Source: Pseudovirgaria hyperparasitica (taxonomy: Eukaryota > Ascomycota > Dothideomycetes > Acrospermales > Acrospermaceae). From it: a DNA stretch of 64,000 nt. The translations under genes and the position numbers were made by a program. The DNA lies in contig NW_022985556.1 of assembly GCF_010093815.1 (NCBI RefSeq), forward strand, positions 566,941-630,940, given 5' to 3'. Shown here piece after piece: positions 1 through 64,000 of the stretch. Position 1 is the stretch's first letter; every line of letters starts with the position of its first letter. The notes below the pieces were generated by a model that made no database searches, had not been told where the DNA came from, and was given only the letters and a program-made list of their open reading frames with translations.

Positions 1-1115
1 AGAGGGTATATATTCCCTTCTAGATTATTCTAGATTATATTAGCTAACTTTAGACCTAGTCGCTACGCTCCGGCGCTTAAGGCTCTTCCCTCTAGACTCT
101 AATAGATCGGGTTATTACTCTAGAGGCTAAGGTTATTATCCTCCGCTACTATGTCGTGCGGTTAGAGAGGACTATACTAGAGGTTAGGACGGATAATAAG
201 ATAGAGGAGTAGCTCTATAGTTCTAGCTCTATGGGTTTGGCTCTGTGTATTGGCTCTATGCCTAGCTCTTATCCGTTTTGGTCCTTTTTAGACCGTTTAG
301 ATACCCGTCGGCTAGTTTCTAGTAATTTAATTCTTAACTTAACGATATTATGTATGCGCTCGCTTAGCTTATGACTATCGGTTTCTATATTCTAATTTTC
401 CTTGAGTCACCTAAGTGTGGGCACCGTATATAAATTAGTTTATCTCTATAAATTCTATTAGAGCACCCGAACTAGTAGCCTAGTAGTTATTAGTTCGGGT
501 ACTCTAACCTTTTATATTTCGTGTTAAGAGTTTAATTCTATAGTAGGGTACCTTTTTTTTAGGTTCTTAGTCCTATGTTTTTCTCGTGTATAATAGTCTA
601 TGTTAGTCTATTCTAGACTCTTCTATATTATTCTATTATGGTATATCGCGTCGCGTTTCTAAAATGGTTATTTACGCTTTCTTCGCGTCTAGTAACTATG
701 CGACGCTTGAATTATAGGGCTGCTATATAGAGTTTTCCTAGTGCGCGTCTAGATTTCCTAGTTTAGTACTTCGTTCTCTACGGTATCCTTCTTCTTTTTA
801 TAACGACCACGACGTTACTATACTTATATTAATAATACGCTATTCTATATCTTTTACTTATACGTAGCTATTATAGAACTTAAGATATATACCGCTGGTT
901 TCTAGGTATCCTTATCCTTAGTATAGTCCTTCTAACGGATTCTATATTTCTAAACACCGTCTTTATTAATTCTATATTTAATAATATAGTCTACTTCGAA
1001 CATGTCTAGTCTATCTTAGGGTATAATAGAGTGTAACTATACGTTCGTACGGCTCTATACGTTAGGTTAAAATCTTTCGAGTAGTAAGACGTGGAATATA
1101 TTATAGATTCTTATA
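1..1115 (-). mobile_element. Gy1-C, 3' part (Ty3/gypsy, cut by window edge and by Gy1-B)
   Basis: This is the left piece of Gy1 copy C, read on the minus strand. It holds the chromodomain end of pol (about 900-1010), the convergent inverted repeat at 458-507 and the start of the antisense coding-like region (about 1-230). The 3' LTR lies off the left edge. The piece stops at 1111-1115 (TTATA), which is repeated at 8828-8832 after Gy1-B. Position 1115 therefore continues at 8833 in the pre-insertion element. It is an RIP-broken fossil with many breaks. It belongs to Gy1 because it aligns base for base with 2630-3756 of copy B and 58265-59417 of copy E. Confidence 0.88.
458..507. repeat. Gy1 convergent inverted repeat (copy C)
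   Basis: Two 17-nt arms (TTAGAGCACCCGAACTA and TAGTTCGGGTACTCTAA) flank a 16-nt spacer, with one arm mismatch. The repeat lies between the 3' end of pol (minus strand) and the antisense coding-like region (plus strand). The same structure is at 3111-3160, 49520-49569 and 58762-58811. Confidence 0.85.
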
Positions 1116-1353
1116 TGTAATGAGTGAAGACGTGGGATAGTAGTCTAACAGTTCATAGAGAGACATAGGAATGTATTTGTAGAGTAGTCTCACTCTCATA
1201 CGAGGTTGATTCCTAACGAGCAGGAATTGGTTTGTACGGTCCACTTATATAGTGACCTCGCTTAACCTAGCTGACTTATCCTAGCTCTGGCCGCTACGTG
1301 GCTGCATGGATTAGAATAGTCTATATAGGTCCGTTAGGGTTCCCGTCCTAATA
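1116..1353 (-). repeat. 3' LTR of Gy1-B
   Basis: This is a 238-bp LTR. It begins TGTAATGAGTG on the plus strand and ends in CCTAATA, the mutated form of the CCTAACA terminus. It differs from 8590-8827 mainly by C/T and G/A transitions. The left flank TTATA matches the right flank of the 5' LTR. Confidence 0.93.
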
Positions 1354-1839
1354 ATATCCTTCTTCTTTTTATGCTTCGCCCCGAAGTACTTAAGTATATA
1401 TAATCCTAAGTCTCCATGATCCACCGTATATCTATATATCTATAACTAAGTTCCTATAACGTTATAACCATCCTTAATATAGGTGAACTCGAGATTCTAG
1501 TTCACTTTTACTAGTTCATGCACGCGCTCATCCCTTGCTTCGTGGCTACTGCCTAGGACACATAATTACTACTTTGGTCGAGCATATATTTAGCTTCGCT
1601 CGCCTTTAATTTTATTCTCTAGTACATCCACCTCGCTCTCAAGGTAAGTCATTAATTCATATACTATCTTCCCTAGTTTAGGTTCAGAAGGGTCTATTAT
1701 GGTCTATTCTTATTAGAACCGGTCCTATATAACCTATTCGCGTTATTACGGTTACTAATTCAGCTTCGTTAACTACCGTTAAGGGTAGACGAATATTCCT
1801 TCCTTAGATCTCTAGCTAACGTGTATATATAGATATCTA

Positions 1840-2840
1840 ATACTAGTCCTATCTCTAAGCCTACCTCCTCCTCTCGTAAGACTCGCTCTAAAGGTATTAC
1901 CTCCTCCCCGGCCACGCCGGCTAAGAAGCCTACCTATCGCGGTGGTACGAAGGCGCGCTCTAAGTCGGAGAAGAGGGTAGCCAGGGCTACTACTACTACT
2001 GCCTCTACCACTAATATAGCCACTAGTCGCTCTAATCTAGGTGATTCTAGTACTAAACTTATGGATGAAGTGGTCGTAGGTTCTCCTCTCGCTCTAAAGC
2101 GCACGCCGCCTACTCTGCCTCCTCTAGAGAATGAAGAAGATCTCGTCATGGATGATGATCGCGAGCCCTCGCGCTTATCCACGCCGCCGCTGTGCCGTGA
2201 CTAGCAAGACTTGTCTATAGGTGAGTATAATGGGCCGTCTTAATCTAGTGTGATCCAAAGTAGTCCACGCTAATACATTCTCAGGTTCCTATGCGTATGT
2301 AAGATACATATAACGACCTTCGCGTCCGCGAGACCCTCGGGGGTCCTTATGGCCACCTACCTACTATATAGAGGGAGTTTAGGGAGCGCTATAAGCTCTT
2401 CCTAGAGGTTATTAAAGTATAAGTTGCGAACACGTTAATTATTTTTAACACCTATTGATATTTCTAGCCGCCGCGAGATCCCTAGCGCCTAGGCTGCCTA
2501 TTCTAGGGAGTCTGTCCTGGCCATAGAGGCCGCAGAGAGGATTCGCTCTATCCCCCCTCGTCCGTCTCGCGCTACTAACGGATCTCGTAAGAGGTCTGCT
2601 ATTTCTCCCTCTAAGTCGCCTCGCAAGAGGGTATATATTCCCTTCTAGATTATTCTAGATCGTGTTAGCTAACTTTAGACCCAGTCGCTGCGCTCCGGCG
2701 CTTAAGGCTCTTCCCTCTAGGCTCTAACGGATCGGGTTATTACTCTAGAGGCTGAGGTCGTCACCCTCCGCCGCCATATCGTGCGGTTAGAGAGGACTAT
2801 ACTAGAGGTTATAACGGATGATGAGATGGAGGAGTAGCTC
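1840..2840 (+). other. Antisense coding-like region of Gy1-B
   Basis: This region is on the strand opposite to pol. About 1860-2200 reads as a Ser/Thr/Lys-rich stretch containing RATTTTASTTN and GSPLALKR. The same peptide is open in copies D (50815-51093, minus) and E (57347-57580, plus). Toward 2840 the same strand shows a basic Ser/Pro segment (SPSKSPRKR) and then a leucine-heptad stretch that looks like a coiled coil. I know no family it belongs to. It is broken here. That it is coding is an inference from strand, frame and shared sequence in three copies. Confidence 0.55.
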
Positions 2841-2885
2841 TATGGTTCTGGCTCTATGTGTTGGCTCTATATATTCTAGATCTAC
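2835..2885 (+). repeat. GCTCTATG minisatellite (Gy1-B)
   Basis: These are imperfect tandem units of the form GGCTCTATG with TGTT-like spacers, near the end of the antisense coding-like region. The matching tracts are about 208-275 (C), 49799-49913 (D) and 58472-58545 (E). They differ in number of units and account for much of the length difference between D and E. Confidence 0.6.
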
Positions 2886-3110
2886 TATGGGTGGTGCGCG
2901 CCGGCTCTGTTTACCTGGCTTTTATCCGTTTTAGTCCTTTCTAGACCGTTTAGATACCCGTCGGCCGGTTTCTAGTAATTTAATTCTTAACTTAACGATA
3001 TTATGTATGCGCTCGCTTCGCTTATGACTATCGGTTTCTACATTCTAATTTTCCTTAAGTTATCTAAGTGTGGGCACCGTATATAAATTAGTTTATCTCT
3101 ATGAATTCCA

Positions 3111-3160
3111 TTAGAGCACCCGAACTAGTGGCCTAGTAGTTATTAGTTCGGGTACTCTAA
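3111..3160. repeat. Gy1 convergent inverted repeat (copy B)
   Basis: Arms 3111-3127 and 3144-3160 are 17 nt each with one mismatch around a 16-nt spacer. The repeat lies between the pol end and the opposite-strand region, as in copies C, D and E. Confidence 0.87.
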
Positions 3161-3429
3161 CCTTTTATATTTCGTGTCAAGAGTTCAATTCTATGGTAGG
3201 GTACCTTTTTTAGGTTCTTAGTTCTATATTTTTCTCGTGTACAATGGTCCATGTTAGTCCATTCTAGACTCTTCTATTATGGTGTGTCGCGTCGCGTTCC
3301 TAAAATGGTTGTTTACGCTTTCTTCGCGTCTGGTAACCGTGCGACACTTAAATTATAGGGCTGCCTTATAGAGTTTTCCTAGTGCGCGTCTGGATTTCCT
3401 AATTAAGCACTTCGTTCTCTGCGGCATCC

Positions 3430-6400
3430 TTCTTCTTTTTATAACGACCGCGACGTCGCTATGTTTACATTGATAATACGCTATTCTATATCTTTTACTT
3501 ATACGCAGCCATTATAGAACTTAAGATATACACCGCTAGTTCCTAGGTATCCTCGTCCTTAGTGCAGTCCTTCCAACGGATTCTATATTTCTAAACACCG
3601 TCTTCATCGATCCTATGTTCGATAATATGGTCTACTTCAAACACGTCTAGTCCATCTTAGAGCATAATAGAGTATAACTACACGTTCGTACGGTCATACA
3701 CGTTAGGTCGAAATCTTTCGAGTAGTGAGACGTGGAACACGTTATAAATTCTTATATTGCTTCCTAAGTCGAGCTCGTAGGCTCTTATACCGATACGACG
3801 TTTGATTCGGAAGGGACCAGCCATTTTATAATCGAGCTTCTTGTTTGCTCGCGACGTTCGTATGTTACGGACGTTAAGAAGGACCTCGTCGCCCTCCTCG
3901 TACGTCTAATCCTTGGCTAACCTATTATAGTACTTCGTATACGAGTCGTTTACTTATTGGATTATAGCGTGATAGTTGCGTGCGGTTTCGAAGATTTTAA
4001 TCGCCAATTCCTAAGCGTGGACGTTCACGTCTATTATTCGATTAAATTAGACCGTATAAGGCTTAAAACCTATCCTTAGACTACGTCCAAGGTTCGCCTA
4101 GAAAGGTATAATACTAGTCGTGCTATAACGACTATTATTATATATGAACTCTACTATACTTAGTAGGGAGGCCTAGTCGTCCTACTCGAAATTATAGAAT
4201 GCGCGTAGGTAGGCTTCGAGCGTCTGGTTCTGTCGCTCTGTCTAGCCATCCGTCTAAGGATAAAATGCTATAGATATATTCCTATTCATGCTTACCATTT
4301 CGCAGAATAACGTCTAGAATTTAGACGTGAAGGTACTTTCTCGGTCCGTAACGATCCTTTTTAGTACACCATAGACCTTAATAATCTCGTTCTGGAACAC
4401 CTACGCCAGTTCTTTGGATGTAATCGTCTTCCACACCGGGATATACCTAGATATCTTTATAAGTCTATCCACGATAATAAGAATAGAATTATAACTTATT
4501 CTAAGTATCTCGCTTAGAGATAAGTTAACTATAAAGTCTATAATAATATCTTCCTATATAAAGAGGGGGACTAAAAGAGGCTGTAAATTCCCATATAGCT
4601 TATGCCTAGGGGCCTTCGTTCTTTAACAAATCGGATAAGTAGCTATCCATTCTTCGACGTACTTGGGCATATCTTCCTAAAAATAGTACTAACGAATTAA
4701 GCTCAGGGTACGTATATACCCAAAGTATCCTACTAGGTTAGCGTCATGGTATCGGCTAACTATGTTAAATCGCGCGTTGCCCGTCGGCACATAGCACTTT
4801 CTATCATAGTAAAGTAAGCCGTCCACGAAGGTCCACTTATAGTCCACTTTAGTCCGTAATGACCTATCTTACTACATTTTACGCAACTTTAAAACTATCG
4901 GGTCTGTCTTCTATAGATCCACGATTAACTAGGCAAGGTTAATTAGACATTCACGCCGGGCATTATCGCCCTTCCCGACAGCGCTAATAAACGGCCTACT
5001 AGGGACTTCGGTACCGCGTCTTTAGTTACCGGCTTTAGTCTTAGAGATTCGATTACCGGCATTAACGTTAGCATCTCGCTAATCGCCTAATAACTTAAAA
5101 TCTAACCTCGTCCTCGAGAGTTGGGCCTATAGCTACTCTAGGACCCTATGGCTACTATGATTCTAGGCGCCTTCTTTATAGTTAGGTCTTCTTAACATCC
5201 TATTAGCTAGGTTTATACTTCTAGGTTAATGGTAGATTACAAAGTAAAAGTTCGTAAGCTACTTAGCCTATCGAACCTATCGACGGTTTAAAACCGTCGT
5301 GCTCATGAACCCCTTTAAGTTATGGTAATTAGTTAGTAACTCGACGTCATGCATAGTACCTTTAAGATAATGTCGCCACTATTTAAACGACTCTACTATT
5401 ACTAGTAGCTCTTGGTCATGGATAGTATATCTAGTCTTAACATCAACTATTTTGCGCGAGAAGAACGTAACTAGATACCATTGAACCTTTTTGGACTTAG
5501 TTAGTCTAGGCTAGGAGAGAATGCCTAAGATTATAAATCCTAACGCGTCGGTTTCGACGCGGATAGGTTTAGTTAGGTCGAAGTGCACCAGCAATAGGGT
5601 AGTAGTGAATGCCTCTTTGATTTTCTCGAAGGAGGCCCTTTCGTCTTCTAATAATTCTATAGGCTATAATTTAATATTACGCTATTTCTATCCACCGCGG
5701 ACCGTAATAGACGAATCTATGGTGGTAGTACGCGCGTTAAGCGGTGCTACTAGCCGGGAGAAGTACTTAACGAATTTTCGGTAGTAATTAGCGAATCCGA
5801 TAAAGACACGTATGTCTCAAACCGATTTTGGTTTAGGCCAGTCCACGATAGTAGCGACCCTATCCCTTTCCATGGTTATACCTTGATTAGTAATGACGAA
5901 GCCAAGGAAGTTAACGTGGTCCTAGTGGAACTCGCATTTAGATAGCTTAATGTATAGCTTGTGTTTTTCTAGCCTACCTAGGACTGCGCGTACATGCTAG
6001 ATGTGTTCTTCTTCGTTATTAGAGAAGATAAGGATGTCGTCGAGGTATACGATGCACGTCGTGTTAAGTAGGCCTGCTAGCGCGTTATTAATATACGCTT
6101 AGAAGGTCCCTAGCGCGTTAGTTAGTCCAAAAGGGACCACTATGTACTCAAAGTGTCCATAACGGGTCCTAAACGCCGTTTTCCACTCATCGCCCTTCTT
6201 AATACATAGGCGGTAGTAGGCATCGCGTAGATCGAGCTTAGTAAAGATCTTCGCGCGCCCTAGTCTATCGATAGACTCGGAGATAAGAGGTAGTAGGTAA
6301 CGATTCTTTCGCGTGATGTTATTTAGGCCACGGTAGTCGACATACAGACGGAGACTCCTATCCTTCTTCTTTATAAAGAGGATTAGAGCTCCGGCTAGGG

Positions 6401-8548
6401 ACATACTAGGCCTAATCTATCCTCGCGTAAGGTTCTTTTCGATGTATTCTCGGAGGACCTATAGCTCAGGTTCTAATAGAGGGTAGATGGGTCCGTATAG
6501 GGGTTATTAACCGTCCTCGAGGTTAATAGTAAGATCGGTAGGTTGGTATTAAGGTAATTCGGACGAGTCGATCGCTGACGCGATATATTAGTATATTTTA
6601 TACTAATGTAGTAGGTTTTCGTCCACTTTGATGCTAAGTTCTCTATTTTAAGTGAGTAAGAGGACGTAGATAGCAGAGATTGCCTTTTCGCAGTCCTTCT
6701 GGAATTATTCGTCGTCGACTAGCTATACTAGGTTCCATTATGGTGGGTGCATGCGCTAGCCAGCTGTTTTCTAGATGAAGTCTAGTTTCGGGTTATATTT
6801 TTCGAGCCACGGTATACCGAGAATCATGTCGAAGGGGCTATCTACCACGATAAAGGTTAAGTAGCAGGGTTTCCACTTCCCCCCGCTGTCCTAGATGCTA
6901 TATTTAATAGTATAGGTACCCTACAATTTGATGGGACCATCAATGCCATGGAAGGTGGCACCTATTAGTGCTTAAATGTCGACGTTAAGTTCTCGTGCTC
7001 GTTAAGTTAATATAATGTTAGTGGCTGAACCGCTATCGAGCATTACGGTCCAATGTTATCCACGGGGGACCTTGATAGGCCTAGCCTACAGTTCGATATA
7101 CTGGTTAGCTGGTTATCCCTCTATTTTAGTTACGCCTATAAGTCGCGAGGGTTTCTCGTAGGTAGTTAGTTTTTTATATTATGTACCGGGTAGTTAGGCG
7201 CGATGTGTCCTAGCTGCTAGCACTTATAGTATATAACTAACTTAGTATCTATGTTAGTATTCGGTGGTTTCCTAGAGCGGTACTCGGGTGCTATATGGCC
7301 TATCCTACCATAAGTATAGTAGGTGACTTTAGGTCGTTTATGCGAGTCGTTTCTCGTATCTTAATATGTCGACCGGTGGGAAGATCCGCGGTACGGGCCT
7401 CGTCCTCTCGAGTTCGTGGAGTGGTAGTGCCCACGAGGTATTCCGCGCGATCTATTACTAAACCGGTCCTCTTTAGACGATTTCGCATCGGATTAGATTA
7501 GTAGGGATAGTCGTGCGCCTGTACGGCGTTGGTTATTCATTATACGCCAGTGTCGTTCTGCGAGATTCGCGAGTGCCTAAAGGTCGGTAGAGATGGACGT
7601 TGTAAGGTCGATACGTTCTTTTACACTCGGATTAAGGGACCTTTTAAAGTCGTCGCATTATCGAACCATGCGATCTTCCTTAGCTTCTCTCTAGAGAGGT
7701 CGGAGGTATTTAAGGAGTTGTAACGGGGATTGTCTTTCTCGCTATTAAGTCTTAAAGATATGGCTCTAAGCCTATTCGCGTCGCTCGGCTCTATCGCCAA
7801 AGCATTAAAGAAGGAATTCGGTGAACGTGTCCTAGTTATACGCATCCTTAGGGTGTTCGATCCGATATACCATCCAATATTCAGATAGCGTTAGGTCTAG
7901 GTAGTTCTATGCGAACCTAATCTTATTACTATCGTTCGTGAATAGGTGGAAGAATCGGCTACACTAGTAAGCCCATTCGTGAAAGCTCTTCCTGGTTTTA
8001 CCATCAAAGTAAGGTAGTTTCTTAGGCCGAGGCAACTAGAATAGTAATAGACTTGGTTAGACTGTTTCGGCTTGAGTTGGTCCATATTAGTATAGGTTGG
8101 TTGCTACTAGCACTAAAGCGCGTAGTGCGGCTTCGAGTCTAGTAGTTCGTTCTTACGTTTCGTTAAGTTCGCGAAGTTACTATTTAAGCTAAACCTAACG
8201 CTACCTCTCCGCGTGTAGCCTAGTATACACGTCGTCGTGAGGCGTGGTTAATGTTAGTCGGTTCTAACGAATTAGTTCGTTAACGTTAATAGGGTCTAGT
8301 CTTATAGTAAGGATGGGTCTAGTATAGTGTGAACTAGACCGCGATAGAGTATGATAGACTCCTTCCTTATTATCTAGGTAGTCTTCCACGGTTACACGGA
8401 ATGCCGTACTAGTTATTAGTACGATAGCTTATAGGGTATACTTATCGGTAGAGGTGGTCGTAGGGAGACTATTCTCCTCATTTAGATTTGGGGAGAGTCT
8501 CTCGTAGGAGGTCGTGCCACGGGTATTATGGCGTGTAGTAGGAGCCAT
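3430..8548 (-). pseudogene. gag-pol of Gy1-B (fossil)
   Basis: The gag start codon is at 8548, reading down, and opens MAPTTRHNTRG. The order is gag, two zinc knuckles of the form C-x2-C-x4-GH-x4-C (about 7290-7180), an aspartic protease DSGS motif (about 7050), RT with [10 protein letters not shown] and a YLDDILIFS catalytic box (about 6450-6020), RNase H, integrase (about 5000-3800) and a chromodomain close to the pol end. The RT core is the best preserved part. It is Ty3/gypsy by gene order (RT before integrase). It is a broken fossil with many RIP stops. Confidence 0.88.
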
Positions 8549-8589
8549 CTCTATAAGCTACCGTCGTACTATATAGAGAGGAATTAAAA

Positions 8590-8827
8590 TGTAATGAGTG
8601 AAGACGTGGGATAGTAGTCTAACAGTTCATAGAGAGACATAGGAATGTATTTATAGAGTAGTCTCACTCTTATACGAGGTTAATTCCTAACGAGTAGGAA
8701 TCGGTTTATGCGGTCCACTTATATAGTAACCTCGCTTAACCTAGCTGACTCATCCTAGCTCTAGCCGCTACGTGGCTGCATGGATTAGAATGGTCCATAC
8801 AGGTCCGTTAGGGTTCCCGTCCTAACA
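8590..8827 (-). repeat. 5' LTR of Gy1-B
   Basis: This is a 238-bp LTR, TGTAATG...CCTAACA on the plus strand. It keeps the canonical TG...CA ends. The right flank TTATA (8828-8832) pairs with 1111-1115. It is not a solo LTR. Confidence 0.93.
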
Positions 8828-11800
8828 TTATATTACTTCCTAAGTCGAGCTCGTAGGCTCTTATACTAATATAACGTTTGATTCGGAAGGGACTAGCCAT
8901 TTTATAATTAAGCTTCTTATTTACTCGTGATGTTCGTATATTACGGACATTAAGAAGGACCTTATTGCCCTCCTCGTACGTCTAATCCTTGGCTAACCTA
9001 TTATAGTACTTCGTATATAAGTCGTTTACTTATTAGATTATAGCGCGATAGTTATATACGGTTTTAAAGATTTTAATCGCTAATTTCTAAGCGTGGACGT
9101 TTACGTCTATTATTTAATTAAATTAGACCGTCTAAGGCTTAAAACCTATCCTTAGACTACGTCCGAGGTTCGCCTAGAAAGGTATAATATCTATTATGCT
9201 ATAACGGCTATTATTATATATGAACTCTACTATACTTAGTAGGGAGGCCTAGTCATTCTACTCGAAATTATAGAATACGTGTAGGTAGGCCTCGAGTATC
9301 TAGTTCTATCGCTCTATCTAGCTATCCGTCTAAGGATAAAATACTATAGACATATTTCTATTTATACTTACTATTTCGTAGAATAACGTCTAGAATTTAG
9401 ATGTGAAGGTACTTCCTCAGTCTATAATAATCCTTTTTAGTATACTATGGACCTTAATAATCTCGTTCTAGAATACCTACGCTAGTTCTTTAGATGTAAT
9501 CGTCTTCTATACTAGGATATACCTAGATATCTTTATAAGTCTATCTATAATAATAAGAATAGAATTATAACTTATTCTAAGCATCTCGCTTAGAGGTAAG
9601 TTAACTATAAAGTCTATAGTAATATCTTCCTATATAAAGAGGGGGACTAAAAGAGGCTATAAATTCCTATATAGCTTGTGCCTAGGGGCCTTCGTTCTTT
9701 GATAAATCGGATAAGTAGCTATCTATTCTTCGATGTACTTAGGTATATCTTCCTAAAAATAGTACTAACGAATTAAGCTTAGGGTACGTATATATCTAAA
9801 GTATCCTACTAGATTAGCGTTATAGTATCGGCTAACTACGTTAAATCGCGCCTTACCCGTTAGTATATAGTACTTTCTATTATAGTAAAGTAAGCCGTCC
9901 ACGAAGGTCTACTTATAGTCTACTTTAGTCCGTAATAACCTATCTTACTATATTTTACGTAACTTTAAAACTATTAGGTCTATCTTCTATAGATCCACGA
10001 TTAACTAGGCGAGGTTAATTAGATATTCACGCCGGGTATTATCGCCCTTCCCGATAGCGCTAATAAACGGCCTACTAGGGACTTCGGTACCGCGTCTTTA
10101 GTTACCGGCTTCGGTCTTAGAGATTTAATTACCGGCATCGACGTTAGTATCTTACTAATCGCCTAATAACTTAAAATCTAACCTCGTCCTTAAGAGTTGG
10201 GCCTATAGCTACTCTAGGACCCTATAGCCACTATAATTCTAGGCGCCTTCTTTATAGTTAGGTCTTCTTAATATTCTATTAGCTAGGTTTATATTTCTAG
10301 GTTAATAGTAGATTATAAAGTGAAAGTTTATAAGCTACTTAGTCTATTAAACCTATTAATGGTTTAAAACCGTCGTGCTTATAAACCCCTTTAAGTTATA
10401 GTAATTAGTTAGTAACTCGACGTTATATATAGTACCTTTAAGATAATATCGCTACTATTTAAATGACTCTACTATTACTAGTAGCTCTTAGTTATAGATA
10501 GTATATCTAGTCTTAATATTAACTATTTTACGCGAGAAGAACGCAACTAAATACTATTAGACCTTTTTAGACTTAGTTAGTCTAGGCTAGAAGAGAATGC
10601 CTAAGATTATAAATCCTAACGCGTCGGTTTTAATATAGATAGATTTAGTTAGGTCGAAGTGCACTAGTAATAGGATAGTTATAAATACCTCTTTGATTTT
10701 CTCGAAGGAGGCTCTTTCGCCTTCTAATAATTCTATAGGCTATAATTTAATATTACGCTATTTCTATCTACCGCGGACCGTAATAGACGAATCTATAGTA
10801 GTAGTACATGCGTTAAGCGGTGCTACTAGCTAGGAGAAGTGCTTAACGAATTTTTAGTAGTAATTAGTAAATCCGATAAAGACACGTATATCTTAAACCG
10901 ATTTTAGTTTAGGCTAGTCTACGATAGTAGCGACTCTATCCCTTTCTATGGTTATACCTTAATTAGTAATAATAAAGCTAAGGAAGTTAATATGGTCCTA
11001 GTGGAACTCGCATTTAGATAGCTTAATATATAGCTTATGTTTTTCTAGCCTATCTAGGACTACGCGTACGTACTAGATGTATTCTTCTTTATTATCCGAG
11101 AAGATAAGGATGTCGTTAAGGTATATAATATACGTCGTGTTAAGTAGGCCTACTAGCGCGTTATTAATATACGCTTAGAAGGTCCCTAGCGCGTTAGTTA
11201 GTCTAAAAGGGACTACTATATACTTAAAGTATCTATAACGGGTCCTGAACGCCGTTTTCCACTTATCGCCCTTCTTAATATATAGGCGGTAGTAGGTGTC
11301 GCGTAGATTGAGCTTAGTAAAGATCTTCACGCGCCCTAGTCTATTAATAGACTTAGAGATAAGAGGTAGTAGGTAATAATTCTTTTATATAATGTTATTT
11401 AGGCTACGGTAGTCGATATATAGACGGAGACTCCTATCCTTCTTCTTTATAAAGAGGATTAGAGCTCCGGCTAGGGATATACTAGGCCTAATCTATCCTC
11501 GCGTAAGGTTCTTTTCGATATATTCTTAGAGGACCTATAGCTTAGGTTCTAATAGAGGGTAGATGGGTCCGTGTAGGGGTTATTAACCGTCCTTAAGGTT
11601 AATAGTAAGATTAGTAGATTGGTATTAAGGTAATTTGGACGAGTCGATTGCTAACGCGATATATTAGTATATTTTATACTAATATAGTAGGTTTTCGTCC
11701 ACTTTAATACTAAGCTCTCTATTTTAAGTAAGTAAGAGGATATAGATAGTAGAGATTACCTTTTTATAGTTCTTCTGGAATTATTCGTCGTCGACTAGCT

Positions 11801-13903
11801 ATACTAGGTTCTATTATAGTAGGTGTATGCGCCAGCTAGTTGTTTTCTAGATGAAGTCTAGTTTCGGGTTATATTTTTCGAGCTATAGTATACCGAGAAT
11901 CATATTAAAGGGGCTATCTACTATGATAAAGGTTAAGTAGTAGGGTTTCCACTTCCCCCTGCTATCCTAGATACTATATTTAATAGTATAGGTACCCTAT
12001 GATTTAATAGGACCATTAATACTATAGAAGGTAGTATCTATTAGTACTTAAATGTCGACGTTAAGTTCTCGTGCTCGTTAAGTCGATATAACGTTAGTAG
12101 CTAAACCGCTATCGAGTATTACGGTCTAATGTTATCCATAGGGGACCTTAATAGGCCTAGCCTATAGTTTAATATACTAGTTAGCTGGTTATCCCTCTAT
12201 TTTAGTTGCGCCTACAAGTCGCGAGGGTTTCTTATAGGTAGTTAGTTTTTTATATTATATACCGGGCAGTTAGGCGCGATATATCCTAGCTACTAGCACT
12301 TATAGTATATAACTAACTTAGTATCTATATTAGTATTCGGTGGTTTCCTAGAGCGGCACTCGGGTACTATGTGGCCTATCCTACTATAAGTATAGTAGGT
12401 GACTTTAGGTCGTTTATACGAGTCGTTTCTCGCGTCTTAAAGTATTAACTAGTAGAAAGATCCGCGGTCCGGGTCTCGTCTTCTTAAGTTTATAGAGTAG
12501 TAGTATCTATAAGGTATTCCGCGCGATCTATTACTAAACCGGTCCTCTTTAGATGATTTCGTATTAGATTAGATTAATAGGGATAGTTGTGCGCCTATAT
12601 AACGTTAGTTATTTATTATATACTAATGTTATTCTATAAGATTCGCGAGTGCCTAAAGGTCGGTAGAGATAGATATTATAAGGTCGATACGTTCCTTTAC
12701 GCTCGGGTTAAGGGATCTTTTAAAGTCGTCGTATTATCGAACTATATAATCTTCCTTAGCTTCTCTCTAGAGAGGTCGGAGGTATTTAAGAAGTTATAAC
12801 GGGGATTATCTTTCTCGCTATTAAGTCTTAAAGATATGGCTCTAAGTCTATTCGCGTCGCTCGGCTCTATCGCTAAAGTATTAAAGGAGGAATTCGGTAT
12901 ACGTGTCCTAGTTATACGTATTCTTAGGGTGTTCGATTCGATATACTATCTAACGTTTAGATGGCGTTAGGTCTAGGTAGTTCTATATAAACCTAATCTT
13001 ATTACTATCGTTCGTGAATAGGTAGAAGAATCGGCTATACTAGTAAGCCTATTCGTAGAAGCTCCTCCTAGTTTTACCGTTAAAGTAAGGTGGTTTCTTA
13101 GGCTAAGGTAACTAGAATAGTAATAGACTTAGTTAGACTATTTCGGCTTAAGTTAGTCTATATTAGTATAGGTTAGTTACTACTAGTACTAAAGCGCGTA
13201 GTACGGCTTTAAGTCTAGCGGTTTATCCTCGCGCTTCGTCGAGTTCGCGAAGTTACTATTCGAGCTACGCCTAACGCTACCTTTCTATATATAGTCTAGT
13301 ATATACGTCGTCGTAAGGCGTAGTTAACGTTAGTCGGTTCTAATAAATTAGTTTGTTAACGTTAATAGGGTCTAGTCTTATAGTAAGGATAGGTCTAGTA
13401 TAGTATAAACTAGACCGCGATGGAGTATAATGGACTCCTTCCTTATTATCTAGGTAGTCTTCCACGGTTATATAGAATACCGTACTAGTTATTAGTATAA
13501 TAGCTTATAGAGTATACTTATTGGTGGAGGTGGTCGTAGGGAGACTATTCTCCTCGTTTAGATTTAGGGAGAGTCTCTTATAGGAGGTCGTGCCACGGGT
13601 ATTATAGCGTGTAGTAGGAGCTATCTCTATAAGCTACCGTTATACTATATAGAGAGGAATTAAAATATAAAGAGTAAAGACGTAGGATAGTAGTCTAATA
13701 GTTCATAGAGAGATATAGGAATATATTTTTAGAGTAGTCTTACTCTTATACGAGGTTGATTCCTAACGAGTAGGAATCGGTTTATACGGTCTACTTATAT
13801 AGTGACCTCGCTTAACTTAGCTAACTTAATCTAGCTCTAGCCACTACGTGGCTGCATGGATTAGAATAGTCTATATAGGTCTATTATGGTTCCCGTCCTA
13901 ACA
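8828..13903 (-). mobile_element. Gy1-C, 5' part (LTR, gag, most of pol)
   Basis: These 5076 bp comprise the 5' LTR (13666-13903), gag (start region about 13622), knuckles (about 12390-12270), protease, RT (about 11560-11050), RNase H and integrase. The piece stops where Gy1-B was inserted and continues at 1115-1. It is exactly as long as the matching stretch in B (3752-8827) and D (43842-48917). It is more heavily RIP-mutated than B, which agrees with B being the later insertion. It is a broken fossil with many breaks. C itself is inserted in Gy2-H, and the right TSD is ATAAC at 13904-13908. Confidence 0.9.
13666..13903 (-). repeat. 5' LTR of Gy1-C
   Basis: This is a 238-bp LTR whose plus-strand right end is CCTAACA. 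It aligns with the other Gy1 LTRs with transitions only as far as I can see. The flanking ATAAC continues directly into gag of Gy2-H; the sister copy G reads GATAACCTAGGAAC at this site on its own sense strand. Confidence 0.92.
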
Positions 13904-14762
13904 ATAACCTAGAAATAGTTAGCTATATTTATACTAAATACTCTCGGAATAGATAGAGAACGTAAAAGAAAGGCACTATCTAAGTTAAGAAGTATAGTAT
14001 AATAACCGAACTAGATATCTACTTAACTACTATAATACCTCTAAAACCTATAGAATAATATTCCTATACTATAGAAAAATATTTATATATTCTAGTTTCG
14101 CGAAGTACTACTTCCGTTAATCTATAAAAGACTAGAAATAGTATTATTAAGTTTTAACTATCTATATAAATTAGAGAAGAAAGCTAATAAATACTACTAT
14201 ATCCTTAAGAAATATAGCTCTCTAGATAAAACTAATAAACCCTATACGGGTTAGAAACGAGGTCGATTAAATACGTTTAATTAAGAGTAACCTTACCGCG
14301 ATTAGTACTAGAAGAGCGTAAATCGGGGTAGAAATATATTAAGAGAATACTAAAATAATTAAGGTAGTACTTCTTAATATAGAAAAGAATAAGATATAGG
14401 CTTAAATATAACGCCTATTATAAAATAGTAGAATTATAGTGTACTTCGTTACTATAAGTATAGAGAAATAGAATATATTTTACCTAACTATAAGAATCCG
14501 AAAAAAGAATAGACTAGTACACGAGACCTAACTATATTCTTAGCTAAATTATATATACTTAGAAGAAGCTATAGCGTCTTCCGGCGAGTAAAGACCTAAT
14601 ATTACTAAAAGTATCGTTATCTATAGTAAATAGTAATAAAACTATATAGGCCCTCGTAAATACTAGTATAGAAGATAACTATATTTTATCGATTCTTATA
14701 AAGAAGTATAGATTATTATATAATCTCGGTAAAGTTAGCCGAACTATTATAGTTAATAGATA
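13904..14762 (+). mobile_element. Gy2-H, gag to protease part
   Basis: This is the reverse-complement match of 26070-26930 in Gy2-G. It covers the C-terminal half of gag, the CCHC knuckle region (about 14430-14480) and the start of the protease. The upstream gag and the 5' LTR lie beyond Gy1-C, off the window. CA and TG are almost absent, so this is the most strongly RIP-mutated layer. The piece ends where LINE1 begins. It is a partial, broken fossil. Confidence 0.85.
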
Positions 14763-15011
14763 ATAATTCTTAGGAAAAACTTCTTTTACATCCCCAAGAG
14801 GCTAACTTGGTCCATTCGGGGTAATATAGTAAGATATATACCTTAATCGATAGAGCACACCGAGTACACTAACTACTACTATATATACGTATGTATAGCG
14901 TCGAAACCAAGACGTTATCGCTGTATAAAGATATATATATACCCTCTTAAAATCCTCACGGAGATAGAGGCACGGACTATACTACTAGAACGCCGATACG
15001 CTAACCCTCTT

Positions 15012-15042
15012 TTATTAGTTAAGGGTAGCCCTTAACTAATAA
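15012..15042. repeat. 5' palindrome of LINE1
   Basis: Perfect 14-nt arms (TTATTAGTTAAGGG and its complement) surround a 3-nt loop (TAG). It ends 2 nt before the ORF1 ATG at 15045. It could act as an RNA stem-loop in the 5' UTR or as a DNA site for a dimeric protein. The same 31 bp recur at 19801-19831. Confidence 0.93.
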
Positions 15043-15044
15043 AT

Positions 15045-16480
15045 ATGGCGGCCTTAGATACCGATATACCCCGGTATATACCGGATATACCCCTACTAGT
15101 ACGATAGAAAAGGCTATATAGTAATATTACTAAGGGTAACTATATACCTATCTAAAACGTAGAACACATCTAAAGGCGTACGCTACTATAGATAGACGGA
15201 ATAAAGGGGACCCCGAGAGGGGAAACCCTTCTAGATTATATTAACTACTAGGTAGCACGTATAGAGAAGGAAGCTAGAGAGGGCTAGAAGACCCTTCTAT
15301 ATATATTCTAGGACCTTATCCGGAATCTAAAGGGAATTATAGAGGAGAAGAAGAAGATATAACTAGGAGGACCGGAGGGTAGGCTCGACTAAATAGAGGC
15401 TAGCCTACGTAGAATCTAGGAGGAACTTACTTAAGGTAAGCGCCCTAGTATATAGATATAAATAGTAGTAATACCGGAGGCTATACCATGGGCCCCCCGG
15501 ACCGGTGACGCGGCGTATAGTATATACGTTATAATCTAGAATAAGGACACCCTAGTATAGGTCTAGTAAGTATCCCTAAAGAATATAGTAAGTAAGATTA
15601 ACGAATAAAAGGGAATATAGTTAAATATTATCGTCGCTAAACTTACGCTAGGAGGAGTAGTACTTACCACGATAACGAATATCGCGTAGTAGACTATCTT
15701 ACACGATCTAAACGCGATTAGTAGTATCTTTCTAGGCGCCTCTATTAGGGCGGCTATATACCCGATATAGATATACTCTATACCCGTAAGCGGATAGGTT
15801 ATTAGAGAAGAGGATATTACGTAGATAGAATAGTTAAATAAGCGAAAATACCTAGGGATTAAGATTATAAGAGTATAGTAGAAGAATATATAAGGGATTA
15901 AAACTAGATCGAAGGTATACTCTACTATAATAGTAGAGCTTAAGGACCCCGCCCTCGCGTATTAAATTATATAAGAGGGATTTCTAGCGGAAGGGGAGCT
16001 TCTTATAGCGGAACTATAGGATAGAGTATAGGCGATAATATAGTGCTTTAACTATTAGGGATACGGGTATACGGTATAGCGGTACTTCTAAAAGACTAGG
16101 TATAGGTAGTATTAATAAGAATATAGTACCTAGGAGTGCCCCTACGGGATATAAGGAGAGGGCTAGAGGGATAGGGACACGGCGAAGTACTCTAACTATA
16201 ATGGTAAGCACCCATCGTAGTCGGCTACGTACGCGAAACGTAAATAGGTTACTAAATATATCTACTTAATCCGGATAAAGGGAGTAAGGTAGCTATAAAC
16301 GATACGACCTACTACTATTCCTCTCTTTACTATAATACTACTATTATAGACTACCTCCTTATAAGGAAGCGGTTAGAAATAGTAAACTATCCCGAGAAAG
16401 CTAATAATAGGACGGCCCTAAGGAATTACTAAGGCCGCCGCCGTATAAGGATAGTCGCGTCTTAGAGGAACGAATATATA
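15045..16480 (+). pseudogene. LINE1 ORF1 (RNA-binding, zinc-knuckle protein)
   Basis: The start MAALDTDIPRY is taken from the ATG 2 nt after the palindrome; LINE3 has the same start in a good context (CCATGG). In Tad1-like LINEs, ORF1 encodes a nucleic-acid-binding protein that packages the element RNA. From about 16044 the frame shows a CFNC-type zinc knuckle followed by a second His/Cys cluster and GKHPSW (16203-16220), the usual Tad1 ORF1 C-terminal pattern. The frame from 15045 to 16203 is uninterrupted by indels, but many CAG/CAA codons are now TAG/TAA. The end is approximate; ORF2 follows in another frame. Confidence 0.78.
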
Positions 16481-16499
16481 GGCCTATATATTCCCTAGC

Positions 16500-19400
16500 A
16501 CCTAATAAGAGACTAAGATATACTTCTAATTATATAGGTAAACGTATAGTATAAACGTGAGAACTAGGCGATACTCCTTAAGGAGACCGGAGCTATAATA
16601 CTCGCTATATAGAAGCTATATAAATACTACTAGACGAATAAACTAATAACACACCTAGGATATTATATAATATACCCCCTAGGACCGGAGAGGAGAGTCC
16701 TCTTCTATATCTATAAGTCTATTCTACTCTTATTATAGTCGTATACTAAACGGGATAACCTCTAGATAATACTATACCTCTAGACGAATATTAGACTCCT
16801 CTATATATATAATATATATAATTAGAACCAATCGCTTTAGGCGGATAATATACTTAAGGGCACTACCAAGCTAGGATAATATATCCTCCTAGGAGACTTT
16901 AACCTCTATTATAGCTAGTAGGGTAGACTAACCGTTACCCGCGAAGAGCTTCGAGCTAGAGAACTACGTACCTAATACTACGGCTTTCTATACCTTCTTA
17001 TACTAGTAGGATAGATTACCTAGCGAAAATATAAATAAGATAAGGGCGGATCTATACTCGACCTTACCCTAGCCACTAGATATATTTATAATAGAACTTA
17101 ATACTACCGCCTAAGCCTTATATAGATAGACTCTAACTATAAATATATAGAGACCGTAATAGATATATCTACCCCTTAAGACTAACGAGGGCGATAGCTA
17201 TAGAAGGATACTAACTAGGAAAAGTACCTAAAGGACCTAGAATCGATGATCCTAGACCCGTCTATAGTCGACGTATCTAATGGCCCGGCTATTAACCAGG
17301 CCGTGAATATACTCCTATAGGCGTACTAGGGAGTAAGAGATAAACACGTGCCGTACTAAATATATAGACCCCTAGACCCGAAAAGTATACCTTAAGTATA
17401 AGAGTATAGGCGAGAAGTCCGGAGATTATATATACGCGTATACTATAACCGTATACCTAAAGCGTAGAATAAATAGAGAGAGGCGAGAAGATAATAAGAT
17501 AAGGTCCTCTATAACGAGCGATATAAATAGTAGTGTATAGTCACGGATAGATATATACGTAATACTACTAGACTATAGTATATAGTAAAATGGGCTAAAA
17601 GTACCGCCTCCCCGACACCTATACTACTTATACCCCCCCTTATATATTAAGAAAAGACGTACTCTACGAGCCTCGAGAAAATAGAGATTCTATAAGAGGT
17701 TATATTCTCTCTTCTAGAACCCGTAGACCTATTAGATATTAACGGTACGGAATACCCGGAAGCTATAAGTATCTCTAGGGAAATTACGGACGATAATATA
17801 CTTAGCGCTATTAAGATACTCCTAAACGATAAAGCGCCCGGGCTAGACGGAATTCTAAATTAATATCTTAAGAGGACTATATAGGCGACCTTACTAATTA
17901 TAGGCCATATATTCCGAGTGTACGCCTATATAGGATACTATCTATAGAGCTTCCGAACTATATACACGGTTATACTTCTAAAACTAGAGAAGAGCCTAAA
18001 CACGCCGAAGGGATAGAGGCCGATCACCCTCCTCTTCTACCTTAGTAAGGTACTAGAAGCCACGATTACTAAGAAGATAAGTATAGTAGTATAGGTATAC
18101 GGCCTTCTCCTAGTAAACTAGAAGGCGAAGGTAGAAAGCTCCCTAATTATAGCTATTTAATATATCCTCGAGGTTATCTAGACTATATAGAAATAAGGAC
18201 GAGTCATTACACTACTCTCCCTAGACATAGTAGGGGCGTTTAATAAGGTAAACTATATAAGACTTATCTATAACCTCCGGATAAGGCGAATACCTAAGTA
18301 GATTATATAATTTATATAGTCCTTCCTCGCGTAAAGGACTACTTAAATATATATCCCTAGATACCGAAGTAAATATAAGGAGATAGTATACGGCATCCCG
18401 TAAGGGAGTACTATCTCCCCGATCCTCTTCCTCTTCTTTATAGTAGACCTCCTTTAGGGAATAGAATATATAGAGATAGTTAGATACGTGGACGATATAT
18501 ACCTCCTTATGGTCGATAGTAGTACTAGTAGAATATATACACGACTCGAACGAGACCACGAGAAATACGTCTAGTAGATAAAGCGCTATAGAGTAAAATT
18601 CGCACCTAAAAAATACTAGCTTATGTACTTTATTAACCGCTATAGAGAATAGGCTACTAGGGAGGGGGCACGTCGCCCCTAAATCGACGCCTTTATAGAA
18701 CTACTAGCATAGAGTATATAAGTACTCGGCGTTATAATCGATAATAAGCTAAAATAGGGACTATAGGTGGTACACGCTATCTCTAGAGCCCTCTAGGTAG
18801 AAACCGCTATACGCCGGATTACGGCATCTACGTAGGGAATAGCCTAGGATAAGGCGAGATAGCTATACGTCTCCCTAGTACGCCTAGCCTTTATATATAG
18901 ATACGAGTACTAGTATACGGCCCTTATATAAGCTTAGTAAGTAAAGCTTAAGTCTATATAAAACTATATACTCCGCCTTATCTCTAGTATATATAAAGCT
19001 ACTAACACGACGCTTCTCTAACGCGAGATAAACGTAATAAGTATATAGAACTTCTACTAGATATAGAGACTTATATACTTTACTAAATAATAAGTATAAG
19101 AACGTAGAGGAGATAGGGTATATACCTTCGCCGTAATACGCACACGTATCCACGCGTATTACTAGACCCTCCCTACTATAGGATAAACTCAAGTATAATA
19201 TAAATACTATATAGAGGCGGACTTAAGCTAGACCGCGTAGGAGGTTTAAAATAACCCGGATACTATCCTAAGCTAATAGAGCCCTAAGGAGCTTAGCCGC
19301 GTTATACGGTCGTGGATCTAGAATAAATAGAGAGAGGTACTTAAAGCCTAGTAGGTCTCCTAATAGAATAGGTATCTAGAATAGATCTAAGGGCCTTAGA

Positions 19401-19831
19401 AGGAACTAAGTAAATAGATATATAAAGGGCTAACGAAGGCCTAAGCATCTATACTCCTCTAAGCCCGAATAGGCGCTATAGGTCTTCTATATTACCTCTA
19501 CTAGAGAGGCGTCCTAGATATATCTCCCTAGTGCGAGGACTACGGCCGGAGAGATATAATACGCCACTACCTCGCGACGTGCTCTAGCCTCTATACCCTA
19601 AGATAAGCCCTCGTCCGTATAACGAGGACCTCCGATATTATATAATAGCTTAATAAGTACCTTAAGGATATTACCCGATAGATGCTCGTATACCTTCCTC
19701 TCCTCTAGTTCTAGTAGACCCGCGTATATATACCGGAAGAAGCCTAATATATACTAGAAGAACCCCGGTATACGTTAGAAGAACCCCGGGAGAACCGCGA
19801 TTATTAGTTAAGGGTAGCCCTTAACTAATAA
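16500..19831 (+). pseudogene. LINE1 ORF2 (endonuclease, reverse transcriptase, zinc finger)
   Basis: This ORF cuts the target and copies the LINE RNA by target-primed reverse transcription. Seen in a single frame are an N-terminal apurinic-type endonuclease with GDFNL at 16892; RT with NDKAPGLDG (about 17830), SLDIVGAFNKV (about 18221), GIP(Q)GSTISPILFLFF (from 18392) and the catalytic RYVDD (18482-18496); and a thumb region. A C-terminal His/Cys cluster (CEDYGRRDIIRHYLATC, about 19530-19585) resembles the LINE zinc finger. No RNase H motif was seen. The last codons show short repeats of EEPRYTLEEPRE type and run into TAATAA (19826-19831) inside the palindrome. There are many RIP stops but no frameshift between 16529 and 19831, about 1100 codons. 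The start is uncertain. Confidence 0.85.
19801..19831. repeat. 3' palindrome of LINE1, overlapping the ORF2 stop
   Basis: These are the same 31 bp as at 15012-15042, perfect 14-nt arms and a TAG loop. The right arm supplies the in-frame double stop TAATAA of ORF2. The distance from the first base of the RT GIPQGS motif to this palindrome is 1409 nt here, in LINE2 and in LINE3. Confidence 0.93.
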
Positions 19832-20050
19832 TCTCCGTACCTACACGTGCTACCTAAGGGTAAACTATTATAATATAGGCTATAGGCCTATAGGTAGCCC
19901 CTAGGGCTATATATATATAAAGAACGAGAGGATAGATAGAGCGTAGTTATGGATATAAGGGAGTTTTTCCTATTTATAGGTTTCTTCTTATATAGTAGCT
20001 TAGACTAGAGAAGGCATGCGCCTATAGAGTGGTACTCTACCTAGTTTACT
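19832..20050 (+). other. LINE1 3' UTR
   Basis: This is about 220 nt between the ORF2 stop and the (TTA)n tail, and it matches 29810-30031 of LINE2 on the other strand. No ORF is visible. In target-primed reverse transcription the 3' UTR is the part the RT recognises; whether the palindrome contributes is unknown. Confidence 0.7.
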
Positions 20051-20070
20051 AATATTATTATTATTATTAT
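20051..20070 (+). repeat. (TTA)n tail of LINE1
   Basis: A TTA/ATT triplet run ends the LINE. LINE2 ends in the same triplet run (29790-29812 on the minus strand) with a different number of units. Gy2-H resumes immediately after it. Confidence 0.9.
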
Positions 20071-20500
20071 AGATATACTACTCCGTAACGTAGTCCGGCT
20101 CTATAGTATACTAAATAGTATAGTTTTAGATAGAGGTCTATAGATAACATCTAAATTTTAGAAGGATTTCTACTATATACTAGAAATTAAGCGGAAACTT
20201 AGTACTACGTTCTATCTATAAATAGATAGATAGATAGAGTAGTAGAATTAGATAGTCGAGGCGTATTTACGCGTATATTATAACTATAAGTAGAATAACT
20301 AGGTAAGGTTAGTCTATATTATAGAATTTATATATAATAATAGCCGATATATGTTAACCTACGTAAGTCTATTTAAAGTAAACTTCGGTTAGAACTATAA
20401 TATATAGTTCTTAGAGACTTAGTTTAAAGTAGAATAACCTAACGTTAAAGTAATAGAAATTACTATAGAACTATTCTAAATATAAAGAAGCGTTATAAAG
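20071..20500 (+). mobile_element. Gy2-H, integrase part
   Basis: This is the reverse complement of about 23150-23580 of Gy2-G and corresponds to the middle of integrase. It runs from the end of LINE1 to the TSD TAAAG (20496-20500) in front of Gy2-G and continues at 27892. It is strongly RIP-mutated and broken. Confidence 0.87.
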
Positions 20501-20728
20501 TGTAAGAATAGGGTAGTTAGATAGTAGTGTAGCCAGATAGAATAATAGGGTGTATTCTATTATAGAACGAATTACTACCGAACCCTTTCGGTAGGAATCC
20601 GAGAGTATATATATAAAGGGACGCCGATCTATCTAGCACGTAACTATTTACCACCCTTCACGTTACCTCCTAACCCTATTAGCTAAGGTACGTATAGGTC
20701 GAGTCCTACCTAAGGCTAAGTCCTAATA
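20501..20728 (-). repeat. 3' LTR of Gy2-G
   Basis: This is a 228-bp LTR beginning TGTAAGAATAGGG on the plus strand and ending TCCTAATA, the mutated form of TCCTAACA. It contains a perfect 8-bp stem, 4-nt loop hairpin (CTACCGAA-CCCT-TTCGGTAG, 20575-20594) that recurs in the other Gy2 LTRs of G and F. A TATATATA stretch next to AAAGGG may be the TATA element. Confidence 0.92.
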
Positions 20729-21479
20729 ATTATCCCTTCCCTCTAGGAAGCTACCCTTAGCGACCTAGATCATTATCTATCCCTATATCCCTATCCTAAG
20801 TCTTATAAGACCTTAGTCGTTCTCCATGCTTCGTCTTAGATACTTACCGATATTCGCCGATCTAAGATTCACACAAGCGTTTTCCTAACAAACTAGATTT
20901 TAGTCTATCTTAACTTCTCCCCTAGGTGAGATTACCTAATTAGGCCTAGCGTATTATGTAATGTGATTAGGTAAGCCCGGGTGCTACCTATATCAAAATC
21001 TTTTCTTAGAAATATTCCTTTCTTTAAAAAACCTCTTAACTCTTTATAGAGTTTTTTAGATTATTAGGTATATCACCCGATCCTTATAGACATAGATTTA
21101 TATAGATTTACTATAATTTAGTACGATTTACGTAATTTACTGATTTTCGTGCCGTCCTTAGCTAGTAATAATATAATTCGTAATAATCCGCATAAATTAA
21201 TAATAATTATAATATGGTTTCCCGAAATCTCGACACTCTAAAGCAATCGGCGCGGAAATAGGCGCCTTCGAATAATCCCTGTCTTACATACGTCACCGAC
21301 ATGTCGAAAGCCATTAATCTACCCCGACCTAGGCCGGGCTCTAATAATCTAGCCATATATTATTATGGTTATCGCTTTCCGTTGTACATTACTTACGGTA
21401 GTACTAAATCTATGATATACGGTACTTACATGACTAAGAAGCGTTATTACTTATAGGTATTTAAGTAAGTTTAAAGAAC

Positions 21480-22230
21480 TTTACGTAGATTCACTTATAT
21501 CGGTGTAGATTACTACTAGGCCTCTAGTAACCCCTACCGATAAGGAGCGTGGTACTACTAATCGCAACGCCTTAGAGAAGGCTTTCTACGAGCTATATAC
21601 CTAAGATAAGGGTTACGCCTAGGAGTACGATTCTAATAAGATCCGTAAGGGTTTATCGGAATCTACTATAGCTATTATTACCGCGATTACTAGGTAATAT
21701 CGTTTTTCTTAAATCGTTATAGATTCTTACTAATATATATTAATCTCTATAATAGTGCTAAAATCTCTACCACTTCGGACTTCTTTCTATATACCGGCGA
21801 TATTAAAATTCCTAGAAAAGGTTCTAGTAAAAAGGCTAAGGTTCCTTCCTCGCGCGTGCTAAAGAGCCGTAAATTTAGGGAAGATGGCTCTAATCTAGAA
21901 GTTTCTACACTAACGGTATGTGGTTCTATACCGATCGTTGAATCTTTTCGCTGATTTATATAATTCTTAGCGTGCCCGCGCCGGTCCGTCCCTCTCTATC
22001 CCGGGTCCCGCCGCTCCGTAGGTTTCTATAGAGGAGTTTATAGCTATAAGGCGCGCTATATAGAATTTATAGCGTCGGAACGAAAGGCTAGAGACTTATA
22101 TTATAAAGCTCTATACTATGCTAAATAAGAACTAGCGGAAGGAATTAGATAGAACCATCGCGGTGATTAGTACTTCTACTCCTACTCCGACTTAATTAGT
22201 TTAGATCTACACCGATTAGTACTAATATGT
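21480..22230 (+). other. Antisense coding-like region of Gy2-G
   Basis: This region is on the strand opposite to pol, between the chromodomain and the 3' LTR. It contains open stretches with good protein character, e.g. TDKERGTTNRNALEKAFYEL (about 21538-21597), GDIKIPRKGSSKKAKVPSSR (about 21805-21864) and a Glu/Arg-rich helical stretch near 22030-22150. It matches F (about 34400-35070, plus) and H (about 28900-29560, minus). I recognise no family. It is broken, and its coding nature is inferred. Confidence 0.45.
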
Positions 22231-22739
22231 CTCTTTTATCTGGCGTTTTTGGTTTTTTCGGTTTTAATTTTAAAGCGATCTTATTTCTTCTAGATAGATT
22301 AGTACGAGTTTATATAGATCTATATAGATCTTTATATTTTCTTTTAGCTTTCTTAATTTTATCTTTCTTTAATAATAACTTCTTTAATCTTTTTAGTAAT
22401 CTATACCGATCTATACCAATCGGTACCGATTTTCGATGTCCATTTCTCTTAGTAAATCATTTTTCTAAGTCTCTTTTTTAGTTAAATTTTTTAAAGTTCT
22501 AAGTTCGAACTTTCTAAGGAAGTTCCTTAATTCCTTAGAATGTTTTAAAGATCTATATCTCTTTCACCTTCTTCCTTTTAGGCGGCCGTCCTTAGCACCA
22601 AACTATACTAAAAAACGTCGAATCGCCGTACTTTAGCATAATTCTCTGCGATTCCGCGGCTTCCTTTACTAATCGCTACTCATATACTAATATCGCTACT
22701 TTACTAATGTTTATTGTAGGTTCCTAAGTATCTTCGTTA

Positions 22740-25700
22740 GGATTATACCCTTTCTAATAAATTTTATATAGCCACGTACTATCTTCGGCACGTTATTAGC
22801 CTAGTATCTACTTAACTTCGTAGATATCCGCACCTCCTTACGTAACTACTTTATATAATGTCTATTCGGAACGATCCGGCAACGATAAGGCATGGAATGG
22901 CTCGAGAAGCGTAATATGGAACACATTATATATCTTTAACGTGGGAGGGAGTTTCAACTTATACGCCTGGTTATTAATTACACGAGTAACCTTAAATGGA
23001 CCTATCATCGTGTAGTTAAGCTTCTTCTTCGGCCTAATACTACGAATATTCTTACTATTTAGTAAAACTTTATCTCTAATATTAAAGATTATAGGCTTTC
23101 TACCCTTATCATGGTGCGATTTACTATAATCTATAGCATCTTATAATAACTTTATAACGCTTCTTTGCGTTTAGAATAGTTCTATTATAATCTCCGTCGC
23201 CTTAACGTTAGGCTACTCTAATTTATACTAAGTTCCTATAAACTACGCTTTATGGTTTCGACCGAAGTTTGCTTCGAACGGACTTACGTGGGTTAACGCA
23301 TGTCGGCTATTATTATACGCGAATTCCGCGATATAGACTAACCTTACCTAGTTATCTTGCTTATAGTTATAATATACGCGTAAATACGCCTTAACTATCT
23401 GATTCTACCGCTCTATCTACCTATCTATTTATAGGTGGAACGCGGTGCTAAGTTTCCGCTTAATTCCTAGCGTATAGTAGAAATCCTTCTAAAACTTAGA
23501 CGTTATCTACGGACCTCTATCCGAAACTATGCCGTTTAGTATACTATAGAGCCGAACTACGTCACGAAGTAGTATATCTATAAGATCCGGTACTTAGATC
23601 GTCTTTCTTATAGGGATATAGTATAACATCTTTATAAATCTATCTAGAACTACGAGTAAACTATTATAAACATACCTAAGATACTTACTTAGGGGTAGAT
23701 CTGTGATGAAATCCATCGACAATTCCTTCCATGCTTCCTTTAGCATAGGTAATGGCCTTAATTCGCTATATGGCAAGTGTCTATACACTTTCGTATGCTG
23801 GTAAACGTTATACGTTTTTACGTAGTCTTTCATATATTTATGAAGACCCGGCTAGTCGTACATCCTTCGGATTAAATCGACCGTCCTTATAACGCTGAAG
23901 TGCCCTACTAACGCGTAATCGTGCTATTCCCTTAAAATATTAATTTATAAGCCGCCTTCCGGCACGTAGAGTCGGCCTTAGAAGTAGATCGCGTCTAATC
24001 GTCGTTCCTACCTTAATAACCATAGCGGATCTATAGCGCTTCCTTTTATACTCATGACTTTCTTTACTAATATATCGGAATTCTAGGTAGATTTAATCAA
24101 GTCTTCGAGGATTTGCTCTATTTCTTAGATATTAGTTTAGATTACTTGATACCCGCTCTAATTCCCGCGGAGAGTCGCCGAAAGTGTCCTGGCTTCCGGC
24201 ACTCTATTAGATAACTAGTCTTTTAGTATCTATAGTATAGTATAGTCTAAATTACACCGACTATCTACGTTATTCTACGACGATTTCTCGTAATCTTCAC
24301 GCCGTAATAGAGAATCTGCTTTATTCTCTCTTCTAGCTTTATGTGAGATTTTAAAGTTAAATATTAATATCTACTTAGCCCAACGTACTTATCGGCGATT
24401 AAGGACCTTAGTCGATATAAAGTAACGTAGATTTGCGTGATCCGATAATAATTTAATCTAATATATAGAGCCTTCTAAATAATATTACTATTACTTAAAA
24501 CTCTTAATAATTATAAGTAGTTCCTGGTCGTGCGTGTTATAACGCGTCTCTATATCCGCCATTTTACGGGAAAAGAAGGCGACCGGGTGCTATTACACCT
24601 TATCTTTCGTATCTTTATGCGGTTAACTAATGATTCTAGTAATTACGAATCTAGATGCGTCTATTTCGACCCGAATATGCTTCTTAGGATCGAAATACCT
24701 AAGAATCGGCGTAGTTATAAAGTAATTCTTTAATGATCGGAACGCATCTCGCGCTTCCGGCGTTAACTATATCTCGACCGACTTAGCTTTACGCTATGCT
24801 CGCCCACCTATAGGGATTTTACCGCCATTTTCGGTGAGTTTATTAAGCGGCGCCGTAATTCGTGAGAAACCTATAATGAATTTACGATAATAGTTTACGA
24901 AACCTATAAACGTCCTGATTTAACGTATAGTAGTAGGTTCTAGCCATTCTATAATGGTCTTGACACGCTCTAGCTCTATTTTAAGGCCGCTGTGTGTTAT
25001 AATAAAGCCGAGAAACCCAACTTCTTATTAGTAAAACTTATATTTAGACAACTTTGCGTAGAGTTTATGCTGTCTTAAACGATTTAGCACCAATTTCACG
25101 TGTTCTTCGTGATTCTACATGCTATCGGAGTAAATTAGTATATTATTAAGGTAAACTACGTAGATTACATTAAGTAATCCTATAAGTGTAGTATTAATGT
25201 ATCCTTAGAACGCTCCTAGCGCATTTATTAGCCTAAACGGCACAATAGTATACTTAAAATAACCATATCTGGTCCGAAATGCGGTTTTCCACTTATCTCC
25301 GCGACGGATTCGAAGCCGGTAATATATATCTCGTAAATCTAGCTTCGTAAAGTACTTTGCCTTCGTTAATTAGTCTAAAGATTTACTAACTAATAGTAAT
25401 GGGTGACGATTCTTCTTAGTCACCGCATTTAGTACTTGATAGTCGACGCATAGACGTAAACTTCCGTCTTTCTTCTTCACGAAGAGAATAGGTACGCCGG
25501 CTAATAACGTACTATGACGTATCTAGCCTCTTCCGAGATATTCTTTAATATATTTATAAAGAACTTTAAGTTCTAGTCTCGAAAGTAGGTAAAGTAGACT
25601 ATAAGGGACGTCTACTCCCTCTTCGAGCTTGATCTTTAGCTTATACGGCCTATGGTTAGGGAGAAGTGACGCGTCTTCTACCGAAAACACATCCGTATAC

Positions 25701-27501
25701 TACGAATATACGTTAGGTAGCGTGTCTTTACCCTGATTATTACCATCCTCTTCGTCTTCGTCGACGATCGATAGGGATATAAGATAGATTAGTAACGATC
25801 GGGTCCGCACGGCGAGGTTCTATGCCTCCTTACTAATAGTTACGACTTACTAGTATAATTTACCGCGATGTCGACGGAACGTTAATGTCTCCTTCTAAAA
25901 ATCGAGGATTGGGTTTAGGCGTTTAAGCTAAGGCATCCCTAGAATTATATTCTATTAGCTAATATTAGCCACAATAAATTTATTAGACATCTACTATTTT
26001 ATTATCTTTAAGTTATGAACTTCGTAATTCGTTATAGTTTTATCTAAAGTTCTAACTTCATGTCCATTAACTACGATGGTTTAGCTAACTTTGCCGAGAT
26101 CGTACGATAATCTATACTCCTTAGCGAGAATCGACGAAATATAGTTATCTTCTATACTAGTGTCCACGAGGGCCTATATAGTTTTATTACCATTTACTAT
26201 GGGTAATAATACTTTTAGTAATATTAGGTCTTTACTCGCCGGAAGGCGCTACGGCTCCTCCTAAGTATATATAATTTAGCTAAGAACGCGGTTAGGTCTC
26301 GCGTACTAGCCTATTCTTTTTTCGGATTCTTATAGTTAGGCGAAATATATCCCTTTTCTCTATACTTATAGTAATAAAGTGCGCTATGATCCTACTATTT
26401 TGCGATAGGCGTTATATTTAAGCCTGTGCCTTATCCTTTTCCGCGTTGGGAACCACCGTCTCGATTATTTTAGTGTCCTCTTAACGCGTTTCTACCCCGA
26501 TTTACGCTCTTCTAGCGTTAATCGCGGTAAGGTTACTCTTAATCGAACGTATTCGATCGACCTCGTTTCTAACCCGTATAGGGTTCGTCGGTTTTACCTA
26601 GAGAGCCGCGTTCCTTAAGGATGCGGTAGTGTTCGTTAGCTTTCTCCTCTAATTCGTGTAGATAGTTAAAACTTAATAATACTATTCCTAATCTTTCGCG
26701 GATTAACGGGAGTAGTACTTCGCGAAACTAGAATATACGAATATTTTCCTATAGTATAGGGATATTATCCTAGAGGTTTTATAGGTATTATAGTAGTTAA
26801 GTAGATGTCTAGTTCGGTCGTTGTGCCACGCTTCTTAACTTAGATAGTGCCTTTCTTTCGCGTTCTCCGTTAGTTCCGAGGGTATTTAGTATAAATATAG
26901 CTAAATGTTCCTAGGTTATCGCTGATAGTGGCTTGACTTCCTTCTATCTATCCTATTAATCGCGGGATTATAAACCTAAGTAACGTTCTCCGAATAAAAT
27001 GCGTTATACTTCGGTAGAAAAGAGCATAGGGTTATTAAGGAAGTACTTCTCGTAGTCTCTCTTCTAATCTTTCCACTCCTTTTAGTTCTTCCCTATAAAT
27101 ATAGTCGGATCTTTAGATTTCGGCACACCTAAGGAAGGAGTAGGGTAAATTGGTAACGAAGCGGCCGGGTATATAGTGGATTATCGCAACTCTAATGGTA
27201 GGTAAACTAATTCCGCCTAAATTAGTATAGGAAGTCGTCTACCTTCTATCGTTCCGCGTAGTCTTTTAAGAGACTCGTTAAGTTCTCGTCGTTTTGCGAG
27301 GAGTTTCGCACGTTCGGTCTATTCTTTAAGGATCTATATCTCTCGGGCTTAATTAGCGATATACTCCTATAGTTCGGCGATTAATGGTTGTGATTCCTCG
27401 TGTAGCTCTACCACGACTCGTTATCTAGCTTCCTATCGTAGGAAGTCGCTTAGTATATCCACTATTTCCTTATTAGAAAGTTCCGTGATTCGGTCGGACA
27501 T
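22740..27501 (-). pseudogene. gag-pol of Gy2-G (fossil)
   Basis: gag starts at 27501. The RT shows [20 protein letters not shown] and [15 protein letters not shown], typical of Ty3/gypsy. The integrase core is best seen in 23594-23833 (DFITDLPLSK, VLDRF). The chromodomain has EVKQIL followed by KGYNPNEDT. Order RT, RNase H, integrase, chromodomain places it with the chromoviruses, whose integrase tail binds methylated histone H3 in heterochromatin. It is a broken fossil with many RIP stops. Confidence 0.88.
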
Positions 27502-27658
27502 CTCCACTTCTCTATTAAGAACGGCCGGATTTAATGCCGATTATAGAGGATCCCTGTTATTTAATATAGTGTTGCTTGTCCCTATAGTGGATCGTGTCGA
27601 CCTTCTTGGTTCTAGTTAGACTATCTTAACTATAGTACTATATGGGTAGTAATTCGAA

Positions 27659-27886
27659 TGTAAGAATAGGGTAGTTAGATAGTAGTGTAGCCAGATAGAA
27701 TAATAGGGTGTATTCTATCATAGAACGAATTACTACCGAACCCTTTCGGTAGGAATCCGAGAGTATATACACAAAGGGACGCCGATCTATCTAGCACGTG
27801 ACTATTTACCGCCCTTCACGTCACCTCCTAACCCTGTTAGCTAAGGTACGTGCAGGTCGAGTCCTGCCTAAGGCTAAGTCCTAACA
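27659..27886 (-). repeat. 5' LTR of Gy2-G
   Basis: This is a 228-bp LTR, TGTAAG...CCTAACA on the plus strand, with TSD TAAAG immediately right. It differs from 20501-20728 by RIP-type transitions. On the sense strand the bases after it read TTCGAATTACT, which is not a normal TGG-type primer-binding site. Confidence 0.93.
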
Positions 27887-29789
27887 TAAAGTTACTATAA
27901 GATACTATAAATTATAGTAAATTATACTATAATAAGGGTAGAAAACCTATAATCTTTAATATTAGGGATAAAGTTTTACTAAATAGTAAGAATATTTATA
28001 GTATTAGACTAAAGAAGAAGCTTAACTATATAATAATAGATCTATATAAGATTACTTATATAATTAATAACTAGACGTATAAGTTATAACTCCCTTATAT
28101 ATTAAAGATATATAATATATTCTATATTACGCTTCTCGAGCCATTTTATACCTTATTATTACTAGATTATTCTAAATAGATACTATATAAAGTAGTTATA
28201 TAAGAAGGTATAGATATCTATAAAGTTAAGTAGATACTTAGCTAGTAACGCGCTAAAGATAGTATATAGCTATATAAGATTTATTAGAAAGAATATAATT
28301 CTAATAAAGATACTTAGAAATCTATAATAAATATTAGTAAAGTAGTAATATTAGTATATAAGTAGTAATTAGTAAAGAAAGCTACGGAATCGTAGAGAAT
28401 TATACTAAAGTATAGTAATTTAATATTTTTTAGTATAGTTTAGTACTAAGAACGGCCGTCTAAAAGGAAGAAGGTAAAAGAGATATAGATCTTTAAAATA
28501 TTCTAAGGAATTAAGGAACTTCCTTAGAAAGTTTAAACTTAGAACTTTAAAAAATTTAACTAAAAAGAAGACTTAGAAAAATAATTTACTAAGAGAAATA
28601 GATATTAAAAATTAGTACTAATTAGTATAGATCGGTATAGATTACTAAAGAGATTAAAGAAGTTATTATTAAAGAAAGATAAAATTAAGAAAGCTAAAAG
28701 AAAATATAAAGATCTATATAGATCTATATAAACTTATACTAATCTATCTAGAAGAAGTAAGATTACTTTAAAATTAAAACTAAAAAACTAAAAACGCTAG
28801 ATAAAAGAGATATATTAGTACTAATTAGTATAGATCTAAACTAATTAAGTTAGAGTAGAAGTAGAAGTACTAATTACCGTGATAATTATATCTAATTCCT
28901 TCTACTAGTTCTTATTTAGTATAGTATAGAGCTTTATAATATAAGTCTCTAGCCTTTTATTCTAATACTATAAATTCTATATAGCGCGCCTTATAGCTAT
29001 AAACTTCTCTATAGAAATCTATAGAGCGGCGGGACCTAGAATAGAGAGAGATAGACCGGCGTAGATACGCTAAGAATTATATAAATTAGCGAAAAGATTT
29101 AATAATTAGTATAGAACTATATACCTTTAGTATAGAAACTTCTAGATTAGAGCTATCTTCTCTAAATTTATAGCTCTTTAGCACGCACGAGAAAGGAACC
29201 TTAGCCTTTTTACTAGAATCTTTTCTAGGAATTTTAATATCGCTAGTATATAGAAAGAAGTCTAAAGTAGTAGAGATTTTAGTACTATTATAGAGATTAA
29301 TATATATTAGTAAGAATCTATAATAATTTAAGAAAAACGATATTACCTAGTAATCGCGGTAATAATAGCTATAGTAGATTCTAATAAATCCTTATAGATG
29401 TTATTAGAATTATACTCCTAGGCGTAACTCTTACCTTAGATATATAGTTTATAGAAAGCCTTCTCTAAGGCGTTATAATTAGTAGTACTATACTTCTTAT
29501 TAGTAGAGGTTACTAGAGGCCTAGTAGTAATCTATACTAATATAAGTAAATCTATATAAAGTTCTTTAAACTTACTTAAATACCTATAAGTAATAACGCT
29601 TCTTAGTTATATAAGTACTATATATTATAGATTTAGTACTACCGTAAGTAATATACGACGGAAAGTAATAACTATAATAATATATAGCTAGATTATTAGA
29701 GTCCGGCCTAGGTCAGGGTAGATTAATAGCTTTTAATATATTAGTAATATATATAAGATAGGGATTATTTAAAGGCGCCTATTTCTATA
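27887..29789 (+). mobile_element. Gy2-H, integrase C-terminus, chromodomain and antisense region
   Basis: This is the reverse complement of about 21270-23160 of G. It has the end of integrase, the chromodomain region (about 28170-28330), the Lys-rich stretch (28450-28800) and the opposite-strand coding-like region (28900-29560). For the first 250 bp there is no CA or TG at all, while CG persists, which makes this the clearest RIP signature in the window. It ends in the 14-bp TSD of LINE2 (29776-29789). It is a broken fossil. Confidence 0.88.
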
Positions 29790-32700
29790 ATAATAATAAT
29801 AATAATAATATTAGTAAACTAGGTAGAGTACCACTCTATAGGCGCATACCTCCTCTAGTCTAAGCTACTATATAAGAAGAAACCTATAAATAGGAAAAAC
29901 TCCCTTATATCTATAACTACGCTCTATCTATCCTCTCGTTCTTTATATATATATAGCCCTAGGGGCTATCTATAGGCCTATAGCCTATATTATAATAGTT
30001 TACCCTTAGGTAGCACGTATAGATACGGAGATTATTAGTTAAGGGCTACCCTTAACTAATAATCGCGGTTCTCCCGGGGTTCTTCCGATATATACCGGGG
30101 TTCTTCTAGTATATATCGGGCTTCTTCTAGTATATATATACGGGTCTACTAGAACTAGGGGAGAGGAAGGTATATAAGTATCTATCGGGCGACGTCCTTA
30201 GAGTACTTATTAAGCTATTATATAATATCGGAGGTTCTCGTTATATAGATAAGGGCTTATCTTAGAGTATAGAGACTAGAGTACGTCGTAAGGTAGTAGC
30301 GTATTATACCTCTCTAGCCGTAGTCCTCGTACTAGAGAGATATATCTAGGATACCTCTCTAGTAGAGATAATATAGAAGATCTATAGCGCCTATTCGGGC
30401 TTAGAGGAGTATAGATGCTTAGGCCTTTATTAGCCCTTTATATATCTATTTACTCGGTTTCTTCTAAGGCCCTCGGATCTATTCTAGATACCTATTCTAT
30501 TAGGAGGCCTACTAGGCTTTAAGTACCTCCCTCTATTTATTCTAGATCTATAACTATATAACGCGGCTAAGCTCCTTAGGGCTCTATTAGCTTAGGACGG
30601 TATCCGGGTTATTTTAAACCTCCTATATAGTCTAGCTTAAGTCCGCCTCTATATAGTATTTATATTATACTTAAGTTTATTCTATAGTAGGGAGGGCCTA
30701 GTAATATACGCGGATACGTGTACGTAGTACAGCGAAGGTATATACTCTATCTCCTCTACGTTCTTATACTTATTATTTAATAAAGTATATAAGTCTCTAT
30801 ATCTAGTAGAAGTTCTATATACTTATTATATTTATCTCGTGTTAGAGGAGCGTTATATTAGTAGCTTTATATACACCGGAGATAAGGCGGAGTATACGGT
30901 TTTATATAGACTTAAGCTTTACCCGCTAAGCTTATATAAGGGCTATATACTAGTACTTGTGTCTATATATAAAGGCTAGGCGTGCTAGAGAGATATATAG
31001 CTATCTCGCCTTATCCTAGGCTATTCCCTATATAGATACCGTAATCCGGCGTATAGCGGTTTCTATCTAGAGGGCTCTAGAGACGCCGTATACTATCTAT
31101 AGTCCCTATTTTAGCTTATTATTAATTATGATACCGAGTACGCGTATACTCTATGCTAGTAGTTCTATAAAGGCGTCGATTTAGGGGCGACGTGCCCCCT
31201 CCCTAGTAGCCTATTCTCTATAGCGGTTAATAAAGTACATAAGCTAGTATTTTTTAGGTGCGAATTTTACTCTATAGCGCTTTATCTACTAGACGTATTT
31301 CTCGTGGTCTCGTTCGAGTCGTGTATATATTCTACTAGTACTACTATCGACCATAAGGAGGTATATATCGTCCACGTATCTAACTATCTCTATATATTCT
31401 ATTCTCTAAAGGAGGTCTACTATAAAGAAGAGGAAGAGAATCGGGGAGATAGTACTCCCTTACAGGATACCGTATACCATCTCCTTATATTCACTTCAGT
31501 ATCCAGGAATATATATTTAAGTAGTCCTTTACGCGAGGAAGGACTATATAAATTATATAATCTACTTAGGTATTCGCCTTATCCGGAGGTTATAGATAAG
31601 TCTTATATAGTTTACCTTATTAAACGCCTCTACTATATCTAGGGAGAGTAGTATAATAACTCGTCCTTATTTCTATATAGTCTAGATAACCTTAAGGATA
31701 TATTAAATAGCTATAATTAGGGAGCTTCCTACCTTCGCCTTCTAGTTTACTAGGAGAAGGCCGTATACCTATACTACTATACTTATCTTCTTAGTAATTA
31801 TAGCTTCTAGTACCTTACTAAGGTAGAAGAGGAGGGCGATCGGCCTCTATCCCTTCGGTATATTTAGACTCTTCCCTAGTTTTAGAAGTATAACCGTATA
31901 TATAGTTTAGAAGCTCTATAGGTAGTATCCTATACGGGCGCACGCTCGGAATATATAGCCTATAATTAGTAAGGTCGCCTATATAGTTCTCTTAAGGCAT
32001 CGATTCGGAATTCTATCTAGCCTAGGCGCTTTATCGTTCGGGAGTATCTTAATAGCGCCGAGTATATCGTCCTCCGTGATTTCTCTAGGGATACTTATAG
32101 CTTCCGGGTATTCCGTGCTATTAATATCTAATAGGTCTATAGGTTCTAGGAGAGGTAATATAACCTCTTATAGAATCTCTATTTTCTCAAGGCTCGTGGA
32201 GTATGTCTTTTCTTAATATATAAGGGGAGGTATAAGTGGTGTAGGTGTCGGGGAGGCGGTGCTTTTGGCCTATTTTACTATATACTATAGTCTAGTAGTA
32301 TTACGTGTATATCTATCTATAACTATATACTACTATTTATATTACTCGTTACGGAGGACCTTATCTTATTATCTTCTCGCCTCTCTCTATTTATCCTATA
32401 CTTTAGGTATATGGTTATAGTATACGCGTATATATAATCTCTAGACTTCTCGCCTATGCTCTTATACTTAAGGTATACTTTTCGGGTCTAGGGGTCTATA
32501 TATTTAGTACGGCACGTGTTTATCTCTTACTCCCTAGTACGCCTATAGAAGTATATTCACGGCCTAGTCGATGGCCGGGCCATTAGATACGTCGACTATA
32601 GACGGGTCTAGGATCGTCGATTCTAGGTCCTTTAGGTACTTTTCCTAGTTAGTATCCTTCTATAGCTATTACCCTCGTTAGTCTTAAGGGGTAGATACGT

Positions 32701-33380
32701 CTATTACGGTCTCTATATATTTATAGTCGGAGTCTATCTATATAAGGCTTAGGCGGTAGTATTAAGTCCTATTATAAATATATCTAGTGGCTAGGGTAAG
32801 GTCGAGTGTAGATCCGCCCTTATCTTATTTATATTTTCGCTAGGTAATCTATTCTACTAGTATAAGAAGGTATAGGAAGCCGTAGTATTAGATATATAGT
32901 TCTCTAGCTTAAAGCTCTTCGCGGGTAATAGTTAGTCTACCCTACTAGCTATAATAGAGGTTAAAGTCTCCTAGGAGGATATATTATCCTAGCTCGGTAG
33001 TACCCTTAAGCATGTTATCTACCTAAAGTAATCGGTTCTAATTATATATATTATATATATAGAGGGGTCCGATATTTATCTAGAGGTGTAGTATTATTTA
33101 GAGGTTATTCCGTTTAGTATACGACTATAATAAGAGTAGAATAGACTTATAGATATGGAAGAGGACTCTCCTCTCCGGTCCTAGGGGGTGTATTATATAA
33201 TATCCTAGGTGTATTATTAGTTTATTTATCTAGTAGTATTTATATAGCTCCTATATAGCGAGTATTACAGCTCCGGTCTCCTCGAGGAGTATTACCTAGT
33301 TCTTACGTTTATACTATACGTTTACCTATATAATTAGGAGTATATCTTGGTCTCTTATTAGGTACTAGGGAATATATAGG
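29790..33380 (-). mobile_element. LINE2, 3' part (ORF2, 3' UTR, tail)
   Basis: This is the same subfamily as LINE1, on the minus strand. The (TTA)n tail is at 29790-29812, the 3' UTR runs to 30031, the palindrome is at 30032-30062 with the ORF2 stop, and ORF2 reads leftward from 33380. ORF2 shows RT GIL(Q)GS (31471 downward) and RYVDD (about 31382-31362). The endonuclease GDFNL is near 32980-32950. The 14-bp TSD CGCCTATTTCTATA lies at 29776-29789 and 42493-42506. The 5' portion lies beyond Gy2-F, at 40767-42492. ORF2 is full of RIP stops. Confidence 0.9.
30032..30062. repeat. 3' palindrome of LINE2
   Basis: These are the same 14-nt arms and 3-nt loop as in LINE1, at the ORF2 stop. The distance to the RT GIPQGS codon (31471) is 1409 nt, identical to LINE1 and LINE3. 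Confidence 0.93.
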
Positions 33381-33608
33381 TGTAAGAATAGGGTAGTTGG
33401 ATAGTAGTGTAGCCAGATGGAACAATGGGGTGTATTCTATTATAGAACGAATTACTACCGAACCCTTTCGGTAGGAATCCGAGAGTATATATATAAAGGG
33501 ACGCCGATCTATCTAGCACGTAACTATTTACCGCCCTTCACGTCACCTCCTAACCCTATTAGCTAAGGTATATATAGATCGGGTCCTACCTAAGGCTAAG
33601 TCCTAATA
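33381..33608 (-). repeat. 3' LTR of Gy2-F
   Basis: This is a 228-bp LTR. It keeps several TG and CA positions that are mutated in the 5' LTR (for example in its first 60 bp). The pair differs by transitions in CA/TG contexts rather than by random change. Confidence 0.92.
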
Positions 33609-34399
33609 ATTATCCCTCCCCTCTAGGAAGCTACCCTTAGCGACCTAGATCGTTACCTATCCCTATATCCCTATCCTAAGTCTCGTAAGACCTTAGTCGT
33701 TCTCTACGCTTCGTCTTAGATACTTACCGATATTCGCCGATCTAAGATTTACATAAGCGTTTTCCTAATAAACTAGATTTTATCCATCTTAACTTCTTAT
33801 ATAGGTGAGATTGCCTAATTAGGCCTAGCGTATTACGTGATATGATTAGGTAAGCCCGGGTACTACCTATATTAAAATCTTTTCTTAGAAATATTCCTTT
33901 CTTTAAAAAACTTCTTAACTCTTTATAGAGTTTTTTAGATTATTAGGTATATTACCCGATCCTTATAGATATAGATTTATATAGATTTACTACTATTTAG
34001 TGCGATTTACGTAATTTACTAATTTTCGTACCGTCCTTAGCTAGAAATAACATAATTCGTAATAATCCGTATAAATTAATAATAATTATAATATAGTTTC
34101 CCAAAATCTCGACGCTCTAAAGTAATTAGCGCGGAAATAGGCGCCTTCGAATAATCCCTATCTCGTATATGTTACCGACATGTCGAAAGCCATCGATCTA
34201 CCCCGACCTAGGCCGGGCTCTAATAATCTAGCTATATATTATTATGGTTGTCGCTTTCCGTCGTATATTGCTTACGGTAGTACTAAATCTATAATATACG
34301 GTACTTATATAACTAAGAAGCGTTATTACTTATAGGTATTTAAGTAAGTTCGAAGAACTTTACGTAGATTTACTTATATCGGTATAGATTACTACTAGG

Positions 34400-35070
34400 C
34401 CTCTAGTAACCCCTACTAATAAGGAGCGTGGTACTACCGATCGTAACGCCTTAGAGAAGGCTTTCTACGAGCTATATACCTAAGGTAAGGGTTACGCCTA
34501 GGAGTACGATTCTAATAAGATCCGTAAGGGTTTATTAGAATCTACTATAGCTATTATTACCGCGATTACTAGGTAATATCGTTTTTCTTAAATTATTATA
34601 GATTCTTACTAATATGTATTAATCTCTATAATAGTGCTAAAATCTCTACTACTTCGGACTTCTTTCTATATACCGGCGATATTAAAATTCCTAGAAAAGG
34701 TTCTAGTAAAAAGGCTAAGGTTCCTTCCTCGCGCGTGCTAAAGAGCCGTAAATTTAGAGAAGATGGCTCTAATCTAGAAGTTTCTATACTAACGGTATAT
34801 GGTTCTATACCGATCGTTGAATCTTTTCGCTAATTTATATAATTCTTAGCGTGCCCGCGCCGGTCCGTCCCTCTCTATCCCGGGTTCCGCCGCTCCGTAG
34901 GTTTCTATAGAAGAGTTCATAGCTATAAGGCGCGCTATATAGAATTTATAGCATCGGAATAAAAGGCTAGAGACTTATATTATAAAGCTCTATACTATAC
35001 TAAATAAGAACTAGCGGAAGGAATTAGATGCAACCATCGCGGTAATTAGTACTTCTACTCCTACTCCGAC
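34400..35070 (+). other. Antisense coding-like region of Gy2-F
   Basis: This is opposite strand to pol and matches 21480-22230 of G with transitions only by eye. The GDIKIPRKGSSKKAKVPSSR stretch (about 34674-34733) is open here too. It is broken and of unknown function. Confidence 0.42.
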
Positions 35071-35629
35071 TTAATCGGTTTAGATCTACACCAATCGGTG
35101 CTAATATATCTCTTTTATCTGGCGTTTTGGTTTTTTCGGTTTTAATTTTAAAGCGATCTTACTTCTTCTAGATAGATTAGTACGAGTTTATATAGATCTA
35201 TATAGATCTTTATATTTTCTTTTAGCTTTCTTAATTTTATCTTTCTTTAATAATAACTTCTTTAATCTCTTTAGTAATCTATACCGATCTATACCGATCG
35301 GCACCGATTTTCGATGTCCATTTCTCTTAGTGAATTATTTTTCTAAGTCTCTTTTTTAGTTAATTTTTTTTTAAAGTTCTAAGTTCGAACTTTCTAAGGA
35401 AGTTCCTCAATTCCTTAGAATGTTTTAAAGATCTATGTCTCTTTCACCTTCTTCCTTTTAGGCGGCCGTCCTTAGCGCCGAACTATACTAAAAAACATCG
35501 AATTACCGTACTTTAGCATAATTCTCTGCGATTCCGCGGCTTCCTTTGCTAATCGCTACTTATACGCTAATATCGCTGCTTTACTAATGTATATTACGGG
35601 TTCCTAAGTATCTTCGTTAGGATTATACC

Positions 35630-38600
35630 CTTTCTAATGAATTTTATATAGCCACGTGCCATCTTCGGCACGTTATTAGCCTAGTATCTACTTAACTTCG
35701 TAGATATCCGCACCTCCCTACGTAACTACTTTATATAACATCTATTTAGAATAATCCGGTAACGATAAGGCATGGAATAGCTCGAGAAGCGTGATATGGA
35801 ACATATTATATATCTTTAACGTGGGAGGGAGTTTCAACTCATACGCCTGGTCATTGATTACACGAGTAACCTTAAATAGACCTATTATCGTGTAGTTAAG
35901 CTTCTTCTTCAGCCTAATACTACGAATATTCTTACTATTTAGTAAAACTTTATCTCTAATATTAAAGATTATAGGCTTTCTACCCTTATTATGGTACGAT
36001 TTACTATAATCTATAGTATCTTATAATAACTTTATAACGCTTCTTTACGTTTAGAATAGTTCTATCGTAATCTCCGTCGCCTTAACGTTAGGCTACTCTG
36101 ATTTATACTAAGTTCCTATAAACTATACTTTATGGTTTCGACCGAAGTTTGCTTTGAACGGACTTACGTGGGTTAACGCATGTCGGCTATTATTATACGC
36201 GAATTCCGCGACATAGACTAACCTTACCTAGTTATCTTACTTATAGTTATAATATACGCGTAAATACGCCTTAACTATCTAATTCTACCGCTCTATCTAC
36301 CTATCTATTTATAGGTGGAACGTGGTACTAAGTTTCCGCTTAATTCCTAGTATATAGTAGAAATCCTTCTAAAACTTAGACGTTATCTACGGACCTCTAT
36401 CCGAAACTATACCATTCGGTATACTATAGAGCCGAACTACGTCACGAAGTAGTATATCTATAAGATCCGGTGCTTAGATTATCTTCCTTATAGGGATGTA
36501 GTATAACATCTTCGTAAATCTATCTAGAACTACGAGTAAACTATTATAAACATACCTAAGATACTTACTTAGGGGTAGATCTGTGATAAAATCCATCGAT
36601 AATTCTTTCCATGCCTCATTTAGCATAGGCAATGGCCTTAATTCACTATATAGCAAGTGTCTATATACTTTCGTATGCTGGTAAACGTTACACGTTTTTA
36701 CGTAGTCCTTTATATACTTATAAAGACCTAGCTAGTCGTACGTCCTTCGGATTAAATCGACCGTCCTTATAACGCCGAAGTGCCCTACTAACGCGTAATC
36801 GTGCTATTCCCTTAAAACATCGATTCGTAAGCCGCCTTCCGGCACGTAGAGTCGGCCTTAGAAGTAGATCGCGTCCGATCGTCGTTCCTACCTTAATAAC
36901 CACGGCGGTTCTATAGCTATTCTCTTTATACTTATAACTTTCTTTACTAATATATCGGAATTCTAGGTAGATTTAATTAAGTCTTTAAGGATTTACTCTG
37001 TTTCTTGGACGTTAGTTTAGATTACTTAATACCCGCTCTAATTCCCGCGGAGAGTCGCCGAAAGTGTCCTAGCTTCCGGCACTCTATTAGATAACTAGTC
37101 TTTTAGTATCTATAGTATAGTATAGTCTAAATTACACCGACTATCTACGTTATTCTACGACGATTTCTCATAATCTTTACGCCGTGATAGAGGATCTGCT
37201 TTATTCTCTCTTCTAGCTTTATATAAGATTTTAAAGTTAAATATTAACATCCACTTAGCCCAACGTACTTATCGGCGATTAAGGACCTTAGTCAATATAA
37301 AGTAACGTAGATTTGCGTGATCCGATAATAATTCAATCTAATATACAGAGCCTTCTAAATAATATCACTATTACTTAAAACTCTTAATAATTACAAGTAG
37401 TTCCTGGTCGTACGTGTTATAACGCGTCTCTATATCCGCCATTTTACGGGAAAAGAAGGCGACCGGGTACTATTACACCTTATCTTTCATATCTTTATAC
37501 GGTTAACTAATGATTCTAGTAATTACGAATCTAGATGCGTCTATTTCGACCTAAATATGCTTCTCGGGATCGAAATGCCTAAGAATCGGCGTAGTTATAA
37601 AGTAATTCTTTAACGATCGGAACGTATCTCGCGCTTCCGGCGTTAACTATATCTCGACCGACTTAGCTTTACGCTATACTCGCCCACCTATAGGGATTTT
37701 ACCGCCATTCTCGATAAGTTTATTAAGCGGCGCCGCAATTCGTAAGAAACCTATAATGAATTTACGATAATAGTTTACGAAACCTATAAACGTCCTGATT
37801 TAACGTATAGTAGTAGGTTCTAGCCATTCTATAATGGTCTTAACACGCTCTAGCTCCATTTTAAGGCCGCCGTGTATTATAATAAAGCCGAGAAACCCAA
37901 CTTCTTATTAGTAAAACTTATATTTAGACAACTTTACGTAGAGTTTATACTGTCTTAAACGATTTAGCACCAATTTCACGTGTTCTTCGTGATCCTACAT
38001 GCTATCGGAGTAAATTAGTATGTCATCGAGGTAAACTACGTAGATTACATTAAGTAATCCTATAAGTATAGTATTAATATATCCTTAGAACGCTCCTAGC
38101 GCATTTATTAGCCTAAACGGCACAATAGTATACTTAAAATAACCATATCTAGTCCGAAATGCGGTTTTCCACTTATCTCCGCGACGGATTCGAAGCCGGT
38201 AATATATATCTCATAAATCTAGCTTCATAAAGTACTTTGCCTTCGTTAATTAGTCTAAAGATTTACTAACTAATAGTAATGGGTGACGATTCTTCTTAGT
38301 CACTATATTTAGTACTCGATAGTCGATGTATAGACGTAAACTTCCGTCTTTCTTCTTCACGAAGAGAATAGGTACGCCGGCTAATAATATACTACGACGT
38401 ATCTAGCCTCTTCCGAGATATTCTTCGATATATTTATAAAGAACTTCGAGTTCTAGTCTCGAAAGTAGGTAAAGTAGACTATAAGGGACGTCTACTCCCT
38501 CTTCGAGCTCGATCTTTAGCTTATACGGCCTATGGTTAGGGAGAAGTAACGCGTCTCCTACCGAAAACACATCCGTATACTACGAATATACGTCAGGTAG

Positions 38601-40381
38601 CGTGTCTTTACCCCGATTATTACCATCCTCTTCATCTTCATCGACGATCGATAGGGATATAAGATAGATTAGCAACGATCGGGTCCGCACGGCGAGGTTC
38701 CATGCCTCCTTACTAATAGTTACGACTTACTAGTATAATTTACCGCGATGTCGACGGAACGTTAATGTCTCCTTCTAAAAATCGAGGATTGGGTTTAGGC
38801 GTTTAAGCTAAGGCATCCCTAGAATTATATTCTATTAGCTAATATTAGCCACGATGAATTCATTAGACATCTACTATTTTATTATCTTTGAGTTATGAAC
38901 TTCGTAATTCGTTATAGTTTTACCTAAAGTTCTAACTTTATGTCTATTAACTACAATGGTTCAGCTAACTTTACTAAGATCGTATAATAATCTATACTCC
39001 TTAGCGAGAATCGATAAAATATAGTTATCTTCTATACTAGTATCCACGAGGGCCTATATAGTTTTATTACCATTTACTATAGATAACGATACTTTTAGTA
39101 ATATTAGGTCTTTACTCGCCGGAAGGCGCTGCGGCTCCTCCTAAGTATATATAATTTAGCTAAGAACGCGGTTAGGTCTCGCGTACTAGCCTATTCTTTT
39201 TTTGGATTCTTATAGTTAGGCGAAATATATCCCTTTTCTCTATACTTATAGTAATAAAGTGCGCTATGATCCTACTGTTTTACGATAGGCGTTACATTTA
39301 AGCCTATGCCTTATCCTTTTCCGTATTAGGAACCACCGCCTCGATTGTTTTAGTATCCTCTTAACGCGTTTCTACCCCGATTTACGCTCTTCTAGCGTTA
39401 ATCGCGGTAAGGTTACTCTTAATCGAACGTATTCGATCGACCTCGTTTCTAACCCGTATAGGGTTCGTCGGTTTTGCCTAGAGAGCCGCGTTCCTTAAGG
39501 ATGCGGTAGTGTTCGTTAGCTTTCTCCTCTAATTTATATAGATGGTTAAAACTTAATAATACTATTCCTAATCTTTCGCGGATTAACGGGAGTAGTACTT
39601 CGCGAAACTAGAATATACGAATATTTTCCTATAGTATAGGGATATTATCCTAGAGGTTTTATAGGTATTATAGTAGTTAAGTAGGTGTCTGGTTCGGTCG
39701 TTATACCACGCTTCTTAACTTAGATAGTACCTTTCTTTCGCGTTCTCCGTTAGTTCCGAGGGTATTTAGTATAAATATAGCTAAATACTCCCAGGTTGTC
39801 GCCGATAGTAGCTTGGCTTCTTTCTATCTATCCTATTAATCGCGGGATTATGAACCTAAGTAACGTTCTCCGAATGAAATGCGTTATACTTCGGTAGAAA
39901 AGAGTATAGGGTTGTTAAGGAAGTACTTCTCGTAGTCTCTCTTCTAATCTTTCCACTTCTTTTGGTTCTTCCCTATAAATATAGTCGGATCTTTAGGTTT
40001 CGGCACACCTAAGGAGGGAGTAGGGTAAATTGGTAACGAAGCGGCCGGGTATACGGTGGATTATCGTAACTCTAATGGTAGGTGAACTAATTCCGCCTGA
40101 ATTAGTATAGGAAGTCGTCCACCTACTATCGTTCCGCGTAGTCTTTTAAGAGACTCGTTAAGTTCTCGTCGTTTTGCGAGGAGTTTCGTACGTTCGGTCT
40201 ATTCTTTAAGGATCTATATCTCTCGGGCTTGATTGGCGATGTGCTCCTGTAGTTCGGCGATTAATGGTTGTAATTCCTTGTATAGCTCTGCCACGACTCG
40301 TTGTCTAGCTTCCTATCATAGGAAGTCGCTTAGTGTATCTACTATTTCCTTATTAGAAAGTTCCGTGATTCGGTCGAACAT
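35630..40381 (-). pseudogene. gag-pol of Gy2-F (fossil)
   Basis: gag starts MFDRITELSNKE at 40381. Protease, RT (FTKLDLR, YLDDILIYS), RNase H, integrase (DFITDLPLSK, VLDRFTKM) and chromodomain follow in Ty3/gypsy order with the same spacing as in G. F retains the RT catalytic box better than G does. It is a broken fossil with many RIP stops. Confidence 0.88.
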
Positions 40382-40538
40382 CTCTACTTCTCTATTAAGA
40401 ACGGCCGGATTTAATACCGATTATAGAGGATCCCTGTTATTTAATGTAGTGTTACTTGTCCCTATAGTGGATCGTGTCGACCTTCTTGGTTCTAGTTGGA
40501 CTATCTTAACTATAGTACTATATAGGGAGTAATTCGAA

Positions 40539-40766
40539 TGTAAGAATAGGGTAGTTGGATAGTAGTATAGCTAGATAGAATAATAGGGTGTATTCTATTA
40601 TAGAACGAATTACTACCGAACCCTTTCGGTAGGAATCCGAGAGTATATATATAAAGGGACGCCGATCTATCTAGTACGTGACTGTTTACCGCCCTTCACG
40701 TCACCTCCTGACCCTGTTAGCTAAGGTACGTGTAGGTCGGGTCCTACCTAAGGCTAAGTCCTAACA
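40539..40766 (-). repeat. 5' LTR of Gy2-F
   Basis: This is a 228-bp LTR ending CCTAACA on the plus strand, followed by TSD ATAGG. It has the hairpin CTACCGAA...TTCGGTAG and a TATATATATAAAGGG stretch, read as CCCTTTATATATATA on the sense strand and a plausible TATA region. Confidence 0.92.
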
Positions 40767-42492
40767 ATAGGCCTATATATTTATTCCTCTAAGACGCGAC
40801 TATCCTCGTATAGCGGCAGCCTTAGTAATTCCTTAGGGCTATCCTATTATTAGCTTTCTCGGGATAGTTTACTATTTCTAACTACTTTCTCGTAAGGAGG
40901 TAGTCTATAGTAGTAGTATTATAGTAAAGAGAGGAACGGTAGTAGATTACATTATTTATAGCTACCTTACTCCCTTTATCCGGATTAAGTAGATATATTT
41001 AGTAATCTATTTGCGTTTCGTGCACGTAGCCGACTACGATAGGTGCTTACTATCGTAGTTAGAGTACTTCGTCGTATCTCTATCCCTCTAGCCCTCTCCT
41101 TATATCCCGTAGGGGTACTTCTAGATACTATATTCTTATTAATACTATCTATACCTAGTCTTTTAGAAGTACCGCTATACCGTATATCTATATCCCTAAT
41201 AGTTAAAGTACTATATTATCGCCTATACTCTATCCTATAGTTCCGCTATAAGAAGCTCCCCTTCTACTAGAAATCCCTCTTACATAATTTAATATACGAG
41301 GGCGGGGTCCTTAAGCTCTACTATTATAGTAGAGTATGCCTTTAATCTAGTTTTAATCCCTTATATATTCTTCTACTATACTCTTATGATCTTAATCTCT
41401 AGGTATTTTTACTCGTTTAACTATTCTATCCGTGTGATATCCTCTTCTCTAATAATCTATCCGCTTATAGATATAGAGTATATCTATATCGGGTATATGG
41501 CCGCTCTAATAGAGGCGCCTAGGAAGATACTACTAATCGCGTTTAGATTACGCGAGATAGTCTACTACGCGATATTCGTTATTATAGTAAGTACTACTCC
41601 TTCTAGCGTAAGTTTAGCGGTAATAACATTTAACTATATTCCCTTTTATTTATTAATCTTACTTACTATATCCTTTAGGGATGCTTACTAGACCTATACT
41701 AGGGTATCCTTATCCTAGATTATAACGTATATACTATACGCCACATCACCGGTCCGGGGGGCCCATAGTATAGCCTCCGGTATTACTACTATTTATACCT
41801 ATATACTAGGGCGCTTACCTTAAGTAAGTTCCTCCTAGATTCTATATAGACTAGCCTCTATTCGGTTAAGCCTACCCTCCGGTCCTCCTAGTTATATCTT
41901 CTTCTCCTCCTCTATAATTCCCTTTAGATTCTAGATAAGATTCTAGAATATATATAGAAGGGTCTTCTAGCCCTCTCCGGCTTCCTTCTCTATATATACT
42001 ACCTAGTAGTTAATATAATCTAGAAGGGTTTCCCCTCTCGGGGTCCCCTTTATTCCGTCTATCTATAGTAGCGTACGCCTTTAGGTATATTCTATATTTT
42101 AGATAGGTGTATAGTTACCCTTAGTAATATCGCTATATAGCCTTTTCTATCGTACCGGTAGGGGTATATCCGGTATATACTAGGGTATATTAGTGCCTAA
42201 GGCCGCTATATTTATTAGTTAAGGGCTACCCTTAACTAATAAAAGGGGGTCGGCGTATTAGTATTCTAGTAGCGTGGTCCGTGCCTCTATCTCCGTGAGG
42301 ATTTTAAGAGGGTATATATATATCTTTATACGGTAATAACGTCTTGGTTTCGACGCTATACGTATATACGTGTAGTAGTAGTTAGTATACTCGGTATACT
42401 CTATTAATTAAGATATGTATCTCGCTATATTACTCTAAATAGACTAAGTTAGCCTCTTAGGGATGTAAAAGAAGTTTTGATTTTAAAGTTAT
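40767..42492 (-). mobile_element. LINE2, 5' part (5' UTR, ORF1)
   Basis: This is the minus-strand continuation of LINE2 right of Gy2-F. The 5' end is at 42492, directly against the TSD 42493-42506, so LINE2 is full length at its 5' end. The palindrome (42212-42242) precedes the ORF1 start position; the start ATG itself has become ATA (42209-42207). ORF1 runs leftward with the zinc-knuckle region near 41215-41100. The sequence matches 14763-16480 of LINE1. Many RIP stops. Confidence 0.88.
42212..42242. repeat. 5' palindrome of LINE2
   Basis: Perfect 14-nt arms and a 3-nt loop, 2 nt upstream of the ORF1 start position on the minus strand. Same sequence as the 3' copy at 30032-30062. Confidence 0.93.
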
Positions 42493-43255
42493 CGCCTATT
42501 TCTATACTAATTACTTTAGAGCGTTAAGATTTTAGAAAACTATATTATAATTATTACTAATTTATATAGATTATTACGAATTATATTATTACTAGCTAAG
42601 GATAGTATAAAAATTAGTAAATTATATAAATCATACTAAATTATAGTAAATCTATATAAATCTATATCTATAAGGATTAGGTAATATATCTAATAATCTA
42701 AAAAACTCTATAAAGAGTTAAGAAGTTTTTTAAAGAAAGGAATATTTCTAAGAAAAGATTTTAATATAGATAGTATCTAGGCTTATCTAATTATATTACG
42801 TAATACGCTAGACCTAATTAGGTAATCTTATCTATATAAGAAGTTAAGATAGATAAAATCTAGTTTATTAGGAAAACGCTTATATAAATCTTAGATTAGT
42901 AAATATTAGTAAGTATCTAAGACGAAGTATAGAGAATAACTAAGGTCTTACGAGACTTAGAATAGGGATATAGAGATAGATAATAATCTAGGTCGCTAAG
43001 GGTAGCTTCCTAGAGAGAAGGGATAATTATTAGAACTTAGCCTTAGATAGAACCCGATCTATATATATCTTAGCTAATAGAGTTAGAAGGTAACGTAAAG
43101 GGCGGTAAATAGTTATATACTAGATAGATTAGCGTCCCTTTATATATATACTCTTAGATTTCTACTAAAAGGGTTTAGTAGTAATTCGTTCTATAATAGA
43201 ATATACTCTATTATTCTATCTAACTATACTACTATCTAATAACTCTATTCTTATA
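42493..43255 (+). mobile_element. Gy2-H, 3' end with 3' LTR
   Basis: This is the last piece of H after LINE2, the reverse complement of about 20501-21270 of G. The 3' LTR is 43028-43255 (228 bp, TATTAGAAC...TTCTTATA, mutated forms of TGTTAGGAC...TTCTTACA). CTAAT (43256-43260) would be the TSD, whose partner lies off the left edge. H spans at least 13904-43255 including its guests. It is broken and strongly RIP-mutated. Confidence 0.88.
43028..43255 (+). repeat. 3' LTR of Gy2-H
   Basis: It aligns over all 228 bp with the LTRs of F and G on the opposite strand, with far fewer CA and TG left. Confidence 0.9.
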
Positions 43256-43323
43256 CTAATAGACTAATACTTAGAGTTTCTAGGCCCTGGAACCCTTAGA
43301 AAATTATCTAGTATACTTATAGC
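43256..43323. other. Unassigned spacer between Gy2-H and LINE3
   Basis: About 68 bp match none of the three families. This is the only stretch in the window not covered by an element I can name. It contains a less mutated GGCCCTGGAACCC stretch. It may be old target DNA, or the start of the LINE3 5' UTR, whose exact 5' end I cannot fix. Confidence 0.5.
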
Positions 43324-43841
43324 TAAAACTTCTCACACCCCAACGGACTAAACTGGTTAATTCGGGGTAAAACAGCGATTTACATACATTAAACGATAGA
43401 GTATACCGAGTATAATAACCTCCGACATACGTGCGTACGTGTAGCGTATAATACGCGACGATACCAACGTGTAGAGATACTATATATATACGCTCGAAGA
43501 CTCTTCGATAACACGAGCATAGACTATATCTAATAAACGCCGACACGCCGACCCCCTTTTATTAGTTAAGGGCTGCCCTTAACTAATAACCATGGCGGCC
43601 TTAGGTATCGTAATACCCTAGTATACGCTAGATATGCCCCTACTAGTACGGTAGAAACGGCTATATAGCGACATTAATATAGATAGCTAGACACCTATCT
43701 AAAATATAGAAACTAACTAAGGGTGCGAAGCGCTATAGAAAACCTAGACTAAGGGGACCCTAAGAGGGGAGACCCTCCTAGATAAAATCGAATACTAGGT
43801 AATACGTATAGAGAGGGACGCTAAGGAGAGAAAGAAGACCC
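43324..43841 (+). mobile_element. LINE3, 5' part (5' UTR, ORF1 start)
   Basis: This is a Tad1-like LINE of a sister subfamily to LINE1/LINE2. It begins near AAAACTTCTCACACCCC, like the LINE1 start, and has the palindrome at 43559-43589. ORF1 begins MAALGIVIP at 43592 in the context CCATGG. It is cut by Gy1-D at TSD GACCC (43837-43841) and continues at 51930. Confidence 0.86.
43559..43589. repeat. 5' palindrome of LINE3
   Basis: The same 14-nt arms as in LINE1/LINE2, with loop CTG instead of TAG. It ends 2 nt before the ORF1 ATG (43592). The arms are conserved between the two subfamilies although surrounding 5' UTR sequence has diverged. Confidence 0.93.
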
Positions 43842-44079
43842 TGTTAGGACGGGAACTATAATAGACCTATATAGACCATTCTAATCCATGTAGCCACGTA
43901 GTGGCTAGAGCTAGGTTAAGTTAGCTAAGTTAAGCGAGGTTACTATATAAGTAGACCATATAAACCGATTCCTACTTATTAGGAATTAACCTTATATAAG
44001 AGTAAGATTACTCTATAAATATATTCCTATATCTCTCTATGAACTATTAGACTACTATCCTACGTCTTTACTCTTTATA
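43842..44079 (+). repeat. 5' LTR of Gy1-D
   Basis: This is a 238-bp LTR, TGTTAGGACGGG...TTTATA. The internal region starts TTTTAATTCC, which is not a usual tRNA-type primer-binding site. Transitions only versus the 3' LTR by eye. Confidence 0.93.
43944..43951 (+). promoter_or_regulatory. Likely TATA element of the Gy1 LTR
   Basis: TATATAAG lies about 100 nt into the LTR and is conserved in the B, C and E LTRs on their sense strands. This is where a pol II start for LTR-driven transcription would be expected. Inference from motif and position only. Confidence 0.5.
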
Positions 44080-44120
44080 TTTTAATTCCTCTCTATATAG
44101 TATAATAGTAGCTTATAGAG

Positions 44121-47100
44121 ATGGCTTCTACTACGCGCTATAATACCCGTGGTACTACCTTATATAAGAGACTCTCTCTAAATCTAAACGAAGAGAATAG
44201 TCTCCCTACGACCACCTCTACTAATAAGTATACTCTATAGACTATTATACTAATAACTAGTACGGTATTCTATATAACTATAGAAGATTACCTAGATAAT
44301 AAGGAAGGAGTCTATTATACTCTATTGCGGTCTAGTTTATACTATACTAGACCCATCCTTACTATAAGACTAGACCCTATTAACGTTAACGAATTAATTC
44401 ATTAGAACTAACTAACGTTAACCACGCCTTACGACGACGTATATACTAAGCTATACACGGAGAGGTAGCGTTAGGCTTAGCTTAAGTAGTAACTTCGCGA
44501 ACTCGATAAAGCGCGAGGACAAACCGCTAGACTCGAAGCCGTACTACGCGCTTTAGTACTAGTAGTAACTAACCTATACTAATATAGACTAACTTAAGCC
44601 GAAATAGTCTAACTAAGTCTACTACTATCCTAGTTACCTTAGCCTAAGAAACTATCTTACTTCGACGGTAAAACCAGGAGGAGCTTTTATAAATAGACTT
44701 ACTAGTATAGCCGATTCTTCTACCTATTCATAAACGATAGTAATAAGATTAGGTTTATATAGAACTACCTAGACCTAACGCTATCTAAACGTTAGATGGT
44801 ATATCGAATTAAATACCCTAAGGATACGTATAACTAGGACACGTTTACTAAATTCCTTCTTTAATACTTCGGTAATAGAGCCGAGCGACGCGAATAGGCT
44901 TAGAGCTATATCTTTAAGACTTAATAGCGAGAGAGATAATCCCCGTTATAACTTCTTAAATACCTCCGACCTCTTTAGAGAGAAGCTAAGAAAGATTATA
45001 TAGTTTAATAATACGACGACTTTAAAAGGTCCCTTAACCCGAGCGTAAAGGAATACATCGACCTTATAACGTCTATCTCTACTAACCTTTAGGCACTCGC
45101 GAATCTCGTAGAACGATATTAGTATATAATGAATAACTAACGTCGTATAGGTATATAACTATCTCTATTAATCTAATCCGATGCGAAATCGTCTAAAGAG
45201 GACCGGTTTAGTAATAGATCGCGCGGAATACCTCGTGGGTACTACCACTCTACGAACTCGAGAAGACGAGACCCGTACCGCGGATCTTTCTACTAGTTAA
45301 TATATTAAGACGCGAGAAACGACTCGTATAAACGACCTAAAGTTACCTACTATACCTATGGTAGAATAGGCTATATAGTACCCGAGTACCGCTTAGGGAA
45401 ACCACCGAATACTAATATAGATACTAAGTTAGTTATATACTATAAGTGCTAGTAGCTAGGACATATCGCGCCTAACTATCTAGTATATAATATAAAAAAC
45501 TAACTATCTATAAGGAACCCTCGCGACTTATAGGCGTAACTAAAATAGAGGGATAACTAGCTAACTAGTATATCGAACTATAGGCTAGGCCTATCAAGGT
45601 CCCTCGTGGATAATATTAGACCGTAATACTTAATAGCGGTTTAGCTACTAACGTTATATCAACTTAACGAGCACAAGAACTTAATATTAATATTTAAGTA
45701 CTAATAGATACTACCTTCTATAGTATCGACAGTCCTATTAAATCATAGGGTACCTATACTATTAAATACAGTATCTAGGATAGCGGGGGGAAGTGGAAAC
45801 CCTACTACTTAACCTTTATCGTGGTAGATAGTCCCTTTAACATGATCCTTAGTATACTATAGCTCGAAAAATATAACCCGAAACTAGACTTTATCTAGAA
45901 AACAGCTGGCTAGCGCATATACCCACTATAATAGAACCTAGTATAGCTAGTCGACGACGAATAATTCTAGAAGGACTATAAAAAGGTAATCTCCGCTATC
46001 TACGTCCTCTTACTTACTTAAAATAGAGAGCTTAGTATTAAAGTAGACGAAAACCTACTATATTAGTATAAAATATACTAATATATCGCGTTAGCAATCA
46101 ACTCGTCCGAATTACCTTAATACTAATCTACTAACCTTACTATTAACCTCGAAGACGGTTAATAACCCCTACACGGACCTATCTACCCTCTATTAGAACC
46201 CGAGCTATAGGTCCTCCGAGAATATATCGAAAAGAACCTTACGCGAGGATAGATTAGGCCTAGTATATCCCTAGCCGGAGCTCTAATCCTCTTTATAAAG
46301 AAGAAGGATAGAAGTCTCTATCTATATATCGACTACCGTAGCCTAAATAACATTACGCGAAAGAATCATTACCTACTACCTCTTATCTCCGAGTCTATTA
46401 ATAGACTAGAGCGCGTGAAGATCTTTACTAAGCTCGATCTACGCGACGTCTACTACCGCCTATATATTAAGAAGGGCGATAAGTAGAAAACGGCGTTTAG
46501 GACCCGTTATAGATACTTTAAGTATATAGTAGTCCCTTCTAGACTAACTAACATACTAGGAACCTTCTAAGCGTATATTAATAACGCGCTAGTAGGTCTA
46601 CTTAACACGACGTGCATCGTATACCTTAATAATATCCTTATCTTCTCTAATAATAAAGAAGAATATATCTAGCACGTACGCGTAGTCCTAGATAGGCTAG
46701 AAAAACATAAGCTATATATTAAGCTATCTAAATATAAGTTCCACTAGGACTATATTAACTTCCTTGGCTTCGTTATTACTAATTAAGGTATAACTATAGA
46801 AAGGGATAGAGTTACTACTATTATAGACTAGCCTAAACCAAAATTAGTTCGAGATATACATGTCTTTATTAGATTCGCTAATTACTACCGAAAATTCGTT
46901 AAGCATTTCTTCCGGCTAGTAGTACTACTTAACGCGCGTACTACTACTATAGATTCGTCTATTACGGTCCACGGTAGATAGAAATAGCGTAATATTAAAT
47001 TATAGTCTATAGAATTATTAGAAGGCGAAAGGGCCTCCTTCGAGAAAATCAAAGAGGCATTTATAACTACTCTATTACTAGTGCACTTCGACCTAACTAA

Positions 47101-49190
47101 ACCTATCCGCGTTAAAACTAACGCGTTAGGATTTATAATCTTAGGTATTCTCTCCTAGCCTAGACTAACTAAGTCTAAAAAGGTCTAATAGTATCTAGTT
47201 ACGTTCTTCTTACGCAAAATAGTCGATATTAAGACTAGATATACTATCTATAACCAAGAGCTACTAGTAATAGTAGAGTCGTTTAAATAGTGGCGATATT
47301 ATCTTAAAGATACCATATATAACATCGAGTTACTAACTAATTACTATAACTTAAAGGGGTTTATAAGCACGACGGTTTTAAACCGTCAATAGGTCCGATA
47401 GACTAAGTAGCTTACAAACTTTTACTTTATAATCTACTATTAACCTAGAAGTATAAACCTAGCTAATAGAATATTAAGAAGACCTAACTATAAAGAAGGC
47501 GCCTAGAATTATAGTAGCTATAGGGTTCTAGAGTAGCTATAGGCCTAACTCTTAAGGACGAGGTTAGATTTTAAGTTATTAGGCGATTAGCGAGATGCTA
47601 ACGTCGATGCTAGTAATCGAATCTCTAAGACTAAAGCTAGTAACTAAAGACGCGGTACTAAAGTCCCTAGTAGGCCGTTTATTAGCGCTATCGGGAAGGG
47701 CGATAATGCCCGGCGTAAATATCTAATTAACCTTATCTAGTTAATCGTGGATCTATAGAAGATAGACCCGATAGTTTTAAAGTTACGTAAAATATAGTAA
47801 GATAGGTTATTACGGACTAAAGTAGACTATAAGTAGACCTTTATGGACGGCTTACTTTACTATAATAGAAAGTACTATATACTAATAGATAACACGCAAT
47901 TTAACGTAGTTAGCCGATACTATAACGCTAACCTAGTAGGATACTTTGGGTATATACGTACCCTAAGCTTAATTCGTTAGTACTATTTTTAGGAAGATAT
48001 ACCTAAGTACGTTAAAGAATAGATAGCTACTTATCCGATTTATTAAAGAACGAAGGCCCCTAGGCATAAGCTATATAGGAATTTATAGCCTCTTTTAGCC
48101 CCCCTCTTTATATAGGAAGACATTACTATAGACTTTATAGTTAACTTATCTCTAAGCGAGATACTTAGAATAAGTTATAATTCTATTCTTATTATCGTGG
48201 ATAGACTTATAAAGATGTCTAGGTACATCCCGGTATAGAAGACGATTATATCTAAAGAACTAGCGTAGGTGTTCTAGAACGAGATTATTAAGGTCTATAG
48301 TATACTAAAAAGGATCGTTATAGACCGAGGAAGTACCTTCACGTCTAAATTCTAGACGTTAACCTAAAAAATAGTAAGTATAAATAGAAACATGTCTATA
48401 GTATTTTATCCTTAGACGGATAGCTAGATAGAGCGATAGAACTAGACGCTTAAGGCCTACCTACGCGCATTCTATAATTTCGAGTAGGATAACTAGGCCT
48501 CCCTACTAAGCATAGTAGAGTTCGTATATAATAATAGTCGTTATAGTACGATAGATATTATACCTTTCTAGGCGAACCTCGGACGTAGTCTAAGGATAGG
48601 TTTTAAGCCTTAGACGGTCTAATTTAATCGAATAATAGACGTGAACGTCCACGCTTAGAAATTAGTAATTAAAATCTTTAAAACCGTACGTAACTATCGC
48701 GCTATAATCTAATAAGTAAATAACTCGTATATAAAGTACTATAATAGATTAGCTAAGGATTAGACGTACGAGGAGGGCGATAAGGTCCTTCTTAACGTCT
48801 ATAATATATGAATATCATAAGTAAATAAGAAGCTCGATTATAAAATAGCTAGTCCCTTCCGAATTAAACGTCGTATTAGTATAAGAGTCTATAAGCTTAA
48901 CTTAGAAAGTAATATAAGAATCTATAACGTGTTCCACGTCTTACTACTCGAAAGATTTTAACCTAACATGTATGGCCGTATGAACGTGTAGTTACACTCT
49001 ATTATACTCTAAGATAGACTAGACGTATTCGAAGTAGACTATATTATCGAATATAGGATTAATAAAGACGGTGTTTAGAAATATAGAATCCGTTAGACGG
49101 ACTATACTAAGGACGAGGACACCTAGGAACTAGTAGTATATATCTTAAGTTCTATAATGGCTGCGTATAAGTAAAAGATATAGAATAGCG
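44121..49190 (+). pseudogene. gag-pol of Gy1-D (fossil)
   Basis: The gag start is MASTTRYNTRG at 44121, 42 nt after the LTR. Domain order is as in B: zinc knuckles with CQQLGHIAPN-type sequence, RT with IDYR and FTKLDLRD, RNase H, integrase, then a chromodomain near the end (KYRI...TDYTKDEDTWELV). It is a broken fossil with many RIP stops. The 5076 bp from the 5' LTR end to 48917 equals the same interval in B and C. Confidence 0.88.
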
Positions 49191-49519
49191 TATTATTAAT
49201 GTAAGTATAGTAACGTCGCGGTCGTTGTAAAAAGAAGAAGGATACTATAGAGAACGAAGTACTAAACTAGGAAATCTAGACGCGCACTAGGAAAACTCTA
49301 TATAGTAGCCCTATAATTTAAGTATTATACGGTTACTAGACGCAAAGAAAGCGTAAATAACTATTTTAGAAACGCGACGCGACACACTATAATAGAATAA
49401 CATAGAAGAGTCTAGAATGGACTAATATAGACTATTATACACGAGAAAAACATAGGACTAAGAACCTAAAAAAAGGTACCCTACTATAGAATTAAACTCT
49501 TAATACGAAATATAAAAGG

Positions 49520-49569
49520 TTAGAGTACCCGAACTAATAACTACTAGGCCACTAGTTCGGGTACTCTAA
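49520..49569. repeat. Gy1 convergent inverted repeat (copy D)
   Basis: Perfect 17-nt arms, 49520-49536 and 49553-49569, around a 16-nt spacer. It sits between the pol end (plus strand) and the antisense region (minus strand). Confidence 0.92.
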
Positions 49570-49798
49570 TGGAATTCATAGAGATAAACTAATTTATATA
49601 TGGTGCCTATACTTAGGTAACTTAAGGAAAATCAGAATATAGAAACCGATAGTTATAAGCTAAGTAAGCGTATATATAATATCATTAAGTTAAGAATTAA
49701 ATTACTAGAAACTAGCTAATAGGTATCTAAATGGTCTAAAAAGGACTAAAATAGATAAAAGCCAGGTAAATAGAGCCGGCGTACACCACCTATAGTAG

Positions 49799-49913
49799 AT
49801 CTAGAATATATAGAGCTAGATATAGAGCTAATATATAGAGCTAGACCATAGAGCTAATATATAGAGCTAAACCCATAGAGCTAGAACCATAGAGCTACTC
49901 CTCTATCTTATTA
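49799..49913 (-). repeat. Minisatellite in the Gy1-D antisense region
   Basis: About eight imperfect copies of an ATAGAGCTA-type unit (GCTCTATG on the other strand). It is longer here than in B (about 2835-2885), C (about 208-275) or E (about 58472-58545), so unit number varies between copies. Confidence 0.65.
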
Positions 49914-49999
49914 TCCGTCCTAACCTCTAGCATAGTCCTCTCTAACCGCACGATATAGCGGCGGAGGATAACGACCTTAGTCTCTAGAGTAATAACCTA

Positions 50000-51200
50000 A
50001 TCCGTTAGAGTCTAGAGGGAAGAGCCTTAAGCGCCGGAGCGTAGCGACTAGGTCTAAAGTTAGCTAATATAATCTAGAATAATCTAGAAGGGAATATATA
50101 CCCTCTTATAAGGCGACTTAGAGGGAGAAATAGTAGACCTCTTATAAGATCTATTAGTAGCGCGAGACGGATAGGGGGGGATAGAGCGAATCCTCTCTAT
50201 AGCCTCTATGGCTAGAATAGACTCTCTAGAATAGGTAGTCTAGGCGCTAGGGATCTCGCGGCGGCTAGAAAAATTAATAGGTATTAAAAATAATTAACGT
50301 GCTTATAACTTATACTTTAATAACCTCTAGGAAGAGCTTATAGCGCTCCCTAAACTCCCTCTATATAGTAGGTAGGCGGCTATAAGGACCCCTAAGGGTC
50401 TCGCGGACGCGAAGGTCGTTATATATATCTTATATATATATAGGAACCTAAGAATATATTAGCGCGGACTACTTTAGATTATACTAGATTAAGATAGCCT
50501 ATTATACTTACCTATAGATAAGTCTTACTAGTTACGGTATAGTGGCGGTAGCGGGTAGATAGAGTAAAGATAGGGCGTATAGGCCCGTCGCAGTTAGTAG
50601 AGTAGTAGCTAATACTAGAGTTAGAGCGAAAGAGATATTTAGAGCCGGCCGTATAGCCCTTAATATACTTATAGTATATTAAACTATAGTTCGCTGTTTT
50701 CCTATAGCGTAAACCGTAACTACGTTTAGTATCCTCGGCGACCTAGGCCTTATTATTAGTAGGCTAGGGTTTAGAGCGAATATTAAGGTCCTAAAAGAAC
50801 CTAGAGTAACTAAATTAGTCTATGTTAGACCGGAAGGAAGAGCGGCGAGACGGCGGCGTAGGTAAGTATAAGGGCTCGCGATTATCATCTATAATAAGAT
50901 CTTCTTTATCCTCTAGAGGAGGTAGAGTAGGCGGTATACGCTTTAGAGCGAGAGGGGAACCTATAACCACTTTATCTATAAGTTTAGTACTAGGATTACC
51001 TAGATTAGAGTAACTAGTAGCTATATTAGTGGTAGAGGCAGTAGTAGTAGTAGCCCTAACTACTCTCTTCTCCGACTTAGAGCGTGCCTTCATACTACTA
51101 TAATAGGTAGACTTCTTAGCCGGCGTAGCCGGGGAGAAGGTAATATCTTTAGAGCGAGTCTTATAAGAGGAGGAGGTAGGCTTAGAGATAGGACTAGTAT
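50000..51200 (-). other. Antisense coding-like region of Gy1-D
   Basis: This is opposite strand to pol. The best stretch is 50815-51093: KARSKSEKR, RATTTTASTTN, GSPLALKR, then an acidic part and LPTPPSRRSSF. It is basic and Ser/Thr/Pro-rich at its N-terminal side, and the downstream part (toward 50000) is heptad-like. The same peptide is read in B and E. There is no known domain. It is broken and coding is inferred. It could be a LTR-element accessory gene (antisense ORF) or a captured host fragment. Confidence 0.55.
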
Positions 51201-51686
51201 TAGATATCTATATATATACGTTAGCTAGAGATCTAAGGAAGGAATATTCGTCTACCCTTAACGGCGATTAACGAAGCTAAATTAGTAACTATAATAACGC
51301 GAATAGGTTATATTAGACCGGTTCTAATAAGAATAGACTACTATAGACCCTTCTAAACCTAAACTAGAGAAGATAGTATATAAATTAACGACTTACCTTA
51401 AGAGCGAGGTAGATATACTAGAGAATAAAATTAAAGGCGAGTGAAGCTAAATATATACTCGACTAAAGTAGCGATTACGTGTTCTAGGTAGTAGCTATAA
51501 AGTAAGGGATGAGCGCGTGTATAAACTAGTAAAAGTAAACTAGAATCTCGAGTTTACCTATATTAAGGATAGTTATAACGTTATAGGAACTTAGTTATAG
51601 ATATATAGATATACGATAGATTATAGAGACTTAGAATTATATATACTTAAGTGCTTTAGGGCGAAGCATAAAAAGAAGAAGGATAT

Positions 51687-51924
51687 TATTAGGACGGGAA
51701 CTATAATAGACCTATATAGACTATTCTAATCTATGTAGCCACGTAGTGGCTAGAGCTAGGTTAAGTTAGCTAAGTTAAGCGAGGTTACTATATAAGTGGA
51801 CCGTATAAACCGATTCCTACTCGTTAGGAATTAACCTTGTATAAGAGTAAGATTACTCTATAAATACATTCCTATGTCTCTCTATAAACTGTTAGACTAC
51901 TATCCCACGTCTTTACTCTTTATA
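51687..51924 (+). repeat. 3' LTR of Gy1-D
   Basis: A 238-bp LTR, TATTAGGACGGG...TTTATA, followed by TSD GACCC. Confidence 0.93.
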
Positions 51925-52989
51925 GACCCTCCTTTATATATTCTAGGACCTTATCCGGAACCTAAGAGGAATTACAGAGGAAGAAAGGAAGTCGCCACGA
52001 GAGGAACCTAGTAGTAGGCTCGACCGAATAGAAGCTAGCCTACGGAGAATCTAGGAAGAGCTATCCTAAGGTAAGCGCCCTAATACGTAGGCTTAGATTA
52101 TAGTAATACCCGGAGCCACCGTACTAAGAACTACTAGAACCATAGATAGAGTATATAGTATACGTATTGTAATCTAGGATAAGGACACGCTAGCATAGGT
52201 CTAATAGGCATCCCTAAAGGAAATTATAAATAAGATTAACGAATAGAAAGGAATGTAGTTAAGTATCATGGCTACTAAAGTTACGCTAGATAGGGTAGTA
52301 CTTACTACTATAACGAATACTACGTAGTAAAACATCTCGCGAGATCCGAACGCGATAGATAGTATCTTCCCTAGCGCGTCTATTAGGGTAGCTATATACC
52401 CGATTATAGTATACGTAGTACCTATGCGGGGATAGGCTATTAGAGCGGAGGATATTACGCGTATAGAATAATCCAACACGTGAAAATACCTAGGGATTAA
52501 GATTGTAAAAGCGTGGTAGAAGAACCTATAGGCGATTAAGAGGACGGCGAAAAAACACTCTACTATAATTATAGAGCTCTAAGACCCCGCCCTTATATAA
52601 TATATTATATAGAAGGGATTCCTAATAGAAGGAGAGCTTCTTATAGCCGAGCCATGGGATAGAGCATAGGTAATAATATAGTGCTTTAACTGTTAAGGGT
52701 ATAGACATACTATATAAAGGTACTTATAGAAGACTAAGTGCGGATAGTACCGTGGGGACCACGCTATCTAAGAGTACTCTTATAAACCGCGAGGAGACGG
52801 ACTAAGAAATAGGGATATAGTATAGTATTTAAACTACGACGGGAAACACCCGTCGTAGTCGTTAACGTGTATAAAACGTAAATAGGTTATAGAATATATT
52901 CGCACGATAAAAGCGAGAGGCGCGAGATAGTTATAGAATATAACATCTACCACGAGCCCTTCCTTTATAATACCCCTAACCTCCCCTCT

Positions 52990-55900
52990 AGAAGGTAGTT
53001 AGGTGGGATAGTAGACTATCCCGAAGACGATAGGACGACTAAAAGATATAGTTAAAGCCGCTACCGCGCGAGGATAGTCGCGCCTCTAAGGAATAAGTAT
53101 ATAGGTATATATACTCTCTAGTATCTAATAAGGGACTAGAATATACTCCGAATTATATAGGTAAACATATAATATAAAAGAGAGAACTAGGCGACGCTCC
53201 TCGAAGAGACCGGGGCTATAATACTCGCTATCTAGGAACCCTATAAATACTACTAGACGAGTAAACCAACCATATACCCCGGATACCATACTATATACCC
53301 TCTAGGACTAGAAAGACGAGTCCTCTTCCACATTTATAGGTTAATACTACTCTTATTATAGTCGTATACTAAGCGCGATAACCTTAGGATAATACTACAC
53401 CTATAAATAGATATAGGCCCCCTATATATATATAATATATATAACTAATAACGTATACTTATACTAGACGAGATGCTCGAGGGTACTACGGAACTAGGGT
53501 AACACATCCTTCTAGGAGACTTTAACCTCTACTACTAATAGTAGAGAGGCCTAGCCGTGGTTAGGGAAGAACTTAGAGTAAGGGAACTACGCACCCGCTA
53601 CCACGACTTCCTATACCTACTTACACCTATAGAATAAGTTATATAGAAAAAACATAAATAGAACAAAGACGGGTCCACGCTTAACCTTACCTTCGCTACG
53701 GAGTATATTAGTTACCGGATCTAATACTACCGCCTAGGCTAGGTATAGACGGATTCCGACTATAAATATATAGAAACTATAATAAACGTGTATACCCCGA
53801 ATAAATAACGGGGACGATGGATATAGAAGGATACTAACTAGGAAAAGTACCTGAAGAACCTAGAATCAGCGATCCTAGATCCCTCTATAGTCGATATATC
53901 TAATAACCTAGCTATAGACCAGGCCGTATAGATACTCCTATAAATATACTAGAATACGAGAAATAAACACGTACTATACCGAATATACCGGCCCCCGGAA
54001 GTAAAGGGGATTCCTTAAGTACGGGAAAGTAGATAAGACGCCCGAAGACTATATAGACGTATATACCGTATAAGAATACCCGAGTTATAGGAAGAATAGA
54101 AGGAAGCGATATGATAACGCGATAAAGTCCTCTATAATAAAAGGCGTAAATAGTAGCGTATAATTACTAGTTAATAGATATAATATGTAATAGGGCTATG
54201 GCGTATGGCGAAATGGGCTAAGGGTATAGATACTCCGATACCCCCGCTACTTATACCTCCCCTAATATATTAGGGGAGAACATACTCCACGGGCCTTAAG
54301 AAAACTAAGGCCCTATAGGAGGCTATATTCCCTCTCCCGGAACTAGTAGACCTATTAGACGTTTACGGCGCTAAATATCTACACGCGGTAGACATCCCCG
54401 AAGAAGTTACGGAGGAGGATATACTTAATATTATTAAGACACTCCTAAATGATAAAGCACCCGGACTAGATGGAATTCTAAATTAATACCTAAAAAGTAC
54501 TATAAAAGTAACCCTACCACTTATTACTCGTATATTCTAAGCATGCGTCACGTAGGGGTACCACCCCTAGAGCTTCCGAGTCGCCTATACTATTATACTC
54601 CCGAAACTAGAAAAGAGCCCTAACTCCCTAAAGGAATAGAGACTAATCGCCCTTCTCTTCTACCTAGGTAAGATACTAGAGGCTATAATAGCGAAGAAGA
54701 TAAGTACCGCGGTATAGGAATATAATCTCCTCCCTCCGAACCAGAAGGTAAAGATAGATAGCTCCCTAATAATAGCTATCTAATATATTATTAAAGTCGT
54801 CTAGGCCGTATAGAAATAGAGACGGGTAGTATCGCTCCTCTCCCTCGATATGGCCGGAGCGTTTAATAAGATAAACTATATAAGACTTATTTATAACCTC
54901 CGGATAAGACGAATACTAGAATGGATTACACGCTTTATATAGTTATTCCTTATAGGAAGAATAACTTAGATACATATCCCTAGATACTAGAGCGAATATA
55001 AAGAGACGGTATACGGCATCCTATAAGGGAGTACTATCTCTCTAATTCTATTCCTCTTCTTTACGGTAGACCTTCTTTAAGAAATGAAGTATATAGAGGT
55101 AGTCGGATACGCCGATAATATATACCTTCTAGCCATTAATAATAATACTAACCGAACGTATAGACGACTAGAATAGGACTATAAGAGGTGCCTCTAGTAG
55201 GTAAAACGCCACGGAGTAAAGTTCGCCCTAGAGAAATACTAGCTCATGCACTTTATTAATCGTTAAGGGAAATAGGTAACTAGGGAAGGCGAACAACGCC
55301 CCTAAATCGACGTATTTAACGAACTACTAGTATAAAGCATACGCGCGCTCGGAGTTATACTAGATGGTAAGCTTAAATAGGGACCATAAGTGGTATACGC
55401 CGTCTCTAGGGCCCTCTAGGTAGAAGCCACTATATAATGGATTATAGCCTCCACGTAGGGAACCGCCTAGAATAAGGCACGCTAGCTATATATATCTATA
55501 GTACGACCCGCCTTTACGTACGGACACGAGTACTAGTATACGGCCCTTATATAGACTAGGTAAATAAAGCTCGAATCCATATAGAACCGTATACTCCGTC
55601 TTATATTAGGCGTATATAAAGCTACTAATACGGTGCTACTACGACACGAGATAGACGTCCTAAGTATATATAACTTCTACTAGATATAGAGGGTAGTATA
55701 CTTTACTAAATAATAAGTATAGGAACGCATAGGAAATGTAGAATATACTTTCGCCGCGATATGTATATAAATTAGTATATATTACCGCGCACTCCTATAT
55801 ATAGGCCGGAATCGAATATGGTATAGGTGCTTAATAGAAGCCGACTCTAGCTAAGTAGTATAAGAAGTCCGAGATAACCCGGACGCTCTTCTAGACCGGT

Positions 55901-56446
55901 AGAGCCTTTAAGAACTTATAAAAAATATATAGTCGTGGACTTAAGATAAGTAGAAAGAGGCACTCCGTACCTACTAGACCTTCTAGTAGAATAGGTATCT
56001 AGAGTAGATTCGAGGGCTATAGAAGGAACCGAGTAAATAGATATATAAAGGGCTAATGAAAGCCTAAGTATCTATACTTATCTAAGCCCGAACGGGCGCT
56101 ATGGAACTTCTATACTATATCTATAAGAGAGGCGTTCCCGATACCTCTCTATAGTATAAGGCGTACGGCCGGAGAGGTATAATACGCTACTATCTAGCTA
56201 TATACCCTAACCTCTATATATAACGGTAATAGCTTATCTACGTTACGAAGACTTTAGATGTCGTATAATAGCTTAATAAGTACCCTAAGAACGTCTCCCG
56301 ATAGATGCTTATATATCTACTACTCCTCTAGTACTAGTAGACCCGGAAATATATACTAGAAGAGACCCGGTATACGCCGGTAGTAACCCGATATATACCG
56401 GAAGAACCCCGGGAGAACCCCGATTATTAGTTAAGGGCAGCCCTTA
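52990..56446 (+). pseudogene. LINE3 ORF2 (endonuclease, reverse transcriptase, zinc finger)
   Basis: Role as for LINE1 ORF2: target nicking and target-primed reverse transcription. The endonuclease, RT and zinc-finger parts are all present in one frame with no indel visible between 53515 and 56446. Sequence differs from LINE1 at many amino acids (e.g. KYIEVVGYADN versus EYIEIVRYVDD), so it is a sister subfamily rather than a RIP variant. The start is uncertain. The natural stop lies in the interrupted palindrome. Confidence 0.82.
56424..56446. repeat. 3' palindrome of LINE3, split by Gy1-E
   Basis: The left arm TTATTAGTTAAGGG, loop CAG and the first CCCTTA of the right arm are visible; the rest should follow Gy1-E off the window. 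It is 1409 nt from the GIPQGS codon, as in the other LINEs. CCTTA (56442-56446) is the expected TSD of Gy1-E. Confidence 0.88.
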
Positions 56447-56684
56447 TGTAAAGAGTAAAGACGTAGGATAGTAGTCTAACAGTTCATAGAGAGACATAGG
56501 AATGTATTTATAGAGTAATCTCACTCTTATACGAGGTTAATTCCTAACGAGTAGGAATTAGTTTATACGGTCCACTTATATAGTAACCTCGCTTAACTTA
56601 GCTAACTTAATCTAGCTCTGGCTACTACGTGGCTATATAGATTAGAATAGTCTATATAGATCTATTATAGTTCCCGTCCTAATA
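56447..56684 (-). repeat. 3' LTR of Gy1-E
   Basis: A 238-bp LTR, TGTAAAGAG...CCTAATA on the plus strand, with left flank CCTTA. The internal region after it (ATATTCTTCTTC) matches that of B and D. Confidence 0.92.
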
Positions 56685-57169
56685 ATATTCTTCTTCTTTT
56701 TATGCTTCGCCCCGAAGCACTTAAGTATATATAATCCTAAGTCTCTATAATCTATCGTGTATCTATATATCCGTAACTAAGTTCCTATAACGTTATAACC
56801 ATTCTTAATATAGGTAAACTCGAGATTCTAGTTCACTTTTATTAGTTTATGTACGCGCTTATCCCTTACTTCGTGGCTACTACCTAGGACACGTAATCGC
56901 TACTTTAGTTAAGCATATATTTAGCTTCGCTCGCCTTTAATTTTATTCTCTAGTATATCTACTTCGCTCTTAAGGTAAGTCATTAATTCATATACTATCT
57001 TCCCTAGTTTAGGTTTAGAAGGGTCTATAGTGGTCTATTCTTATTAGAACCGGTCCTATGTAACCTATTCGTATTATTACGGTCACTGATTTAGCTTCGT
57101 TAATCGCCGTTAAGGGTAGACGAATATTCCTTCCTTAGATCTCTAGCTAATATATATATATAGATATCT

Positions 57170-58500
57170 AATACTAGTTCTATCTCTAAGCCTACCTCCT
57201 CCTCTCGTAAGACTCGCTCTAAAGGTATCGCCTCCTCCCCGGCCACGCCAGCTAAGAAGTCTACCTATTACGGTAGTATAAAGGCGCGCTCTAAGTCGGA
57301 GAAGAGAGTAGCTAGGGCTACTACTACTACTGCCTCTACTACTAATATGGCTACTAGTTACTCTAATCTAGGTAATCCTAGTACTAAACTTATGGATAAA
57401 GTGGTTATAGGTTCCCCTCTCGCTCTAAAGCGCACGCTATCTACTCTACCTCCTCTAGAGAATAAAGAAGATCTCGTTATAGATAATAATCGCGAGCCCT
57501 CGCGCTTACCTACGCCGCCGTCTCGCCGCTCTTTCTTCCGGTCTAATATAGACCGATTTAGTTGCTCTAGGTCCTTTTAGGACCTTAATATTTACTCTAA
57601 ACCCTAGCCTACTAATAATAAGGCCTAGGTCGCTAAGGATACTAAATATAGTCGCGGTTTACGCTATAGGAAAACGGCGAACTATAGTTCGATATACTAT
57701 AAGTATATTAAGAGCTATATAGCCGGCTCTAAATATCTCTTTCGCTCTAACTCTAGTATTAGCTACTACTCTACTAACCGTAACGGGCCTATATACCCTA
57801 TCTTTACTCTACCTACCCGCTACCGCCGCTATACCGTAACTAGTAAGACTTATCTATAGATAAGTATAATAGACTATCTTAATCTAGTATAATCTAAAGT
57901 GGTCCGCGTTAATATATTCTTAGGTTCCTATGCGTATATAAGATATATATAACGACCTTCGCGTCCGCGAGACCCTTAGGGGTCCTTATAGCCGCCTACC
58001 TACTATATAGAGGGAGTTTAGGGAGCGCTATAAGCTCTTTCTAGAGGTTATTAAAGTATAAGTTACGAGTACGTTAATTATTTTTAACATCTATTAATTT
58101 TTCTAGCCGCCGCGAGATCCCTAACGCCTAGGCTACCTATTCTAGAGAGTCTATTCTAGCTATAGAGGCCGTAGAGAGGATTCGCTCTATCCCCCCCTAT
58201 CCGTCTCGCGTTACTAACGGATCTTATAAGAGGTCTACTATTTCTCCCTCTAAGTCGCCTCGTAAGAGGGTATATATTCCCTTCTAGATTATTCTAGATT
58301 ATATTAGCTAACTTTAGACCTAGTCGCTACGCTCCGGCGCTTAAGGCTCTTCCCTCTAGGCTCTAATGGATCGGGTTATTACTCTAGAGGCTAAGGTTAT
58401 CGTCCTCCGCCGCTATATCGTGTAGTTAGAGAGAACTATACTAGAGGTTAGGACGGATAATAAGATAGAGGAGTAGCTCTATGGTTCTAGCTCTGTGTGT
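57170..58500 (+). other. Antisense coding-like region of Gy1-E
   Basis: Opposite strand to pol. The stretch 57347-57580 is open and shares NLGNPSTKLMDKVVIGSPLA with copy D. Farther on, SPSKSPRKR and a leucine-heptad segment follow (about 58240-58450), as in B. Unknown family; broken. Confidence 0.55.
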
Positions 58501-58761
58501 TAGCTCTATGCCTGGCTCTATATATTCTAGATCTGCTATAGGTGGTGCGCGCCGGCTCTGTTTACCTAGCTTTTATCCGTTTTAGTCCTTTTTGGACCGT
58601 TTAGATATCTATTAGCCAGTTTCTAGTAATTTAATTCTTAACTTAACGATATTATGTGTACGCTCGCTTAGCTTATGACTATCGGTTTCTATATTCTAAT
58701 TTTCCTTGAGTTATCTAAGTGTGGGCACCGTATATAAATTAGTTTATCTCTATAAATTCTA

Positions 58762-58811
58762 TTAGAGTATCTAAACTAGTAGCCTAGTAGTTATCGGTTC
58801 GGGTACTCTAA
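58762..58811. repeat. Gy1 convergent inverted repeat (copy E)
   Basis: Same position as in B, C and D. The arms here carry several transitions, so pairing is weaker than in D. Confidence 0.8.
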
Positions 58812-58849
58812 CCTTTTATATTTCGTATTAAGAGTTTAATTCTATGGTG

Positions 58850-61800
58850 GGGTACCTTTTTTTAGGTTCTTAGTCCTATGTTTTTCTCGTGTATAATGGT
58901 CCGTGTTAGTCCATTCTAGACTCTTCTATGTTATTCTATTATAGTATATCGCGTCGCGTTCCTAAAATAGTTGTTTACGCTTTCTTCGTGTCTAGTAACC
59001 GTATAATACTTAAATTATAGGGCTACTATATAGAGTTTTCCTAGTGCGCGTCTAGATTTCCTAGTTTAGTACTTCGTTCTCTACGGTATCCTTCTTCTTT
59101 TTACGACGACCGCGACGTCGCTATACTTATATTAATAATACGCTATTCTATATCTTTTACTTATACGTAGCTATTATAGAACTTAAGATGTATACCACTG
59201 GTTCCTAGGTATTCTTATTCTTAGTGTAGTCCTTCTAACGGATTCTATATTTCTAAATACCGTCTTTATTAATTCTATGTTTAATAATATGGTCTACTTC
59301 GAACACGTCTAGTCTATCTTAGGGTATAATAGAGTGTAACTATACGTTCGTGCGGCCATACACGTTAGGTCGAAATCTTTTAAGTAGTAAGACGTGGAAT
59401 ACCTTATGGATTCTTATATTACTTTCTAAGTCGAGCTCATAGGCTCTTATACTAATGCGACGTTTGATTCGGAAGGGACTAGCCATTTTATAATCGAGCT
59501 TCTTGTTTACTCGTGATGTTCGTATATTGTGGACATTAAGAAGGACCTTATCGCCCTCCTCATACGTCTAATCCTTAGTTAACCTATTATAGTACTTTAT
59601 ATATAAGTCGTTTACTTATTAGATTATAGCGCGATAGTTACGTGCGGTTTTAAAGATTTTAATCGCTAATTCCTAAGCGTGGACGTTCACGTCTATTATT
59701 TAATTAAATTAGACCGTCTAAGGCTTAAAACCTATCCTTAGACTACGTCCAAGGTTCACCTAGAAAGGTATAATACCTATCATACTATAACGACTATTAT
59801 TATATATGAACTCTACTATACTTAGTAGGGAGGCCTAGTCGTCCTACTCGAAATTATAGAATACGCGTAGGTAGGCCTCGAGCGTCTAGTTCTATCGCTC
59901 TATCTAGCTATCCGTCTAAGGATGAAATACTATAGATATATTCCTATTTATACTTACTATTTCGTAGAATAACGTCTAGAATTTAGACGTGAAGGTACTT
60001 CCTCGGTCTATAACGATCCTTTTTAGTATACTATGGACCTTAATAATCTTATTCTAGAATACCTATGCTAGTTCTTTGGATGTAATCGTCTTCTATACCG
60101 GGATATACCTAGATATCTTTATAAGTCTATCCACGATAATAAGAATAGAATTATAACTTATCCTAAGTATCTTACTTAGAGGTAAGTTAACTATAAAGTC
60201 TATAGTAACGTCTTCCTATATAAAGAGGGGGGCTGAAAGAGGCTGTAAATTCCTATATGGCTTGTGCCTAGGGGCCTTCGTTCTTTGATAAATCGGATAA
60301 GTAGCTATCTATTCTTCGATATACTTAGGTATATCTTCCTAAAAATAGTACTAATAAATTAAGCTTAGGGTACGTATATATCTAAAGTGTCCTACTAGGT
60401 TAGCGTTATAGTATCGGCTAACTATATTAAATCGCGCGTTATCTATCGGTATATAGTACTTTCTATTATAGTAAAGTAAGCCGTCTACGAAGGTCTACTT
60501 ATAGTCTACTTTAGTCTATAATAATCTATCTTACTATATTTTACGTAACTTTAAAACTATCGGGTCTATCTTCTATAGATCCACGATTAACTAGGTGAGG
60601 TTAATTAGATATTCACGCCGGGTATTATCGCCCTTCCCGATAGCGCTAATAAACGGCCTACTAGGGACTTCGGTACCGCGTCTTTAGTTACCGGCTTCGG
60701 TCTTAGAGATTCGATTACTGGTATCGACGTTAGTATCTCGCTAATCGCCTAATAACTTAAAATCTAACCTCGTCCTTAAGAGTTGGGCCTATAGCTACTC
60801 TAGGACCCTATAGCTACTATAATCCTAGGCGCTTTCTTTATAGTTAGGTCTTCTTAATATTCTATTAGCTAGGTTTATACTTCTAGGTTAATAGTAGATT
60901 ATAAAGTAAAAGTTTATAAGCTACTTAGCCTATCGGACCTATTAATAGTTTAAAACTATTATACTTATAAACCCCTTTAAGTTATAGTAATTAGTTAGTA
61001 ACTCGACGTTATATATGGTACCTTTAAGATAATATCACCACTATTTAAACGACTCTACTATTACTAGTAGCTCTTGGTTATAGATAGTATATCTAGTCTT
61101 AACATCAACTATTTTGCGTGAGAAGAACGTAACTAGATACTATTAGACCTTTTTAGACTTAGTTAGTCTAGGCTAGGAGAGAATGCCTAAGATTATAAAT
61201 CCTAACGCGTCGGTTTCGACGTGGATAGGTTTAGTCGGGTTAAAGTACACTAGTAATAGGGTAGTTATAAATGCCTCTTTGATTTTCTCGAAGGAGGCCC
61301 TTTCGCCTTCTAATAATTCTATAGACTATAATTTAATATTATACTGTTTCTATCTACCACGGACCGTAATAGATGAATCTATAGTAGTAGTACGCGCGTT
61401 AAGCGGTGCTACTAGCCGGGAGAAATACTTAATAAATTTTTAGTAGTAATTAGTGAATCCGATAAAGACACGTATATCTCGAACTAATTTTAGTTTAGAC
61501 TAGTCTACGATAGTAGCGACTCTATCCCTTTCTATAGTTATATCTTAATTAGTAATAATAAAGCTAAGGAAGTTAATATGGTCCTAGTGGAACTCGCATT
61601 TAGATAGCTTAATATATAGCTTATATTTTTCTAGCCTATCTAGGACTACGCGTACGTGCTAGATGTATTCTTCTTTATTATTAGAGAAGATAAGAATGTT
61701 ATTAAGGTATATAATGCACGTCGTGTCGAGTAGGCCTACTAGCGTGTTATTAATATACGCTTAGAAGGTTCCTAGCGCGTTAGTTAGTCTAAAAGGGACC

Positions 61801-64000
61801 ACTATATACTCGAAGTGTCTATAACGGGTTCTAAACGCCGTTTTCTACTTATCGCCCTTCTTAATACGTAGGCGGTAGTAGACGTCGCGTAGATCGAGCT
61901 TAGTAAAGATCTTCGCGCGCCCTAGTCTATTAATAGACTTAGAGATAAGAGGTAGTAGGTAATAATTCTTTTATATAATATTATTTAGGCTACGGTAGTC
62001 GATATATAGACGGAGACTCCTATTCTTCTTCTTTATAAAGAGGATTAGAGCTCCGGCTAGGGATATACTAGGCCTAATCTATCCTCGCGTAAGGTTCTTT
62101 TCGATATATTCTCGGAGGACCTATAGCTCGGGTTCTAATAGAGGGTAGATAGGTCCGTGTAGGGGTTATTAACCGTCTTTAAGGTTAATAGTAAGGTCGG
62201 TAGGTTAGTATTAAGGTAATTTAGACGAGTCGATTACTAACGCGATATATTAGTATATTTTATACTAATATAGTAGGTTTTCGTCTACTTTAATACTAAG
62301 CTCTCTATTTTAAGTAAGTAAGAGGACGTAGATAGCGGAGATTACCTTTTCGTAGTCCTTCTAGAATTATTCATTATCGACTAGCTATACTAGGTTCTAT
62401 TATAGTGGGTACATGCGCTAGCTAGCTGTTTTCTAGATAAAGTCTAGTTTCGGGTTATATTTTTCGAGCTATAGTATACCGAGGATTATATTAAAGGGAC
62501 TGTCTACTACGATGAAGGTTAAGTAGTAGGGTTTCTACTTCCCCCCGCTATCCTAGATGCCGTATTTAATAGTATAGATACCCTACGATTTAATAGGACT
62601 ATTAATACTATAGAAGGTAGCACCTATTAGTACTTAAATATCGACGTTAAGTTCTCGTGCTCGTTAAGTCGATATAACGTTAGTAGCTAAACCGCTATTA
62701 AGTATTACGGTCTAATATTATCCACGAGAGACCTCGATAGGCCTAGCCTATAGTTTAATATACTAGTTAGCTAGTTATCCCTCTATTTTAGTTGCGTCTA
62801 TAAGTCGCGAGGGTTCCTTATAGGTAGTTAGTTTTTTATATTATATACCGGGTAGTTAGGCGCGATGTATCCTAGCTACTAGCACTTATAGCATGTAACT
62901 AACTTAGTATCTATATTAGTATTTAGTGGTTTCCCTAAGCGGTACTCGGGTACTATATAGCCTATCCTACTATAGGTGTAGTAGGTGACTTTAGATCGTT
63001 TATATAAGTCGTTTCTCGTGTCTTAATATATTAACTAGTGGAAAGATCCGCGGTACGGGCCTCGTCTTCTCGAGTTCATGGAGTAGTAGCGCCCACGAGA
63101 TGTTCCGCGCGATCTATTACTAAACTAGTCCTCTTTAGACGATTTTATATTAGATTAGATTAATGGGGATAGTCGTGCGCCTATATAACGTTGGTTATTT
63201 ATTATATGCTAATGTCGTTCTACGAGATTCGCGAGTGCCTAAAGGTTAATAGAGATAGATATTATAAGGTCGATGCGTTTCTTTACGCTCGGGTTAAGAG
63301 ACCTTTTAAAGTCGTCGTATTATTAAACCATGCGATCTTCCTTAGCTTCTCTCTAAAGAGGTCGGAGGTATTTAAGGAGTTATAATAGGGATTATCTCTC
63401 TCGCTATTAAGTCTTAAAGATATAGCTCTAAGCCTATTCGCGTCGCTCGGCTCTATCGCCGAAGTATTAAAGAAGGAATTCGGTAAACATGTCCTAGTTA
63501 TACGCATCCTTAGGGTGTTTAATTTAATATGCTATCTAACGTTTAGATGGTATTAGGTCTAGGTAGTTCTATACGAACCTAATCTTATTACTATCATTCG
63601 TGAATAGGTAGAAGAATCGGCTATACTAGTAAGCCTATTCATGAAAGCTTCTCCTGGTTTTACCGTTAAAGTAAGGTAGTTTCTTAGGCTAAGGTAACTA
63701 GGATAGTAATAGACTTAGTTAGACTATTTCGGCTTAAGTTAATCTATATTAGTATAGATTAGTTATTACTAGTACTAAAGCGCGTAGTGCGGCTTCGAGT
63801 CTAGCGGTTCGTCCTCGCGCTTTATTAAGTTTATAAAGTTACTACTTAAGCTAAGCCTAACGCTACCTCTCCGCGTATAGCTTAGTATATATATTATTAT
63901 AAGGCGTGGTTAACGTTAGTTAGTTCTAACGAATTAATTTATTAACGTTAATAGGGTGTGGTCTTATAGTAAGAATGGGTCTAGTATGGTATGAACTAGA
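58850..64000 (-). pseudogene. gag-pol of Gy1-E (fossil, 5' end off window)
   Basis: The minus strand carries chromodomain, integrase, RNase H, RT, protease and zinc-knuckle parts in Ty3/gypsy order. Spacing equals that in B and C. The gag start should lie about 210 bp past the right edge. It is a broken fossil with many RIP stops. Confidence 0.86.

Follow-up and report, generated by a model that had tools for sequence, protein, structure and literature searches.

A 31-bp palindrome bordering coding regions of LINE and Ty3-type retrotransposons in Pseudovirgaria hyperparasitica, a candidate translational signal

Introduction

A stretch of 64,000 nucleotides from the genome of the ascomycete Pseudovirgaria hyperparasitica (referred to here as the window) contains a LINE whose coding region is enclosed by two copies of one palindrome, the first ending just before a start codon and the second covering a stop codon. 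A preliminary description, made from the sequence of the window, presented this arrangement as a feature of LINEs and offered binding by the LINE ORF1 protein or reverse transcriptase (RT) as one explanation. The locus thus raises the question of which elements carry the palindrome, where in these elements it lies, and what activity could account for its presence at both ends of a coding block.

Results

The palindrome in the window

The window is a nest of retrotransposons with a strong RIP-like signature (TpA/ApT of 1.66; (CpA+TpG)/(ApC+GpT) of 0.27), of the kind expected in a filamentous ascomycete. The palindrome has the pattern TTATTAGTTAAGGG-NNN-CCCTTAACTAATAA, i.e., 31 bp with 14-nt core arms and a 3-nt loop. 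Five exact copies are present in the window (starting at 15012, 19801, 30032, 42212, and 43559), compared to none in 100 dinucleotide shuffles of the same sequence. The copy at 15012 to 15042 (plus strand) is an exact match with the arms and loop previously described for it; the longest exact arms at this place measure 15 nt (15011 to 15025 and 15029 to 15043). It belongs to LINE1 (14776 to 20070, plus strand), an RIP-mutated element of family A recognized by self-comparison of the window and by endonuclease and RT matches. The label Tad1-like, which we retain for these LINEs, is the name used in the preliminary description. As had been reported, the palindrome ends 2 nt before the ORF1 ATG (15045 to 15047), so that its last A is the base at −3, and it recurs at the ORF2 stop: the TAG at 19805 to 19807 lies within the left arm of the second copy (19801 to 19831).

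The statement that LINE1, LINE2, and LINE3 all carry both palindromes was slightly overstated; it holds in full for LINE1 and LINE2. In LINE2, a minus-strand element of family A, self-comparison placed the 5′ part at 40767 to 42478, preceding an inserted LTR element (33380 to 40766), and the 3′ part at 29793 to 33380, past that insertion; the 5′ and 3′ palindromes (42212 to 42242 and 30032 to 30062) are both exact. LINE3, on the plus strand, belongs to family B, which is ∼73% alike to the family A of LINE1 and LINE2 in the same comparison. Its 5′ part (43325 to 43842) and 3′ part (51924 to 56446) are separated by another inserted LTR element (43844 to 51924). The 5′ palindrome of LINE3 (43559 to 43589, loop CTG) is exact and stands 2 nt before the ATG, but its 3′ palindrome retains 23 of 31 nt (56424 to 56446) because an LTR element was inserted there. 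The inserted element occupies 56446 to 64000, and its junction (56446/56447) falls in the right arm of the palindrome.

The LINE host encodes a non-LTR RT (PF00078, E value of 6e-16; 18008 to 18736 on the plus strand of LINE1) with an APE-type endonuclease upstream (PF14529, E value of 0.0038, which is under the curated cut-off; 16802 to 17095, same strand). A CCHC knuckle found by eye near 16044 lies ∼1 kb past the LINE1 ATG in the same frame, and Pfam gave no match in ORF1. ORF2 ends GAT TAT TAG within the palindrome arm, in the frame of the endonuclease and RT matches. This frame was chosen on the basis of the RT match together with C-terminal protein text recognizable by eye; stop rates alone were not relied on, because the ORF2 frame with the fewest stops differs from that of the RT match. 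In the alignment, families that differ in their spacer letters (AT, CC, and TC) have the ATG 2 nt past the palindrome, while in the genome search described below this spacing is fixed by the design of the LINE 5′ flank pattern. No ORF stands out upstream of the LINE 5′ palindrome, where stop rates are similar across frames. The 3′ palindrome, at the stop codon, is ∼240 nt from the LINE end and does not coincide with the RNA 3′ end.

Genome-wide distribution

The bracketing of LINE coding regions recurs genome-wide, but it is not a LINE feature, since the same palindrome is found in a Ty3-type element. A search of 35.0 Mb in 59 contigs (the window is part of contig 8) retrieved 426 exact copies and 531 copies with up to 3 mismatches; a control with the reversed pattern gave 0. 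The preliminary description had expected arm complementarity to be retained in other copies. It is retained in the 426 exact ones, whereas 105 of the 531 carry 1 to 3 mismatches to the pattern: 41 are changed only in the GGG/CCC part (467 − 426), 8 carry TCAAGGG or CCCTTGA, and ∼56 make up the remainder.

Site assignment employed four flank patterns, each joined to half of the palindrome, which returned 187 LINE 5′, 163 LINE 3′, 61 Ty3 5′, and 63 Ty3 3′ matches (sum, 474) and left at least 57 of the 531 copies uncaught. The copies missed are probably from older, more heavily mutated families similar to those of three inexact copies (L048 to L050), which are heavily mutated LINE families ∼70 to 78% like the others. 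All 67 distinct copies retrieved with their flanks lie at four coding-border sites (17 at the LINE 5′ site, 21 at the LINE 3′ site, 9 at the Ty3 5′ site, and 20 at the Ty3 3′ site). The same is true of 50 of 50 places among the matches listed in contig order, 49 of which were assigned by flank and one (C1:2656864) by its spacing of 4789 bases. Among the copies classified in these two ways (67/67 and 50/50), none was found outside these retrotransposons.

The expectation that other copies would not lack one of the two palindromes was largely borne out. For the Ty3-type element, 52 of 61 5′ copies have a 3′ copy on the same strand 7.0 to 7.6 kb downstream, and 57 of 61 have a partner within 30 kb. 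The corresponding LINE figures are lower bounds, as pairing used the 100 listed 5′ copies and 89 listed 3′ copies: at least 53 of the 100 are followed by a 3′ copy at 4.6 to 5.1 kb, and at least 62 of the 100 have a partner within 30 kb.

Genome searches for an exact copy followed by G (in either orientation) and for the exact 25-nt core with an outer letter other than A both returned nothing. We also counted perfect palindromes of any sequence (arms of ≥12 nt, loop of ≤6 nt, after a TA-repeat filter) in 344,264 bases, of which 329,593 are distinct. The palindrome studied here accounted for 63 occurrences, 2 of them with a substitution adjoining the loop, and four other palindromes appeared a single time each, a ratio biased toward this palindrome because most of the sequence was fetched around its copies.

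The Ty3-type element

An identical palindrome brackets the RT-containing block of an unrelated LTR element, with the two copies ∼7.3 kb apart. One copy of this element, read over 16 kb, measures 11.4 kb from end to end and has 364-bp direct repeats that are 93.7% alike. Pfam detected RT_RNaseH (PF17917, E value of 2.9e-17) between the palindromes, a weak RVT_1 match upstream of it (E value of 0.17), and Integrase_H2C2 downstream (E value of 5.2e-5; 23.7 bits against a cut-off of 25.5). LTRs and the order RT, RNase H, and integrase characterize a Ty3-type element, and both are present. No similarity to the LINEs was detected by blastn beyond the palindrome itself. In the sense direction, the LTR is followed by a 3.2-kb stretch with a low-stop frame, the palindrome, 10 nt, and the ATG of the RT ORF; after the integrase come a further open stretch, the second palindrome, ∼150 nt, and the LTR.

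In the 3.2 kb past the 5′ LTR (copy L017), one frame contains 58 stops, compared to 106 and 117 in the others. We take this stretch as a putative gag from its position and reading frame; Pfam gave no match there. The gag-type frame, lowest in stops in 6 of 8 intervals upstream of the Ty3 5′ palindrome, enters the palindrome as CGG ATT ATT AGT TAA and stops at the TAA in the left arm. The pol frame is the same, and pol begins as TAA ATG 10 nt past the palindrome, so that 30 nt separate the gag-frame stop from the pol ATG, with a second TAA directly before the latter. This in-frame TAA is present in 61 of 61 Ty3 5′ rows; the search pattern contains it and allows 3 mismatches overall, so a few losses could be missed. 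It is unlikely to be an RIP product throughout, as 26 of 61 rows retain the C of a CpA located a few bases upstream and 7 of 61 retain an intact pol ATG (both by eye). A gag-pol signal based on stop readthrough was considered and set aside, since it needs a single stop and the second in-frame TAA precedes the pol ATG in all 61 rows.

At the 3′ border, every frame entering the Ty3 copy meets a stop in the left arm or directly before it (TGA or TAA). We are less sure of the frame of the last ORF, which appears to end GAT (or AAT) TAT TAG; this frame has the fewest stops in 5 of 8 intervals, including the three nearest to the Ty3 3′ copy. The stretch of ∼4 kb from the integrase to the 3′ palindrome (L012:4200-8180) shows a lowered stop density in a frame other than that of pol and possibly holds an extra ORF; Pfam gave no match in this stretch. 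The loop of the Ty3 5′ palindrome is CTA in 9 of 9 distinct copies (L005 to L007, L012, L018, L020, L022, L033, and L035), while that of the 3′ palindrome is CTG in 11 of 20, and CTA may therefore be original at the 5′ site rather than a product of RIP. Five very similar, extremely RIP-mutated Ty3 3′ borders (L028 to L032) are located on three contigs, a likeness that suggests duplication of already mutated DNA.

Conservation and folding

The arms of the palindrome hold no CpA or TpG, leaving RIP hardly anything to mutate, and are nearly invariant. The copies retrieved with flanks are RIP damaged (flank (CpA+TpG)/(ApC+GpT) of 0.0 to 0.7), and in the most mutated families, C-to-T or G-to-A changes appear in the GGG/CCC part. 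Over all row pairs, the flanks of LINE families A to E differ at 19 to 37% of sites, with 3 to 13% transversions; the palindrome shows no transversion across these families except A/T at the loop center. Within LINEs, however, conservation of the palindrome exceeds that of its flanks only moderately and is not extreme, given that the arms offer RIP no preferred target and that other stretches are also conserved. We regard as the strong evidence the identity of the palindrome between LINE and Ty3-type elements. In less mutated copies, the LINE 3′ (family A), Ty3 5′, and Ty3 3′ sites also share GA before and TC after the palindrome, extending it to 35 bp.

The loop center is A or T in every copy with flanks, the loops being CAG, CTG, and their RIP products. 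Family A has CAG or TAG at both ends, and most 3′ copies of family B share this loop, one copy (L004) reading CTA instead. The loop is CTG or CTA in the 5′ copies of families B and C and at both Ty3 sites, and TAG or TAA in the 5′ copies of family D. The idea that loop orientation serves as a code was dropped, as CAG and CTG vary by site and family without a rule. Eight copies (L015, L019, and L036 to L041) share the same single change at one symmetric position, giving TCAAGGG or CCCTTGA, and are distributed over the LINE 5′, LINE 3′, and Ty3 3′ sites. The change is single-sided and, in the sense RNA, places G opposite U in 6 copies and C opposite A in 2. These eight copies could be read as relics of an ancestral CpA in the arms; the less RIP-mutated copies, however, mostly have TTAA, and we judge the change to be a derived or rare variant, which may represent a hot spot or an old shared variant. 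As to insertion with target duplication, no direct repeats were seen by eye at the palindrome borders.

As RNA, the 31-mer alone folds to −15.8 kcal/mol, a value reached by none of 200 shuffles. Five longer contexts, folded whole with their flanks, gave −24 to −35 kcal/mol (z of −3.7 to −4.2; at most 1 of 200 shuffles as low). Two copies paired with each other reach −44 to −49 kcal/mol, compared to approximately −31.6 for two separate hairpins. The palindrome contains stop codons in all three frames, a property shared by 12.7% of composition-shuffled palindromes. Rfam returned nothing at gathering scores in the window; near the first copy it gave three chance-level matches (E values of 0.6 to 3.3), two of them to microRNA families on the minus strand over the palindrome. 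The exact palindrome had 0 occurrences in viral_contigs and genome_contigs, which says little because these are viral and prokaryotic collections.

Discussion

We infer that the palindrome works in RNA, as a short hairpin that punctuates translation. In the reading that we favor, with a probability of roughly 40%, it would be a conserved cis-acting border hairpin acting in translation and read by its sequence via a factor common to both retrotransposon classes. Ribosomes arriving in any frame would meet a stop codon inside the palindrome. A factor that both classes can use, in the simplest case an RNA-binding protein of the host, would hold the hairpin or recognize its sequence. The hairpin would then favor renewed initiation at the AUG 2 to 10 nt downstream, i.e., at LINE ORF1 or the Ty3 RT ORF, and the 3′ palindrome would close off the last ORF. 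Gag and Pol of the Ty3-type element would thereby become separate products; a readthrough Gag-Pol fusion is disfavored because the second in-frame stop directly precedes the pol ATG.

This translational reading is the most economical in view of the four fixed sites, the letters shared between classes, the starts 2 to 10 nt downstream, and the stops in or before the left arm. It is also supported by the stops in all frames, by the hairpin energy of −15.8 kcal/mol, by the end of ORF2 as GAT TAT TAG within the arm, by the A at −3, and by the description of coupled termination-reinitiation for the LINE SART1 (excerpts of PMC5972666). Structure by itself would not call for identical letters in the two classes, so that a reader of the sequence has to be assumed. 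Several observations speak against the translational reading. No ORF is evident that could be restarted at the 3′ copies, and none stands out upstream of the LINE 5′ copy. The gag-frame stop is 30 nt from the pol ATG, while close or overlapping stop-start sites are typical in the excerpted account (PMC5972666). The identity of gag depends on position and frame only, and the last Ty3 ORF is assigned to its frame with less certainty. The 12.7% of shuffled palindromes that stop all three frames, the RIP damage in the copies with flanks, the only moderate conservation within LINEs, and the variation of the loop between CAG and CTG by site, as would be expected of a strand-symmetric DNA site, also weigh against it.

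The broader proposal is that one sequence-specific palindrome serves as the cistron-border signal of two unrelated classes through a common host reader, having arisen by convergence or been passed between elements; we put it forward tentatively, as something that may well turn out otherwise. Descent does not explain the identity between LINE and Ty3-type elements, as blastn found no other similarity, and the identity points to a shared reader or to an exchange of regulatory parts between element classes. If true, retrotransposon RNAs of both classes would carry one punctuation mark in common, which ends translation in every frame and determines where it begins again. Should a host factor be the reader, a single RNA mark may let the host regulate several retrotransposon classes, or may let these classes exploit the host. 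If the palindrome is translational punctuation, it would show how this Ty3-type element makes Pol without fusion to Gag.

Other activities could leave a palindrome at these sites. The symmetry that allows a hairpin would also suit a double-stranded DNA site bound by a protein dimer of the host or the element, whether for silencing, for transcription control, or as a nuclease target. Such a site would be an odd palindrome of 31 bp centered on A:T, extended to 35 bp in the less mutated copies of three of the sites. A loop center that is A or T in every copy with flanks makes it the same site in either orientation, and the unrelated elements have in common a sequence rather than just a structure, the exact 25-nt core of which has A as its sole outer letter. 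We nevertheless find a DNA site unlikely: the copies lie inside a transcribed unit, their link to start and stop codons should be of no consequence to a DNA-binding protein, and no classified copy (67/67 and 50/50) lies outside these retrotransposons. Nor does it seem probable that the palindrome is a functionless or selfish mini-element, copied into retrotransposons by, for example, RT template switching at hairpins and spared by RIP in its arms. The same letters in unrelated elements with unshared flanks, the occurrence of both loop orientations by site, and arms without CpA or TpG are what such an element would leave, and mobile short palindromes are discussed for fungal mitochondrial DNA (excerpts of PMC7218506). 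Instead of scattered insertion sites, however, all classified copies occupy four fixed coding borders; exact copies with a G after them are absent in both orientations, and the palindrome predates the split of LINE families that differ at 19 to 37% of flanking sites.

Pairing between RNAs is another candidate, as any two copies are mutually complementary and gain in energy by pairing (−44 to −49 versus approximately −31.6 kcal/mol for two hairpins). The 5′ and 3′ copies could in this way circularize an RNA, or copies in two RNAs could dimerize genomes for packaging, as palindromes seed the genome dimers of yeast Ty3 in the available part of PMC11381356, and a need for identical sequence between copies would follow. 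The yeast Ty3 dimer site, however, is described there in the 5′ part of the RNA, whereas the first copy in the Ty3-type element is >3 kb from the 5′ end; pairing also leaves the tie to start and stop codons and the same letters in LINE and Ty3-type elements unexplained, and we consider it rather improbable. Least credible, and in our estimate very improbable, is a hairpin dedicated to LINEs that signals cis-preference or target-primed reverse transcription through binding of the LINE ORF1 protein or RT. The RTs of stringent LINEs are described as recognizing a 3′ stem-loop (PMC5135761 and PMC4176376, in excerpt). The LINE 3′ copy, however, is placed at the stop codon ∼240 nt short of the LINE end, and the same palindrome is present in a Ty3-type element with no blastn similarity to LINEs beyond it. 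The binding proposed in the preliminary description is thus disfavored as a full explanation: the LINE's own ORF1 protein or RT is unlikely to suffice as the reader because the identical palindrome brackets an unrelated Ty3-type block.

A literature search, in which subscription journals were thinly covered, yielded no description of this palindrome or of one palindrome common to LINE and Ty3 elements. For the short palindromes of fungal mitochondrial DNA, Yin et al. 1981 is reportedly cited in this connection. The PstI palindromes, double-hairpin elements, and GC clusters of these genomes are numerous short repeats, some flanking genes, that have been proposed to be processing signals or mobile elements; in the excerpted account (PMC7218506), they have other sequences and flank tRNA genes or lie in intergenic regions, whereas the palindrome described here occupies fixed sites in nuclear retrotransposons. 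The Conserved Hairpin Site of GalEa (Copia) elements is short, partly palindromic, and kept across distinct fungal retrotransposon families, with an extended form kept between distant families in five species (excerpts of PMC5445492). As described there, it differs in its sequence, its 9-bp arms, its restriction to Copia, and its position directly after the 5′ LTR in place of the primer binding site. We considered and rejected this identity for the palindrome, the copies of which lie at coding borders of LINE and Ty3-type elements.

With respect to translation, the closest systems are SART1, in which coupled termination-reinitiation needed a structure downstream of the stop-start site, and certain RNA viruses. 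The present case appears likewise to place a stop and a start in close order with a predicted RNA structure, in a retrotransposon. In the known cases, stop and start overlap or are close and TURBS pair to 18S rRNA, and the available excerpts (PMC5972666) do not mention one palindrome common to the two ends of a coding block. The dimer palindrome PAL6 of yeast Ty3 is also a palindrome in a Ty3-type RNA, but it is 6 nt long, lies in the 5′ part of the RNA, and acts as a kissing loop according to the portion of PMC11381356 available. The 3′ stem-loops recognized by RT are, similarly, stem-loops in LINE RNA; they are located in the 3′ UTR or RNA tail and not at start or stop codons, and the excerpts at hand (PMC4176376 and PMC5135761) mention no sharing with LTR elements.

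For the window's two other LTR families, no similar double palindrome was found among 25 of the 53 inverted-repeat pairs, and one of these families has a single hairpin beyond pol. This different hairpin, with 17-nt arms and a 16-nt loop, recurs at one place in the family (49520 to 49569, 3111 to 3160, and 458 to 507). It lies ∼400 nt past a weak pol chromodomain match (E value of 0.06), apparently in 3′ non-coding sequence.
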